64,000 bases of DNA from an uncultured Opitutia bacterium (GTDB taxonomy: Bacteria > Verrucomicrobiota > Verrucomicrobiia > Opitutales > Opitutaceae), in NCBI GenBank assembly GCA_903900845.1, contig CAIUOU010000020.1:1-64000 (forward strand). Direction: 5' to 3'. The first letter of the stretch is position 1; each line of letters opens with the position of its first letter. The translations under genes and the position numbers were made by a program. Below the pieces are notes generated by a model. The model searched no databases and had not been told where the DNA came from. It saw only the letters and a program-made list of their open reading frames with translations. Below, one piece after another: positions 1 through 64,000 of this stretch.

Positions 1-828
1 CAGGACGTCACCGTCGCCGGCAACCGCCGCCTCCAGCCCGAGAAGACCGAGTATCTCAACACCGGCTTCGTTTGGTCCCCGCAGGCCAAGGCCCTCAAGG
101 GTCTGACCCTCGGCGTCGACTATTGGGAGGCCGGGCGCCGCGGCACGGTCACGAACAACTACCAGGATACCGTCAATCGCTTCTTCGGCCGCACCCCGGC
201 CGGCGCGGCGGCTTCCGGCGGCCTGCTGCCCGGCGAAGGCGTCGTGCTCTTCTCCAACGGGGACATCCGCGCGGTGAACTCGGTGTTCTTCAACATCGGT
301 GAGACCAAGGTCGCGGGCTTTGACTACTCCGCGAACTACCTGTGGCGCACCGATCGCCTCGGCCGCTTCGAGTTCTCCACGATGTGGAGCATGTACTCGC
401 ACTACCGCATCCGCTCGACCGAGGGCGGGCCGTTTGTCGAGGTGGTGAACCAGGCGACCTCCGAGGGCACCGGCTCCGACAACGGTTACCTCCGCAAGAA
501 GGGCCGCGCGCAGATCGACTGGGCCTACAAGGGCTTCACCACGGTCTTTTCGACAACCTACACCGACGGCTTCTGGGACCTCGACCTCGACGGCAACGAG
601 TTCTTCGTGTCGCCGACCTGGATCTACGACCTGCAGGTCTCGTACAGCTTCCAGAACCGCTTCGCGCCGTTCCTCAACGACACCAAGGTCGCCCTCGGCG
701 CCCGCAATGTCTTCGACCGCGATCCGCCGTACGCGGCCGGTTTCGGCGGCAACTCGACCGGCTATCCGGGCTTCCTCTACAGCTCCGAGGGCCGCTTCGT
801 TTACCTGTCGGTCTCCCGCAAGTTCTGA
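1..828 (+). CDS. TonB-dependent receptor, C-terminal part (truncated by window edge)
   Basis: The reading frame is open from base 1, so only the last 275 residues of an outer-membrane receptor are present; the plug and first barrel strands lie to the left. What remains shows alternating aromatic/polar beta-strands typical of the 22-strand barrel, the late-barrel motif ALGARNVFDRDPP (the conserved N-[VL]-F-[DN]-[KR]-xPP segment) and a terminal Phe (SVSRKF) as used by the BAM complex. The same PP-Y/F-x-F ending occurs in the four complete receptors downstream, so this is the first member of the receptor island. It is followed by a strong intrinsic terminator, so it ends its own transcript. The substrate cannot be told from this piece. 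Confidence 0.9.
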   Translation, partial: QDVTVAGNRRLQPEKTEYLNTGFVWSPQAKALKGLTLGVDYWEAGRRGTVTNNYQDTVNRFFGRTPAGAAASGGLLPGEGVVLFSNGDIRAVNSVFFNIGETKVAGFDYSANYLWRTDRLGRFEFSTMWSMYSHYRIRSTEGGPFVEVVNQATSEGTGSDNGYLRKKGRAQIDWAYKGFTTVFSTTYTDGFWDLDLDGNEFFVSPTWIYDLQVSYSFQNRFAPFLNDTKVALGARNVFDRDPPYAAGFGGNSTGYPGFLYSSEGRFVYLSVSRKF

Positions 829-856
829 CGCCGACCCCATAATCCTGTTTCACTCG

Positions 857-889
857 AAGCCCGCCGGACTCCCCGGCGGGCTTTTTTTC
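857..889 (+). terminator. Intrinsic terminator after the first TonB receptor
   Basis: A perfect 9-bp GC stem (859-867 with 873-881), extended by two A-T pairs, encloses a 5-nt loop and is followed by a run of seven T. It starts about 30 bases after the receptor stop codon. Confidence 0.9.
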
Positions 890-928
890 GCCCTCGCGGG
901 TGTGGTCGCGGAGACCAAGCGTGAGGGC

Positions 929-1501
929 ATGCGCCGGTTGTGCTTACTTCTGTTCATTCCCGTGCTCGCGCTGGGAGGCGCCGGTGCCTCGGGTGGATTT
1001 CTCGGCTCGCTGACGCCCGAGCAACGGGCGCGCCTTGGGTTGGCCACGCTCACGGCCGCGCAGGCGGCGGAGCTTGAGGCTGCGGTCGACGCCTACGCGC
1101 GTGGAGGTGGAACGTCCCTGGCGGACAACGCAAAGACGATGCCGGGCGCTTCCTCGCAACCTGCTCCCGCTTCCGCCGCTGGTCCGGTGACCCCCGCCGC
1201 GCGTGCGACCGTTCCGCGCGGCCCGGCGACATCAACGCCGCGAGCAAACGCTCCGGCGGTGCCCGCCAAGGCCGAAGAGACGGGCGAACGTTTCACCGCG
1301 CGCGTCATCGGCCCGTTCCGCGGCTGGAGTGGAGGCACCTACTTCCCGCTCGAGAACGGCCAAGTGTGGCGTCAGGTCGGCGCCGAGTCGAACGAGCTCC
1401 CCTTGCGGCAAAACGCCGAGGTTGAGATCTACCAGTCGAAGAACGGCTACTGGCGGCTGAGTTTCGACGGCGCTTGGATCACGGTGCGACGGTTGCAGTG
1501 A
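929..1501 (+). CDS. Small secreted protein of unknown function
   Basis: A 190-residue protein when started at the ATG at 929; the frame extends upstream into the receptor gene and the terminator, so the longer form is unlikely. Residues 1-20 are a clear signal peptide (RR followed by LCLLLFIPVLALGGAGA). Residues about 25-65 are a short helical segment, residues 70-115 an Ala/Pro/Thr-rich linker, and residues 120-190 a compact beta-rich domain containing FxGWSGGTYFxLENGQVWRQ. The LENGQxWRQ motif occurs in other uncharacterised exported bacterial proteins, so the last domain is probably the functional one. It stands alone between a terminator and an unpaired 311-bp gap. No function is proposed. 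Confidence 0.75.
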   Translation: MRRLCLLLFIPVLALGGAGASGGFLGSLTPEQRARLGLATLTAAQAAELEAAVDAYARGGGTSLADNAKTMPGASSQPAPASAAGPVTPAARATVPRGPATSTPRANAPAVPAKAEETGERFTARVIGPFRGWSGGTYFPLENGQVWRQVGAESNELPLRQNAEVEIYQSKNGYWRLSFDGAWITVRRLQ

Positions 1502-1812
1502 GAGCCGCAGAGGCGCGACCGACCCTGAAATGACCGCGAAGAGGCACGCGAGCCGCACGCGGGAAAACCGTTGGTCGCTCTCTGGTGCAGCCGAGGCTGC
1601 GGCCTTGGATCGCGAAGATCACCGTTTTGCCAAAGGCGGTTAACGAATTTCCCGGAGAGAAATCGCAGACCGCGCCGATGGTGCGGATGACGAGGCGGCG
1701 GGCGCCCCCCCCCCGCACTTCCCGGCAGGCCTTTTCGTACCCGCTCTGCGCGTATGGGCGGCGCGCGGAAAATCAGTAGCCCTGTCCGTGGGTTGCTCAG
1801 TTCGCCCGCGTG
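1502..1812. other. Intergenic gap with a C10 tract
   Basis: This 311-bp space separates the small secreted gene from the oppositely oriented S9 peptidase. Short frames here have no recognisable motifs and I treat them as non-coding. The only notable element is a run of ten C at 1705-1714, rare even for this GC content. No clear stem followed by a T-tract was seen for either flanking gene. Confidence 0.5.
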
Positions 1813-3846
1813 TCAGGGTTTGGCGGGATCGGGTTCCACCACGCGCTCCCGGCCGATTCTCACGGTGCCTTCCGGAGCGAGGTGGCGGGCGAGGAAGTCC
1901 TCGAGCTGGCCGTAGAAGCCGACGGACGCTTTTTCGTCGCGGAACCCGTGGCCCTGGCGGCGCTGCGAGACGGACTCATAAACTTTACCGTGTTTCTTCA
2001 GCTGGGCCTCGAGGCGGGTCCAGTGGTCGATCTTCACACGCGGATCCTTTTCGCCGTAGGCATGGAGGGTGGGCACACCGATGCGCTCGACGAAATTCAC
2101 GGGGGAGGTTGCGGCCCGGTATTCCTCAGTGGGGCCGACCCACTCCTCGCGGTAGCTGAATTCGCCGGCCTCCCGGTACGCATCCTCGCCGCGGTGTTTG
2201 AAGGTGATCTCGAGGTCGGACGCGCCGACGTAATTCACGCCGCAGCGGTAGAGTTCGGGCGTGAGGGTCAGTCCGGCGAGCGTCGCGTAGCCGCCGTAAC
2301 TGGCGCCGTAGATCGCGACCCGCGCGGGATCCGCGATACCTTCGGCCACCACCCATTTTACGCCGTCGGTCAGGTCGTCCTGCATGGCCCGGCCCCATTG
2401 GTGGCGGCCGCGATTGATGAAGTCGCGTCCGTAACCGCCGGAGCCGCGATAGTTCGGTTGGAGCACGGCGTAGCCGCGGGAGGCCAGGAACTGGGCGTCG
2501 GCGTCGAAGCCCCACGAGTCGCGGACTCCGAAGGGCCCACCGTGCGGGTGAACGATAAGCGGCACCCGGCGACCGGCGGCGTTCGGCGGAAGGGTGAGAT
2601 AACCGTGAATAAGGAGGCCGTCGCGGGCCCGGTAGCTCACCGGCCGGCGGGGCTGCAATTCCGCGGGGTCTATCCGGCGCATGCGCTTGAAGAGCGTCAG
2701 CGCCCCCGCCTTTTCATCCAACACGAAGTAGGTGCCCGGTTCACGGTCGTGGCCCACCCAAATTAACTTAACCGTCTGGTCCTGGGACTCGCTTGTGATC
2801 CTCACGTCCGAGCCCGCGAAGGTGTTTTCCAGCTTGGTCTGCAGGGCGGCGCGGTCCGCGTCGAACCAATGGTAACGCCGGCGCACGGTTTCATAGGCCA
2901 CGCCGAGCAGCCGGGTGCGGTCCGGAGTGGTGACGAGGCTGTCCTCGAGTTCCCCTTCCGCAGGGGTGAACAACGGCTCCCCCAGCGATCCGGTGGCGGT
3001 GTTGTAGGCGTGGAGCGCGCCGCGATCATGTTTCTGGCGCGAGATAAGCCAAAAGGTGCGGTTGTCGGACGCGAAGGCCAGTGGCTGCCAGTCCTCCTGG
3101 TAGCCATGGAACGGGTGCCGGGCGATCTCGCGGAAGGTGGCGCCGTCGTCGGGACGGTGTTCCCAGATGACCTCGCGGCCGACGAGCCGGCCCCGGACGC
3201 GAAGGGCGCCTAGGTTGTCCCCGAGCAGGAGCACATTCCGGTCGCTTTCCTTGAATTCCAGGACGGGAGAGCGGGCGCGATTGAAGACATTCAGCCGTGC
3301 GACCACCGCCGCGCCGCCCAGAAACATCGCGTGGTCGATATTCTCCGCGAAGTAGCCTGCCACGAGAATGCGCTGCGGGTCCCCGGGCAGCTCGTCGAGA
3401 ATGTTGGCCACGTTGCCGACGAGGTTGTCCTCGATCCGCTGCGACTCGGCGAGGCGCAGGACGCTGCGGCCGTTCAAATCGGAGGAGCCGATGAAGAAGG
3501 ACTCGTTGCCGCCGACGTCGGCGAGGAACACCAATCGGTCGTTTCCCTTCCAGAAGAAGGACACGAGACTTTCGTCCTCGCCCTTGAGAACCATACGAGA
3601 GGCGCCGGAAGCACGATCGAAGACGCCAAGGGCCAGGCGTCGCTCGTGGGGGAATAGAAACGCGATCTTCTTACCGTCGGGGGAGAGTCGCGGCTGCCTG
3701 ACTTCCGGAAGTCCGAAAAGTTGCTCGATGGTGGGCAGGGGCTGGGACGGTTGCGCGCCCCGGGCGGCCGAGCCGGCAAAGAGGAGCAGGTAAAGCGCCG
3801 TGAGGCATCGAAATCCTCGACGGGCGGGCGAGGCGGCCGGTTTCAT
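1813..3846 (-). CDS. Secreted S9-family peptidase (prolyl oligopeptidase type)
   Basis: A 677-residue serine peptidase of the S9 (POP/acylaminoacyl peptidase) family. Residues 1-30 form a signal peptide, so it acts in the periplasm or outside the cell. Residues about 40-400 carry repeated propeller blades (PxLSPDGKKIAF near the N-terminus), and residues about 430-660 an alpha/beta hydrolase domain. The catalytic triad is visible: Ser516 in GASYGG, Asp601 in GEKDPRV and His633 in GHGF. The oxyanion-loop signature HPHGGP precedes it. The propeller limits access to short peptides in this family. It is divergent from a TonB receptor 180 bp away; this arrangement is repeated with the next S9 gene, suggesting cleavage coupled to uptake. 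Exact specificity is unknown. Confidence 0.93.
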   Translation of the reverse strand: MKPAASPARRGFRCLTALYLLLFAGSAARGAQPSQPLPTIEQLFGLPEVRQPRLSPDGKKIAFLFPHERRLALGVFDRASGASRMVLKGEDESLVSFFWKGNDRLVFLADVGGNESFFIGSSDLNGRSVLRLAESQRIEDNLVGNVANILDELPGDPQRILVAGYFAENIDHAMFLGGAAVVARLNVFNRARSPVLEFKESDRNVLLLGDNLGALRVRGRLVGREVIWEHRPDDGATFREIARHPFHGYQEDWQPLAFASDNRTFWLISRQKHDRGALHAYNTATGSLGEPLFTPAEGELEDSLVTTPDRTRLLGVAYETVRRRYHWFDADRAALQTKLENTFAGSDVRITSESQDQTVKLIWVGHDREPGTYFVLDEKAGALTLFKRMRRIDPAELQPRRPVSYRARDGLLIHGYLTLPPNAAGRRVPLIVHPHGGPFGVRDSWGFDADAQFLASRGYAVLQPNYRGSGGYGRDFINRGRHQWGRAMQDDLTDGVKWVVAEGIADPARVAIYGASYGGYATLAGLTLTPELYRCGVNYVGASDLEITFKHRGEDAYREAGEFSYREEWVGPTEEYRAATSPVNFVERIGVPTLHAYGEKDPRVKIDHWTRLEAQLKKHGKVYESVSQRRQGHGFRDEKASVGFYGQLEDFLARHLAPEGTVRIGRERVVEPDPAKP

Positions 3847-4026
3847 TTCGGCGAAAACTGGGAAGCTTGGCCGTAAAATCGAGCCCGGGTTTTAAGTCAG
3901 GGAATGCCTCAACCCCGGGTTTGCAATTAGGCGCGGTATTCGCCTCCCTAACTGGTTCGATAAGCACCTTCAAGCCGCCACGGCGGCCCTCTTAGACCCA
4001 ACAAACCCAAGAACCAAGCAAACCCA
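3847..4026. promoter_or_regulatory. Divergent promoter region between S9 peptidase and TonB receptor
   Basis: This 180-bp space must hold the promoters of both genes. It contains a direct repeat CCCGGGTTT at 3884-3892 and 3914-3922, about three helical turns apart, each copy built on a CCCGGG palindrome. That is a plausible operator for a shared regulator. I could not pick reliable -35/-10 boxes. Confidence 0.35.
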
Positions 4027-6774
4027 ATGAACAAACCGCTGCTATCCGCCGTTCGCGCCGCCAGGCGCCTCGGCTTTGCCACCGCCGTAGGTGCGGGCGT
4101 CGTCTTCGCCGCCCAGCCCACGGTGTCCACCAACGAGGTCCAGAAACTGGAAAAGTTCGTCGTCACGGGATCCCTCATTCCGATCGCGGCTGGCTCTCCC
4201 GCCATCCCGGTGACCGTCATCAGCGCCCCGGACATCGAGAAGACCGGCGTGAGCACGGATCTCCTTGATGTTCTCAAGAAGACCCAGCCCGCATTCTACG
4301 GTTCGAACAATATCGGCTCGGAGAACGGTAACATCTCCTCGGGCTCCACCAACGGCGGCTCCCAGGTCTCGTTGCGCAACCGCGCGACCCTCGTGCTGAT
4401 CAACGGCCGCCGAGCCAACATCTCCCCGGTGCTCGCCAGCGGCGGCGCCAGCTTCGTTGATGTGAGCGTGATCCCGATCTCGGCCGTGGAGCGCATCGAG
4501 GTCCTGTCGGACGGCGCCTCCGCGACGTACGGCTCCGACGCCGTTTCCGGCGTGGTGAACATCATCCTCAAGACCAACTACTCCGGCACCGAGATCGGCG
4601 GCACCTACGGCTGGAGCCCGAATAATGGCAAGTGGTCGAATCGCAGCTACTTTGGCGTCGCCGGGGCCAGCTTCGGCAACACCAGCCTCACCATCACCAC
4701 CGAGTGGAAGAAGAGCGATCCGCTCATCCAGTACGAGCGAGACTTCGCCAAGGGCCAGTTCCGCACTCCGTCCTTCGCGGGCTCCATCAACCTCGCCGGC
4801 ACGACGGATTTCTACTTCCTCGGCGGCAGTCGTAACGCGCCCCCGCAGAACCTGGATCTGACTCCGGCCCAGGCGGTCTCGCAGGGCATCTATCAGGGGC
4901 CGCTCACCCAGGACCAGGTCGCCCAGTTCTTCGATCTGGCCAACTACCCGACCATGCTCCTGGACGCGCAACGCCGCAGCTTCACCGCCGCGGTCGAGCA
5001 TCGCCTGACCCCGGACACGACGCTGTTCGGAGACTTCATCTACTCCCTCAACGAGACTGAGTCGGTCCTGAACGCCCAGCCGGTCTCCGGCAACGTCGTG
5101 GCCGCCAATCCGAACAACCCCTTCAACGTCACCGTCACGGCCCGCAACCGTTTTGTTAATTTCCCCCGTATCTATGACAACCAGTCGACCAGCATGCGCG
5201 GGGTCGTCGGGGTCAAGGGCAAGCTCGCCAACGGCTGGAACTACGAGCTCGGCGGCAACTTCAACCGTACCGACCATGCCTACCGGAACAAGAACCTGAT
5301 CGATGCGGTTAAGTACACCGAGCTGGTTAACTCCGGCGCCTACAACCCGTTCGCGATTCGCCAGAATCCGGGCGTCATCGAGAGCATGCTCGGCGTCCAG
5401 TTCCGCAATTATGACAGCCAGCTGAACAGCTTCGACCTTCGCCTGAACGGCAGCCTCTTCCGTCTGCCCGCCGGCGACGTGCAGCTTGGCGTCGGCGCCG
5501 AGACGCGCTGGGAGTCGCTCAGCTTCATGAACGACCGCTTCGACCAGACCGGCCAGTGGCTCCAGGCCACCCCGCGTCAGCCGTTTGCGGCGCGTTCGAC
5601 CACCGACGGCTTCTTCGCCGAGGTGCGCGTGCCGATCTTCGGCGGGTCCCGGACCGCTCCCGGTTTCCACGTCCTCGAGCTCTCCGCGGCCGGCCGCAAG
5701 GACATCTACAGCAAGACCTCCGACCCGACCGTGCCGAAGGTTTCGTTGCGCTGGCTGCCGTTCAACGACGAGCTGGCGATCCGCGGCACCTACTCGGAGT
5801 CGTTCAGCGCCCCGACCTTGTTCGACCTCTTCGGGCCGGTTTCGCAAGGGTTCACGTCCTCAATCAACATCACCCGCTACAACAACTCGGGTACCTCGCT
5901 GGGCGTCGCCTCCGGCTCCCGTCAGTACCGCTCGCAGAGCGGCTCCAACTCGAGCTTGAATCCCTCGCAGTCCCGCAACTGGTCCGCGGGCGTGGTCTGG
6001 TCGCCCAAGTCCATCAAGGGCTTCTCGGTCACCGCGGACTGGTTCAACATCGACGAGCGGGATCTGATCTCGTCGATCAGCTCCGTGCTCATCGTCACCG
6101 ACGTTGAGCAGAAGGGCCCGGCGTCCCCGTACGCCAGCCTCGTGCGCTTCGGCACGAGCCTCGCGGGCGAGGTCTACTTCGGCACGGGTTCGGCCGTCAC
6201 GAGTCCCGGCCAGATGACCAACCGTCCGTCGGACGAAATCTGGATCTCCAACTCGATCGTGAATGTCGCGGGTTACTGGCAGGACGGCATGGACGTCACC
6301 GCTAACTACAAGTGGACCGCGCAGGGGCTCGGCAATTTCAGCGCCTCGCTGGCCGGCACCTACATCCGCGAGTACGCCGTGCAGAGCCTGCCCAGCGGCG
6401 CGGTTTCCCGTTACCAGGACGGCTTCTCCGGTTCGGCGGTGTATCCGCGCTTCCGTACCCGCTCCAACCTCGACTGGAGTCACGGCAGCTGGAACGCGAC
6501 CGTCGGTCACACCTGGATTCCGGAAGTCGACGACCTCGCTTGGTCGACCGAGTACCGCGTGGAGAGCTACCACACGTTTGACCTGCGTTTCGGTCGCAGC
6601 TTCGCCAACTCCTCGAACCGTTGGCTTCGCGGCCTGCAGGCCAACCTGGGCGTGAACAATGTTTTCAACAAGGTTCCGCCGCTCATCCGCTCCGAGGGCA
6701 ATCAGTCCCGCGACATCAGCACCTACGATCCGATCGGCCGTTACATCTACGCCTCGGTGAAGTACAAGTTCTGA
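4027..6774 (+). CDS. TonB-dependent receptor (complete)
   Basis: A 915-residue outer-membrane active transporter. Residues 1-29 are a signal peptide ending FAA. The box LEKFVVTGS (residues 41-49) sits where a TonB box is expected. The plug (about 60-200) shows the family motifs INGRR, VERIEVLSDGASATYGSDAVSGVVNII. The rest is barrel, ending with NNVFNKVPP and a terminal Phe (VKYKF). No SusD-type gene or N-terminal extension (signalling or carboxypeptidase-like domain) is present. It is divergent from the S9 peptidase at 1813-3846, which argues for a peptide-type substrate. The start is the ATG shortly after A-rich leader AACCCAAGAACCAAGC, with no strong ribosome-binding site. Confidence 0.95.
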   Translation: MNKPLLSAVRAARRLGFATAVGAGVVFAAQPTVSTNEVQKLEKFVVTGSLIPIAAGSPAIPVTVISAPDIEKTGVSTDLLDVLKKTQPAFYGSNNIGSENGNISSGSTNGGSQVSLRNRATLVLINGRRANISPVLASGGASFVDVSVIPISAVERIEVLSDGASATYGSDAVSGVVNIILKTNYSGTEIGGTYGWSPNNGKWSNRSYFGVAGASFGNTSLTITTEWKKSDPLIQYERDFAKGQFRTPSFAGSINLAGTTDFYFLGGSRNAPPQNLDLTPAQAVSQGIYQGPLTQDQVAQFFDLANYPTMLLDAQRRSFTAAVEHRLTPDTTLFGDFIYSLNETESVLNAQPVSGNVVAANPNNPFNVTVTARNRFVNFPRIYDNQSTSMRGVVGVKGKLANGWNYELGGNFNRTDHAYRNKNLIDAVKYTELVNSGAYNPFAIRQNPGVIESMLGVQFRNYDSQLNSFDLRLNGSLFRLPAGDVQLGVGAETRWESLSFMNDRFDQTGQWLQATPRQPFAARSTTDGFFAEVRVPIFGGSRTAPGFHVLELSAAGRKDIYSKTSDPTVPKVSLRWLPFNDELAIRGTYSESFSAPTLFDLFGPVSQGFTSSINITRYNNSGTSLGVASGSRQYRSQSGSNSSLNPSQSRNWSAGVVWSPKSIKGFSVTADWFNIDERDLISSISSVLIVTDVEQKGPASPYASLVRFGTSLAGEVYFGTGSAVTSPGQMTNRPSDEIWISNSIVNVAGYWQDGMDVTANYKWTAQGLGNFSASLAGTYIREYAVQSLPSGAVSRYQDGFSGSAVYPRFRTRSNLDWSHGSWNATVGHTWIPEVDDLAWSTEYRVESYHTFDLRFGRSFANSSNRWLRGLQANLGVNNVFNKVPPLIRSEGNQSRDISTYDPIGRYIYASVKYKF

Positions 6775-6796
6775 TCCGGGAAAAGATCCTTCCCCG

Positions 6797-6825
6797 AAGC
6801 CGGGCCCACAAGGGCCCGGCTTTTT
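6797..6825 (+). terminator. Intrinsic terminator after the second TonB receptor
   Basis: An 11-bp stem of the type AAGCCGGGCCC pairs with GGGCCCGGCTT across the 4-nt loop ACAA at 6808-6811 and runs into five T. It separates the receptor from the convergent S9 gene. Confidence 0.9.
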
Positions 6826-6893
6826 GTGTCACAAAAAATGCCCCGTCGGGTCGACGGCAGGCAGGTCCGCGTGACGCTGAAGCGTGACCTGCG

Positions 6894-8993
6894 TTATTCC
6901 CCGCTGCTGACCGGAACCGGGGTGCCGACCTTCACCCGCCCTTCGGGGACGTTCATGTTGCGTTCGAGGAAGGCCTCCACCTTGGCATAGAAAGCCAATT
7001 TATTCTCCAGCTTCCGGAATCCGTGTCCCTCGTTCTCCTCGATGATGGCCTCGAATTCCTTGCCGTGCTGCTGAAGGCGTGACTCGAGTTTCTGCCATTG
7101 GTCGAAACGCACGCGCGGGTCGTTCTTGCCGTAGGCGGCGAGCAAAGGGGCGCGAATCGCCTCGATGTGGTTGATCGGGTTCACGGCCCGCATGCGGTCG
7201 GCGTCCTTGACCGGGTCAAGATTGGTGATGGACCGCGCTTCATCCAGGATGCGGGGCGGGGTGAAGCCTCTGCCGCCGCCGGAGCGCAGCTCGAGGTCGG
7301 CCACGCCGACGTAATTGATGCCGAGGCAGAACAGGTCCGGAGTGAGGGTGAGTGCCGCCATGGTGGCGTAGCCGCCATAGCTCGCGCCGAAGATGCCGAC
7401 GCGGGAGGGATCGGCGTAGCCCTGCTCGATGCACCAACGCACGCCGTCGGTCAGATCATCCTGCATCTTGCCTCCCCACTCGCGGTAGCCGCCGCGCTGG
7501 AAAGAAAGCCCGTAGCCACCGGAGCCGCGGTAGTTGACCTGCAGGATGGCATAGCCGCGGCTCGCCAGAAACTGGATCTGCTCGTTCCAGCCCCACACGT
7601 CACGCGGACCGTAAGGGCCGCCGTGCGGGATGAGGATCATGGGGAGTTTCTTCAATTCCTTCCCGGCCGGCACGCTGATGTAGCCCGGGATTTCGAGGCC
7701 GTCGCGGGCTTTGAAGCGGATCGGGCGCATTTCCGCCATCCGCGCGGGATCAATTTTTGGGCGCACCTTGCCGATGAGCGACATCTCCTGTTTCTCGGAG
7801 TCGAACAGGTAGTACGTTCCGGGGTCGCGATCGCTCGCTGCGAGCACGACCATCAGTTTGCCGTCCGCGGAGGAGCTTACGATGAGGTTCCGCGTCCCCG
7901 GCAGCGCGCCGTCGAGGTCACGCGCGATCTTCGCCATGGCTTCATCCAGCCATTTCACCTCGGAGTAGTCGTCGGTGTGCGAAATTCCGGCCAGATCGCC
8001 CTTGGCGTTGAAGATCAGACCGTCGACCGCGGCGCGCGAGGAGAGTCCGCCGCGACGGTAATTAGCGAGACGATCCCCTGGCTCCACCCGGGGATGGTGG
8101 AAGATCACCGGTCCCCACGCACCCGTCTCGGGGTCGAGCGTGCGAATGGCCGCGGTGTCGTGCTCCATGAAGCTTTTCACGTACAGCGTTCGGCCGTCCT
8201 TTGCGAAAACGGAGGGTCGCCAGTGTGGTTCGAGCGGTGAAGCTTCCTCGAAGAGCAGCGAGATCTCGCGGCTGAACTCGCCGATGGTTCGCCATTCGTC
8301 CTTCGAAGAGCGCCGGTACTTGACCCTCACCGGTTCGGTGAAGTCCGTGCAGATCGCTGCGCGCACTTCTCCGTTGGCATCGGCGATCCAGACCCGGGCG
8401 CCGATGTAGTTTGTTTCATGGACTACCTCCCGTCCGTTGCGGATGTTGACCTTCACCACATCTCCAAGTCCGGAATTTCCGCGGAGGCGGTTCATCAAGA
8501 TATGGTCGCGGTCCTTGGGTAGCAGGCTCACCAACGTCTTGGGCAAATCCCGCACCCCGGATGGAAGATCGCCCTCGCCCAGGCCATCTGCGGTGGCTTC
8601 GACCTTCTCTAACTTGTTGATTACAATAAGATTGGATCCATCTGGATCACAGGCAAACATGCCGTATTGTTCCCTTCCGCCGTATTGTTGGGCAAAAAGG
8701 ATCCGGTCCGGCTTTGCCCACACATGGGAAACCACGCTCTCGATCTTCATATCTGTGAGCCAGCGTAGTTTGCGCGTTTCGCGGTCGAGAATCGCGAGGT
8801 TCATCCGTTGGTTCTTGGGCGCCAGCCATGTCAGGTAGCGTCCCGTTGGCGAAAGTTGCACCGCCTGCACCTCAGGATCCGCAAAAATTTCCTGGAGGGT
8901 AGGGGGCGGAGGATTCGTGGATGCTTCGCGCGCCTGCGTCGCAGGCATCGGAACAGCCAACAAAGCGATAAGCGAAAGCAGCAGGAGTCGCAT
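6894..8993 (-). CDS. Second secreted S9-family peptidase
   Basis: A 699-residue paralogue-like relative of the S9 peptidase at 1813-3846. I start it at the ATG at 8993 because it begins directly with a signal peptide (MRLLLLSLIALLAVP...TQA); the upstream in-frame extension has no export features. Propeller blades fill about residues 40-430 (QLSPTGRYLTW), followed by the hydrolase domain with the oxyanion motif PHGGPYG, Ser538 in GASYGG, Asp625 in GKNDPRV and His657 in GHGF. Segments such as MQDDLTDGV.W and GINYVG[AV][SA]DLE are shared with the first copy. It is divergent from the receptor at 9191, repeating the S9/receptor arrangement. Substrate preference is not visible from sequence. Confidence 0.93.
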   Translation of the reverse strand: MRLLLLSLIALLAVPMPATQAREASTNPPPPTLQEIFADPEVQAVQLSPTGRYLTWLAPKNQRMNLAILDRETRKLRWLTDMKIESVVSHVWAKPDRILFAQQYGGREQYGMFACDPDGSNLIVINKLEKVEATADGLGEGDLPSGVRDLPKTLVSLLPKDRDHILMNRLRGNSGLGDVVKVNIRNGREVVHETNYIGARVWIADANGEVRAAICTDFTEPVRVKYRRSSKDEWRTIGEFSREISLLFEEASPLEPHWRPSVFAKDGRTLYVKSFMEHDTAAIRTLDPETGAWGPVIFHHPRVEPGDRLANYRRGGLSSRAAVDGLIFNAKGDLAGISHTDDYSEVKWLDEAMAKIARDLDGALPGTRNLIVSSSADGKLMVVLAASDRDPGTYYLFDSEKQEMSLIGKVRPKIDPARMAEMRPIRFKARDGLEIPGYISVPAGKELKKLPMILIPHGGPYGPRDVWGWNEQIQFLASRGYAILQVNYRGSGGYGLSFQRGGYREWGGKMQDDLTDGVRWCIEQGYADPSRVGIFGASYGGYATMAALTLTPDLFCLGINYVGVADLELRSGGGRGFTPPRILDEARSITNLDPVKDADRMRAVNPINHIEAIRAPLLAAYGKNDPRVRFDQWQKLESRLQQHGKEFEAIIEENEGHGFRKLENKLAFYAKVEAFLERNMNVPEGRVKVGTPVPVSSGE

Positions 8994-9190
8994 GGAATTG
9001 GAATCAGCGGGGTTGCGGCAGCGTGTCAAACCGCGCGCAGCCGATCGCGTTTGCGGTCCGAACACGGGAATCAATCCAAGGTTCAGGTTTGCGAAGTTAG
9101 GGGAATCCTCTACCGGATTGTTTGTTAATCCATCGCTGGACGGCCTTTGGTCGTGCCGGCGGTTCGTCTCAAACCTACCCAAAAACCATA
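8994..9190. promoter_or_regulatory. Divergent promoter region of the second S9/receptor pair
   Basis: A 197-bp spacer between two divergent starts. A short inverted repeat GGATT (9115-9119)/AATCC (9127-9131) with a 7-nt spacer lies about 60 bp before the receptor start. The CCCGGGTTT repeat seen in the equivalent spacer at 3847-4026 is not present, so regulation may differ between the two pairs. Confidence 0.3.
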
Positions 9191-12145
9191 ATGAAACTGA
9201 TGCCCGCCTCCGTTCGCGCGGGTCTGGTGGCCTCGGCCGTCGTTGCCGTCGGCTTCGCCCAGACCAACACCACGCGTCCCGCGTCGAACTCCCCCACCGA
9301 ACCTGTGAAGCTCGAGAAGTTCGAGGTCACGGGCTCGAACATCAAGCGTGTCGATGTCGAGGGGCCCTCGCCGATCAAGATCATCACCCGTCAGGACATC
9401 GAGGTGTCCGGGCGTACCAATCTGACCGACATGCTCCGCGAGCTTCCGGAGGCGGGCCAGATCGGCATCAACGAGTCCGGCACCATCTCCGCGGTGCGCG
9501 GCTCCACGGCGCTCGACCTGCGTGGCCTCGGTGCCAATAACACGCTGGTCATCGTCAACGGACGTCGCGTCGCCCCGACCGGCAACAACTCCGGCGGCAC
9601 GGTGTTCGTCGACCTCAACCGTTTCCCCATCGCCATGGTGGAGCGCGTCGAGGTGCTTAAGGACGGCGCCTCGGCCATTTACGGCGCCGACGCCACCTCG
9701 GGCGTGGTCAACGTCATTCTGCGCAAGGACTACAACGGCGCCGAGGTCGGCTTTAGTTACGGCAATTCCCCCCGCACCGATGTCCACGAGAAGTCCGCGA
9801 CGTTCTTCGGTGGCGCCTCGGCGGGCAAGGCCAGCGCGACGGTAGGAATTTCCTACTTCGAGCGCGGTGCGCTCCGCGCGTCAGACACCCCGTTCGCCAA
9901 CAACGCCGACCTCTCGGCTAGATTCGCCGCCCGGGGTGCGGCTTACGCCGACAATGTCGCCGCCGGTGCTTTCGACCTCCGGTCCGGCACGGGTCCGCAG
10001 GCCCGTATCGGCCTGACCGGCGCCGCCGCTGGCCAGATCAACGGCCAGAACGGCGTCAACATCCCCGGACTCGCCCCGGGTGCCGCCATCACCCGACTGC
10101 CCGGCACGGGCGGCGTCGCCGCGGGCACGCTCGCCTCGGCCTCGCCGAGCTTCTCGTCCCCCTTCCGTTCCGCCACGAGCGGGTCGTTCAGCGCCGCCGG
10201 GACCGCTTCCTTCGAGCCGCAGCGTCTCGTTCCCCAGGGTAATCCTTCCAACTTGTACAACTTCCAGGAGTTCGTGTGGCTGACTCCTTCGACGGAGCGC
10301 ACCGGCATCAACACCACCTTCCGGTACGACATGACGCCCACCACGAGCTTCTACGTCGAGACCGCCTACCAGAACAACAAGACCCACATCGAGCTCGCCC
10401 CGTCCCCGATCTCCACTGCGGGTGACAACAACATCATCGTCCCGAAGACCAACTACTGGAATCCCTTCGGCGTCGACGTTTCGTTCAACTACCGTCCGGT
10501 CGACATCGGTCCCCGCATGGCCGACATCACCAACGATTCCTACCGCATGGTGTTCGGTGTGAAGGGCTCCATCGGCACCAACTGGCAATGGGATGCCTAC
10601 TACTCCTACGACAACGACAAGGTCGTGGATCAGACCAAGAACGCCATCTCGGAGAGCCGCTTGCGCGCCTCGCTGGCCCGGAACACGCCGGATGCGATCA
10701 ACATCTTCGGTGGCGCCACCTACCGCAATCCGGCCTCGGTGTTGGATTCGATCCGCGTGACCACCCAGAAGGGTGGCTATTCGACGCAGGATCTGTGGCA
10801 CGCCCAAGTTTCCGGCGAGCTTGCCCAGCTCCCCACCGGCCCCCTCGGCAGCGCGTTGCTCGTCGAGACCCGCAAGGAGAAGTTCGGCGAGGCCAACGAC
10901 GCCATCTCCACGACGCTCGATGACATCATCGGCCAAGTGAAGCTGGCCAACTCCACCGATGCTCGCCGGACCGTGAAGTCCGGCGCGATCGAGTTGAACG
11001 CGCCGCTCGTGCGGCCCGAGTTGATTAATTTCGTCAACCGCCTCGACCTGACGGTCGCCGGCCGCTACGAGAAGTTCAGCGACGGTTACACCTCCGGCCT
11101 CACCCCGTACTACGGCCTGCGCTACCGTCCGAACAAGTCTCTGGTGGTGCGCGCCACTTACAATGAGGCCTTCCGCAGCCCGACCCTGCCGCAACTCTAC
11201 GGTGGCGTACGCGAGTCTCTGCCCAACGGCCTGGGCGATCTCCGTCGCCCGCAGGCGCTCACCGGCGATCCTTTTGACGGTGCGGCCACGCAGCGTCTCG
11301 TGAAGGCTGGCGGCAATCCCAACCTGACCCCGGAGCTCGCGAAGGGCTGGCAGTACGGCTTCATCTACGAGGTTCCGTTGAAGAAGCTGCAGGGGCTGTC
11401 CTTCGGCGCCTCCTTCTTCCACATCGAGCAGACCAACATCATCACCTCCGTCGGCACCGGTTTCATTCGCCAGAACGAGGTCGGCGGCGGCACCAGCGAC
11501 CTCGTCGTCCGTGACGCGGCCTCCGAGACCTACACCAACCGCACGGCGGCCCCGATCAACGTACTGTCGGGCCCGAACGGCGCCACCTCGCCCGTGGCCC
11601 CCGGCCAGACAGTCACTGTCCCCGGTCGTATCCAGTACATCTCCGACAGTGTCGTGAATCTGGCCTTCCAAAAGGTCGAGGGCTACGACTTCGAGGTTAA
11701 CTACCGCAAGCGCACGACCGACTTCGGTCAGTTCAGCGTTCGCAGCAACGCGACCTACCTGAAGTTCTACGGCTTCACCCGCACGTCGAATCCCGCGAAC
11801 CTGGCCGGCCGTGACGGCTTCCCGCGCGTGCGCGTGCAGTCCAGCCTGCTCTGGACCCGCAAGGAGCACAGCGCCGGTATCACCAACAACTACATCGGGC
11901 CCTACAGCGACATCAACCGCGACGGGTACGAGGTCGAGAGCTACTCGACCTTCAACGCGTTCTACGGTGTTGACCTGCCGGCTGGCACGTTGGGCTTCCT
12001 GACCAACACCCGCGTCACGCTCGGTGCCGACAACCTCTTCGATAAGCGGCCGCCGCTCTACTACGACTCGATCGGTTACGAGAGCGGCTACGTTTCCCGT
12101 CCGGTCGGCCAGTTCTTCTACGTCTCCCTGCGGAAGACGTTCTAA
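9191..12145 (+). CDS. TonB-dependent receptor (paralogue A)
   Basis: A 984-residue outer-membrane receptor. The ATG at 9191 is preferred over upstream in-frame codons because it begins the signal peptide (MKLMPASVRAGLVASAVVAVGFAQ) and puts the LEKFEVTGS box at residues 41-49, the same position as in the neighbouring receptors. Plug motifs include LGANNTLVIVNGRRV and VERVEVLKDGASAIYGADATSGVVNVI. The barrel ends with DNLFDKRPP and a final Phe. It is a close paralogue of the receptor at 15088: both carry LYGGVRESL, LRRPQALTGDP, PDA[IL]NIFGG and STAGDN. It is the receptor partner of the divergent S9 gene. Confidence 0.95.
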   Translation: MKLMPASVRAGLVASAVVAVGFAQTNTTRPASNSPTEPVKLEKFEVTGSNIKRVDVEGPSPIKIITRQDIEVSGRTNLTDMLRELPEAGQIGINESGTISAVRGSTALDLRGLGANNTLVIVNGRRVAPTGNNSGGTVFVDLNRFPIAMVERVEVLKDGASAIYGADATSGVVNVILRKDYNGAEVGFSYGNSPRTDVHEKSATFFGGASAGKASATVGISYFERGALRASDTPFANNADLSARFAARGAAYADNVAAGAFDLRSGTGPQARIGLTGAAAGQINGQNGVNIPGLAPGAAITRLPGTGGVAAGTLASASPSFSSPFRSATSGSFSAAGTASFEPQRLVPQGNPSNLYNFQEFVWLTPSTERTGINTTFRYDMTPTTSFYVETAYQNNKTHIELAPSPISTAGDNNIIVPKTNYWNPFGVDVSFNYRPVDIGPRMADITNDSYRMVFGVKGSIGTNWQWDAYYSYDNDKVVDQTKNAISESRLRASLARNTPDAINIFGGATYRNPASVLDSIRVTTQKGGYSTQDLWHAQVSGELAQLPTGPLGSALLVETRKEKFGEANDAISTTLDDIIGQVKLANSTDARRTVKSGAIELNAPLVRPELINFVNRLDLTVAGRYEKFSDGYTSGLTPYYGLRYRPNKSLVVRATYNEAFRSPTLPQLYGGVRESLPNGLGDLRRPQALTGDPFDGAATQRLVKAGGNPNLTPELAKGWQYGFIYEVPLKKLQGLSFGASFFHIEQTNIITSVGTGFIRQNEVGGGTSDLVVRDAASETYTNRTAAPINVLSGPNGATSPVAPGQTVTVPGRIQYISDSVVNLAFQKVEGYDFEVNYRKRTTDFGQFSVRSNATYLKFYGFTRTSNPANLAGRDGFPRVRVQSSLLWTRKEHSAGITNNYIGPYSDINRDGYEVESYSTFNAFYGVDLPAGTLGFLTNTRVTLGADNLFDKRPPLYYDSIGYESGYVSRPVGQFFYVSLRKTF

Positions 12146-12170
12146 CGAACCCCGGCTGAGGGTTTGAACA

Positions 12171-12199
12171 AAGGGGCGGCCTGAGGGCCGCCCCTTTTT
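12171..12199 (+). terminator. Intrinsic terminator after paralogue A receptor
   Basis: A perfect 9-bp stem GGGGCGGCC (12173-12181)/GGCCGCCCC (12186-12194) with loop TGAG is followed by TTTTT and flanked by an A-run. It ends transcription about 30 bases after the stop codon, so the next receptor probably has its own promoter. Confidence 0.92.
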
Positions 12200-12266
12200 G
12201 CTTTTCTGGAACAAGCTGGCCGCTGGCCCGCCGGCTGCTTCCATGCATTGCAAACCCTCCTATCCC

Positions 12267-14969
12267 ATGGCTCCACGCGTCCTCTGCCCCTCTGACTTCG
12301 CGCGCCTCGCGCTGTTCGTGATCCTGATCGCCCCGCTCGGCGCGCAGCAGCCGCCCGCTCCCGCGGCCACGGAGGGGCCGGCCAAGCTGGAGGCATTCGA
12401 GGTGACGGGTTCGCGGGTCAAGCGGCTCGATTACGAGACCCCTGTGCCCGTGATCACCTTCACGGCCGAGCGGATCGAGGAAAAGGGCTACGCAACGCTC
12501 GGTGAGTTCGTGCAGAGTCTCCCTTACAACAGCGCCACCGCCAACTCTGAGTTCACGACCGCGAGCTTCATCACCGGCGCATCCACGGTTAATCCCCGCG
12601 GGTTGGGCTCCAATCGCGTGCTCACGCTGGTCAACGGCCGCCGCGCTGTACCCTATGCGCTTACCAACAGCGCCAGCGGCACGCCCCAGACGGTCTTCAA
12701 CTTCAACAGTGTCCCGGCCTCCGCCATCGAGCGGATCGAGTTTCTCAAGGACGGCGCCTCCGCGCTGTACGGTTCCGACGCGATCACGGGGGTTTACAAC
12801 CTGATCCTGCGGAAGAATTACGTGGGCTCTTCGGTGGATCTTTCCCTCTCGAACACCATCGGCCACGACACGTTAAGTCGGCGGCTGAGCGTCTTCACCG
12901 GTCTGGCGCGCGACGGCTGGGAGATCACCGCGGGCTTCAATTACCAGAGCCGCAACGCCAATTTTCTTTCCGATTTCGGGGTGACCACGACCGACTTCCG
13001 CTTTCTCGGGGTGAAAGGGGCCAACCAGAACAGCACGATTTTCCGCCCAAGCTACCTCGCGCTCACCGCCGCGCAGGCCTCGGCCGCCGGCCTCGGCACC
13101 GCCTCGGGATATTACATCATCAACGGTGGCCAACCCGCCGCCAGTCCCACCAAGGCGAGTTTCACCTACGTGGGCACGTCGACCGCGGGCATCCCGAACT
13201 CCAACCGGCTCGACTTCGCCAATAACACGATGATCTACCCGGAGAGCGAGAGCTTCGGCGGATACGTCGGCGTCAATCGCACGCTCCGCGGCGGCGTGAC
13301 CGCCTTCGGCCAGGTCATGTTCAACCGCGGTTTCACCCACTACGAGTTCACGCCCTACGGCTACACCACGTCGCTGGCCGGGATCACCTTTCCCGCAACC
13401 AATCCCTACAATCCCACCGGACTTTCCCTCACCGGCACGTCCACGTCCGCACCATGGACGTTCCGCGGCACGATCCGCCCGGCACGCGAGGTCAAGACCG
13501 CCACCGCCTCGGCGCTTGCCGGGCTCCGCGGCACGATCGGCCGCGGGTGGAGCTGGGAAACCGGCGTCAGCTACGGCCAGAACGAAACCATGCGCGACAC
13601 GGACCTGATCCGCGCGGCTGACCTCCAGGCCGCCCTCAACGGCACGACGCGCGCCACCGCCTTCAATCCCTTCGGCCCTTCCGAGGATCCCAATCTGGAG
13701 GCGCGCCTTTACACCCGCTCCCGCGGTCTCGACGGTCGGATCTCATCACTGACTTGGGACGCCAACCTCAGCGGCGCCCTGTTCCGTCTGCCGTTCGCTG
13801 GGGCCGGCGACCTCGGCTTCGCCGTCGGGGCCGAGCACCGCCGCGACCACCTGCGCTCCAATCCGGAACCGAACAACTTCATCGGATTCACCGCCACCAC
13901 GCCCTACGAGGGCCGCCGCCGGATCAGCGCGGGTTTCCTCGAGGCCTCGGTGCCGCTGCGGAAGTGGCTCGAGTTCCAGCTCGCGGTGCGGCACGAGCGT
14001 TACAGCGACTTCGGCGAGACCACCAAGCCGAAGTACAGCGGCAAGGTGCGCCTGCCCGCCAATCGTTTCGTCAATGTGCTGCTGCGCGGCTCGTGGTCGG
14101 AGTCGTTCAAGGCTCCCGACATCGGGCAGCTCTACCAGCCCCAGTCGTTCGCGGTCACCTCGGCGAGCATCAGCGACCCGTTGCGGCCCCAGGACGGCGC
14201 CCGCCAGCTGCGGGTGCTCGTCGGCGGCAACCCCGCCCTGAAGCCCGAGGAGGGCACCGTGCAGTACGCCGGCGCGGTCTTCGAGGTTCCCGCGCTCCGC
14301 GGCCTCAGTCTCAGCGTCGATCACTTCGACATCAAGGTGCGCAATGTCATCACGACGCTTGGCGCCAGCTATCTCCTGAGCGCGGAGGGCACCCGACTCT
14401 TCCCGAATGCCGTCGTGCGCGACAACGCCACCCAGAATCCCGGCCCGATCTCTTTCCTCTACGGGATCTCCAACAATCTCGGTCTGCAGTTGTTCCGCGG
14501 CATCGATTACGGCGCGCGCTACTCGTTCCGAACCTCGCGACTCGGCAGCTTCACCCTCACCGCGGACGCCACGCAGATCCTGAAGCGTGGATCGGACGCG
14601 GGGCAGGGGGCTGGTTTCTTCGACAACACCGGGCTCTATTTCGACGTCGAGTGGCGCTACAACTACGGCGTTTCATGGCGTCGCAACAACTGGGGCGCGA
14701 GCATCTCCGCCGATGTGATCGGGAAGTTTTTCAACGACCGGCAGGCCACGGCGATCTTCCCCGGCTGGGGCGAGAACGTCTACGCGGTCATCAGCCCCGC
14801 TTTGACCTACCGCGGCTTCAAACGCACCACGATCACCGTCGGCTCCACCAACGTGCTCGACAAGCGGCCGCCCCCGAACGGCTTTCTCGTGCTGGGCTTC
14901 GACGACCGAGCCTACGGCGCCGGTGCCCTTGGCCGCACCGTCTCGCTGCGGATCCGCCGCGAATTCTGA
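12267..14969 (+). CDS. TonB-dependent receptor (distinct subgroup)
   Basis: A 900-residue receptor. In-frame ATGs exist at 12243 and 12267; I choose 12267 because it gives a clean signal peptide (FARLALFVILIAPLGAQ) and places LEAFEVTGS at residues 41-49 as in its neighbours. The plug shows LVNGRRAVPY and IERIEFLKDGASALYGSDAITGVYNLILRK. The barrel ends with NVLDKRPPP and terminal RREF. It sits between the two close paralogues at 9191 and 15088 but lacks their shared internal motifs, so it was not produced by the same duplication. The ligand is unknown; the neighbourhood suggests peptides. Confidence 0.94.
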   Translation: MAPRVLCPSDFARLALFVILIAPLGAQQPPAPAATEGPAKLEAFEVTGSRVKRLDYETPVPVITFTAERIEEKGYATLGEFVQSLPYNSATANSEFTTASFITGASTVNPRGLGSNRVLTLVNGRRAVPYALTNSASGTPQTVFNFNSVPASAIERIEFLKDGASALYGSDAITGVYNLILRKNYVGSSVDLSLSNTIGHDTLSRRLSVFTGLARDGWEITAGFNYQSRNANFLSDFGVTTTDFRFLGVKGANQNSTIFRPSYLALTAAQASAAGLGTASGYYIINGGQPAASPTKASFTYVGTSTAGIPNSNRLDFANNTMIYPESESFGGYVGVNRTLRGGVTAFGQVMFNRGFTHYEFTPYGYTTSLAGITFPATNPYNPTGLSLTGTSTSAPWTFRGTIRPAREVKTATASALAGLRGTIGRGWSWETGVSYGQNETMRDTDLIRAADLQAALNGTTRATAFNPFGPSEDPNLEARLYTRSRGLDGRISSLTWDANLSGALFRLPFAGAGDLGFAVGAEHRRDHLRSNPEPNNFIGFTATTPYEGRRRISAGFLEASVPLRKWLEFQLAVRHERYSDFGETTKPKYSGKVRLPANRFVNVLLRGSWSESFKAPDIGQLYQPQSFAVTSASISDPLRPQDGARQLRVLVGGNPALKPEEGTVQYAGAVFEVPALRGLSLSVDHFDIKVRNVITTLGASYLLSAEGTRLFPNAVVRDNATQNPGPISFLYGISNNLGLQLFRGIDYGARYSFRTSRLGSFTLTADATQILKRGSDAGQGAGFFDNTGLYFDVEWRYNYGVSWRRNNWGASISADVIGKFFNDRQATAIFPGWGENVYAVISPALTYRGFKRTTITVGSTNVLDKRPPPNGFLVLGFDDRAYGAGALGRTVSLRIRREF

Positions 14970-15087
14970 CCGGTCCGGCCGGGTTGGTAATTCTCCGTTG
15001 CGCGGCGAGCTCCGGCCGGCCAAGGCTGCGCCGTTCCCAGAAACAGCCGGCTCGCCCCTTGAACACCCCGGCTGCGGCCCATTCCCC

Positions 15088-18036
15088 ATGAATATCCATC
15101 CCCCGTCGTTGCGTCCCGTCCTCGGTTTTTTCCTGCTCCCGCTGCTTGCGTGCGCCCCCGCCGCCGCCCAGTCCGCCCCGGCCTCCGGTCCGACCCAGCT
15201 CGAGAAATTCGAGGTCACCGGCTCCCTCATCAAGCAGGCGGAGATGGAGGGCCCGTCCCCCCTGCGCCTGATCACGCGCGAGGAGATCGCCCTGTCGGGT
15301 ATGGACAACCTCACCGACATCATGCGCGACATGCCCGAGGCCACCAACCTCGGCATCAACGAGGGCGGCACCACCACCGCCGTGCGCGGCGCCTCCGCCA
15401 TCGACCTCCGTTTCCTCGGGCCCAACAACACCCTCGTGCTGGTCGACGGTCGGCGCGTCGCCCCCAACGGCATCAGCAGTGGCGGCACCGTGTTCGTCGA
15501 TCTCAACCGCATTCCCGTCTCGATCATCGAGCGCGTCGAGGTGCTGAAGGACGGCGCTTCGGCGGTCTACGGGTCCGACGCCACCGCGGGGGTCATCAAT
15601 ATCATCACCCGCAAGGATCACGTCGGACTCGAGGTGACGGCGCGCTATGGCAATTACTTCAACACCGACGGTGGCGAGCAGTCGTACTCCCTCTTCGCCG
15701 GCACGCGCGCCAAGGGGCTTCGCGTCAACGTCAACGCCTCCTACACGTCGCGCCACGCCAACGCCGCGACCGACCAGCCGTTCTCCGCCAACGCGGATCA
15801 GACCGAGCGCTGGCGCGCCTACGACGCGGTGAAGTACGCCTCGGCCCTCCGGCCGACCGCGACCGCGACCAGCGCGTTCGACGGGCGTTCGGGCACCGGT
15901 CCGTACGCCACCGTTGGTATTCCCACGGCGTCCCAGCTCGCGAACAACGGCTTCACGGCCGCCGCCATCCGGAACCCGCTCACCGGGACCGCCGCCACCT
16001 TCCTGCCGGGAACCGGCGGAGTCGCCGCGGGCACGCTCGGCAGCTCGGGTAACTACGCTTCCGTGCCGCGGGGCAGCAATCCCGCGCGGCCGAGCGCCGA
16101 GCAGTTCGTGCCTCGCGCCTACCCGGCGGGTGAATTCAGCAACTCCTACAATTTCCAGCCCTTCGTCTGGAACGTGCCCGAGCGCCAGACGCGGAACATC
16201 AGCGTGGGCCTCGGGTACGATCTTCCTTGGAACATCAACTTCGAGGCCGCCGTTCTCGCGGGCCGCATCCAGTCCGAGACCCGCCTCGCGCCGTCGCCGG
16301 CCTCGACCGCGGGCGACAACGACATCCTCGTTCCCGCCTCCAACTACTACAACCCGTTCGGCATCCCGGTCGCGTTCACCTACCGCCCGCTCGAGGTCGG
16401 CCCGCGCATCGCGCGTATCACCAGCGAGTCCGAGGGCTACCGAGCCGGATTGCGCGGCCTGGTCCTAGGCCGCTTCGATTGGGACCTCGGCTGGTCCTAC
16501 ACCAAGAACTCCTCGATCGACTACACCTTCAACGCGATCAGCGAGAGCAAGCTCCGCGCCGCGCTGGCGAAGAGCACGCCGGACGCGCTCAACATCTTCG
16601 GGGGACCTTCCTTCAAGAACGATCCCGCGACGATCAACAGTATCAAGACCGTGACCTCGGCGTCGGGTAACGCCGACACCACCCTGGTGGACGGCCGCGT
16701 CACCACCACCGAGCTCGTCTCCCTGCCGTGGGGCCGCGTTGGCGCCGCCGCCGGGCTGCAGCATCGCGCCGAGCACTTCAATTCCACCAACGACCCCCAG
16801 TCGACCTACCTCAATGACATCATCGGCCAGGTGCGGCTCGCCGATCCCACCAACGCGGGCCGCACCGTCGACGCCGCCTCGCTGGAGCTGCGCATGCCCT
16901 TGGTGAAACAAGGGCGTTACCGTTTTCTTTACAGCGTGGAGTTGGGCGGAGCCGCCCGCTTTGAGCGCTTCAGCGACGGGTACGACAGCGGGATCAAGCC
17001 CGGTGCCCGGCTGGCTTTCCGCCCGACCCGCAACTTCCTGCTGCGCGGCTCCTACAGCGAGACGTTCCGTTCGCCCACCCTCCCTCAGCTTTACGGCGGT
17101 GTGCGCGAGAGTCTCGTCAGCAGCCTGCCTGATCTCCGCCGGCCGCAGGCGCTCACGGGGGACCCGGTCGACGCCAGCACCTACCAGCGCCTCGTGCGCA
17201 CGGCGGGCAACCGGAACCTGAAACCCGAGGATGGCATCACCAAGCAGACCGGATTCGTGTTCGACGTTCCCGGCCGCTGGCTCCGCGGGCTTTCCCTCGA
17301 GTTCACCCACGGGGTCATCGAGCAGAGGAACCTGATCACCTCGGGCCTGGGCACCACGTTCATCCGCCAGAACGAACTCACCAGCACGGGTGATCTCGTG
17401 GTTCGCGACCCGCAGTCCGAGACCTATCGCAACAACACCACGGCCGGAATCGCGATCCTCGCCGGCGCGGGCGGCGTCACGCGGCTGGTCCAGCCCGGTG
17501 AGTCCGTCACCGTGCCGGGGCGCATCCGTTTCATCACGGATTCGGCCGTCAACCTGGCCCAGCAGATGGTGCGCTACTATGACTATGGGGTCCGCTACCG
17601 TCTGCGGACCTCCGGGTTCGGGAGCTATTCCTTCTCCAGCAACTGGACCTACATGGGCTTCTATTCGGCCCGCCGGTTCCAAAACGATCCGGTGGTGAGC
17701 AGCGTCGGCCGCAGCCTGCCGCGCTACCGCGGCCAATCCTCGCTGTTCTGGCAACACCGCTCTTGGGCCGCGAGCTTGTCGTCCACCTATATCCACCGTT
17801 ATCGCGATCTCACGCGTGACGGTTGGGAGGTAAACCGCTACCACACCTTCGGCAGCAGCCTGAGCTACGGTTGGGACAAACGTTCCAAGCTCGGAGATCT
17901 GCGGCTCACCCTCGGGCTGGACAACATGTTCGACCGCCAACCGCCGCTCGATAATTCCAACGTCGGTTACAATCAGGGTCTGGTGGGTCGGCCCGGCGGT
18001 CGCTTCGCCTACCTGAGCGCGCGCCGGTCCTTCTGA
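15088..18036 (+). CDS. TonB-dependent receptor (paralogue B)
   Basis: A 982-residue receptor started at the ATG at 15088, which opens a signal peptide (LGFFLLPLLACAPAAAQ) and puts LEKFEVTGS at residues 38-46. Plug motifs are LGPNNTLVLVDGRRV and IERVEVLKDGASAVYGSDATAGVINII. The barrel ends DNMFDRQPP and a final Phe. It matches the receptor at 9191 along its length, including AISESKLRAALAKSTPDALNIFGG-like, DIIGQVRLA and LYGGVRESL segments. It follows the preceding receptor by 118 bp without a visible terminator, so the two may be co-transcribed. The convergent tRNA nucleotidyltransferase gene begins 15 bp after its stop. Confidence 0.95.
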   Translation: MNIHPPSLRPVLGFFLLPLLACAPAAAQSAPASGPTQLEKFEVTGSLIKQAEMEGPSPLRLITREEIALSGMDNLTDIMRDMPEATNLGINEGGTTTAVRGASAIDLRFLGPNNTLVLVDGRRVAPNGISSGGTVFVDLNRIPVSIIERVEVLKDGASAVYGSDATAGVINIITRKDHVGLEVTARYGNYFNTDGGEQSYSLFAGTRAKGLRVNVNASYTSRHANAATDQPFSANADQTERWRAYDAVKYASALRPTATATSAFDGRSGTGPYATVGIPTASQLANNGFTAAAIRNPLTGTAATFLPGTGGVAAGTLGSSGNYASVPRGSNPARPSAEQFVPRAYPAGEFSNSYNFQPFVWNVPERQTRNISVGLGYDLPWNINFEAAVLAGRIQSETRLAPSPASTAGDNDILVPASNYYNPFGIPVAFTYRPLEVGPRIARITSESEGYRAGLRGLVLGRFDWDLGWSYTKNSSIDYTFNAISESKLRAALAKSTPDALNIFGGPSFKNDPATINSIKTVTSASGNADTTLVDGRVTTTELVSLPWGRVGAAAGLQHRAEHFNSTNDPQSTYLNDIIGQVRLADPTNAGRTVDAASLELRMPLVKQGRYRFLYSVELGGAARFERFSDGYDSGIKPGARLAFRPTRNFLLRGSYSETFRSPTLPQLYGGVRESLVSSLPDLRRPQALTGDPVDASTYQRLVRTAGNRNLKPEDGITKQTGFVFDVPGRWLRGLSLEFTHGVIEQRNLITSGLGTTFIRQNELTSTGDLVVRDPQSETYRNNTTAGIAILAGAGGVTRLVQPGESVTVPGRIRFITDSAVNLAQQMVRYYDYGVRYRLRTSGFGSYSFSSNWTYMGFYSARRFQNDPVVSSVGRSLPRYRGQSSLFWQHRSWAASLSSTYIHRYRDLTRDGWEVNRYHTFGSSLSYGWDKRSKLGDLRLTLGLDNMFDRQPPLDNSNVGYNQGLVGRPGGRFAYLSARRSF

Positions 18037-18051
18037 TTCGCCGGGGCCGGG

Positions 18052-19464
18052 TCAGCCCGGTGGTGATTCCAACCGGCGGCGCGCCCATGCCAGCGCGCCT
18101 TCCTCATCGCGGAAGGCTCCGTCCAGCTGGGCCTCGAACGCCGCATTGAGAATGACTTTCATCGCCGGTCCGGGCGGAAGTCCGAGCTGAATGAGGTGGC
18201 GTCCCAGCAACACCGGCCGGGGCGCGAGCCGCTCCAGCTTCAGCGTGCGCGCCTGCGCGACGAGTGCGTCGATTCGCCGGTGAACCTCCGGCGTCGCCAA
18301 GGGCGGACGTCCGTCCGCGTCGGCCCGCATCACCGCCGCCAGCTCCTCGATCGTCGCCGGCGCCAGGCGTCGCGCCAGCCGGCGCACGGCGGAGGGAGAT
18401 AGTTCCTCCTGCCCGCTGAAGTGTGCGAGATGATTGACGACGAGCGCCCGCACCGGGTCATCCAGCCGCAGCGGGGCCCCGATCCGTCGCAGCAGGCGCA
18501 CCGCGGGATCGCCCCCCGCCGCCTCGTGTCCCGGGCTGATCCAGCGCTGGCGACCTTTCTTCTCCGCCAGCACGGTCGTCGCCGGTTTGCCGAAATCGTG
18601 CGCGAGCACCGCGAACATCAGGCGTTCGCGCCGTGAGGGGTCCGCATCCCGCCACGCGGCCGCCTTGGCCAGGGCGTCAAGGCAATGGCCGGTGTGCGTG
18701 AAGACGTCCCCTTCAGGATGCCACTCCGGGTCCTGCGGCGTGCCGCGCAGCGCGGCGATCTCCGGAAAGTGCGCGATCCAACCCGTCTCCTCGAGAACCT
18801 GCAGTCCCCGCGACGGGCGGGTCGCCTTCAAGGCCCACTTTTCCCATTCACCCCACACGCGCTCCACGGGTAACTCGGCGAAGGAGTCCGCGATCCCGCG
18901 GCACAACGCCACCGTTTCGGGCGCGAGCGTTAGCTCGAACCGCGCCGCCAGCTGGAAGGCGCGCAGGACCCGCAACGGGTCCTCGGTGAACGCCGCGCTC
19001 GTGTGGCGCAGCACGCGCGCGCGCAGATCAGCCTGCCCGCCGTGGGGGTCGATCAGGCTTCCGCTGAAGGGATCGACGGCGATCGCGTTGAGGGTGAAGT
19101 CCCGGCGCGCCGCCGCAGCGGCGTCATCGAGTCCGGGGTCGGGCGCGACCGCGAAGCCGCGGTGGCCTGAACCGGTCTTCGATTCCCGTCGCGGCAGGGA
19201 AAAATCATACTCCTCGCCGGTTGCGCGGCTCCGCACTTTGATCACCCCGAAGCTGCGGCCCACGATGTCGGTCGCGCCGAAGGGCTCCAAATCCCGGTGC
19301 AGGGTTTCGAAGTCCACCCCGCCGACCTCGACGTCGAGGTCCTTTGAAGGCAGTCCCAGCAGCCAGTCGCGCACGCCGCCCCCGACGATACGCGGACGGC
19401 CATGCCGTCGCACCGCGTGCAGCATCGCCCGCAGGTCCTCGGGTAACGGCAGAGCGGGGTTCAT
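18052..19464 (-). CDS. cca: CCA-adding tRNA nucleotidyltransferase with HD domain
   Basis: A 470-residue class II nucleotidyltransferase that builds or repairs the 3' CCA end of tRNAs. The head domain has GGGVRDWLLG (28-37) and the metal-binding KDLDVEV with Asp42/Asp44, then RRDFTLNAIAVD, the RRD motif of the family. The neck region (LRVLRAFQLAARF) follows. An HD domain is visible near the middle (HTGHCLDALAKA and LAHDFGKPATT), as in multifunctional Cca enzymes with phosphohydrolase activity. The start codon overlaps the stop of the upstream DUF423 gene (ATGA at 19461-19464), so the two are translationally coupled. A poly(A) polymerase activity is an alternative reading but the motifs fit Cca better. 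Confidence 0.9.
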   Translation of the reverse strand: MNPALPLPEDLRAMLHAVRRHGRPRIVGGGVRDWLLGLPSKDLDVEVGGVDFETLHRDLEPFGATDIVGRSFGVIKVRSRATGEEYDFSLPRRESKTGSGHRGFAVAPDPGLDDAAAAARRDFTLNAIAVDPFSGSLIDPHGGQADLRARVLRHTSAAFTEDPLRVLRAFQLAARFELTLAPETVALCRGIADSFAELPVERVWGEWEKWALKATRPSRGLQVLEETGWIAHFPEIAALRGTPQDPEWHPEGDVFTHTGHCLDALAKAAAWRDADPSRRERLMFAVLAHDFGKPATTVLAEKKGRQRWISPGHEAAGGDPAVRLLRRIGAPLRLDDPVRALVVNHLAHFSGQEELSPSAVRRLARRLAPATIEELAAVMRADADGRPPLATPEVHRRIDALVAQARTLKLERLAPRPVLLGRHLIQLGLPPGPAMKVILNAAFEAQLDGAFRDEEGALAWARRRLESPPG

Positions 19465-19874
19465 GCGTGCTTACGGCGGGGGATAGCCTGCCGCGCGACC
19501 AGCGCCCAGCCCGCGATCAGGGCGACTCCGCCCAGGGGAGTCACAGGACCGAGCCAGCGCGGTCCGCCGGCCGCGAGCCAATAGAGGGAACCCGAGAAGA
19601 GAACGACGCCGGCCACCCAGAGTCGAGTAACCCAGTCCGGCGCGACCGACGCGGTTCCGTTCTGTTGACGGCTCCACGCCGCCCATCCGAGGAGCGCGAC
19701 CGCGTGAAACAGGTGGTACTGCGCGGCGGTTTCCCAGACACCGGTCATGCCGCGCTCCAGCAGCTTCGCCTTGAGGGCGTGCGCGCCGAGTGCGCCAAGG
19801 GCGACGCCCGTTCCGCCGAGGAGGCTGGCGGCGAGCAGGGCGGTGCGGGGGAAGGGCGGGACCGCGGAGGACAT
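19461..19874 (-). CDS. DUF423-family small membrane protein
   Basis: A 137-residue integral membrane protein of the DUF423 (YgdD) family, whose function is not established. The start at 19874 (ATG) is chosen because it gives the family N-terminus, LLGGTGVALGALGAHALK, with the conserved GAxGAHxL motif; the upstream extension would run into the divergent grpE gene. The family motif TAAQYHLFHAVALL is also present. Four hydrophobic segments are predicted by eye. It is the first gene of a two-gene unit with cca (ATGA overlap). Confidence 0.88.
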   Translation of the reverse strand: MSSAVPPFPRTALLAASLLGGTGVALGALGAHALKAKLLERGMTGVWETAAQYHLFHAVALLGWAAWSRQQNGTASVAPDWVTRLWVAGVVLFSGSLYWLAAGGPRWLGPVTPLGGVALIAGWALVARQAIPRRKHA

Positions 19875-19977
19875 GCGGTACTTTCCGCACGGCGTTCGCG
19901 GGAAACAAGCGCGCAACGGACGGAAGGCGCGGCTTGAAGATTCACGCGACGGCTGGTTACTTCGTCCTCTTTTTCCC

Positions 19978-20547
19978 ATGCCCGAGACCGAGAAACAGGA
20001 GAACTCACCCAACCCGGCGGCCGAGACGAAGCCCGCCGACGGCGCCGCTCAGGCCGCGCCCGACCTTCCCACCCAACTCGCCGCCGCCAAAGCCGAATCC
20101 GCCGCGCACTACGACCGCTTCCTCCGCACTGCCGCCGATCTGGAGAATTTCCGCCGCCGGGCGCTGCGCGAGAAGGACGAGCTGCGCACCGCCGCCACGG
20201 GCCGGGTCCTCGAGGACATTTTTCCGGTGCTCGACACTCTCGCGATGGCCGCCGCGGCCGCGCGGCAGCCGGGCGCGGAGCTCAAGGGCGTGGCCGACGG
20301 TGTTGAGATGGTTTTGACCCAGATGCGAACCGCCCTCGCCGGTCACGGACTAAAGGAGGTCAACCCGGTCGGTCAGGCCTTTGACCCCCACCAGCATCAG
20401 GCCATCTCCCATCAGGCCTCCTCCGAGGTGAAGGAGGAGAGCGTCGTGCAAGTGGTGCGCGTCGGTTACTCCCTCAACGGCCGGCTTCTGCGGCCGGCCT
20501 CGGTGATCGTGTCCAGCGGCCCGGCCAAGGAGGCCGCGGCGGTCTGA
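19978..20547 (+). CDS. grpE: Nucleotide exchange factor GrpE
   Basis: A 189-residue co-chaperone that releases ADP from DnaK. Residues 1-40 are a low-complexity Ala/Pro/Glu tail, residues about 45-85 form the long dimerisation helix ([19 protein letters not shown] is the family signature), and residues about 130-180 the beta-wing domain ([14 protein letters not shown]). The ATG at 19978 follows a TTTTTCCC leader; earlier in-frame codons overlap the divergent DUF423 gene. It lies 22 bp upstream of dnaJ, so the pair forms an operon without dnaK or hrcA in this window. No CIRCE element was seen upstream. Confidence 0.95.
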
Positions 20548-20569
20548 ACCGGCCGCCCTGCCCACCACC

Positions 20570-21727
20570 ATGGCCAAAGAAGACTATTACGACCTGCTCG
20601 GCGTCGAGAAGTCGGCCTCCGCCGAGGAGCTGAAGAAGGCGTACCGCAAGAAGGCGGTGCAGTTCCATCCGGACAAGAATCCCGGGGACAAGGCTGCGGA
20701 GGAGATGTTCAAAAAGGTTTCCCACGCCTACGAGGTGCTGAGCGACGCCGAGAAACGCGCGGCCTACGACCGCTATGGTCCCGCGGCCTTCGAGGGTGGC
20801 GCGGGCGCCGCCGGCCCGCGCGGCGGTGGCGGGATGGGCGGAGGTGGATTCCATGACCCGTTCGATATTTTCCGCGAGGTTTTCGGTCAGCAGGGCGGCC
20901 GCGGCGGGGGCGGGATTTTCGAGGAGATGTTCGGTGGCGGGGGCGGGGGAGGCGGTCGGGACGGCGCGGATTTGCGATACGACCTGGAAATCTCGCTCGA
21001 GGAGGCCGCTCGCGGGGTGGAAAAGGAAATTTCCTTCCGGAAGCAGATGGCCTGCGAGCGATGCGACGGCTCCGGTGCGGAGCCGGGTTCGAAGCGGGTC
21101 ACCTGCGCGACCTGCCGGGGCGCCGGCCAGGTGCGCCGTTCCGGTGGAATCATCACCTTCACGCAGACTTGTCCGTCGTGCGGCGGAGCCGGCACGCGCA
21201 TCGAGAAGCCCTGCTCCGGTTGCCGCGGCGAGGGCCGGGTCGCCCGCAGCACCAAGCTCAACGTGCGCATCCCGCCGGGCGTCGATACCGGCTCCCGGCT
21301 CCGCTCCAGCGGCAACGGCGAGGCCGGTCTCGCGGGCGGCCAGCCGGGCGACCTCTATATCGTGCTCTCGGTAAAGGAGCATGAGCTGTTCGAGCGGCAG
21401 GGCGACGATCTCTTCTGCGAGATCCCGATCAAGTTCACGCTCGCCTCCCTCGGCGGATCGATCGAGGTCCCCACGCTGTCGGGCAAGGCCGCGCTCAAGC
21501 TCCCGCACGGCACGCAAAGCGGCACCACGTTCCGGCTCCGCGGCCGGGGTATGCCCAGCCTGCGCGGTGGCGCCCAGGGGGACCAACTCGTGCGGGTGCA
21601 GGTGGAGGTGCCGACGGCCCTCTCCTCCGAGCAGCGCCGTCTCCTCGAGGAGTTTGCGCGCGTCAGCGGCGACGCCGCCGAGCCGACTTCGCGCTCGTTC
21701 TTCGAGAAAGCGAAAAAGTTCTTCTAG
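20570..21727 (+). CDS. dnaJ: Chaperone DnaJ
   Basis: A full-length 385-residue type I J-protein that delivers substrates to DnaK and stimulates its ATPase. The J domain (1-70) has HPD at 33-35. A Gly/Phe-rich linker spans about 75-130 with long Gly runs. The zinc domain has four CxxCxGxG-type repeats ([32 protein letters not shown]). The C-terminal substrate-binding domains follow ([27 protein letters not shown]). It is directly downstream of grpE. The C-terminus ends FFEKAKKFF, at the usual family length. Confidence 0.97.
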
Positions 21728-21805
21728 CGGGCTCTCTCCGGTCTGGTCGGTCTCGACTCGGTCCCGGCCGCGCGGTAACGAGGAAGGACTTTCCGGTCCT
21801 CCCCC

Positions 21806-24800
21806 ATGAAGACGTTCGCGCGCTTGTTCCCTGTTTTGCTGCTTTGCTCGGTTGCCGGTCTGGCAGCTGACGCACCTTCCGCCAGCCAGTCGGCGCCGCC
21901 CGCCGCCCGGAAGGGCAAGGGGGGCAAAGCCGCCGCCAAACAGGCTGACACCAAGCCGGTCGTTGGACCGCACGCTGATTTGCCTCTGCCCTCGGCCGCG
22001 ACCACGGCGCGGCCCCAAGGGGTCGCGGCTCCCGCGGGCGGTGAGCGGGTGGTCCTGCTCGGCAACGGTCTCGCGGAACGCGACGTCTACTACGGGCGCG
22101 TTGAGACGGAGCTGCATCTCCGCTTCCCCGGAAAAAAGCTCATCGTGCGCAACATGGGTCGTCCCGGGGACACGCCCGCCTTCCGGCCGCATCCCGCGCG
22201 GGTCTCACAGTGGGCTTTTCCGGGAGCCGAAAAATTCCGTCCCGAGTACGCCTCGCACAACGGCAAGGGATTCTTCCCCACGCCCGACCAGTGGCTGACC
22301 CACCTCCAAGCGGACACGATCGTCGCCTTCTTCGGCTACAACGAGTCCTTCGACGGCCCGGATCGCGTGGGTAATTTCGAGGCCGAGATGGACGCATGGG
22401 TGCGGCACACGCTGGCGCAGGCCTACAACGGCCGCAGCGCGCCGCGCCTGGTGCTCGTTTCGCCGATCGCGTTCGAGGACCTCTCCGCGACGCGCGACCT
22501 GCCCGACGGCCGCCGGGAAAACGCCAACCTCGCGCTCTACGCCGCCGCCATCGGGCGCGTCGCCGCCCGCCACCGGCTCACCTTCATCGATCTTTTCGCG
22601 CCAACGAAGGCGCGTTACGAGCGTCCCGGGCGTCCGTTCACGATCAACGGCTTCGCCCCCACGGAGGCGGGCTACCGCGAACTGGCCGCTCTGCTCGCCG
22701 ATGGTGTCTACGGTGCGGCGCCGGCCGGGCGGTCGGAGGCCGACGCCGCCCTCGTGAATGCCGCCGTCAAGGAGAAGGACTGGCTCTGGAACAACGACTA
22801 CACCCTCGTCAACGGCGTCCACACCCACGGCCAGCGCTACCAGCCCTACGGCCCGCAGAATTATCCCGACGAGGTGCGCAAGACTCGCGAGATGATGGCG
22901 CTGCGCGACACCCTGATCCACGACGTCGTTTCCGGCCGGAAGCGTGACCTCGCGGTCGACGACCGCCGCACGCACGCCCTCCCGCCGGTTCCCACCAACT
23001 TCAAACCTGGCGGCGCGATGGGCACCATCGAGTACCGCGGCGGCCGCGAGGTGATGGCCGACCTCAAGATGATGGACGGCTTCAAGCTCGAGCTGTTCGC
23101 GTCCGAGAACGAGTTCCCCGACCTCGCGAACCCGGTGCAGATGTCTTTCGACAACCGCGGGCGCCTCTGGGTGGCGGTCATGCCGAGCTATCCGCATTGG
23201 CGCCCGGGCGACCCGAAGCCCAACGACAAGCTGCTGATCCTCGAGGACACCGACGGCGACGGCCGCGCGGACAAACAGACGGTGTTCGCCGACGGTCTCC
23301 ATCTCCCGATCGGTTTCGAGTTCGCCCCCGAGGGCGTCTATGTGGCGCAGGAGCCGAATCTCGTGCTGCTCGTCGACGAGAACGGCGACGACCGCGCGGA
23401 TCGCATGGAGATGCTACTGCACGGCTTCGACACCCACGACACGCACCACGCGATCTCGGCTTTCACGTCCGACGCCTCGGGCGCCTTCTACCTGTGCGAG
23501 GGCCGGTTCCTGCATTCGCAAGTCGAGACTCCCTACGGCCCGCGCCGTTGCAACGACGGCGGCGTATGGCGCTTCGATCCGAAGAGCTTCCGGCTCGAGC
23601 GCTACAGTCAGGCCGATTACAACAACCCGTGGGGCGTTGCCTTCGACCACTGGGAGCAGTGCTTCATCTCCGACGCCTCCGACGGTCTCAATTGGTGGGG
23701 CCTGCCGCTCTCGGCGAAGATGCCCTACGGCGTCGAGATCGCGAAGACGCGGACCTTTGTGCCGAAGCGTTCACGGCCGACGTCCGGCTCGGAGTTCGTG
23801 TCCTCACGCCACTTCCCCGATCACCTGCAGGGGCAGTTCATGATCTGCAACAGCATCGGGTTTCTCGGGATCTCGCTCGCTTCGGTGCGGGACGACGGCG
23901 CGGGATTCCTAGGCTCTTTGGCCGGCGATCTCGTCTCGGGCAACAATCCCAACTACCGGCCGGTGGATCTCGAGTTCGCGCCGGACGGGTCACTGTACTT
24001 CGTCGACTGGCACAGCGCGTTGATCGGCCACATGCAGCACAACGCCCGCGATCCGAACCGCGACCATGACCATGGTCGCATCTACCGCATCACCTACCCG
24101 GGCCGTCCGCTGGTCAAGCCGTCCAAGGTCGCCGGCGCGCCCATTCCCGAGCTGCTCGAGAACCTGAAGTTGCCGGAGTATCGCACGCGCTACCGCACCC
24201 GCCGCGAGCTGCGCGGCCGGCCTGCGGCCGAGGTCCTCCCCGCGGTGCGCGCGTGGGTCGCCTCGCTCAACCCCGCTGATGCCGATTACGAGCATCACCT
24301 TTGCGAGGCGCTTTGGGCGACTTGGGCGCAGAACCAGCCCGATGGCGGGCTGATCGCGAAACTGCTCGGAGCGCAGCGTCACGAGGCCCGGGCCGCAGCC
24401 GCCAGTGTGCTGCGCTTCGCCCACGACCGGGTTCCCGACGCCACGGCGCTGTTGCTCCGAGCCGCCCGCGATCCGCATCCGCGGGTCCGGCTCGAGGCCA
24501 CCGTCGCCGCCTCGTGGATCGACAACACTGACGGGGCCCGCATCGGGCTGGAGGCCTTGCAGTCGCCGCTCGACGCGTGGTCGGGTCCGGTCACCAAACA
24601 GATCTTCGAGCACACCCTGAAGGACGACGCGGAGGCCCTGAAGGCCGCCGGTGGCGTCGACTTGGCGGCAAATCCGGGCGCCGCGGCGTACTTCGCGGGC
24701 ACCTACGATTTTCCCAAGGCGCCCAAATCGGAGGCCGACCAGAGTTTTGGGCCGACGCGTCCGCTGGAGGGCGAGGAGAACCGCGTCTACCGCATCGGCA

Positions 24801-25192
24801 AGGAGGTCTATCTGCGGGATGCGCATTGCGCCACCTGCCACCAGGCGAACGGCAAGGGTCTCGCCGGTGTTTATCCCCCGCTCGAGAAGTCGTCTTGGAT
24901 CGATGACGACGAGCGTTTGATCAAAATCGTGCTCAAGGGCATCTGGGGGCCGATGGAGGTCAACGGCGTGACCTATGATCCCAGCAAGGGGGTCCCGCCG
25001 ATGACGGGTTTCGGCGGTCTGCTGAACGACAACGAAATGGCTGCGGTCGTCAGCTATGTGCGCCTGTCCTTCGGCAACAACGGCAACCTGATCACTTCCG
25101 AGCAGGTGCGGAAGGTGCGCGAGTCCACCAAGGACCGGATCAACTTCTACACCGTGGAGGAGATTCTGAAGGAGCATCCTCTGAAACCCTGA
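21806..25192 (+). CDS. Secreted SGNH hydrolase / propeller / cytochrome c fusion
   Basis: A 1128-residue exported protein of the PVC-type heme-binding group. Residues 1-21 are a signal peptide, then a Lys/Ala-rich linker. Residues about 75-310 resemble an SGNH/GDSL hydrolase (VVLLGNGLAERDVYYG and NMGRPGD). Residues about 420-780 form the propeller-like DUF7133 dehydrogenase domain (GFKLELFASE, DTDGDGRADKQTVFADGL). A HEAT-like helical stretch follows (about 800-960), and a C-terminal cytochrome c domain has CATCH at 1008-1012 with a later PPMTGFGG region supplying a Met ligand candidate. It probably oxidises a sugar or polyol outside the cytoplasm, passing electrons to its heme; the substrate is not known. 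It stands alone 78 bp after dnaJ. Confidence 0.85.
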   Translation: MKTFARLFPVLLLCSVAGLAADAPSASQSAPPAARKGKGGKAAAKQADTKPVVGPHADLPLPSAATTARPQGVAAPAGGERVVLLGNGLAERDVYYGRVETELHLRFPGKKLIVRNMGRPGDTPAFRPHPARVSQWAFPGAEKFRPEYASHNGKGFFPTPDQWLTHLQADTIVAFFGYNESFDGPDRVGNFEAEMDAWVRHTLAQAYNGRSAPRLVLVSPIAFEDLSATRDLPDGRRENANLALYAAAIGRVAARHRLTFIDLFAPTKARYERPGRPFTINGFAPTEAGYRELAALLADGVYGAAPAGRSEADAALVNAAVKEKDWLWNNDYTLVNGVHTHGQRYQPYGPQNYPDEVRKTREMMALRDTLIHDVVSGRKRDLAVDDRRTHALPPVPTNFKPGGAMGTIEYRGGREVMADLKMMDGFKLELFASENEFPDLANPVQMSFDNRGRLWVAVMPSYPHWRPGDPKPNDKLLILEDTDGDGRADKQTVFADGLHLPIGFEFAPEGVYVAQEPNLVLLVDENGDDRADRMEMLLHGFDTHDTHHAISAFTSDASGAFYLCEGRFLHSQVETPYGPRRCNDGGVWRFDPKSFRLERYSQADYNNPWGVAFDHWEQCFISDASDGLNWWGLPLSAKMPYGVEIAKTRTFVPKRSRPTSGSEFVSSRHFPDHLQGQFMICNSIGFLGISLASVRDDGAGFLGSLAGDLVSGNNPNYRPVDLEFAPDGSLYFVDWHSALIGHMQHNARDPNRDHDHGRIYRITYPGRPLVKPSKVAGAPIPELLENLKLPEYRTRYRTRRELRGRPAAEVLPAVRAWVASLNPADADYEHHLCEALWATWAQNQPDGGLIAKLLGAQRHEARAAAASVLRFAHDRVPDATALLLRAARDPHPRVRLEATVAASWIDNTDGARIGLEALQSPLDAWSGPVTKQIFEHTLKDDAEALKAAGGVDLAANPGAAAYFAGTYDFPKAPKSEADQSFGPTRPLEGEENRVYRIGKEVYLRDAHCATCHQANGKGLAGVYPPLEKSSWIDDDERLIKIVLKGIWGPMEVNGVTYDPSKGVPPMTGFGGLLNDNEMAAVVSYVRLSFGNNGNLITSEQVRKVRESTKDRINFYTVEEILKEHPLKP

Positions 25193-25340
25193 GGGTGCCG
25201 GGACGAATCCAGTCGGCTTCGCGCCTCGTCCGGGAATCTCGCGGGTGCGGCCCTGGTATTGTCCGGCGTGCGCCGCCTGCGTCCGTGGCCCGGCACCGGC
25301 GGGTTGAAACCATCGGCGTCGCGTTGCAGCGTTCCGCCCG

Positions 25341-29470
<4,130 letters not shown>

Positions 29471-29486
29471 TCGGCCGCGCTGCCGT

Positions 29487-30074
29487 TCAGAATCCCTGCT
29501 TCTGCAGGGCGAGGCTGAGTTCCTGCATGAAGGCTTGGGCGTCGGCAGGCTTCGGCCGGTAGCCGTCCTGGCTGATCTGCGTGAAGCCGGGCCGACCGTA
29601 CTGGTCGACCATCCACTTGCCGGTGACGCCATCGCTGAAGGTGACGGTGCCGCTCGCGACCGCTCCGGGAATCAGCGTGACCTTGTCGACCGAAACCGTG
29701 ACTCCCCCGGCGGGAACGGCCTCTTCGAGTTCTTCGGGCGGCAGATCGCCCTCGTCCATGCCCGGTTCCTCCACGGTCGGCTCATCCTTTGCGAGACCGA
29801 GCTTTTCCTTGGCCTTGTCAAAGAAACCCTTCTTTTCCGGCGCGGCGGCGGGTTTGGCGGCCGGGGGCGGCGGTGCCTTCGTGACGTCGGTGGTGTCGAC
29901 CTTGGGGGCGGCGTCCTTCAGGTCCAGGTTCAGGTCGTCGACGAGGAAGCGTACATCTCGGTACGTGAGGGAAACCTGGAATTGGTCCCGCAGCTTGGTC
30001 TGGATCGCCGACAGGCCTTCGCCGGCGGCAACCCATTCGGTCACGGTCTTCTTCTGCTCGGGCGTGAGAGTCAT
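29487..30074 (-). CDS. Conserved-looking protein of unknown function downstream of dnaA
   Basis: A 195-residue cytoplasmic protein (no signal peptide or membrane helix), starting at the ATG at 30074. Residues 1-60 are helical (LTPEQKKTVTEWVAAGEGLSAIQ...YRDVRFLVDDLNLDL) and look like a small DNA-binding or adaptor helix bundle; residues 60-100 are a Pro/Ala/Lys linker; residues about 105-130 are acidic; residues 135-190 form a beta-rich module (GAVASGTVTFSDGVTGKWMVDQYGRPGF) ending in a helix. It lies 74 bp downstream of dnaA on the same strand and may share its transcript. I do not recognise the family and assign no function. Confidence 0.75.
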   Translation of the reverse strand: MTLTPEQKKTVTEWVAAGEGLSAIQTKLRDQFQVSLTYRDVRFLVDDLNLDLKDAAPKVDTTDVTKAPPPPAAKPAAAPEKKGFFDKAKEKLGLAKDEPTVEEPGMDEGDLPPEELEEAVPAGGVTVSVDKVTLIPGAVASGTVTFSDGVTGKWMVDQYGRPGFTQISQDGYRPKPADAQAFMQELSLALQKQGF

Positions 30075-30148
30075 GGGATGGTCGTGTAAGAGCGCAGTCT
30101 CGCCACGGAGGCGGCGGCTGGCAAGCGCCCGGCGGCGTGAGACCGCGC

Positions 30149-31546
30149 CTAGCGCGAGAGTTGGGACTTGAGGAACTCGACGCTTCCGCGGGTGGCGGCG
30201 TCCTGTTCCATCATGTTGTCCACGGCCTTGCAGGCATGGATCACGGTGCCGTGGTCGCGGCCGCCGAACGCGTCGCCGATGTCCTGGAGCGAGTGCCGGG
30301 TGAGCGTGCGGGCGAGGTACATCGCGATCTGGCGCGGGATGGCGATGTTGTTGGGCCGCCGCTTGCTGGTCATGTCGCTGTGGCGAATCTGGAAGTGATC
30401 GGCCACGCGCTTCTGGATCGTCTCGATCGTGAGGACGTTCTGGGCCTGCTCCATCAGCACGTCGTGCAGGAGGCGCTCGGCGGTGGGCAGGTCGATCGGC
30501 TTGCTGGTGAGGGCGGAGTAGCTGGAGACCTTGAGGAGCGCGCCCTCGAGCCGGCGGATGTTGCGCGTGATATGCTGGGCGATGAAGCCGAGGATGGGCT
30601 CGGGCAGCGTGCAGTTCAGCTGCTGGGCCTTGGCGCGAAGGATGGCGAAACGGGTTTCGAGGTCGGGCGCCTGGATGTCGGCGGGCAGTCCCCACTCGAA
30701 ACGGGAAACGAGGCGTGATTCCAGTTTCTGGATCTCGCTCGCGCGACGATCGCTGGTGAGGACGATCTGCTTCCCCGACTCGAACAGGTCGTTGAAGGTG
30801 TGGAAAAACTCCTCCTGGATGCGCTCCTTGCCCGTGAGGAACTGCACGTCGTCGATGAGGAGGATGTCGACGCTCCGGTAGCGTTGCCGGAAGCGGGTGA
30901 GGGCGTTCTCCTGCAGCGCCTGGATGAACTCGTTGGTGAACTTCTCGGTCGAGAGGTACGCGACGCGGGCGTCGGGGTTGGCGCGCAGCACGGCGTGGCC
31001 GATCGCGTGCATCAGGTGGGTTTTCCCCAGACCGGTGTCGCCGTAGAGAAACAGCGGATTGTAGGCTTGGCCGGGGGCCTGCGCGACGGCGAGGGCCGCG
31101 GCGTGGGCCATCTGATTGTTGGAGCCGACGACGAACGTCTCGAAGGTGTTGCGCGGGTTGAGCGAGCCGGTGGGCGCGGAGCGGTCGTCGGCCCGTGCCG
31201 GCCGGCGTGGCGCGGTGGCTCGCGGCTTGGGGGCCGGGGCTTCGACTCGATTCTGGCCGCGGGAGGAGGACGCGGCTGCCTGGCCGCCGGCTTCCATCTT
31301 GCGCAGGCGGACGTTCACCATCCGGCCTGCCGTCAGCCGCAGGCGCTGCGAGATCAGGTCAAGGTAGTTGTCATGGATCCAGATCGCCGCGAAGTCGTTC
31401 GGAACCCCGAGGGTGATCGTGTCGGCCGACGACTCGAGGCACACGACCGGCTCGAACCACATCTGAAAAACGTCCTCCGGGAAGAGCGACTTGAAGTCGC
31501 ACTTCACGGTCTCCCATAAGCTGGGGGAAAGGACGGCGGAGGGCAT
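30149..31546 (-). CDS. dnaA: Chromosomal replication initiator DnaA
   Basis: A 465-residue AAA+ initiator that binds DnaA boxes and melts the origin. Domain I is at residues 1-75 (LWETVKCDFKSLFPEDVFQMWFEPV). Domain II is a Pro/Ala-rich linker (about 80-130). Domain III has Walker A GDTGLGKTH with Lys175 and Walker B ILLIDDVQFL. Domain IV carries the DNA-binding signature GRDHGTVIHACKAVD near the C-terminus. The gene is preceded by a 504-bp gap with DnaA-box-like sites, which fits both autoregulation and a nearby origin. dnaN is not next to it; an unknown gene follows instead. Confidence 0.98.
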   Translation of the reverse strand: MPSAVLSPSLWETVKCDFKSLFPEDVFQMWFEPVVCLESSADTITLGVPNDFAAIWIHDNYLDLISQRLRLTAGRMVNVRLRKMEAGGQAAASSSRGQNRVEAPAPKPRATAPRRPARADDRSAPTGSLNPRNTFETFVVGSNNQMAHAAALAVAQAPGQAYNPLFLYGDTGLGKTHLMHAIGHAVLRANPDARVAYLSTEKFTNEFIQALQENALTRFRQRYRSVDILLIDDVQFLTGKERIQEEFFHTFNDLFESGKQIVLTSDRRASEIQKLESRLVSRFEWGLPADIQAPDLETRFAILRAKAQQLNCTLPEPILGFIAQHITRNIRRLEGALLKVSSYSALTSKPIDLPTAERLLHDVLMEQAQNVLTIETIQKRVADHFQIRHSDMTSKRRPNNIAIPRQIAMYLARTLTRHSLQDIGDAFGGRDHGTVIHACKAVDNMMEQDAATRGSVEFLKSQLSR

Positions 31547-32050
31547 GGACGGTCAGTTGGGCGCGGGTTTATTCACACGACGCCGCCGAAGCGCTCCTGA
31601 CATGCCGCCCGGGACCAACCGCTGCCTTGCTGCCGTGATAAAATTCGTGGAGGGCCATCAACCGCGGACCAAGGGCCGACGATAAGAGTGTAAGACGTTG
31701 ATGGCTAGAAGCTAACGGGTACGATCACTGCAGCTACCGCAAAGGGTGAGCTCGAGGACATGGGAAGGAACGAACGAACGGGTCGGAAGAACTGGCGAAG
31801 GACGCACTAACTGTGAACCAAAAAATCGTTTCAAGGTGAACTTCCCGACAACTTGTTCACACCGCGCTGGGCATAAGTTCCGCGGATTTTTTGTTGCCTC
31901 GGCGCGCGGGAGCCAAGCGTCCGTCGCCGTTTCGCCTTGGAAGGGGATTTGTTCAACCAGAGCTCCCGGAAAAGGCTCGGAAAGCCTGATCCAGGCGTAA
32001 GCATAACACCGATACGTGGTGAGAATCACGCCGCCGGATACGCGGGGGGC
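31547..32050. promoter_or_regulatory. dnaA upstream region, candidate oriC
   Basis: This 504-bp gap has no convincing gene. It is visibly less GC-rich than its flanks. A perfect DnaA box TTATTCACA lies at 31569-31577, a one-mismatch box TTGTTCACA at 31853-31861 and a weaker inverted one (TGTGAACCA) at 31812-31820. A/T-rich patches follow (CCAAAAAATCGTTTC near 31819, GGATTTTTTGTTG near 31885), which could serve as an unwinding element. The first box, 23 bp before the dnaA start, could instead serve dnaA autoregulation. Only two good boxes were found, so origin function is plausible but unproven. A stretch at about 31600-31680 resembles an SRP RNA on the minus strand (see findings). Confidence 0.45.
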
Positions 32051-34093
32051 TCAGGGAGCGAGGGGCGCCGGGTCGGCCCACTTGCCGTGCTCGCGGATGA
32101 GGGCGATGAGCCGCGCGTCGGCTTCGGCCTGCGGGATGTTGTACTGCACGCAGGTCTTGCCGACGTAGAGGTTGATCTTCCCCGGTGCGCCGCCGACGTA
32201 GCCGAAGTCGGCGTCGGCCATCTCGCCCGGACCATTCACGATGCAGCCCATGATCGCGATCTTCACTCCCTTGAGGTGGCCGGTCTGAGCGCGGATGCGC
32301 TGCGTGGTGGTCTGGAGGTCGAAGAGGGTGCGGCCGCAACTGGGGCACGCCACGAACTCCGTCTTCGAGATGCGGGCCCCCGCGCCCTGCAAGACGTTGT
32401 AGGCGAGGCGTGTCGCCCGGACCGGATCCACCTCGGTCTCGACGCTCACGAGGTCGCCGACGCCGTCGCAAAGCAGGGTGCCTGTGAGGAACGACGCCTC
32501 CAGCAGGCGGGAAAGAAAAGTCGGATCGTGGTGGACGGCCGTTCCGGCGGTGTTGCGGATCCAGACCGGAGCGTGGCAGTCCGCCGCACGGAGCGCCTCC
32601 GCCAGGCGGCGATAGCGGCCCGCGGGGTGCGCGAGGTCGCCATCAACCGCGGAGGTCCCGAGGGTGAACCAGAGGCGGGTTCCGTCCGGCCCCGTGATCA
32701 CCGGCACGAATCTTGGAATATCGGCCGCCTCGGTTTCGCAGGCCAAGTAGTGGCCGTGCCGCGTCGCCAGCGAGGCGAAATCCGCGAGCGTGCCGGCCTC
32801 CGCGCCGGTGAACCGCCGCAGGAGGACGATTTTCCCGCGGGTGAGCGCAAGCATCGGCTGCAGGATGTCGGGAGTGAGAGCGGGGGCGATCTCCAGAACC
32901 AGGAATTCGGCCGGCAGGACGGTCCGCGCCGCGGTCGCGCAGAGTTCCGCGAGGTCGCCGGGCGTGGCGACGGGCACAAGCAGCCCTTCCGCGGGAGTGT
33001 CGACGAGCCGGGAGGAGGCGAGGGCCGCGGCGGCGGCGGGAAGTTCGGAGGCCGACGCCACCCGCACGATGACGCGGGGCGGCTGGTCACCGCCCACGCG
33101 GCAGCGGGGGCTCAAATCGACCGGCAGGGAAGTCCGGCGGCCAAAACTGAACGGATCGATCGCGTCGGGCGGCGTCGCGGAATCGCCCTGCCCGCGCCAG
33201 CGGCTCATGGCCTTGTCGGCGATCGCGCGCGCCACCGGGATCTCGTACACGCTGTCCTCGGTCAGGGACACGCGGATGGTGTCGCCGAGACCGTCCAGCA
33301 GAAGGGAGCCGATGCCGATCGCGCTCTTGATGCGGCCGTCCTCGCCGTCGCCCGCCTCGGTGACGCCGAGATGCAGGGGGTAGTGCATGTCCTCTTCGGC
33401 CATGCGTTGCACCAGGAGCCGGTAGGCCTGGATCATGACCTTGGGGTTGGAGGACTTCATCGACAGGATGATGTCCTGGAACGAGTGCGCCTCGGCGATG
33501 CGCAGGAACTCGAGCGCGCTCTCGACCATGCCCAGTGGCGTGTCGCCGTAGCGGTTCATGATACGGTCGCTGAGCGATCCGTGGTTGGTGCCGACGCGCA
33601 GGGCGCGGCCGAGCTCGCGGCAGCGCTTCACCAGCGGGGAGAACGCGTCGTGCAGCCGCTGCAGCTCCACCTCGTAGTCCGAGTCCGAGTATTCCCGCAC
33701 CGCGAATTTCTTCTTGTCGGCGTAATTGCCGGGATTGATCCGCACTTTTTCGACGTGCTCCACGGCCTCCATCGCCGCGGCGGGCAGGAAATGGATGTCG
33801 GCCACCAGCGGTACATGGCCGAAGCCCGCGGTGGTGAAATCGCGCCGGATGTCGCGCAGGCAGCGGGCCGCCGCGACGTTCGGCGCCGTGATCCGCACGA
33901 TCTCGCAGCCCACCTCGGCCAACGCGATCGACTGGCGTACGGTGGCGGCGACGTCCTGCGTGTCGCTGGTCGTCATCGACTGCACACGGATCGGCTGGAT
34001 GCCGCCGACGCCGACGGAACCTACCTTCACCTCCCGGGTGGGGCGGCGCACGGTTTGGAAACGCGAGGCGCAGTAGGGCATCGGCGGCTTCAT
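32051..34093 (-). CDS. ispG: 4-hydroxy-3-methylbut-2-en-1-yl diphosphate synthase IspG, long form
   Basis: A 680-residue [4Fe-4S] enzyme of the MEP isoprenoid pathway that converts MEcPP to HMBPP. The N-terminal TIM-barrel part (1-300) has GGIQPIRVQSMTTSDTQD and RINPGNYADKKKF. The C-terminal domain supplies the cluster cysteines Cys583 and Cys586 (CPSC) and Cys617 (MGCIVNGPGE). Between them lies an extra domain of roughly 240 residues (about 300-540), as in plant and chlamydial long-form IspG. The start overlaps the rseP stop by ATGA (34090-34093). It is the last gene of the uppS-cdsA-dxr-rseP-ispG cluster. Confidence 0.96.
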   Translation of the reverse strand: MKPPMPYCASRFQTVRRPTREVKVGSVGVGGIQPIRVQSMTTSDTQDVAATVRQSIALAEVGCEIVRITAPNVAAARCLRDIRRDFTTAGFGHVPLVADIHFLPAAAMEAVEHVEKVRINPGNYADKKKFAVREYSDSDYEVELQRLHDAFSPLVKRCRELGRALRVGTNHGSLSDRIMNRYGDTPLGMVESALEFLRIAEAHSFQDIILSMKSSNPKVMIQAYRLLVQRMAEEDMHYPLHLGVTEAGDGEDGRIKSAIGIGSLLLDGLGDTIRVSLTEDSVYEIPVARAIADKAMSRWRGQGDSATPPDAIDPFSFGRRTSLPVDLSPRCRVGGDQPPRVIVRVASASELPAAAAALASSRLVDTPAEGLLVPVATPGDLAELCATAARTVLPAEFLVLEIAPALTPDILQPMLALTRGKIVLLRRFTGAEAGTLADFASLATRHGHYLACETEAADIPRFVPVITGPDGTRLWFTLGTSAVDGDLAHPAGRYRRLAEALRAADCHAPVWIRNTAGTAVHHDPTFLSRLLEASFLTGTLLCDGVGDLVSVETEVDPVRATRLAYNVLQGAGARISKTEFVACPSCGRTLFDLQTTTQRIRAQTGHLKGVKIAIMGCIVNGPGEMADADFGYVGGAPGKINLYVGKTCVQYNIPQAEADARLIALIREHGKWADPAPLAP

Positions 34094-35517
34094 TTGGCGG
34101 GCGCCGCCTTGTCCCCGGCGGCGCGCTCGGCCCGGTGCTCGCGCATGATGCGGGGGACGTCCGAGAAGACGGTCACGTAGGCGATCATCGAGAGGAGCAG
34201 GACGAAGAACACGCTCTGCGCGGTGGCGATGACGTCGTTCGGGAGGGGGCGCCCGCGCAGGCGGGCGATCGTGGCGAACACCATCTGGCCGCCGTCAAGC
34301 ACGGGAAGGGGCAGCAGGTTGAAGATCGCGAGGTTCACGTTGAGGAGGATGGTGATCATCAGCACCGCGAGGATGCCCACCTCGGCGGCGCTATGCAGGA
34401 TACGGGCGATGCCGACCGGACCGGACATCTTGTCGAGGCCGATGTCGGAATGCGGGCTGACGAGGCTGCGGAGCGTGCGCACGGTCCAGCGCGCGACGTC
34501 AGCCAGTTGCGTGAAAGGGGAGACGTGGACGATTTGGAACCCCGTCCGCAGCGTGAGTCCGATGAACGGCGCGGGTTTCTCCGGGCCCCGCGGGCCTAGG
34601 GTGAGTTCCCGCGTTTCGCCGGCGCGGCGCACGGTCGCCCGGGTCTCCCGGCCGGCCGAGGCCTCCAGTGCGAGGCGGAAGGCGGAATCGTTGATCATCG
34701 GTGCGCTATCGAGGGTCAGGATTTCATCCCCGGACTCGAACCCTGCGCGGGCGGCCGGCGAGCCCGCGGCCACGGCCTGCACGATCAGTTCGAAGCCGGG
34801 GCCGATGCCGACGCGGCGGACCTTCTCGTCACCTGCCAGCCGCGGCGTCAGCCTCACCTGCAGCGGTTGTCCGCCGCGCTCGAGATCGATGACGACCTCG
34901 GGGTCGCCGTTGGAGGTCCGGCCGGAACCGAGCACGAGGGAGTTCTGGATGTCGCCCCATGCTCGGACGGAGCCGCCGTCGACCCGGCGGATGACGTCCC
35001 CGACCCGGAGCCCGGCCGCCGCCGCCGGACTGGTCACACGCTGGCCGTCCGGCAGTTCCAAGGTGGGTGCGACATAGCCGATACGGATTGATGCCATATC
35101 GCTGCTGACCGGCTGGCCGAGCGCCCAGACCACGCAGGCGAGGGCGAAGGCGAAAAGGATGTTGAACGCGGCTCCGGCGGCGAAGACCAGCATCCGGGTC
35201 CCGTAGCTGATGGGAGGCAGGCGGGAGACGTCGGCCCTGCTTTCGCCCTCCGCCGCGCCGAGATCCGCGAGCTGGGGCAGGAGCACGTAACCCCCCAGAG
35301 GAAACCAAGCGAGGCGGTACTCGACGCCGTCCTTGCCCCGCCAGGAGCAGATGGCCGGGCCGAAGCCGATCGAGAACCTCTCCACGAGGACGCCCCGGCG
35401 CCGGGCGGCGAGGAAGTGACCGAGCTCGTGCACGAAGATCGAACCGCCGAAGAAAAGCGCGACGAGGAGGATCGACCAAAGATTGGAAAGCAGCGAGGGG
35501 AGGAGATCGGGTGCCAC
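34090..35517 (-). CDS. rseP: Site-2 metalloprotease RseP
   Basis: A 475-residue intramembrane zinc protease (M50) that in other bacteria cuts anti-sigma factors and signal-peptide remnants. The HExxH zinc motif (HELGH) is at 30-34 inside the first membrane helix. The region 150-350 holds one or two PDZ domains (AAGLRVGDVIRRVDGG and AARAGFESGDEILTLD). The second metal-site helix is near the C-terminus (NLAIFNLLPLPVLDGGQM, with the conserved NxxPxPxLDGG). It starts with GTG at 35517, 12 bp after dxr, and is translationally coupled to ispG. Confidence 0.96.
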   Translation of the reverse strand: MAPDLLPSLLSNLWSILLVALFFGGSIFVHELGHFLAARRRGVLVERFSIGFGPAICSWRGKDGVEYRLAWFPLGGYVLLPQLADLGAAEGESRADVSRLPPISYGTRMLVFAAGAAFNILFAFALACVVWALGQPVSSDMASIRIGYVAPTLELPDGQRVTSPAAAAGLRVGDVIRRVDGGSVRAWGDIQNSLVLGSGRTSNGDPEVVIDLERGGQPLQVRLTPRLAGDEKVRRVGIGPGFELIVQAVAAGSPAARAGFESGDEILTLDSAPMINDSAFRLALEASAGRETRATVRRAGETRELTLGPRGPEKPAPFIGLTLRTGFQIVHVSPFTQLADVARWTVRTLRSLVSPHSDIGLDKMSGPVGIARILHSAAEVGILAVLMITILLNVNLAIFNLLPLPVLDGGQMVFATIARLRGRPLPNDVIATAQSVFFVLLLSMIAYVTVFSDVPRIMREHRAERAAGDKAAPAK

Positions 35518-35529
35518 GGGACGCGGAGT

Positions 35530-36723
35530 TCAGCGGGTGGCGAGGGTGGCGGCGCGTTCGGCGGCGAGGCGACGGGCCTCTTGGTCGAGCGCGAGCACGG
35601 AGGAAAGATCGCCGGGGTCGAAGTTTTTGATGCGGGTCAGAACTTGCGTCACCACCCGGGGAATCGCAAGGAACGGGATCCGGCCGGCGAGGAATTCCGC
35701 CACGGCTACCTCGTTGGCGGCGTTGTAGGCGGCGGGCGCCACGCCGCCCGCGCGCATCACCTCGCGGGCGAGCTTGAGCATCGGGAAGCGGCCCTCGTCG
35801 ACCGGCCGGAATTCCAGATTGAGCAATCGTCCGAGGTCGAGCGCGCCTTCGACCCCGGGAGCGCGTTCCGGATAGAGCAGCGCGTGCTGGATCGGGAACG
35901 TCATCGAAGGCGGGCAGAGCTGCGCGAGCATCGCGCCGTCGGCGAATTCCACGAGGCAGTGCACGATGCTCTGCGGGTGGAGCACGGCGTCGCACTGGTC
36001 GGGTTGCAGCCCGAAGAGGCACTGGGCCTCGATCAACTCCAGGCCCTTGTTGGCGAGCGTGGCGGAATCGACGGTGATCTTGGGGCCCATCGACCAGTTC
36101 GGGTGGCGGACCGCGTCGGCGGGAGTGACCGCCGCCAGACGTTCGGCCGGCCAGTCGCGGAAGGCGCCGCCGCTCGCGGTGAGGACGACGCGCCGCACGC
36201 CCGCCTGCGGGTGGCCTTCCAGGCACTGGAAGACGGCGTTGTGCTCGCTGTCGACCGGCAGAAGCCGCCGGCCGTGCTTTCGGGCCGCGGCCAGGACGAA
36301 CTTTCCGGCGAGCACGAGGATTTCCTTGGAGGCGAGGGCGAGATCCTTGCCGGCCGACAGTGCCGTCAACGCGGGTTCAAGGCCGGTCGTGCCGACCACG
36401 GCGACGAGCACGACGTCGGCCTCCGGGAGCCGGGCGAGCTCGTTCAGGCCATCGAGACCCCCGACGATCCGGGTCCCCGGGGGAAAGGCGGCGGGCTCGG
36501 CTTTGGCGGCGGCGAAGGCCTGCTCATCGAAAACTCCCACGTGGCGCACGCCGAACTCCCCCGCGATGGCGGCGAGCCGCGGCCAATTACCCCGCGCGGC
36601 AATGCCCACAAGTTCGAGCCGGTCGCGGTGGGCGGCGATCACGCGCAGGGTGTTCTCCCCGATGGAGCCGGTGGCGCCGAGCAGGACGACGCGTTTGCGC
36701 TGGGACGAGGCGGAGGAGGCCAT
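35530..36723 (-). CDS. dxr: 1-deoxy-D-xylulose-5-phosphate reductoisomerase
   Basis: A 397-residue NADPH- and metal-dependent enzyme that makes MEP, the first committed MEP-pathway step. The N-terminal Rossmann motif GATGSIGENT is at about residue 16. The metal- and substrate-binding segments LVPVDSEHNA-type (LLPVDSEHNAVFQCL), TASGGAFRDWP and MGPKITVDSATLANKGLE are intact. The frame begins GTG-ATG; I use the ATG at 36723. It lies 73 bp after cdsA and 12 bp before rseP, in the usual bacterial order. Confidence 0.96.
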   Translation of the reverse strand: MASSASSQRKRVVLLGATGSIGENTLRVIAAHRDRLELVGIAARGNWPRLAAIAGEFGVRHVGVFDEQAFAAAKAEPAAFPPGTRIVGGLDGLNELARLPEADVVLVAVVGTTGLEPALTALSAGKDLALASKEILVLAGKFVLAAARKHGRRLLPVDSEHNAVFQCLEGHPQAGVRRVVLTASGGAFRDWPAERLAAVTPADAVRHPNWSMGPKITVDSATLANKGLELIEAQCLFGLQPDQCDAVLHPQSIVHCLVEFADGAMLAQLCPPSMTFPIQHALLYPERAPGVEGALDLGRLLNLEFRPVDEGRFPMLKLAREVMRAGGVAPAAYNAANEVAVAEFLAGRIPFLAIPRVVTQVLTRIKNFDPGDLSSVLALDQEARRLAAERAATLATR

Positions 36724-36796
36724 CACGGACCTTCTGGTTCGCGGATTCCGCGCCGCCGGGCAAGGACAACGATGCGCGCGGGTAACGCGCCGGGGT

Positions 36797-37627
36797 TCAG
36801 GGTAGCCGGAACAGCAGGTAACCTACCGGCGCGACGAGGATGATGCTGTCGCTGAGGTCGAACATGCCGCCGATCCCGGGGATGGTCGCTCCGGAGTCCT
36901 TGGAATTGGCCCGGCGCTTTATGACCGACTCGATGAGATCCGCCACAATCCCGAGCGCTCCTACCGGCAGGGCGATCACCGCGGCGAAAGCGGGGGTGAG
37001 AAACGGCGGGAAGGCGTCCCGGGCGAGCCACGCGAAGCCGGCCCCCACGCCCATCGAGGTCAAAAGCCCGCCGGCCGCGCCCTCCCAGGTTTTCTTCGGG
37101 CTGATCCGCGGCGACATCTGATGCCGCCCGATCGCGAGCCCGGTCAGCAATGCCCCCACGTCACAGAACTTCGCGACCGCCACCAGCCACAGGGCGAGCA
37201 GCAGCCGGCCGTTCGGCGTGATCGCATCACCCGGCAGCGGCGTGATGATCGCCACCATGTAGGAGAGCATGAGCGGCACGTAGACGACGCCGAAGACCGA
37301 CGACGCGAGCGCCTCGACGCGCGTCTCGGAGGTGCGTTCACCGAGCAGACGGATCGCGAAAACCACGACGGCCAGCGGCAGCAGGACGCCCGGTTCAAAG
37401 CCGAAGTTGGCCCGCAACCACGGCGCGAGCGTGAGGGCCGCGCCCATGACCATGCCGAACTTGTCGAACGGGTCGTAGCCCGCGCCGCGCATCAACGCGT
37501 AGAATTCCCGGAGCGTGAGAACGGAGATAAGCGTCACGAGCACCAGCGCGCCCGGCGTGCGGAAAAACCAGATCACGGCGCCGACGAGCGACCAGAGGAG
37601 AATGGTGCTGAGGATACGCTTGCCCAT
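36797..37627 (-). CDS. cdsA: Phosphatidate cytidylyltransferase
   Basis: A 276-residue membrane enzyme that makes CDP-diacylglycerol for phospholipid synthesis. About seven to eight membrane helices are visible. The SPRISPKKTWEGA motif and the C-terminal signature region (IKRRANSKDSGATIPGIGGMFDLSDS) identify the family. The usual HGGxxDRxD of this signature reads IGGMFDLSD here; the catalytic Lys-Asp (SKDSG) and final Asp are kept, and I treat this as a subgroup variant rather than a defect. It starts 9 bp after uppS. Confidence 0.93.
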   Translation of the reverse strand: MGKRILSTILLWSLVGAVIWFFRTPGALVLVTLISVLTLREFYALMRGAGYDPFDKFGMVMGAALTLAPWLRANFGFEPGVLLPLAVVVFAIRLLGERTSETRVEALASSVFGVVYVPLMLSYMVAIITPLPGDAITPNGRLLLALWLVAVAKFCDVGALLTGLAIGRHQMSPRISPKKTWEGAAGGLLTSMGVGAGFAWLARDAFPPFLTPAFAAVIALPVGALGIVADLIESVIKRRANSKDSGATIPGIGGMFDLSDSIILVAPVGYLLFRLP

Positions 37628-37636
37628 GGTCGCGCT

Positions 37637-38380
37637 TCAGGGGGTACCGGCCGGCCTGACTTGTTCGCTCGTCCGCCCGAAGCGGCGCTCGCGGCGATGG
37701 TAGTCGGCGATCGCGGTCGCCAGGTCCTCGCGGCTGAAGTCGGGCCAAAATACCGGGGTGAAGAACCACTCGGCGTAGGCGGCCTGCAGGAGAAGGAAAT
37801 TGCTCAACCGCGTCTCGCCGGAGGTGCGGATCACCAGATCCGGGTCCGGCATGTCGGCGGTGTAGAGGTAATTTTGAAAGCGGTCCCAAGCCGGAGATCC
37901 CGGCGGCTCGCTCCCGGCGGCAACCGCGGCGGCGTAGGCTCCGACCGCATCCTGCACTTCGGTGCGCGAGCCGTAGTTCAACGCGAGTACCAGCGTGTAG
38001 TCGTCGAACTTTTCCGTCGCCTTGACCGTGTCGCGAAGAAGCCTCTGCACCCCGGCGGGCAGGTCGCCGGTGCGTCCGATCGTGCGCAGGCGCACGCGGT
38101 CGCGCACGAAGGTCTCGAGCTCCTTGCGCAGGTAAAATTCCAGCAGACCCATCAGCGCGCCCACCTCGTCCTCGGGGCGGTTGCGATTCTCGACCGAGAA
38201 CGCGTAGAGCGTGAGCATCTTCACCCCGAGGTCGCGGGCCGCGAAAGTCATCGTCCGCACCGTCTCCACACCGCGCCGGTGCCCTTCGATCCGCGGCAGC
38301 CCGCGTTGTTTTGCCCACCGCCCGTTGCCGTCCATGATGATCGCGACATGAGGCGGAGCTGGGGGAGTCGGGACGGACAT
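37637..38380 (-). CDS. uppS: Undecaprenyl (cis-prenyl) diphosphate synthase
   Basis: A 247-residue cis-prenyltransferase that makes the lipid carrier for peptidoglycan and other wall polymers. HVAIIMDGNGRWAKQRG near the N-terminus carries the catalytic Asp17 and the diphosphate-binding Gly-Asn-Gly-Arg. TLYAFSVENRNRP and the C-terminal PDLVIRTSGETRLSNFLLLQAAYAEW complete the signature. It is the first gene of the minus-strand isoprenoid/envelope cluster and is divergent from the pterin dehydratase gene 96 bp away. Confidence 0.97.
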   Translation of the reverse strand: MSVPTPPAPPHVAIIMDGNGRWAKQRGLPRIEGHRRGVETVRTMTFAARDLGVKMLTLYAFSVENRNRPEDEVGALMGLLEFYLRKELETFVRDRVRLRTIGRTGDLPAGVQRLLRDTVKATEKFDDYTLVLALNYGSRTEVQDAVGAYAAAVAAGSEPPGSPAWDRFQNYLYTADMPDPDLVIRTSGETRLSNFLLLQAAYAEWFFTPVFWPDFSREDLATAIADYHRRERRFGRTSEQVRPAGTP

Positions 38381-38476
38381 GAGGCGCCGCGACGTTGGGA
38401 GTCGGCTCGGGGGATGACAAGCCGCCTTCGCCCCGGCGGGTTGACGGTACGCGACCGGTGTTCACGGTGCGTTCCC

Positions 38477-38767
38477 ATGAACACGCCCCTGTCCGACGCG
38501 GAGATCACCGCCGCTCTGCGCGAAATGGAGGGTTGGTCCCACCAACGTGACGCCCTGGAGCGTGAGTACCGGTTTTCTGATTTTCGCGCCGCGCTCGCCT
38601 TCATGGTGCGGGCCGGCTTCGAGGCCGAGGCGGTCAACCACCACCCGGAGTGGTCCAATGTCTACAATCGGGTGAGCGTCCGGCTGACGACGCACGACGC
38701 GGGCGGACGCGTGACCGAGAAGGACTTGGATCTCGCGCGACGATTCGACGCGGTGGCTGGCGTGTAG
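38477..38767 (+). CDS. Pterin-4a-carbinolamine dehydratase
   Basis: A 96-residue protein that recycles the 4a-hydroxy-tetrahydropterin formed by aromatic amino acid hydroxylases. The start is the ATG at 38477; the longer in-frame extension is antisense to uppS and cdsA. The active-site motif is visible as AVNHHPEWSNVYNRVSV (conserved His-His-Pro and the downstream V.L.THDAGG with THD). Length equals the family norm. No phenylalanine hydroxylase gene is next to it. It is divergent from uppS. Confidence 0.94.
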   Translation: MNTPLSDAEITAALREMEGWSHQRDALEREYRFSDFRAALAFMVRAGFEAEAVNHHPEWSNVYNRVSVRLTTHDAGGRVTEKDLDLARRFDAVAGV

Positions 38768-38781
38768 GGACGCGGAACGCG

Positions 38782-39750
38782 TCAGAGGCCGCGCAGGAAG
38801 TTGAAGGTGCGGTCGATCTGGCCGGGGAGGGCTTCGTGTCCGAAGTCGGGGTAAATGACCAGATCCTTGGGCGAAGCGATGCGGTTGTACGCGGCGAACT
38901 GCGTGCTCGGCGGGCAGATGGTGTCCATCAGGCTGGTGAACATCAGCACGTCGGCGCGGATGCGGGGCGCGAGATGCTGGACGTCGATGTAGCCCAGCCG
39001 GTTGAAGATCGCGGCCTCGCGCTCGTGACGCGGGTCGAAGGCGCGGAAGAAGAGCCGCAATTCCTCGTAGGCGTCCTTCGCGAGGTCCATTTCCCAGACG
39101 CGCTGGAAGTCGCACAGGAAGGGAAACACCGGGGCGATGCGGCGGATGCGCGGCTCCAGCGCGGCGCAGGCGAGGGCGAGCGCGCCTCCCTGCGAGGCGC
39201 CCCAGCAGCCAACCCGTCCCGGATCAACTTCCGGGAAGGCCATCACGACCCGGGCGAGCTGGACCGTATCGAGGAACACCTGCCGGAAGAGCAGCTTCGA
39301 GGGATCGGGATCCTCCAGCCCGCGGATGATGTGTCCGCGGAGCGTGGGGCCCGCCACGCGCATGTTGTCCTCCGACTTTCCCCCTTGGCCGCGGCAATCC
39401 ATCGCCGCGAGGCAGATGCCCTCGGCGGGCCAGCCGAACTTGTCGAGCCAGTCGCCGCTGTGCCCGGTGTAGCCGTGGAACTGCAGGACGGCCGGGTTTC
39501 TGACCCCGGCCGTTGCGCGGGGCCGCAGGTACTTCGCGTAGATGCGGGCGCCGCCGACGCCGGTGAACCAAAGGTCAAAGCACTCGACGCGTTCCGAGCC
39601 GATGGCGCCCGCGGGCTTGAGCACCGGCCGCGGATCAGTCGCCGCCAGTTCTCCCAGCGCGTTCTCCCAGTACGCGTCGTGATCGGCGGGGCGGGGGTTG
39701 CGACCGCGGTATTCGCGTAGTTTCTCCAGCGGCAGGTCGATGAGCGGCAT
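38782..39750 (-). CDS. Acetyl xylan esterase/cephalosporin-C deacetylase-type hydrolase
   Basis: A 322-residue alpha/beta hydrolase of the AXE1 (carbohydrate esterase 7) family, which removes acetyl groups from small xylo-oligosaccharides and cephalosporins. The triad is visible: Ser186 in GASQGG, Asp276 in SLMDTICPP and His305 in FGHE. LQFHGYTGHSGDW gives the oxyanion region. The ATG at 39750 is preferred because the protein then begins with the family N-terminus (DLPLEKLREYRG); upstream codons lie in the next gene. No signal peptide, so it is cytoplasmic and probably acts on imported acetylated oligosaccharides. Its stop is 14 bp from the convergent pterin dehydratase stop. Confidence 0.93.
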   Translation of the reverse strand: MPLIDLPLEKLREYRGRNPRPADHDAYWENALGELAATDPRPVLKPAGAIGSERVECFDLWFTGVGGARIYAKYLRPRATAGVRNPAVLQFHGYTGHSGDWLDKFGWPAEGICLAAMDCRGQGGKSEDNMRVAGPTLRGHIIRGLEDPDPSKLLFRQVFLDTVQLARVVMAFPEVDPGRVGCWGASQGGALALACAALEPRIRRIAPVFPFLCDFQRVWEMDLAKDAYEELRLFFRAFDPRHEREAAIFNRLGYIDVQHLAPRIRADVLMFTSLMDTICPPSTQFAAYNRIASPKDLVIYPDFGHEALPGQIDRTFNFLRGL

Positions 39751-39790
39751 AGAAAGGCAGGGGGCCGGCGTGCGGATGGTCCGCCGCGGG

Positions 39791-40570
39791 CTAAAACACC
39801 CGGATGAAGGAACGCGGGCCGACGTCGACCAGCGGCGAACCGGCCGGCACCGGGGTGCTCCGGAGAAAACGCCCGTGCTCATCGAACACCGCGATCTCCC
39901 CGGGCCGTTCCGGCAGGGGGGCATGGTATTCCCGTTGATCGGAGTCGAACGCCAGCGCGGGACCGGCGCGTCGCTCGAGCGTCACCTCCGCGACCTTCCG
40001 GCCCGTGAGGTTGTGGGCGGTGACGCGACGACCCTCGTCGCCGAGAACCAGCAGCACGTCTTTGACCATGTCGAAGGCAAGGCCGGTCGCGCCGGAAGCC
40101 GGGTGCTCCAGCGTGAGTTCGCCGAGGTAATTTCCAAGCCGCGTGCAGTAGAGCAGCCGACCAGGGGTTGGTCCGAGCAGGTAAATGTAACCGTCGCGCG
40201 GGCGGATCGCGAGGTCCCCGGCGCCTTCGGGTGCTCCTTTGATCTCCAAGTCGCGCTTGATGGCCCGGGCGGGACGGTCGACGACGCGGATGCGGTTGCC
40301 CGGGGAGAGGCGCAGGAAGAAGTGGTCGGTGTAGGGGTCGTAGGCGAAGCCGTTCACACGATCGTCCCCCTCCAGGAAGCTCGGCACCTCGGCGTTGGCG
40401 CTCGCGCCCAGGTCGAGCACCGGGCTTTCCCCTCCGGCCGCGAGGGTGTAGACGTGCAAAGGCCCGCGCGTGGCGCAGCCGCCGAGGGCGAGCGCGAGTC
40501 CCATGGCAGCCGCGGAAAACGCCGGTTTTCGCGTTGCCCCGGCGCGGGACCGAACCGTCACTGCGCCCAT
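39791..40570 (-). CDS. Lipoprotein with propeller-like repeats
   Basis: A 259-residue predicted lipoprotein of unknown function. The N-terminus has basic residues (RSRAGATRK), a hydrophobic run and a lipobox LGGC, so it should be anchored in a membrane facing the periplasm. The body carries repeated strand motifs of the kind DGYIYLLG and GLAFDMVKDVLLVLGD, suggesting a partial six-bladed propeller. Its ATG (40570-40568) overlaps the ATG of the divergent phosphorylase gene (40569-40571) within the palindrome CATG. A shorter start at 40504 is possible but would leave almost no basic n-region. Confidence 0.7.
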   Translation of the reverse strand: MGAVTVRSRAGATRKPAFSAAAMGLALALGGCATRGPLHVYTLAAGGESPVLDLGASANAEVPSFLEGDDRVNGFAYDPYTDHFFLRLSPGNRIRVVDRPARAIKRDLEIKGAPEGAGDLAIRPRDGYIYLLGPTPGRLLYCTRLGNYLGELTLEHPASGATGLAFDMVKDVLLVLGDEGRRVTAHNLTGRKVAEVTLERRAGPALAFDSDQREYHAPLPERPGEIAVFDEHGRFLRSTPVPAGSPLVDVGPRSFIRVF

Positions 40571-41270
40571 GAAAGTCGCGTTCATCAGCGGTACCAGCAT
40601 CGTGAATTCGACCCTGTTCTCCGCGTGGGAGTCGGTGAAGGTCGAGACCAATCACGGCCCGGTGACCTTCCGGCGCCGCGGAGACCACGTGCTGCTAAAC
40701 CGCCACGGTTTCGGCGTCCCGCTGCCGCCGCACTCGATCAACCACCGCGCCAACATCGCCGCGATCTCCGCGCTGGGTTTCCACGACGTCGTCTCGCTGA
40801 ACTCGGTGGGTTCGTTGCGGCCGGAACTTCCGCCCGGCACTTTCGTATCCTGCTCCGACTACGTCTGCCTCCAGCAGGGGCCGGCGACGTACTTCGACGA
40901 CGAGCTGAAGGGCGGGGCGCCCGGGATCGCGAACAACCTCATCCCGCGGATCATCGGGGGGCTCGCGCCGGACTTCGTGATCCATCCTGGCAAGGTCTAC
41001 GTGCAAATGCAGGGCCCGCGCTTCGAGACCAAGGCGGAGATCCGCGTGATCCGCAGTTGGGGCGACGTCGTCGGCATGACGGCCGCGCACGAGGCCGACC
41101 TCTGCACGGAAACGGGTCTCAACTACAACAGCCTCGCGCTGATCGACAACTACGCCAATGGCCTGGAGGGCACCGAGATCGACTTCGCGCGCTTCAAGGA
41201 ACTCGTGCGGGAAAACCAGTCGCGGGTGAACAAGCTGTTCGAGCGGATGCTCGCGATCCTCGGGAACTGA
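40569..41270 (+). CDS. MTAP-family purine nucleoside phosphorylase
   Basis: A 233-residue nucleoside phosphorylase (PNP/UDP family 2). Signatures are SGTSIVNS at the N-terminus, SLNSVGSLRPELPPGTFVSCSDYV, MQGPRFETKAEIR and VVGMTAAHEADLCTETGLNYNSLALIDNYANG. These match S-methyl-5'-thioadenosine/thioinosine phosphorylases, which split MTA from polyamine or quorum-signal synthesis into a base and methylthioribose-1-phosphate. It is shorter than the 280-residue human MTAP type. The exact nucleoside substrate cannot be fixed. The ATG at 40569 overlaps the start codon of the divergent lipoprotein. Confidence 0.9.
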   Translation: MKVAFISGTSIVNSTLFSAWESVKVETNHGPVTFRRRGDHVLLNRHGFGVPLPPHSINHRANIAAISALGFHDVVSLNSVGSLRPELPPGTFVSCSDYVCLQQGPATYFDDELKGGAPGIANNLIPRIIGGLAPDFVIHPGKVYVQMQGPRFETKAEIRVIRSWGDVVGMTAAHEADLCTETGLNYNSLALIDNYANGLEGTEIDFARFKELVRENQSRVNKLFERMLAILGN

Positions 41271-41325
41271 GCCCGCCGCAACTCCCGGCTTGCGGGACGC
41301 CGGCCGCGGTGGCGCGCTCTTCTCC

Positions 41326-42738
41326 GTGCTCCTTACCCCGCCCCTCGCGCTGACGCTCGGTCCGGTCACGGTCCTGGGCCTCAGCATCGTCCTCATCGTC
41401 CTCGCGATCGCGTGGCTTCGCATCCACGCCTTCTTCGCGCTGTTCTTTGCGGCGCTTTTCGTGGGACTGGCCACCGCGCTCGGTCAAACCGGGACGGGGC
41501 GCTTCGCGAAGGCGGTGGAGTCGGCGATGGCGGAGTTCGGCATCGCGGCGGGCAAGATCGGCTTCACGATCGCGGTCGCGTCGGTCATCGGCGTGGCGCT
41601 CATGGAGAGCGGCGCGGCCGACAAGATTATCCGCCGTTTCATCGCGGTGCTCGGCGAGGCCCGCGCGGCGTTCGCGCTGATGGCGTGCGGCTTCGTTTTG
41701 GCGATCCCCGTCTTCTTCGACACGGTCTTTTTCCTGCTGGTGCCGCTGGCCCGCGCGCTGAGCCTCCGCACGGGCAAGAACTACCTCCTCTATGTGCTCG
41801 CGATCTGCGCCGGCGGCGTGATCACGCACGGCCTGGTGCCGCCCACGCCGGGCCCGCTGGTGGTGGCGGAAACCCTCAAGCTCGATCTCGGCGTCGCCAT
41901 CGTGGGCGGCTTGTTGTTCGGCATCCTGCCGGCTCTCGCCGGACTTGGCTTCTGCCATTGGATCAACGCCCGCTTGCCCGTGCCGTTGCGCGAAACCGCC
42001 GGTTCCTCGCTGGCCTCACTTGAGGCGGTGGCGTCGCGCCGGGAGGAGGAACTGCCCGGTTTCTTCGCCTCGATCGCCCCGGTGGCGCTCCCGGTGATCC
42101 TGATCGCCGCGGCCTCATTCCTCGGCCCGGTGCGTGAATCGATGCCGCCGGCGCTGATGAACGCCCTCGATTTCCTCGGGAACAAGAACATCGCCCTGCT
42201 GCTCGGCGCGCTGATTGCGCTCGCGGTCTACGTGAAGCAGAAGGCCGTGGGCTGGCGCCAGCTGGGCGATGTCATCGGGCCGCCGCTCGAGACGGCGGGC
42301 GTGATCATCCTCATCACCGCGGCGGGCGGCGCCTACGGCGCCATGATCAAGAACGCCGGCGTGGGCGAATCCGTCCGCGTGCTCGCGACCGCCGGCGGCA
42401 TGAGCCACGTGCTCGTCGCCTGGCTGCTCGCGGCGGTCATCCGCGTGGCACAGGGCTCGGCCACCGTCGCGATGATCACGGCCTCCTCCATCATGCTTTC
42501 CATCGCCGGCCCGGAGGGTTTCGGCGTGCATCTTTTCTACATCTACCTCGCCGTCGGCTACGGCGCCACGACCCTCTCGTGGATGAACGACAGCGGCTTC
42601 TGGGTGTTCAGCCGGCTGGGCGGCCTGACCGAGGGCGAGACGCTGCGCAGCTGGACCGTGCTGCTCACGGTGATCTCGGTGGTCGGCCTGTTGCAGGCGT
42701 TGGTCGCTTCCGCGCTCTGGCCGCAGCTCTGGTTCTGA
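41326..42738 (+). CDS. GntP-family permease (gluconate/hydroxyacid transporter)
   Basis: A 470-residue inner-membrane proton symporter of the GntP family, with about twelve to fourteen hydrophobic segments. Family landmarks are the N-terminal LRIHAFFALFFAALFVGLATAL, the FDTVFFLLVPLARAL segment, HGLVPPTPGPL and the C-terminal VAQGSATVAMITASSIM and WMNDSGFWVFSRL. Two starts are possible: GTG at 41326 (used here) and TTG at 41290; no in-frame ATG exists before the conserved region. Substrates in the family are gluconate and related acids. It lies 55 bp after the phosphorylase gene, on the same strand. Confidence 0.9.
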   Translation: MLLTPPLALTLGPVTVLGLSIVLIVLAIAWLRIHAFFALFFAALFVGLATALGQTGTGRFAKAVESAMAEFGIAAGKIGFTIAVASVIGVALMESGAADKIIRRFIAVLGEARAAFALMACGFVLAIPVFFDTVFFLLVPLARALSLRTGKNYLLYVLAICAGGVITHGLVPPTPGPLVVAETLKLDLGVAIVGGLLFGILPALAGLGFCHWINARLPVPLRETAGSSLASLEAVASRREEELPGFFASIAPVALPVILIAAASFLGPVRESMPPALMNALDFLGNKNIALLLGALIALAVYVKQKAVGWRQLGDVIGPPLETAGVIILITAAGGAYGAMIKNAGVGESVRVLATAGGMSHVLVAWLLAAVIRVAQGSATVAMITASSIMLSIAGPEGFGVHLFYIYLAVGYGATTLSWMNDSGFWVFSRLGGLTEGETLRSWTVLLTVISVVGLLQALVASALWPQLWF

Positions 42739-42820
42739 GTCCAGGCGAAGGCGACGCGGGCCGGGGCGTCGTGCGGCAAAACAATTTGCGCGGCCCGCCG
42801 GCCCGCCTACGGTGCCCGCG

Positions 42821-43792
42821 ATGAGCGACTTTGTGGCGGCGGGCCGGATCACCGAGGCCAAGCGGGCGCTGGACCGCGTGCGCGAGAACATGCGCGCCAC
42901 CATCCGCGGCAAGGATGACGTGATCGACCACGTGCTCGTGTGCCTCGCCGCCGGCGGGCACCTCCTGCTCGAGGACCTGCCGGGCGTGGGCAAGACGACC
43001 CTCGCGTACGCGCTCGCCCGCTCGCTCGACTGCTCGTTCTCGCGCATCCAATTCACCAGCGATCTCCTGCCGGGCGACGTCACCGGCGTAGCGATCTACG
43101 ACGAGACGACGCGCGAGTTTCTCTTCAAGAAAGGACCGGTCTTCGCGAACATCGTCCTGGCCGACGAGATCAACCGCACCACGCCGAAGACCCAGTCTGC
43201 CCTGCTCGAGGTGATGGACCGCGCGCGCGTCACGGTGGACGGCGAGCCGCATCCCGTGGGCGCGCCGTTCATGGTGTTCGCGACGCAGAACCCGGTCGAC
43301 TACGAGGGCACGTTCCCGCTGCCGGAGAGCCAGATGGACCGCTTTCTCCTGCGGCTGCGCATGGGCTACCCCGGCGCCGACGATGAACGCGAGATCCTGC
43401 GTCGCGCGCATGGCGGGTACGACGCCATCTCGGTCAATCCGGTGATCACGCGTTCCGAGGTCGTGGCTTTGCAGGCGCTCGTGCCGCAGGTCTACGTGGA
43501 GGATAGCGTCATTGATTTCATCCTGCGGATCGTGACCGCCACGCGCACCGAGGCGGAGTTCCGCTGCGGTGTGAGCGTGCGCGGCAGCCTCGCGTTGCGC
43601 TCCGCCGCGCAGGCGCGGGCACTCGCTCGCGGGCGCGATTTCGTGGTTCCGGAGGACGTTTCCTCCCTGGTTGAGCCGGTTTTCGCCCATCGCCTTGCGC
43701 CGGCTCGGCCGACGAGCGACGCCCTTGAGGAGCGGCGGGCGGTGGCGGCGGCGCTCAAGCGACTGGTGGGCGCGATCCCGGCTCCCGCCTGA
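42821..43792 (+). CDS. MoxR-type AAA+ ATPase
   Basis: A 323-residue AAA ATPase of the MoxR class. Walker A is LPGVGKTTLAYAL, Walker B ILADEINRTTPKTQSALLEVMD, and the sensor region FATQNPVDYEGTFPLPESQMDRF is intact. I start at ATG 42821; a GTG nine bases earlier is possible. MoxR proteins act as chaperones for metal insertion or protein assembly, typically with DUF58 or von Willebrand proteins. Here a DUF58 gene follows after 11 bp and a transglutaminase-like gene overlaps that, forming the classic MoxR/DUF58/transglutaminase operon. No von Willebrand (BatA/BatB) partner is present in the operon. Confidence 0.95.
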   Translation: MSDFVAAGRITEAKRALDRVRENMRATIRGKDDVIDHVLVCLAAGGHLLLEDLPGVGKTTLAYALARSLDCSFSRIQFTSDLLPGDVTGVAIYDETTREFLFKKGPVFANIVLADEINRTTPKTQSALLEVMDRARVTVDGEPHPVGAPFMVFATQNPVDYEGTFPLPESQMDRFLLRLRMGYPGADDEREILRRAHGGYDAISVNPVITRSEVVALQALVPQVYVEDSVIDFILRIVTATRTEAEFRCGVSVRGSLALRSAAQARALARGRDFVVPEDVSSLVEPVFAHRLAPARPTSDALEERRAVAAALKRLVGAIPAPA

Positions 43793-43803
43793 TCCCCGCC
43801 GCG

Positions 43804-45072
43804 ATGGCCATGGCGGCAGATCGCGATCCAATCGCGGCGGTTCTTCCGAACGGCCGGGAGGTTGTCAGCGGCTGGGCCGGCACCGGAGGGGAGGAGAAGC
43901 GTGCGCCGTTCACGTGGAACGCGCTGCTGTGGTCAATGGTGTGTCCGCGCCGCGGCCACCGCCTGCTGCCGACGGTTTCGGGCACGTTGCTCATCGCCGT
44001 GGCCTTCGGCATCGGCGCCGCGGCGTACAACTCCTCCAACAACATCCTCTTCATCACCCTTTCGCTGCTGCTGTCGTGCCTGTTGTTCAGCGGCCTGCTT
44101 TCGTGGCTCAACCTGCGTCGGGTCCTCTGGCGTCTGCGTGTCACGGGTCCGTTGCGGGCCGGGCACGACGCGGTTGTGGCCGCGGAACTGAGGAACGGCC
44201 GGCGCTTCCTGCCCGCCTACGGTCTTTGGCTGGATTTCTCGGCGCGGCCCGTGGATGACGAGGCGAAGGGGGCGGAGTCGACCTTCACCGCGCGCGCCGC
44301 CGACATCCGTGCCGCGCTCGCCGCGGCGGAACGCGGGGAGCGCCGCGCGCGCCTGCCGTTGGCGGACCGGGTCGCGCCACAGGGGAACGCCGCCGCGGAG
44401 TGGATCGTGCGGCCGGAGCGCCGCGGGCGTCTGCGGGTTGAGCTGGCCGGCGTGGCCTCGCTCTTTCCCTTCGGATTCCTCCGGAAGGACGTCGGCGTCG
44501 GGCAGCGGGTGGAGGCGGTGGTATGGCCGGCCCCGGTGGAATACCGTCGTTTTGCGGCGCCCGGGGCGAAACGGCGCGGCGAGGGAGAGCGCGAGCGGCG
44601 GGCGGGCGGCGGTTCCGACCTGCTGGCTTTGCGCCGCTATGCGCCGGGTGACTCGCACCGGCTGGTGCACTGGAAGGCGAGCGCGCGCTCGGGCGCTCTG
44701 TTGGTAAGGCAGTTCGCGGCCGAGAGTTCCGAGGGATGCACGCTGTGGATCCGCACGGAGCGCGAACTCTGGCGCGAACCCGCGCGGTTCGAACTGCTGG
44801 TCGGCTTCGCGGCGACGTATGCGGAGGATCTCTTCCGTCAGGGCAGGCTGCGCGCGGTTGCGATCGGGCGGGAGGCGCCGAGGCCCGTGCGAGGCGTGCG
44901 GGACCTGGAGGAACTGCTGGACCGTCTGGCGCTGGCGGCGCCCTCCGGGGAGTCCGGCGGGGAGGCGACTCCGGATTACCGGGCCGGGCGCGGCAGCGTG
45001 GTGGTGTTCGCGCCGGAGGGGCCGCACGGCGTGGCGGCGTTCGCCGAGGGGATCAAGGTGGCCTCGGCATGA
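43804..45072 (+). CDS. DUF58-domain membrane protein
   Basis: A 422-residue protein. Two membrane helices lie at about residues 58-100 (TVSGTLLIAVAFGIGAAAYNSSNNILFITLSLLLSCLLFSGLLSW), followed by a large extracytoplasmic or cytoplasmic region. The DUF58 core sits at about residues 277-310 (SDLLALRRYAPGDSHRLVHWKASARSG). DUF58 proteins resemble von Willebrand A domains and are paired with MoxR ATPases. The stop overlaps the next start by ATGA (45069-45072), indicating translational coupling with the transglutaminase gene. Its molecular role is unknown. Confidence 0.92.
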   Translation: MAMAADRDPIAAVLPNGREVVSGWAGTGGEEKRAPFTWNALLWSMVCPRRGHRLLPTVSGTLLIAVAFGIGAAAYNSSNNILFITLSLLLSCLLFSGLLSWLNLRRVLWRLRVTGPLRAGHDAVVAAELRNGRRFLPAYGLWLDFSARPVDDEAKGAESTFTARAADIRAALAAAERGERRARLPLADRVAPQGNAAAEWIVRPERRGRLRVELAGVASLFPFGFLRKDVGVGQRVEAVVWPAPVEYRRFAAPGAKRRGEGERERRAGGGSDLLALRRYAPGDSHRLVHWKASARSGALLVRQFAAESSEGCTLWIRTERELWREPARFELLVGFAATYAEDLFRQGRLRAVAIGREAPRPVRGVRDLEELLDRLALAAPSGESGGEATPDYRAGRGSVVVFAPEGPHGVAAFAEGIKVASA

Positions 45073-47279
45073 AGGCGGCCGGAAAAACCGCGGTGCGCCT
45101 CAGGGCCGATGAATTCCGGCTGCTGCGCTGGGGCCTGGGCGCGGCGCTGAGCGTGCTCGGCGCGGCCACGGTCCTGTACATGGAAATCGAGGCGCCGGTG
45201 CTGATGACGCTGGCTTTCGCGGCGGCGCTGGCGACCGCGCTGTTTCCCGCCCTGCCGGCACGGGTTCCGCGGCTCGTCCACCCCCTCGCGTTTCCCGTCA
45301 TCGTGATGCTCTTCGCGGCCGACCTTTGGCGCGGCGGCGAACTGCTGCCCGCGGTCGTGCGGCTCGGTCTGCTGCTGTTGATCTACCGCAACCTCTCCTA
45401 TCGGAAGCGACGCGACGACCTGCAGGTGATCCTGCTGGGGCTCTTCCTCATCATCGTGGCCGGCGTGCTGACGGTCTCGCTCACCTTCGCGGCGCATCTG
45501 CTCGTTTACGCCGCGGTCGCGCTCGCGCTGCTGTTGGTGATCACGCTGGGCGAGGCGGCGGAGGCCGCCGCGCCTTCGGAGCCGGTGGGCGAGACCCCGG
45601 CCTGGGCGCGGTCGGCGGATTGGGGGGCCTTGCGTCGCCGGCTGTCCGCGGTGGCCGACTGGCGCGCGGTGGGTCTGGGCGCCGCGTTGTTCGCCGGTCT
45701 CGTCGGGCTCTCGGCGCTGCTGTTCCTCGCGATCCCGCGTTTCCAATTCGAGAACAGCATGTTCATCGAGCGCCTGGTCTCCCGGAAGGCGCGCTCGGGT
45801 TTCGCGGAAACCATCCAGCTGGGGCAGGTGAGCGAGATCCAGCTCGACTCCTCGGTGGCGTTGAGCGTCGACGTCGCGGACCAGGCGCGCATCCCGGCGA
45901 TGCCTTACTGGCGGATGCTGGTCCTGGACGATTACGCGGCGGGGGTGTTCCGGCAGTCGCCCGCGTTGCGCGGACAGTTCCGCGGCGAGCGGTCGGCCGC
46001 CTTCCTGCCCGGGGCCTCGCCGCGGGAAACGGAGGAGACGGAGATCTGGACATTTTACCTGGAGGCCGGGGTGAGCCGCTATCTGCCGCTGACCGGTCCT
46101 TTCGGGGGGCTTCGTTTCCGGGAGACGGTGACTTTCCGCCACGCCCCGGGGCCCTCGCTGGTCGCGCTACGCGACGAACCGGTCGCCATGATGGCCTACC
46201 GGGTCGAGGCGCCCGGACACGGCCCGTTGCTGCTGGATCCGGATTTCGCCGCGCGTTGGGCGGCGCGGGAGCCGGGAGTCTCGCGGGGCACGCCGCTCTA
46301 CACGCGTCTCGCTTTGCGTGAGCCGGACCGCGAGGCGCTGCGGAAGGCGGCGGCCGATATCACGGGCGGAGCCACGCTGGCGGCGCCGGAGTTCGCGCGC
46401 CGCGCCGGCGAGTGGCTGCGCCGTCGCCACGCGTACTCGCTGAGTCCGTCGATCCCGCGCGGGGACGTCGATCCGGTGGTGGGTTGGCTCGTTTCCGACG
46501 GGGCCGGACACTGCGAGCTTTTCGCGGGATCGCTCGTACTGCTGGCGCGTTCCATGGGGCTGCCGGCGCGGGTCGTCACCGGATTTCGCGGCGGCAGCTG
46601 GAACGCCTATTCGAACAATTTCACCGTGCGGAACTCCGAGGCCCACGCCTGGGCGGAGATCTTCGACGAGTCCGCCGGTGGTTGGCGGCGCGCGGATCCG
46701 TTGCAACCCGACGTGGCGGCGCAGGGTGCGGGCGCCGCCGGACCGGCCGCCGCCATGGCGCGGGTTGACCGCAGTTGGACCGCCCGTTTGGACAGCCTGC
46801 GGGTTTTCTGGTACCGGCGGATCGTGAGCTTCGACGATCGCGCGCAGGCCGAGGCGTTGCGGACGATGAAGGAGGCGGCGCGCGATTCCAGCCGGTGGCT
46901 GGTCGACCGTTTGTCGGCTTGGGCGGACTCCGCTCGCCGCTGGCTCTCCGGTCCGTGGGATGCGCGTCGCTGGGGCGCCGGGGTCGGCACTTTGGGCGCG
47001 GCGGTGTTCATCGGCTGGATTCTCGTCACGGGCCGTTGGCGCTGGCGCGCGGGCGGTGTCCGGCGGCCTGATCCCGTGCGTCGCGAGGCCGGGCGCTGGA
47101 TGGCGGCGCTGCGCCGCGCCGCGGGTGGGGAAGTTTCGTCGTGGCGCGTCGCCGCTGACCTCGAGCGGCTGCGCTTCGGGGCGCCCGCGACGTGGCCCGA
47201 TCCGGGACGGACGTTCACTGAGGCGCGGCGGGCGGTGCGCGCCGCGCGCCGCGCGCGTCCGGTCACTCCGAGGACCTGA
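45069..47279 (+). CDS. TgpA-like transmembrane transglutaminase-domain protein
   Basis: A 736-residue protein related to TgpA. The N-terminal 210 residues have about six membrane helices (DUF3488 region). The middle is a transglutaminase-like domain with Cys482 (GHCE), His526 (SEAHAW) and Asp543 (RADP), so the catalytic triad is intact. Another membrane helix lies near residue 640 and a DUF4129-type tail follows. The start codon overlaps the DUF58 stop. It is the last gene of the MoxR operon. It ends 17 bp inside the convergent penicillin-binding protein gene. The substrate of the transglutaminase fold is not known. Confidence 0.92.
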   Translation: MKAAGKTAVRLRADEFRLLRWGLGAALSVLGAATVLYMEIEAPVLMTLAFAAALATALFPALPARVPRLVHPLAFPVIVMLFAADLWRGGELLPAVVRLGLLLLIYRNLSYRKRRDDLQVILLGLFLIIVAGVLTVSLTFAAHLLVYAAVALALLLVITLGEAAEAAAPSEPVGETPAWARSADWGALRRRLSAVADWRAVGLGAALFAGLVGLSALLFLAIPRFQFENSMFIERLVSRKARSGFAETIQLGQVSEIQLDSSVALSVDVADQARIPAMPYWRMLVLDDYAAGVFRQSPALRGQFRGERSAAFLPGASPRETEETEIWTFYLEAGVSRYLPLTGPFGGLRFRETVTFRHAPGPSLVALRDEPVAMMAYRVEAPGHGPLLLDPDFAARWAAREPGVSRGTPLYTRLALREPDREALRKAAADITGGATLAAPEFARRAGEWLRRRHAYSLSPSIPRGDVDPVVGWLVSDGAGHCELFAGSLVLLARSMGLPARVVTGFRGGSWNAYSNNFTVRNSEAHAWAEIFDESAGGWRRADPLQPDVAAQGAGAAGPAAAMARVDRSWTARLDSLRVFWYRRIVSFDDRAQAEALRTMKEAARDSSRWLVDRLSAWADSARRWLSGPWDARRWGAGVGTLGAAVFIGWILVTGRWRWRAGGVRRPDPVRREAGRWMAALRRAAGGEVSSWRVAADLERLRFGAPATWPDPGRTFTEARRAVRAARRARPVTPRT

Positions 47280-49251
47280 ACGGCACCTTGAGTCCGGCCC
47301 TGGCCGGGGAAAGGCTTTCCTGCCAGGCTTGGAGAATGGCGTGGGCGACCGGGCTGGCGTAGCGGCCGCCACCGGTTTCCTCGCCGGGTGTGTCGCCCTC
47401 GATCGCGACGGCGATCGCGATGCGCGGATCCTCGACCGGGGCGAAGGCGATGAGCCAGGCGAAGTTGATCATGCCGCGCTCGGTTTGCTTCTGGGCGGTG
47501 CCGGTCTTCGCGGCGATCCGCAGGCCCGGCAGCGGCGGCAGCACGCGCGGATCGTCGAGGATGCGGGCGGTGCCGAAGGGTCGGCGCGTGACCTGCTCCA
47601 TCCCGGTGAGCAGTGCCGCCCGCTGATCCGGGGTGAGGCCGATGGGCTCCGTCCGCTGACGCGGACGGTTGGGGTCGTGGAGAAGAAAAGGCTGGGTGCG
47701 CACCTCGTTGCGCGCGACGGAGGCGGCGAAGCACGCCATCTGAAGCGGGGTGACGTCGACGAAACCCTGGCCGATGGCGAATTGCGCCGTATCGCCACCC
47801 TGCCACGCCTCGCCGGTCACACGCCGCTTCCACTCCGGATCGGGGATGATCATGCGCCGGGTCTCGTCGGGAAGGTCGATTCCCGTTGGCTGGTCGAGAT
47901 GGAACCGCCGGGCCTCGCGCGCGAGCGCCTCGGGGCCGATCGCCATGCCCTGCTGGTAGAAGAAGACGTTGCAGCTCTTGGTGATCGCCATGACGAGGTC
48001 GATCTCCCCATGGGCATGGCCGCCGGGGCACGCGAAGGAACGGTTGCCGACACGGAAGAATCCGGGGCATTGCACCATGGAGTCGGGTTGGAGCACGCCC
48101 GCCCGGAAGCCGGCGATCGTGGTGAGCACTTTGAAGACGGAACCGGGCTTGTAGGCGCCCTGCACGGCGCGCTTGAACCAGGCCCCGCGGGCGGTGATGT
48201 CGGCGGCGGACGCGGCGTTGAGCTTCGGGGAGAAGGCGTTGAGGTCGTAGTCGGGCTTGCTGGCCAGGACCAGGACCTCGCCGGTGTTGACGTCTAGTGC
48301 CACCGCGGCGCCGGCCATCTCGGTCTCCGCCAGCCGTCGTTCGGCGGCGAGCTGCAGGTCGAGGTCGATCGAGAGGGTCAGGTTGCCACCCTGGCGCGGT
48401 CGCACCTGCGCGAGCGGTGGATTGATGCGGTTGCCGGAGGGGTCGACGCGGAAGATGGCGCCGCCGGCCTCGCCCTGCAGCAAGTCGTCATGGCGCTTCT
48501 CGACCCCGTCCCGGCCCACGCTTCCGCGCATCTTGAAGGTGCGCAGGTCCTCGCCCGGAAAGTCCTCGATGCCGACCTCGTCGGTGGAGCCCACGTAGCC
48601 GAGGACGTGGGACGCGGCGGAGCCGCTCGGATAATGACGGACGCTGGAGGTGTAGACCTGCGCGGGCGAGTTGACCGGCAGCCGCTCGAGGAGCCGGGCG
48701 TAATCGACGGGGGCGAGGTCATCGAGCAGCGTGTACGGCAGCAGCAGCTCGCGGGTGAAGTGCCGGTCGAGTTCACGCGCGTCGACCCGTTCGTCCCGGC
48801 CGAGGATGCGGTTGACCTGATCGAGGTAGCGCTGGACGACGCTCATCCGCGCGAGCCGCCGGATCTCGGGCAGCGTCGGCAAATCCGGTTTGTCGGCCTC
48901 GTCCTGGGCGCGGAAATTTCGGCGAATGATGCGTTCCTCGTCCCGGATCTCGGGCCGGATGGCGTCAAGGAGAAGGCGTACCGAGAAGCGGGGCCGGTTG
49001 TCGACGAGCACGCGCTGATGACGGTCGAGGATGTTGCCGCGCGGGCCCGGATGAACGATGCGGCGCTGTGTTTGGACGCGCTCGGCGTTGGCGTGGTCGT
49101 CCGTGCGCCGCAGTTGCTGGTGGGCGAGCCCTCCGGCGAGGAGCAGCAGGAGCACCGCGAGGATGAGGTAGAAGAACAGGATCCGCGGGTCGCGGCCGTC
49201 ACGGCGCTCGACCGTGAGTCCGGGCACATCGCCTGGGAGTGGCTGGGGCAT
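47263..49251 (-). CDS. mrdA: Penicillin-binding protein 2 (elongasome transpeptidase)
   Basis: A 662-residue class B PBP that cross-links peptidoglycan in side-wall growth. One membrane anchor lies at about residues 25-45 (FFYLILAVLLLLLAGG), followed by the pedestal domain, and the transpeptidase domain with Ser371-x-x-Lys374 (SVFK), Ser426-Cys-Asn (SCN) and Lys582-Thr-Gly (KTGTA). It starts with ATG 9 bp after mreD, completing mreB-mreC-mreD-mrdA. The usual partner rodA is not in this window. The 3' end overlaps the convergent transglutaminase gene by 17 bp. Confidence 0.96.
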   Translation of the reverse strand: MPQPLPGDVPGLTVERRDGRDPRILFFYLILAVLLLLLAGGLAHQQLRRTDDHANAERVQTQRRIVHPGPRGNILDRHQRVLVDNRPRFSVRLLLDAIRPEIRDEERIIRRNFRAQDEADKPDLPTLPEIRRLARMSVVQRYLDQVNRILGRDERVDARELDRHFTRELLLPYTLLDDLAPVDYARLLERLPVNSPAQVYTSSVRHYPSGSAASHVLGYVGSTDEVGIEDFPGEDLRTFKMRGSVGRDGVEKRHDDLLQGEAGGAIFRVDPSGNRINPPLAQVRPRQGGNLTLSIDLDLQLAAERRLAETEMAGAAVALDVNTGEVLVLASKPDYDLNAFSPKLNAASAADITARGAWFKRAVQGAYKPGSVFKVLTTIAGFRAGVLQPDSMVQCPGFFRVGNRSFACPGGHAHGEIDLVMAITKSCNVFFYQQGMAIGPEALAREARRFHLDQPTGIDLPDETRRMIIPDPEWKRRVTGEAWQGGDTAQFAIGQGFVDVTPLQMACFAASVARNEVRTQPFLLHDPNRPRQRTEPIGLTPDQRAALLTGMEQVTRRPFGTARILDDPRVLPPLPGLRIAAKTGTAQKQTERGMINFAWLIAFAPVEDPRIAIAVAIEGDTPGEETGGGRYASPVAHAILQAWQESLSPARAGLKVPFRSSE

Positions 49252-49260
49252 CTCGGATGA

Positions 49261-49779
49261 TCAGCGCAGACGCTCCGCGCGGAGGGCCAGGGCGGTTTCC
49301 ACGAGATCGAGCAGCCTGCCCTGAAGGGAGAAGAACCAGGGCGTCACCAGCGTGATGATCACCTGGGAGCAGACGAGGTCGGCCGCGAGCCGCGGCCAGG
49401 CGGCCGGGCCGCCCGGAGAGAGAAGGGCGCTCATCACCAGGAACAGCCCGAAATTGGCGAAGAGCGCGAGCAGAGTGGCGGCGATGGCGTCATCCTTGGG
49501 AATGCGATCGCGCATCCGGAAGATGATGTTGTGGGCGAAGCCGAACAGCGCGGCGTGGGTGCCGAAGGCGAAGGGGGTCGCGGCGTCGCAGAGGAGCCCG
49601 CCGACGAGCACGGCCGCCAGTCCCGGACCGAACGGCTGGGTGAGGGCGATGAAGGCGACGTGGAGCCCGCCCGCGAAGAAGAACAGCTGCCGCGAGGAGA
49701 GCAGGTGGTTCACCTCGGTCTGGATGGCCCAGAGGAGCAGCAGCGGAACGGTGAGGAGCGCGACGCGGCGGAGGTTCAC
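49261..49779 (-). CDS. mreD: Rod-shape determining protein MreD
   Basis: A 172-residue hydrophobic protein with about five membrane helices, no charged soluble domain, and the family arrangement (AVLVGGLLCDAATPFAFGTHAALFGF). It probably bridges MreC and the elongasome synthases in the inner membrane. The start is a GTG at 49779, two bases after the mreC stop; longer readings upstream would run into mreC. It is 9 bp before mrdA. Confidence 0.9.
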   Translation of the reverse strand: MNLRRVALLTVPLLLLWAIQTEVNHLLSSRQLFFFAGGLHVAFIALTQPFGPGLAAVLVGGLLCDAATPFAFGTHAALFGFAHNIIFRMRDRIPKDDAIAATLLALFANFGLFLVMSALLSPGGPAAWPRLAADLVCSQVIITLVTPWFFSLQGRLLDLVETALALRAERLR

Positions 49780-49781
49780 GT

Positions 49782-50630
49782 TCAGCGGGCCGGAAGGGCA
49801 GTCTCGACGTTGAGCGGTACCAGCACCGTGACTTCGTTCAGCGAGCCGAGACGCTCGTCGAGCCGGACCTCGCCGGACTTGTGGAGGCCGTCGCTGCCCA
49901 GTTCCGCGCGGATGACGGTGCCCAAAGTGAGGCCGGGCGGAAAAACGCCCCCGTAGCCGGAGGTCACCAGGCGTTTGGGCGAGGCGGGGGACGCGATGAT
50001 ATCGAGCGGCATGAGCTCCACGATCCCGGTCGGTGGCGCGAAGGTGGGGTTGTTGCCGCCTTGAAAGCTGATCGGGCGTGAGTCGCCCTCGATGACGCCG
50101 GCGAGACGCACCCCGGGACTGGTGATGAGCTCCACGATCGCGGTGGATGCGCGGACTTCGACGACCCGCCCGACGACCCCGCCACTGAACACGACGGGCG
50201 CGCCGGCGGGGATACCGAAGTCGCGGCCCTTGCGGATCACGATGCGCTGCCACCAGGCGGAGAAATCGCGACGGGCGACGCGCGCGTGCTCGAGACGGTA
50301 CTGGTCGCGGGCCGGCAGCCGCAGCAACTCCTCGAGGCGGACGATCTCTGACTTGAGTTCGGCCGTCTGCTGGACCGCGACCTCGTAGGAGGCGTTGATG
50401 CGGGCCTGGTCGCGGCCGGCCTCGATGAGCTCGTTCTTGGAGTGCGAACGGAGCGCCCAGAACTCCTGCAGGTCGCGCACCTTGGAGGCGGCGAGGGTGA
50501 TCGGGGCGGTTAGTTCAAAGAAGCTGGCGCGGACGAATGACTTCAGCCCGGCGGGTAGCATCAGCCAGAAGGCGAGGATGATGCCGAGCGTCAGGAAAGG
50601 ACGGGCCTGGTCGAAACGTCTGGAGGGCAC
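49782..50630 (-). CDS. mreC: Rod-shape determining protein MreC
   Basis: A 282-residue bitopic protein: short cytoplasmic tail, membrane helix at about residues 12-32 (FLTLGIILAFWLMLPAG), a helical coiled-coil stretch (about 55-100) and a C-terminal beta domain (VVFSGGVVGRVVEVRASTAIVELITSPG). In other bacteria it couples MreB filaments to PBP2. It starts with GTG at 50630, 57 bp after mreB, and its stop is 2 bp before mreD. Confidence 0.95.
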   Translation of the reverse strand: MPSRRFDQARPFLTLGIILAFWLMLPAGLKSFVRASFFELTAPITLAASKVRDLQEFWALRSHSKNELIEAGRDQARINASYEVAVQQTAELKSEIVRLEELLRLPARDQYRLEHARVARRDFSAWWQRIVIRKGRDFGIPAGAPVVFSGGVVGRVVEVRASTAIVELITSPGVRLAGVIEGDSRPISFQGGNNPTFAPPTGIVELMPLDIIASPASPKRLVTSGYGGVFPPGLTLGTVIRAELGSDGLHKSGEVRLDERLGSLNEVTVLVPLNVETALPAR

Positions 50631-50687
50631 GATGCGCTCCCTTGGCGGGAGATCGGTTGGTCAGGGCGGCGCGCGGGCCGCACGGCC

Positions 50688-54139
<3,452 letters not shown>

Positions 54140-54173
54140 AGGGCGTCCGACTATGCCCCGGATCACCCGGCGC

Positions 54174-54413
54174 TCAGGCCGCGGGCGGCTTGCTGGCGGA
54201 GTCGGCGGGCTTGGCGGCGGGCTCCGCCGGCTTGGTCACCTCCGGCTCTTCTTTCGAGGCCTTTTTGAACTCCTTGATCGACTGCCCCATTCCCTTCGCG
54301 AGGCCGGGCAGCTTCGAGCCGCCAAACAGCACCAACAGGATGATCAGGATGACGATCAGTTCGGTGGGGCCGAGGCCCATGAAGGCCGCGTACTTGCCGG
54401 GAAGCGTAACCAT
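54174..54413 (-). CDS. tatA: Twin-arginine translocase subunit TatA/E
   Basis: A 79-residue protein with a single N-terminal membrane helix (about 14-32, [26 protein letters not shown]) and the TatA signature [12 protein letters not shown], then an amphipathic helix (SIKEFKKA) and an Ala/Pro/Lys tail. It forms the pore for folded proteins; a Tat substrate (the DUF1501 protein) is in this window. ATG at 54413 is used, ATG at 54380 is an alternative that would remove 11 residues. tatB and tatC are not here. It is convergent with the antiporter gene, 34 bp apart. Confidence 0.92.
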
Positions 54414-54569
54414 GAGAGTGAAACGTAGGCTGGCGCTCAGACCTGTAAAGAGGGAAAGCGGTCCGCCGCGGCTCCTGCCCGACGGTGAACGCTCGATATC
54501 ATTCAGGCCCGCTCCCGTGTTGGACTTGCACGGCGTTCCGGGTGCGTTTGCCTACGCGTTTTTGCCGCC

Positions 54570-55415
54570 ATGATTGATCGCCCGGAAGCCACTCAGAATT
54601 CCGTTTCCCTGCGGGATGCGGCGGGCAGGTTCGGCGGGATCGCTCGTCTCTACGGGTCGGCGGCGCTGCCGAAGCTGTCGGCCGCGCGCGTGTGCGTCGT
54701 CGGCGTCGGGGGGGTGGGGTCTTGGGTTGTGGAGGGTCTGGCGCGGAGCGCGATCGGCGCCATCACCATGATCGATCTCGACGACGTGTGCATCACCAAC
54801 GTCAACCGCCAGCTGCCGGCTATCGACGGGCAGATCGGACGACCGAAGGTGCAGGTGCTGGCGGAGCGGGTGCGCGCGATAAACCCCGACTGCCGCGTCC
54901 AGCCCGTCGCCGAGTTCTTCACCGAATCCTCCGCGGACCGTCTCCTCGACCTGCCGTGCGACTTCCTGGTCGATGCGATCGATCGCATGTCGCAGAAGGC
55001 GCTCTTGATCGCGGGCGGGCGGGCGCGCGGCCGACCGGTGCTCACGGTCGGAGCGGCGGGAGGACGACGGGACGGCACCCGCGTGCGCGTCGGCGATCTG
55101 GGTGAGGCGGGAGGCGACGAGTTGCTGCGGCAGGTCCGGCGCCGGTTGCGGCGCGAGCACGGATATTCGGCGGGCGCCGAACGTGGCCTCACCCGCATGG
55201 GTATCCCCGCGGTGTGGTCGGATGAGGAACCCGTGTATCCGTGGGCCGATGGCACTTGTTCGGCCGAGCCGGAGCCGGGTGGCAATCTACGGCTCGATTG
55301 CGCGAGCGGTTTCGGCAGCGCGGTTTTCGTGACCGCGGCCTTCGGCCTCGCGGCCGCCGGCGAGGTCGTGCGGCGAATCGCGGCAGGCGAGGCGGCGAGT
55401 CAGTTCCCGGGCTGA
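54570..55415 (+). CDS. tcdA: tRNA threonylcarbamoyladenosine dehydratase TcdA
   Basis: A 281-residue E1-like (ThiF/MoeB fold) enzyme that cyclises t6A37 in ANN-reading tRNAs to ct6A. RVCVVGVGGVGSWVVEGLARS is the ATP-binding glycine loop, TMIDLDDVCITNVNRQLPA the conserved arm, and the RMGIPAVWSDEEPV segment is characteristic. Length matches E. coli TcdA/CsdL (about 268). It is divergent from tatA and converges with the TatD gene, overlapping its 3' end by 16 bp (55400-55415). A CsdE/SufE-like gene is nearby, a known partner in E. coli. Confidence 0.93.
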   Translation: MIDRPEATQNSVSLRDAAGRFGGIARLYGSAALPKLSAARVCVVGVGGVGSWVVEGLARSAIGAITMIDLDDVCITNVNRQLPAIDGQIGRPKVQVLAERVRAINPDCRVQPVAEFFTESSADRLLDLPCDFLVDAIDRMSQKALLIAGGRARGRPVLTVGAAGGRRDGTRVRVGDLGEAGGDELLRQVRRRLRREHGYSAGAERGLTRMGIPAVWSDEEPVYPWADGTCSAEPEPGGNLRLDCASGFGSAVFVTAAFGLAAAGEVVRRIAAGEAASQFPG

Positions 55416-56248
55416 CCGAACCAGCGCGCGAAATTCGCGGCTATGGTGGCCTCAAGGTCGTTTCCCGGCAGACCGAGGATCCCGGCGAGACCGACGTAAG
55501 TCGCGGCGAGGTTCGCCGGATGGTTGATCCGGTCTCCGGTGGGCGTGGGTGGCAGCGGGTGACGATCGTGCGCGAGCGGCAATGGCATCGCCGGGGCGTC
55601 CGTCTCCACGAGGATCCGGTCGCGCGGGAGTTGCCTGAATACCTGGTGGCGTGCCGCGTACCGCTCCGCGAGGAAGGCGCCGTTGAACGAGAAGTATGCT
55701 CCCAGCGCGGCGAACTCGCGCGCAAGGTCGGCGGAACCGGCGTAGGCGTGCAGCAGGAAGCCGCGCGCGGGCAGGCGGGCGGGGCGCAGGAGCTCGAGCA
55801 GGCGACCCCAGGCGTCGATACAGTGGATGGTCACGGGCCGGTTGTGGGCGACGGCCAGATCGAGCTGCCAGAGAAAGGCCTCCTCCTGCTCGGCCAGCGG
55901 GGCGCGCCGCAAGTCGGCAAGGCGGGGATCGTCTGGCCGGGCGCGGTCGAGAATCCAGCGGTCGATGCCGATTTCGCCGACGCCCGCCGCGGGATGGGCT
56001 TCGAGCGCCCGGCTGAGCGCTCCGCGCCAGCCGGGGCCGGCGTTGCCGCAATCCCAGGGATGCAGCCCGAAGCTGGGTCGCACCCATTCGAAGCGCCGGT
56101 TGAGCGCCGCGACCAAGGGCCAATCCGCCTCCGAGGTTCCGTTGACCACCGCGGCCGTGATCCCGGCGTTCTCGCAGTCCCGCGCGATCGCCTCGAGGTG
56201 CGGCGCCAGCCATTCGTCCTGCAGGTGGTTGTGGGCGTCGATCAGCAT
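55400..56248 (-). CDS. TatD-family metal-dependent hydrolase
   Basis: A 282-residue TIM-barrel hydrolase of the TatD family, often a DNase or phosphodiesterase. The metal site begins DAHNH (His6 and His8) and includes GVGEIGID, TIHCIDAWG and the C-terminal LVETDAPAM. I use the ATG at 56248, which gives the family N-terminus MLIDAHNH; longer forms fall in the sufE-like gene. The start overlaps the end of the upstream sufE-like gene by 7 bp, so the two are coupled. Confidence 0.9.
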   Translation of the reverse strand: MLIDAHNHLQDEWLAPHLEAIARDCENAGITAAVVNGTSEADWPLVAALNRRFEWVRPSFGLHPWDCGNAGPGWRGALSRALEAHPAAGVGEIGIDRWILDRARPDDPRLADLRRAPLAEQEEAFLWQLDLAVAHNRPVTIHCIDAWGRLLELLRPARLPARGFLLHAYAGSADLAREFAALGAYFSFNGAFLAERYAARHQVFRQLPRDRILVETDAPAMPLPLAHDRHPLPPTPTGDRINHPANLAATYVGLAGILGLPGNDLEATIAANFARWFGQPGN

Positions 56249-56664
56249 CCGCCGGCGATCGCAGCCCGGGCGATACCGCGGATCCGCGCGCGGGCGGACG
56301 CTAGCCCGTTGATCCGGGTGGGGGAGAGCCCGTGCGTGATGCCGAGCTCGGCGAGCGGATCGATCTCGCATCCGGCGACCGCGCCCGAGGGGGCGCCGCG
56401 GTAGAAGTCGCACAGCAGCACGAGCAGCCCGTGCACCACCGGGGAGTCGGCGTGCGCGCGGAATTCGCAGGCTTCCGGCGCGCCCGGTCCGGCCAGCCAG
56501 ACGACGGATATGCAGCCGGTCACGCGGTTCGCGTCGGTTCGTTCCTCCGGTGGCAGACGTGGCGCCCGGCGCGACCGGTCGACCAGGAAGCCGAGGCGCT
56601 CCTGCGGATCCTCGAAAGGCGCGAGTTCGTCCTTCAGTCGCGAGAGTTTCTCCGCGAGTTCCAC
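56242..56664 (-). CDS. SufE/CsdE-type sulfur acceptor
   Basis: A 140-residue protein that accepts persulfide sulfur from a cysteine desulfurase for Fe-S cluster or other sulfur use. The persulfide Cys51 lies in RVTGCISVVWL (V-x-G-C-x-S-x-V-W in the family), and GLLVLLCDFYRGA matches the family core. It starts with GTG at 56664. It is coupled to the TatD gene by a 7-bp overlap. No cysteine desulfurase is adjacent. Confidence 0.9.
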   Translation of the reverse strand: MELAEKLSRLKDELAPFEDPQERLGFLVDRSRRAPRLPPEERTDANRVTGCISVVWLAGPGAPEACEFRAHADSPVVHGLLVLLCDFYRGAPSGAVAGCEIDPLAELGITHGLSPTRINGLASARARIRGIARAAIAGGC

Positions 56665-56710
56665 GTGGGGAAATTTTCCAGCCGGGCCCGCGCCATCACC
56701 CGTTTCAGGC

Positions 56711-59242
56711 TCAGTGGTAGAACGTCGCCTCGTTGGACTGGAACAGCGCGTGCGCGAGCTTGGCCCAGGCGTCGAGCGGCGCCTTGTTCTCGTAGACCCC
56801 GCCCACTTGCGTGCTGAACCTGGCCTGCTGCTTGGGGGCGGCCGCCTTCTTTTTCGGCGCGGCCTTCGGCGGCGGCTGGTCCGCGGTGAGCACCACTTCA
56901 GTGCCCGCCGGGTTTCGCTTCACGTAGGTGATGCCGAGGTCGACCTCGCGGCGGCTCGGCCAGCGTTGGAAGATCGCAAGATACAGCAGCGTCACCCGTT
57001 CCTCGTCGCTCTTGAGCTCGGCGAAGGCCGGGCGGTCGACCAGCTTTCGCGCGGTTTCGATGATCATCGGGCTGTTCATCATGAACAGCGCCTGCTGCGG
57101 GACCGTGGTCTCGTAGCGGCGGCCGGTGACCACGTCCGGGCTCGGGAAGTCGAACTGGGTTAGGAGCTCCGGCGTGTTGGTGCGGTCGATCATCGTGTAA
57201 ACCGCGCGGCGCTTCGCAAAGGCCTGGCTGCCGATCGGCGCCGGCTTGCCGCCGTGCTTGCGGTCGAGCTCGCCGGTGATGGCGAGCAGCGAGTCGTGCA
57301 GCTCCTCGAAATCCATCCGGCGGAGGTTGTAGCGCCAGAGCAGGCGGTTGTCGGGATCGATCTCGGCGCTGCGCGGGTTGTTCAGGCTGCTCTGCCGGTA
57401 GGCGGCGCTCATTACGATGAGCTTATGCAGGGACTTCAGCGACCACTTGTTCTCGACGAACGTGGCCGCGAGCCAGTCAAGCAACTCGGGATGGGTCGGC
57501 GGCGAAGCCATGTTGCCGAGATCGTCCGGCGTGTCGACGAAGCCCCGGCCCCAGTGTTGCTGCCAGATACGGTTGACGATCACGCGTGCGGTCAGGGGAT
57601 TCTTCGGGTCGGCGATGGCGAGCGCGAGTTGCCAGCGTCCCGAGCCCTCGCGCCACTCCGCGCGGCGCTTCGGCTCCGGAGAGAGCACCTCGAGGAAACG
57701 GCGGGGAACGACGTCGCCCTTGTTGCTGGCCTCGCCGCGCAGGAGCACCGGGTAGTCGCGCGGCCGGGCGACGTCCTCCATCGCGTTCGCCCGCGCCGGC
57801 GCCCCGGGGTGGTCGACCTCGAGGTTCGTGATGTCGCGCTGCAATTCACGCTCCAGGCGCTGCAGTTGTTGGCGTTTCTGCGGATCGATGCGCGCCACCG
57901 CCGCCTTGGCCTTGCCGCCGGCCGCCTTGGTGGCGACGCGCAGTTCGGCCTGCTCCCGCTTCAGCTCATCGGCCCTCTTGTCCAGCGCCGCGGATTTCTC
58001 GAGGTAATCAAGATAGTCGGCGGTCTTCGGCAGGCTGGTCTGCAACGTGGGAAGCACGCTGGGCTGGGAGGTGTTGGCGAAGACGCCGTAGAGCGAGTAG
58101 TAGTCCTTGATCGAGACCGGGTCGAACTTGTGGTCGTGGCACCGCGCGCACGTGACAGTCAGCCCGAGGAAAGCCTTGGTGGTGACGTCGATCTGGTCGG
58201 CGATGATGTCGTCGCGCCGGCCATTGAATTGGTTGCCGAGCGTGAGGAAGCCGAGTGCGGGCAACATCGAGCGGGTCTCGGGTTTCCCGAGGTTCTTGTC
58301 CTTCGCCTGCTTCTCGATCGCGGCCTGCAGCCGGTCGCCGGCGAGCTGCGCGATGATGAACTGGTTGTATGGCAGGTCCGCGTTCAACGCGTCGATCACC
58401 CAGTCGCGGTAGGTCCAGGCGTGCGCGTAGCGGTTGTCGTCCTGCCGCGGTGCGTCCCCCTTGGTGTCCGAGTAGCGCGCAACGTCGAGCCAGTGCCGGG
58501 CCCAATGCTCCCCGTATTGCGGGGAACTGAGCAGGCGGTCGACGACCTTCTCGTAGGCGTCGGGAGACTCGTCCTTCACGAAGTTCTGCACGTCGACCGG
58601 GTGCGGGGGCAGGCCGATCAGATCAAAATAGAGCCGCCGCATCAGCGCGGTCTTGTCCGCGGGGGCGTTGGGCGAGAGCCCCTTTTCCTCGAGTTTCGCC
58701 AGGACAAAGCTGTCGATCGGGTTGGTCGCCCAGCCGAGCTTCTTCACGGCCGGCAAGGCGGGCTTGGTCACCGCTTGGAACGCCCAGTGGTTGCGGCCGG
58801 TACCGGCGGGTTTCGCGCCTTTGGCCGCGATCACCCGCGGATCCGGCGCACCGCGGCGCACCCACTCCACCAGGTCGGCGATCTGGGCGTCCGAAAGCTT
58901 TTCGCCCTTCGGGGGCATCTGAAGGTCCTCGTCCTTGTATCGGACCGCTTGGATGAGCAGCGATTCATCCGGTTTGCCGGGCACTAGCGCCGGGCCGGTG
59001 TTCCCGCCTTGCAGGGTCGCCTCGCGCGAGTCGAGCAGCAGGCCGCCCCGCACCTTGTCGGATTCGCGGCTGTGGCATTGGTAGCAGTGGCCGGAAAGAA
59101 TTGGCCGGATCCGCGACTCGAAGAACTGCACGTCGGCGGCGGGAATGCCGGCCACGGGCGGATGGTTGGCAGGCAGATCGACGGCGCGCGCCGCGGTCGC
59201 GAGGATCGCGATCAGGGCGAGCGAGGGCAGGGTCGCGCGCAT
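56711..59242 (-). CDS. Secreted cytochrome c/DUF1549/DUF1553 protein
   Basis: An 843-residue exported protein of the planctomycete-type cytochrome group. Residues 1-20 are a signal peptide. A PSCyt1 heme motif CYQCH is at 53-57 (SGHCYQCHSRES). The DUF1549 domain follows at about 170-380 (NPIDSFVLAKLEEKG, HWLDVARYSDTKGD, CARCHDHKFDP adds a second CxxCH). The DUF1553 domain is C-terminal (NRIWQQHWGRGFVDTPDDLGNMASPPTHPELLDWLA). The function is not established; a heme-dependent enzyme for polysaccharide breakdown has been suggested for relatives. It follows the DUF1501 gene with 4 bp between them. Confidence 0.93.
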   Translation of the reverse strand: MRATLPSLALIAILATAARAVDLPANHPPVAGIPAADVQFFESRIRPILSGHCYQCHSRESDKVRGGLLLDSREATLQGGNTGPALVPGKPDESLLIQAVRYKDEDLQMPPKGEKLSDAQIADLVEWVRRGAPDPRVIAAKGAKPAGTGRNHWAFQAVTKPALPAVKKLGWATNPIDSFVLAKLEEKGLSPNAPADKTALMRRLYFDLIGLPPHPVDVQNFVKDESPDAYEKVVDRLLSSPQYGEHWARHWLDVARYSDTKGDAPRQDDNRYAHAWTYRDWVIDALNADLPYNQFIIAQLAGDRLQAAIEKQAKDKNLGKPETRSMLPALGFLTLGNQFNGRRDDIIADQIDVTTKAFLGLTVTCARCHDHKFDPVSIKDYYSLYGVFANTSQPSVLPTLQTSLPKTADYLDYLEKSAALDKRADELKREQAELRVATKAAGGKAKAAVARIDPQKRQQLQRLERELQRDITNLEVDHPGAPARANAMEDVARPRDYPVLLRGEASNKGDVVPRRFLEVLSPEPKRRAEWREGSGRWQLALAIADPKNPLTARVIVNRIWQQHWGRGFVDTPDDLGNMASPPTHPELLDWLAATFVENKWSLKSLHKLIVMSAAYRQSSLNNPRSAEIDPDNRLLWRYNLRRMDFEELHDSLLAITGELDRKHGGKPAPIGSQAFAKRRAVYTMIDRTNTPELLTQFDFPSPDVVTGRRYETTVPQQALFMMNSPMIIETARKLVDRPAFAELKSDEERVTLLYLAIFQRWPSRREVDLGITYVKRNPAGTEVVLTADQPPPKAAPKKKAAAPKQQARFSTQVGGVYENKAPLDAWAKLAHALFQSNEATFYH

Positions 59243-59246
59243 GGGT

Positions 59247-60698
59247 TCAGGTGAGGACCGGTTTCACGACATTGCCCGCGACGTCGGTGAGGCGGAAGTC
59301 ACGGCCGTTGAAGCGGTAGGTGAGCTTCTCGTGGTCGAGGCCCATGCAATGCAGGATCGTCGCGTGGAGGTCATGCGGGTGCACCTTGTCCTGCACAGCG
59401 GCGGAACCGAACTCATCGGTCGCCCCGTGGACCGTGCCGCCCTTGATGCCGCCGCCGGCCAGCACCACGGAGAAAGCGCGGGCGTTGTGATCACGCCCGG
59501 GCACGTCGTAACCGTTGCGGTCGCGCGTGGATTTGCGGCCGAACTCACCGCCCCACACGACCAGGGTGGAATCGAGCAGCCCGCGCTGCTTGAGGTCGGA
59601 AAGGAGCGCGGAGAGTGGCCCGTCGATTTCCCCCGCTTTTTGCGCGAGGCGGGTTTGCAGCTGTTGGTGGTGGTCCCAGCCGTTGTGCCACACCTGCACG
59701 ACGCGTACGCCCCGCTCGACCAGGCGGCGGGCGAGGAGGAGCTGTTTGCCCTGGTCGGTGCTGCCGTAGGCGGCGCGGGTCTCGGCCGACTCCTTGTTGA
59801 TGTCGAAGGCGTCCATCGCCTCGGCCTGCATGCGGAAGGCGATCTCGTAGCTCTCCAAGCGGGTCTCGAGGGCGGCGTCGCGCTGCAGGTTATGCGCGTG
59901 GAGCTCGTTGAGTTGGTGCACGAAATCCAGCTGGCGCCGCTGTTCCTTGCCGGAGAGGTAGGAGTTGCGGATGTTCTGGATCATCTGCGGTACCGACGGG
60001 GCCCGCGTGTCGATGCTGGTGCCTTGGAAAACGCCGGGCAGGAAGGCGGACTGGTAGTTCATCGCTCCGCCTAGCGGAAGATTGCCGCTTCGGAGCGCGA
60101 TGAAGCCGGGGAGATTTTGGTTCTCGGTGCCGAGGCCGTAAACCAGCCACGAACCCATGCTCGGTTTCGCGAGGCGGAGAGAGCCGGTGTTCATGAACAC
60201 CGTCGCCACCTCGTGGGCCGGGATATCGGTCCACATCGAGCGGATGACCGCGAGGTCGTCGGCATGCGCGGCGGTTTTCGCGAAGACGCTGCTCACCTCG
60301 AGGCCGCTCTGGCCATATTTCGAGAACGTGAACGGCGACCCTAGGGCGATCTCCTTGCCCTGGATCGCCTTACCGTCCATGCGCGTGAGCATCGGTTTCG
60401 GATCCCAGGTGTCGATGTGGGACGGGGCGCCTTGGGCGAAGATGTGGATCACGGCCTTGGCCTTGCCCGCGAAATGGGGGGCTTTCGGGGAAAGCGGCCC
60501 CTTGGGGGCCCCGCCCGCCTTGGCCGGCGCGGCCACGAGGTCACGGGGATCCAGGAGGTGGGGCAGCGCGAGCGCCCCCATCCCCATGCCGATGCGCCCG
60601 ATCAACTGCCGGCGCGTCAGGAAGTAGTCCGCGAGGTCGGTCGAGACCCCGTGGCACTCGGTCTCGTGGTGGCTGGAATGGACGTCGTGTGGGGTCAT
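59247..60698 (-). CDS. DUF1501-family protein with Tat signal
   Basis: A 483-residue protein of the DUF1501 (alkaline-phosphatase/sulfatase-like fold) family. A twin-arginine signal lies at 28-46 (TRRQLIGRIGMGMGALALP), so it is exported folded. The body has GGAPKGPLSPKAPHF, IHIFAQGAPSHIDTWDPKP, the Asp/His-rich GWDHH and GRDHN motifs and the C-terminal HATILHCMGLDHEKLTYRFNGRDFRLTD. The ATG at 60698 is chosen because the frame upstream has no export features. It precedes the DUF1549/1553 gene in a two-gene operon, an order opposite to the common DUF1549-then-DUF1501 arrangement. Confidence 0.9.
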   Translation of the reverse strand: MTPHDVHSSHHETECHGVSTDLADYFLTRRQLIGRIGMGMGALALPHLLDPRDLVAAPAKAGGAPKGPLSPKAPHFAGKAKAVIHIFAQGAPSHIDTWDPKPMLTRMDGKAIQGKEIALGSPFTFSKYGQSGLEVSSVFAKTAAHADDLAVIRSMWTDIPAHEVATVFMNTGSLRLAKPSMGSWLVYGLGTENQNLPGFIALRSGNLPLGGAMNYQSAFLPGVFQGTSIDTRAPSVPQMIQNIRNSYLSGKEQRRQLDFVHQLNELHAHNLQRDAALETRLESYEIAFRMQAEAMDAFDINKESAETRAAYGSTDQGKQLLLARRLVERGVRVVQVWHNGWDHHQQLQTRLAQKAGEIDGPLSALLSDLKQRGLLDSTLVVWGGEFGRKSTRDRNGYDVPGRDHNARAFSVVLAGGGIKGGTVHGATDEFGSAAVQDKVHPHDLHATILHCMGLDHEKLTYRFNGRDFRLTDVAGNVVKPVLT

Positions 60699-60876
60699 GG
60701 CTGAAGGGGGGTGGTTGAAACAATGACGATAGAGACGCCGGGAGTACAGGCCGGTTTCAGGCTTGGCCAAAGCCTTTGTCCTCCACCCAACTCTCGCGTT
60801 GACGCGCGGCGGCAACCGTGAAGTTTCGGGCAACCTTTTCCTCCGCCGGCCATCCAAAGGCGCGGCCCTCCTCCGC
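60699..60876. promoter_or_regulatory. Divergent promoter region of the DUF1501 and barrel genes
   Basis: A 178-bp spacer between the DUF1501 start and the start of the outer-membrane barrel gene. It must contain two promoters. I saw no strong operator-like repeat. Confidence 0.3.
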
Positions 60877-62127
60877 ATGAAGCTCCTTCGTCTCATCGTC
60901 CCCGTCCTTCTCGCCGCCACCGGCGCGGCTTTCGCGCAGGATGAGGAGCGGAGGGCACCGCCGATCGAGATTCCCGACTTCAGCAACCTCGACGAGTACA
61001 TCTACGAGCCCAAGAGCGTGCTGGTCTTCGGCGTCCGCTACATCGGGGGAGCCAAGACCAGTTTCTCCGGCACGGGTCGCATCCCCTCGCAGGAGGATCC
61101 CGGTTCGGCCACCGGTGCCAACCTGCTTCGCGTCTACCATGATGGCCGCGTGCAGCCTGATGCTCGGACCGCCGCGCGGCTCGACAGCACCGGCAACCCC
61201 ATCATCGACCCCCAGAGCAACACTCCGGCCTTCGACCCGATCGCGCCTGACGGCCGCACGAACAGTTGGAACTACACCAGTCTCGACCAGCTGTCCTTGC
61301 CGGGCTTCGTCCGCTTCAATAGCTACTCCGCCGAAGTGATCGACACCACGGTGCGCGACCGGAAACCGGCCGCGTCCGGCGGCCTCGACATGGCGGTCTC
61401 CCGTGACATGGGCAAACTGCTAGGCTCGCGTGTCGCGTGGCAGCTCACCGCGGGGATGTCCCTTAACGACCTTTCCTCGACCCGCTCCGATCCGGTTCGC
61501 GCGCGTCTCACCACCGTCAGCGACTTTTACTCCCTATTCGGCCGAACGCCTCCGGACGGTCCTTATTCCTCCCCCAGCACCGCCACGGAGAACGTGGTCG
61601 ACGCCGTGGGTAACGCCGTGCTCGGCGCCGACGGTGTGGCGCAGACGATCAGCGTCGACACCTCCGTACTCCTTGGCAACGAGCCCGCCGGGCGCGTCAC
61701 CACGTCCGCGACCGACGATTCCAGCGTGTCCAACCGTTGGAAGCTGAAGGGCGCCTACTACACTTTCCGTGCGGGTCCCACCCTCCAGCTCTCGCTCACG
61801 AACCGGTTCAAGGCCACCCTCGGCATCGGCGCCGCGGTGGTGTACTCCGGCTCATCCTACACGGTCACGCAGACGCTCACGCCCCCGGCCGGCGTCGAGA
61901 TCACCGACACCAGCTCGAGCGAGGCCTACAAGCTCCTGCCCGGATATTTCGCCGACGCGTCCCTCCAGTTCGACCTGACCGAGCGCACCGGATTCTACGC
62001 GGGCGCGGTCTTCCAGTCTGCCGGCAGTTACACGCAGGCGGTCGACACGGACAACGCGCACTACGCGACCAAGATCGACCTCGCGAACATGAGCGGGTTC
62101 CGCGCGGGGCTCTCGTACCGATTCTGA
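60877..62127 (+). CDS. Outer-membrane beta-barrel protein of unknown function
   Basis: A 416-residue exported protein. Residues 1-20 are a signal peptide ending AFAQ. The rest is dominated by alternating beta-strands, and the protein ends in SYRF with a terminal Phe, so insertion by BAM is likely. There is no plug domain or TonB-like box. The region around 135-170 includes SWNYTSLDQLSLPGFVRFNSYSAEV, a conserved-looking segment typical of verrucomicrobial barrel proteins. It is divergent from the DUF1501 operon, which suggests but does not prove a link. The start is the ATG at 60877; upstream codons lack a signal. Confidence 0.8.
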   Translation: MKLLRLIVPVLLAATGAAFAQDEERRAPPIEIPDFSNLDEYIYEPKSVLVFGVRYIGGAKTSFSGTGRIPSQEDPGSATGANLLRVYHDGRVQPDARTAARLDSTGNPIIDPQSNTPAFDPIAPDGRTNSWNYTSLDQLSLPGFVRFNSYSAEVIDTTVRDRKPAASGGLDMAVSRDMGKLLGSRVAWQLTAGMSLNDLSSTRSDPVRARLTTVSDFYSLFGRTPPDGPYSSPSTATENVVDAVGNAVLGADGVAQTISVDTSVLLGNEPAGRVTTSATDDSSVSNRWKLKGAYYTFRAGPTLQLSLTNRFKATLGIGAAVVYSGSSYTVTQTLTPPAGVEITDTSSSEAYKLLPGYFADASLQFDLTERTGFYAGAVFQSAGSYTQAVDTDNAHYATKIDLANMSGFRAGLSYRF

Positions 62128-62270
62128 GCCCAGCGCGGCTCCGCTTCAACCGAAGCACCGTTCAGGCCACACTTTACAGGTAGGGAGTGAGCGAGAAAGT
62201 GGCGTGACCGAGGGTATCGTGCTGAAACAACCCTGTTTTGGGTTACCGCACCGGGACTACCCTGGGGCTT

Positions 62271-63998
62271 CTAACTGCGAGGGCACATCTCACCCGCCAC
62301 GTTCCCGAGATCGCGCAGGACTTGACCGATTGCCCTGAGCTGATCCGCCGGGAAGAAGCCGTTGATGCGGGTGATCACTTGCTGGATGACGCCGTCGGGG
62401 CAACTGGCGCCGCCTGTGACGAGGATGCGCCGTGGCGTCGGAGCGTCCGCTGGCCAGAGTGGTCGCCGCTCGGTGTGGCCCCGTCCGGAACCGTCATAAA
62501 CGTAGTGTTCCACCTCCGCCAGAGAGTGGATGCCTGCTTCGGATTGGATGAAGTAGGCCCGGTCGCCGAGTTTCTCGGCGCAAAGGCGGAAAAGCTGATA
62601 GGTGTTGGATGAGTTCTTCCCGCCGATCACGAACGCCGCGTCGAGCGGCTCCGCGAGCGCGCGGCTGAGGGCGTCCTGGTTGACCTGCGTCGCGTAGCAG
62701 AGCGTGTCGCGCCGGCCGTCCCCGCCTACGCGGGAGGCGTCCTGATGGACGTCCCGATATACCCCGCGGAGGTGCTCGATGATCTCGAGGGTCTCGTTCA
62801 TCAGCAGCGTAGTCTGGTTTACGACCGCGACCCGGACCAGGTCACGCACCGGATCGAAGGCGGGCGTATGGCGGCCGGCGAACTTCTCCGAAAAAAGGGA
62901 GCGAGCTTTGTCCGGCTCGCTCGCGATGATCTCCCCGAGTTGCCGCGCCTCGGCGAGGTTGCGCACGATCACGGCCGGCGCGTGGCGCCGCGTGTTCGAA
63001 AACGTCGCCTTCGTCTCCTCGTGCTCGTGCTTGCCGTGGATGACCACCGTGTACCCTTCGCGCCCGTACGCGCGGGCCGCCTTCCAGACCTTTTCCACCA
63101 GCATGCACGTGGCGTCATACTGGCAGACCGCGATGCCCTTCCGCACCAGCCGGCGCTTGTCCTCGTCGGTCGCGCCGAAGGCGGGGATGATCACGAGATC
63201 TTCCGGGGCCAGGGTCTCCCATAGCGTTGGTGATCCTTCGTGTCCGTCGACGGTGTGTGGAACGCCGCGGTCGGTCTGGAGGTAACGCAGGCCGCGACGC
63301 AGGAGGTCCTCGTTCACAAACGGGTTGTGGATCAGCTCCGAAAGCATGAAGACGCGCCGGCCCGGATTTTCGGCCAGCGTCTCGTAGGCGCGCTCGATGG
63401 CGTTTTTCACCCCGAGGCAGAATCCGAAGTGGCTCGGGATCACGTAGCGCACCTCGCCGAAATCGAGCTCCACTGGCGCGGTCGCGGTGCGTTCCTGGCG
63501 GCGCGCGAGGGTCTTGATCGCGGCGCAAAGCTCTGACTGGTAGAGCGCCGTGGCGCCGGCATCCTGGGAGTAGATGCCGGCGTTGCGCTCCTGCGCCGGC
63601 CGGAACTTGTAGATGAAGTCGTTCTCGCCGAGGTGGAGGTAGGGGATGTCGACGAGATGTGGCTCCAGCGCCCGGAGAGCAGACTGCAGCGAGGGGGCAA
63701 GGTCGCCGGGCGCCGCCTCCAGCTGTTCGATGGACCTGAAGACGACCTCGGAATCGGCGGCCACGCCCGCCACCTGCGCGAGCAACACCCGGTGCGTTCT
63801 TCCCCCGGCCGTGCAGGAGAAGAACTCCGCCGGCGGTGTATGCTCGCGGAAGGAAGATTCGAGCCGGGCTGTCGCCATCGCGAGATCGCTGCCGGTGAAC
63901 GCGAGGCCGTGCTTCGATCCGAGTTTCCTCACCGCGAGCTGATTTCCCGCGTTGAAGGCCAGTACGGCGAAGAGGGCGGGGGACGACGGCGCGTTCAT
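62271..63998 (-). CDS. ispH: 4-hydroxy-3-methylbut-2-enyl diphosphate reductase IspH with N-terminal extension
   Basis: A 575-residue [4Fe-4S] enzyme that makes IPP and DMAPP, the last MEP step. The cluster cysteines are Cys194 (GFCLGV), Cys298 (ATCMLVEKV) and Cys434 (TLCYATQ). The remaining family segments NSSNTYQLFR and GASCPDGVIQQV are present. The catalytic core begins near residue 185, so about 180 residues precede it (HLVDIPYLHLGENDFIYKFR lies there), roughly doubling the usual length of 310. The extension resembles no domain I can name. Spacing between cysteines is also wider than in E. coli IspH. It starts with the ATG at 63998, close to the window edge, and I cannot see its upstream context. 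Confidence 0.93.
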   Translation of the reverse strand: MNAPSSPALFAVLAFNAGNQLAVRKLGSKHGLAFTGSDLAMATARLESSFREHTPPAEFFSCTAGGRTHRVLLAQVAGVAADSEVVFRSIEQLEAAPGDLAPSLQSALRALEPHLVDIPYLHLGENDFIYKFRPAQERNAGIYSQDAGATALYQSELCAAIKTLARRQERTATAPVELDFGEVRYVIPSHFGFCLGVKNAIERAYETLAENPGRRVFMLSELIHNPFVNEDLLRRGLRYLQTDRGVPHTVDGHEGSPTLWETLAPEDLVIIPAFGATDEDKRRLVRKGIAVCQYDATCMLVEKVWKAARAYGREGYTVVIHGKHEHEETKATFSNTRRHAPAVIVRNLAEARQLGEIIASEPDKARSLFSEKFAGRHTPAFDPVRDLVRVAVVNQTTLLMNETLEIIEHLRGVYRDVHQDASRVGGDGRRDTLCYATQVNQDALSRALAEPLDAAFVIGGKNSSNTYQLFRLCAEKLGDRAYFIQSEAGIHSLAEVEHYVYDGSGRGHTERRPLWPADAPTPRRILVTGGASCPDGVIQQVITRINGFFPADQLRAIGQVLRDLGNVAGEMCPRS

Positions 63999-64000
63999 GC

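Follow-up and report, generated by a model that had tools for sequence, protein, structure and literature searches.

The two S9 peptidases (S9a and S9b) encoded near the left end of the 64,000-nucleotide stretch of Opitutaceae DNA analysed here (the window), together with the TonB-dependent receptors (TBDR1 and TBDR2) divergent from them, are, judging from their phylogenies, two old and separately evolved couples, and the finding that relatives keep the same partners together suggests that these are matched systems for the uptake and cutting of small peptides. The gene anatomy, the intact catalytic triads, an adjacency to receptors that is specific to the S9 subfamily and the matched phylogenies of the partners were observed directly. 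The reading that we consider moderately probable as a whole is that of matched import-and-cut couples, in which a receptor would import peptides and the S9 enzyme would then cleave them in the periplasm.

Organization of the gene island

The window is contig C20 in a draft assembly that totals 4.40 Mb in 205 contigs and is 96% complete. Read from left to right, the island holds the C-terminal part of a receptor (TBDR0), a small secreted protein, S9a, TBDR1, S9b, TBDR2, TBDR3 and TBDR4, followed by a gene of the poly(A)-polymerase/CCA-adding type. The features are as follows:

1-828, + strand: TBDR0, C-terminal 275 aa (N-terminal 749 aa at the end of contig C142, ~977 aa in total; clade 0)
858-888, + strand: hairpin and T run resembling an intrinsic terminator, between TBDR0 and the gene of the small protein, read directly from the sequence
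929-1501, + strand: small secreted protein, 190 aa, with motif GPFRGWSGGTYFPLENGQVWRQ near its C-terminus; without Pfam match
1813-3846, - strand: S9a peptidase, 677 aa, signal peptide, triad Ser516/Asp601/His633
3847-4026: divergent intergenic region of 180 bp, common to S9a and TBDR1
4027-6774, + strand: TBDR1, 915 aa, receptor clade I, partner of S9a
6798-6825: hairpin with T run in the gap where TBDR1 and S9b converge, read directly from the sequence
6894-8993, - strand: S9b peptidase, 699 aa from its ATG, signal peptide, triad Ser538/Asp625/His657
8994-9190: divergent intergenic region of 197 bp, common to S9b and TBDR2
9191-12145, + strand: TBDR2, receptor clade II, partner of S9b
12173-12199, + strand: hairpin with T run 3' of TBDR2, read directly from the sequence
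12267-14969 (or from an ATG at 12243), + strand: TBDR3, receptor clade III
15088-18036, + strand: TBDR4, receptor clade II, paralogue of TBDR2
18052-19464, - strand: poly(A)-polymerase/CCA-adding-type gene

A preliminary description of this DNA had reported a five-receptor array with two S9 peptidases, each carrying an intact triad and a signal peptide and each divergent from a receptor, and this anatomy was confirmed. The catalytic residues are exactly those given there, the strands and gene order of S9a/TBDR1 and S9b/TBDR2 were confirmed, and the N-termini of both peptidases look, by eye, like Sec-type signal peptides without a lipobox. Its statement that SusD, ABC-transporter and regulator genes are missing was borne out among the island proteins scanned, which gave no match to any of these families, and no common operator was found by eye in the two divergent intergenic regions. 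The array does comprise five receptors, of which TBDR0, TBDR3 and TBDR4 are not paired with an S9 gene within the window.

The fifth receptor, TBDR0, is cut by the contig break only and is completed on contig C142. The last 141 bases of C142 are exactly the first 141 bases of the window, and C142 and C20 are therefore taken to be chromosomal neighbours. The two parts of TBDR0 jointly cover one full-length homologue; the window part is 80% identical over its own length to the C-terminus of the TBDR of a relative, and its 275 residues alone gave no Pfam match, while the C142 half carries a Plug match at C142:10145. A pseudogene at the contig edge was thus ruled out, since the exact overlap completes the gene. 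On C142, TBDR0 is directly preceded by a tRNA-Leu gene (7496-7579 of L191, the locus at the end of C142; + strand), a possible island boundary that would then suggest a mobile island. Elsewhere in the window, the plus strand encodes a 1128-aa protein at 21806-25192 with DUF7133, HEAT and cytochrome c matches and a sub-threshold GDSL match, and ORFs at 31937-34180 and 39698-41353 that are putative genes of 747 aa and 551 aa without Pfam match.

Relationship of the two peptidases

Both peptidases match the Peptidase S9 family (PF00326) with 151 bits for S9a and 160 bits for S9b against a Pfam cut-off of 22.6, and all three residues of the Ser-Asp-His triad are invariant across 39 aligned family members. 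The A2 S9 profile gave a full-length match to the acylaminoacyl peptidase 5l8s, and the AlphaFold model of S9a (pLDDT 88) had this enzyme and the S9 carboxypeptidase 8wt1 as its best matches among solved structures; the S9 proteins of the window differ from these enzymes in their signal peptide, their linkage to receptors and an identity of only 19%.

The couples had been described as a duplicated module, a claim that has to be revised. S9a and S9b are 37% identical, and in a tree of 144 S9 proteins S9a falls in clade a (support 1.0, n=44) and S9b in clade b1 (support 0.985, n=14), with a third clade, b2, also well delimited (support 1.0, n=29); the partner receptors TBDR1 and TBDR2 are 28% identical. 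Because of the low identity of the peptidases and their separate clades, a recent duplication was rejected, and the split, if called a duplication, is an ancient one.

Membership of S9a and S9b in two characterized S9 groups was also rejected, both proteins being below the model cut-offs, which were applied to S9a and S9b only. The Dpp5 model (NF053518) gave 67.0 bits for S9a and 59.5 bits for S9b against an equivalog cut-off of 900, and the Atxe2 lasso isopeptidase model (NF033523) gave 65.1 and 56.3 bits against an equivalog cut-off of 400. These scores bear on the explanation that the couples are relatives of the lasso isopeptidase systems, with the S9 enzyme opening capped, cyclic or threaded peptides, made by the organism itself or by its neighbours, after import. 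The available text of PMC9266682 describes clusters (AtxE2, SpI-IsoP) that have an S9/POP-like enzyme and a TonB-dependent transporter together, and all isopeptidase clusters known there carry such a transporter; this is the likeness to our island, and the Atxe2 model was matched at E <= 1e-5 by all 39 S9-family members scanned (39/39). However, these matches are weak, S9a and S9b stay far below the cut-off, and the Dpp5 model matched them as well or better. Moreover, the lasso B2 protein (PF13471) had no match in the 96% complete source genome, and neither a GntR nor a sigma/anti-sigma gene was matched in the island. We thus regard a lasso isopeptidase relationship as very unlikely.

Adjacency of S9 peptidases and receptors in related genomes

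Membership of the S9 family required a score of 640 bits or more on a model seeded with window sequence and a length of at least 450 aa, and a receptor was scored as adjacent when it lay directly next to the S9 gene, within 1 kb. Gene calls came from a simple script that takes the longest ORF, and TBDRs were recognized by models built for this analysis. The loci comprised 60 high-scoring regions from a search of the family genomes, which are not a random draw, and 80 loci from named genomes; near-identical species were counted as one only if their sequences agreed in all of the last 300 residues. Ten lower-scoring S9 proteins were kept apart (1 adjacent to a TBDR, 7 not, and 2 at contig ends).

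The results showed that, after removal of duplicates, 79/123 S9-family members have an adjacent receptor and 33/123 have none, the other 11/123 being cut by a contig end. The numbers were 42 adjacent, 16 not and 3 cut for the family-genome loci including the window (n=61), and 37 adjacent, 17 not and 8 cut for the named-genome loci (n=62). The neighbouring receptor was upstream on the same strand in 46 cases, divergent in 25, downstream on the same strand in 10 and convergent in 9. The rule is conservative, as one S9 gene each in L053 and L064 was scored as non-adjacent with a TBDR less than 1 kb away (an overlap or a small gene between).

Relatives of S9a were found at E <= 1e-40 in 111/150 genomes of the family, and at E <= 1e-100 in 13/194 genomes across the phylum, all 13 of which are from the family of the window. 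Entire subclades of S9a relatives lack the receptor, and at one such locus (L043) a 3-beta-HSD-type dehydrogenase and an AMP-binding enzyme adjoin the peptidase gene. The gammaproteobacteria with an adjacent TBDR include Psychrosphaera saromensis, Pseudoalteromonas shioyasakiensis and Colwellia, and those without include Pleionea and Aliikangiella. At L163, L178, L150 and other gammaproteobacterial loci, the S9 gene has no adjacent TBDR, although in the tree it groups with TBDR-linked members of the same clade, a pattern of receptor gain or loss within the clade.

As a control, loci of the next-nearest (sister) S9 subfamily were sampled within the bacterial family of the window: 0/20 have an adjacent TBDR, and in one a TBDR follows with two ORFs between; the comparison of 42/58 with 0/20 gave a Fisher p of 3.7e-9. 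In the source genome itself, 0/7 of the other S9 genes are adjacent to a TBDR, two of them being contig-cut on one side. The preliminary description had proposed looking for the adjacency in relatives, and taken its absence there as evidence against a link; no such absence was found. Since the adjacency recurs in the family of the window and in Gammaproteobacteria and is missing at 20/20 sister loci, a functional link between the S9 enzymes and the receptors is supported. Literature searches returned no report of the S9/TBDR pairing in titles or abstracts, and the available portions of PMC3409153 and PMC3400609 contain nothing on it.

Matched clades of peptidases and receptors

The pairing was analyzed for 67 S9 genes that have a TBDR no more than 1 kb upstream. 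Fixed clade partners were found in 61/67 pairs, with 15 of clade a with clade I, 12 of b1 with II, 25 of b2 with III, and 9 of other with other. The six exceptions (6/67) are L040, L169 and L046, where clade a goes with III, III and 0, respectively, L053 (b2 with II), and L064 and L090 (other with III); in L040 and L169 an S9a-type gene and another S9 gene share a single clade-III TBDR. Receptor clade II has a support of only 0.114 when L053 is included. None of the 16 class-A control TBDRs from the source genome falls inside clades I, II or III, and the sole one in clade 0, at C142, is the other half of TBDR0.

The distances in the S9 and TBDR trees were correlated (Mantel r 0.80), and 0/2000 permutations gave a value as high. 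Because relatedness alone can yield a correlation of tree distances, a swap test within loci was added, in which the real assignment of partners at the 8 loci with two couples gave r 0.915, the best of 256 within-locus swaps (next 0.842). These data also weigh on the explanation of neutral clustering, by which S9 genes would be close to receptors by chance in a TBDR-rich genome or through shared regional descent. Even though the 118 Plug matches in the source genome speak for it, the 0/20 result in the sister subfamily and the matched clades argue against it, and the swap test, in which species history is held fixed, favours real pairing. Neutral clustering was already disfavoured, and we give it only a very slim chance.

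Family assignment of the receptors

Four of the five island receptors (TBDR1-TBDR4) match both Plug (PF07715) and TonB_dep_Rec_b-barrel (PF00593) above the cut-offs. None of them reaches the SusC/RagA-type model TIGR04056 (cut-off 368.25), for which TBDR4 was the best with 43.3 bits and TBDR3 had 19.7 bits. The model of TBDR1 (pLDDT 81) had PirA and PfeA as its best solved matches, with the first SusC types at rank 25, and by both fold and sequence the nearest solved receptors are those for siderophores, colicins and B12, at an identity by fold alignment of 14-17%, which is not decisive for the ligand.

Such neighbours are one point in favour of a Fus-like piracy for iron, in which a peptide carrying iron or haem would enter through the receptor and be degraded in the periplasm by the S9 enzyme. 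The similarity to siderophore receptors, however, lies mainly in the plug. All TBDRs resemble one another in the plug region. The other point in favour is gene linkage, as a receptor gene is linked to a periplasmic protease gene in the Fus and related systems (FusA-FusC, YddB-PqqL) and some Fus-type clusters have proteases other than FusC, according to the available text of PMC6793856. This likeness is limited by the class of enzyme, FusC and PqqL being M16 metalloproteases and the island enzymes S9 serine peptidases; no M16 protease was found by Pfam among the island proteins scanned, no FusB-type TonB gene was seen in the island, and no iron-uptake or regulator family was matched among the proteins scanned. 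Iron piracy is thus considered rather unlikely.

The small secreted protein

The gene at 929-1501 was absent from the preliminary description. Its product of 190 aa begins with a signal-like sequence and is conserved towards the C-terminus around ENGQVWRQ. Homologues above 100 bits were found at 19/111 S9-family loci including the window (18 others), mostly just downstream of a TBDR, and the family as a whole is present in 99/150 family genomes at E <= 1e-8, by a model made from members at S9 loci and biased to them. Among 20 places of the small protein away from S9 genes, 3 adjoin a class-A TBDR, and all 3 have a neighbour with a GH20 domain; the three neighbours of ~830 aa that were scanned are gyrase A. 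A role as a partner of S9 enzymes only was rejected, as the family also occurs in S9-free places, including near gyrase A. At L255, L260 and L261, a class-A TBDR is followed by the small secreted protein and then by a convergent GH20-domain protein, with no S9 gene. Because S9-free class-A receptors adjoin a GH20 protein, relatives of the island receptors may take up sugars or glycopeptides, and these cases are evidence that class-A receptors are not all peptide receptors.

Proposed function and comparison with known systems

In the mechanism we propose, TBDR1, TBDR2 and their neighbours, powered by TonB, would take small peptides, or compounds that contain peptides, through the outer membrane, and the periplasmic S9 enzyme encoded beside each receptor would cut the imported compounds small enough for uptake through the inner membrane. 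The S9a/TBDR1 and S9b/TBDR2 couples would have differing specificities and are set beside further receptors and the small secreted protein. We infer the periplasmic location and the order of import before cutting because the signal peptides are plain, without a lipobox, and because there is a precedent in Porphyromonas gingivalis, where RagAB takes up oligopeptides that DPP5 and other S9 enzymes cleave in the periplasm (available text of PMC8048996). The ligands would be peptides, and iron-bearing peptides or glycopeptides stay among the candidates.

The preliminary description had assigned to the S9 enzymes the release or trimming of receptor ligands, and in this explanation a surface or secreted enzyme would act outside the cell, with the receptors importing its products. 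The signal peptides do indicate export from the cytoplasm. However, neither a lipobox nor a surface anchor was seen, and DPP5 of P. gingivalis, likewise of the S9 family and with a plain signal sequence, resides in the periplasm (available text of PMC8048996), so that the proposed order is probably to be reversed and trimming outside the cell has little probability.

The likeness proposed between the island and RagAB/DPP5 is TonB-type import of oligopeptides with S9 cutting in the periplasm. The two differ in that RagA is SusC-like with a RagB/SusD partner, whereas the island receptors score below the SusC/RagA cut-off and have no SusD, and in that the enzyme and receptor genes are adjacent in the island. 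Compared with RagAB/DPP5 or Fus, the best reading is that the island uses S9 enzymes and non-SusC receptors instead. A bolder version, which we offer as a speculation with a low chance of being right, is that each couple fits, like a lock and key of its own, one class of unusual (capped, cyclic or threaded) peptides made by neighbouring microbes, that receptor and linearising peptidase co-evolved as a unit across Opitutaceae and marine Gammaproteobacteria, and that the small protein would be a capture factor replacing SusD.

Significance

The Opitutaceae have very many TonB receptors, and a peptidase inherited together with a particular clade of them gives a hint of what those receptors bind. 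If true, the reading of matched import-and-cut couples names receptor-substrate pairs that can be tested, and it would extend protease-linked import across the outer membrane from the M16 and SusCD types to S9 enzymes and ordinary receptors.
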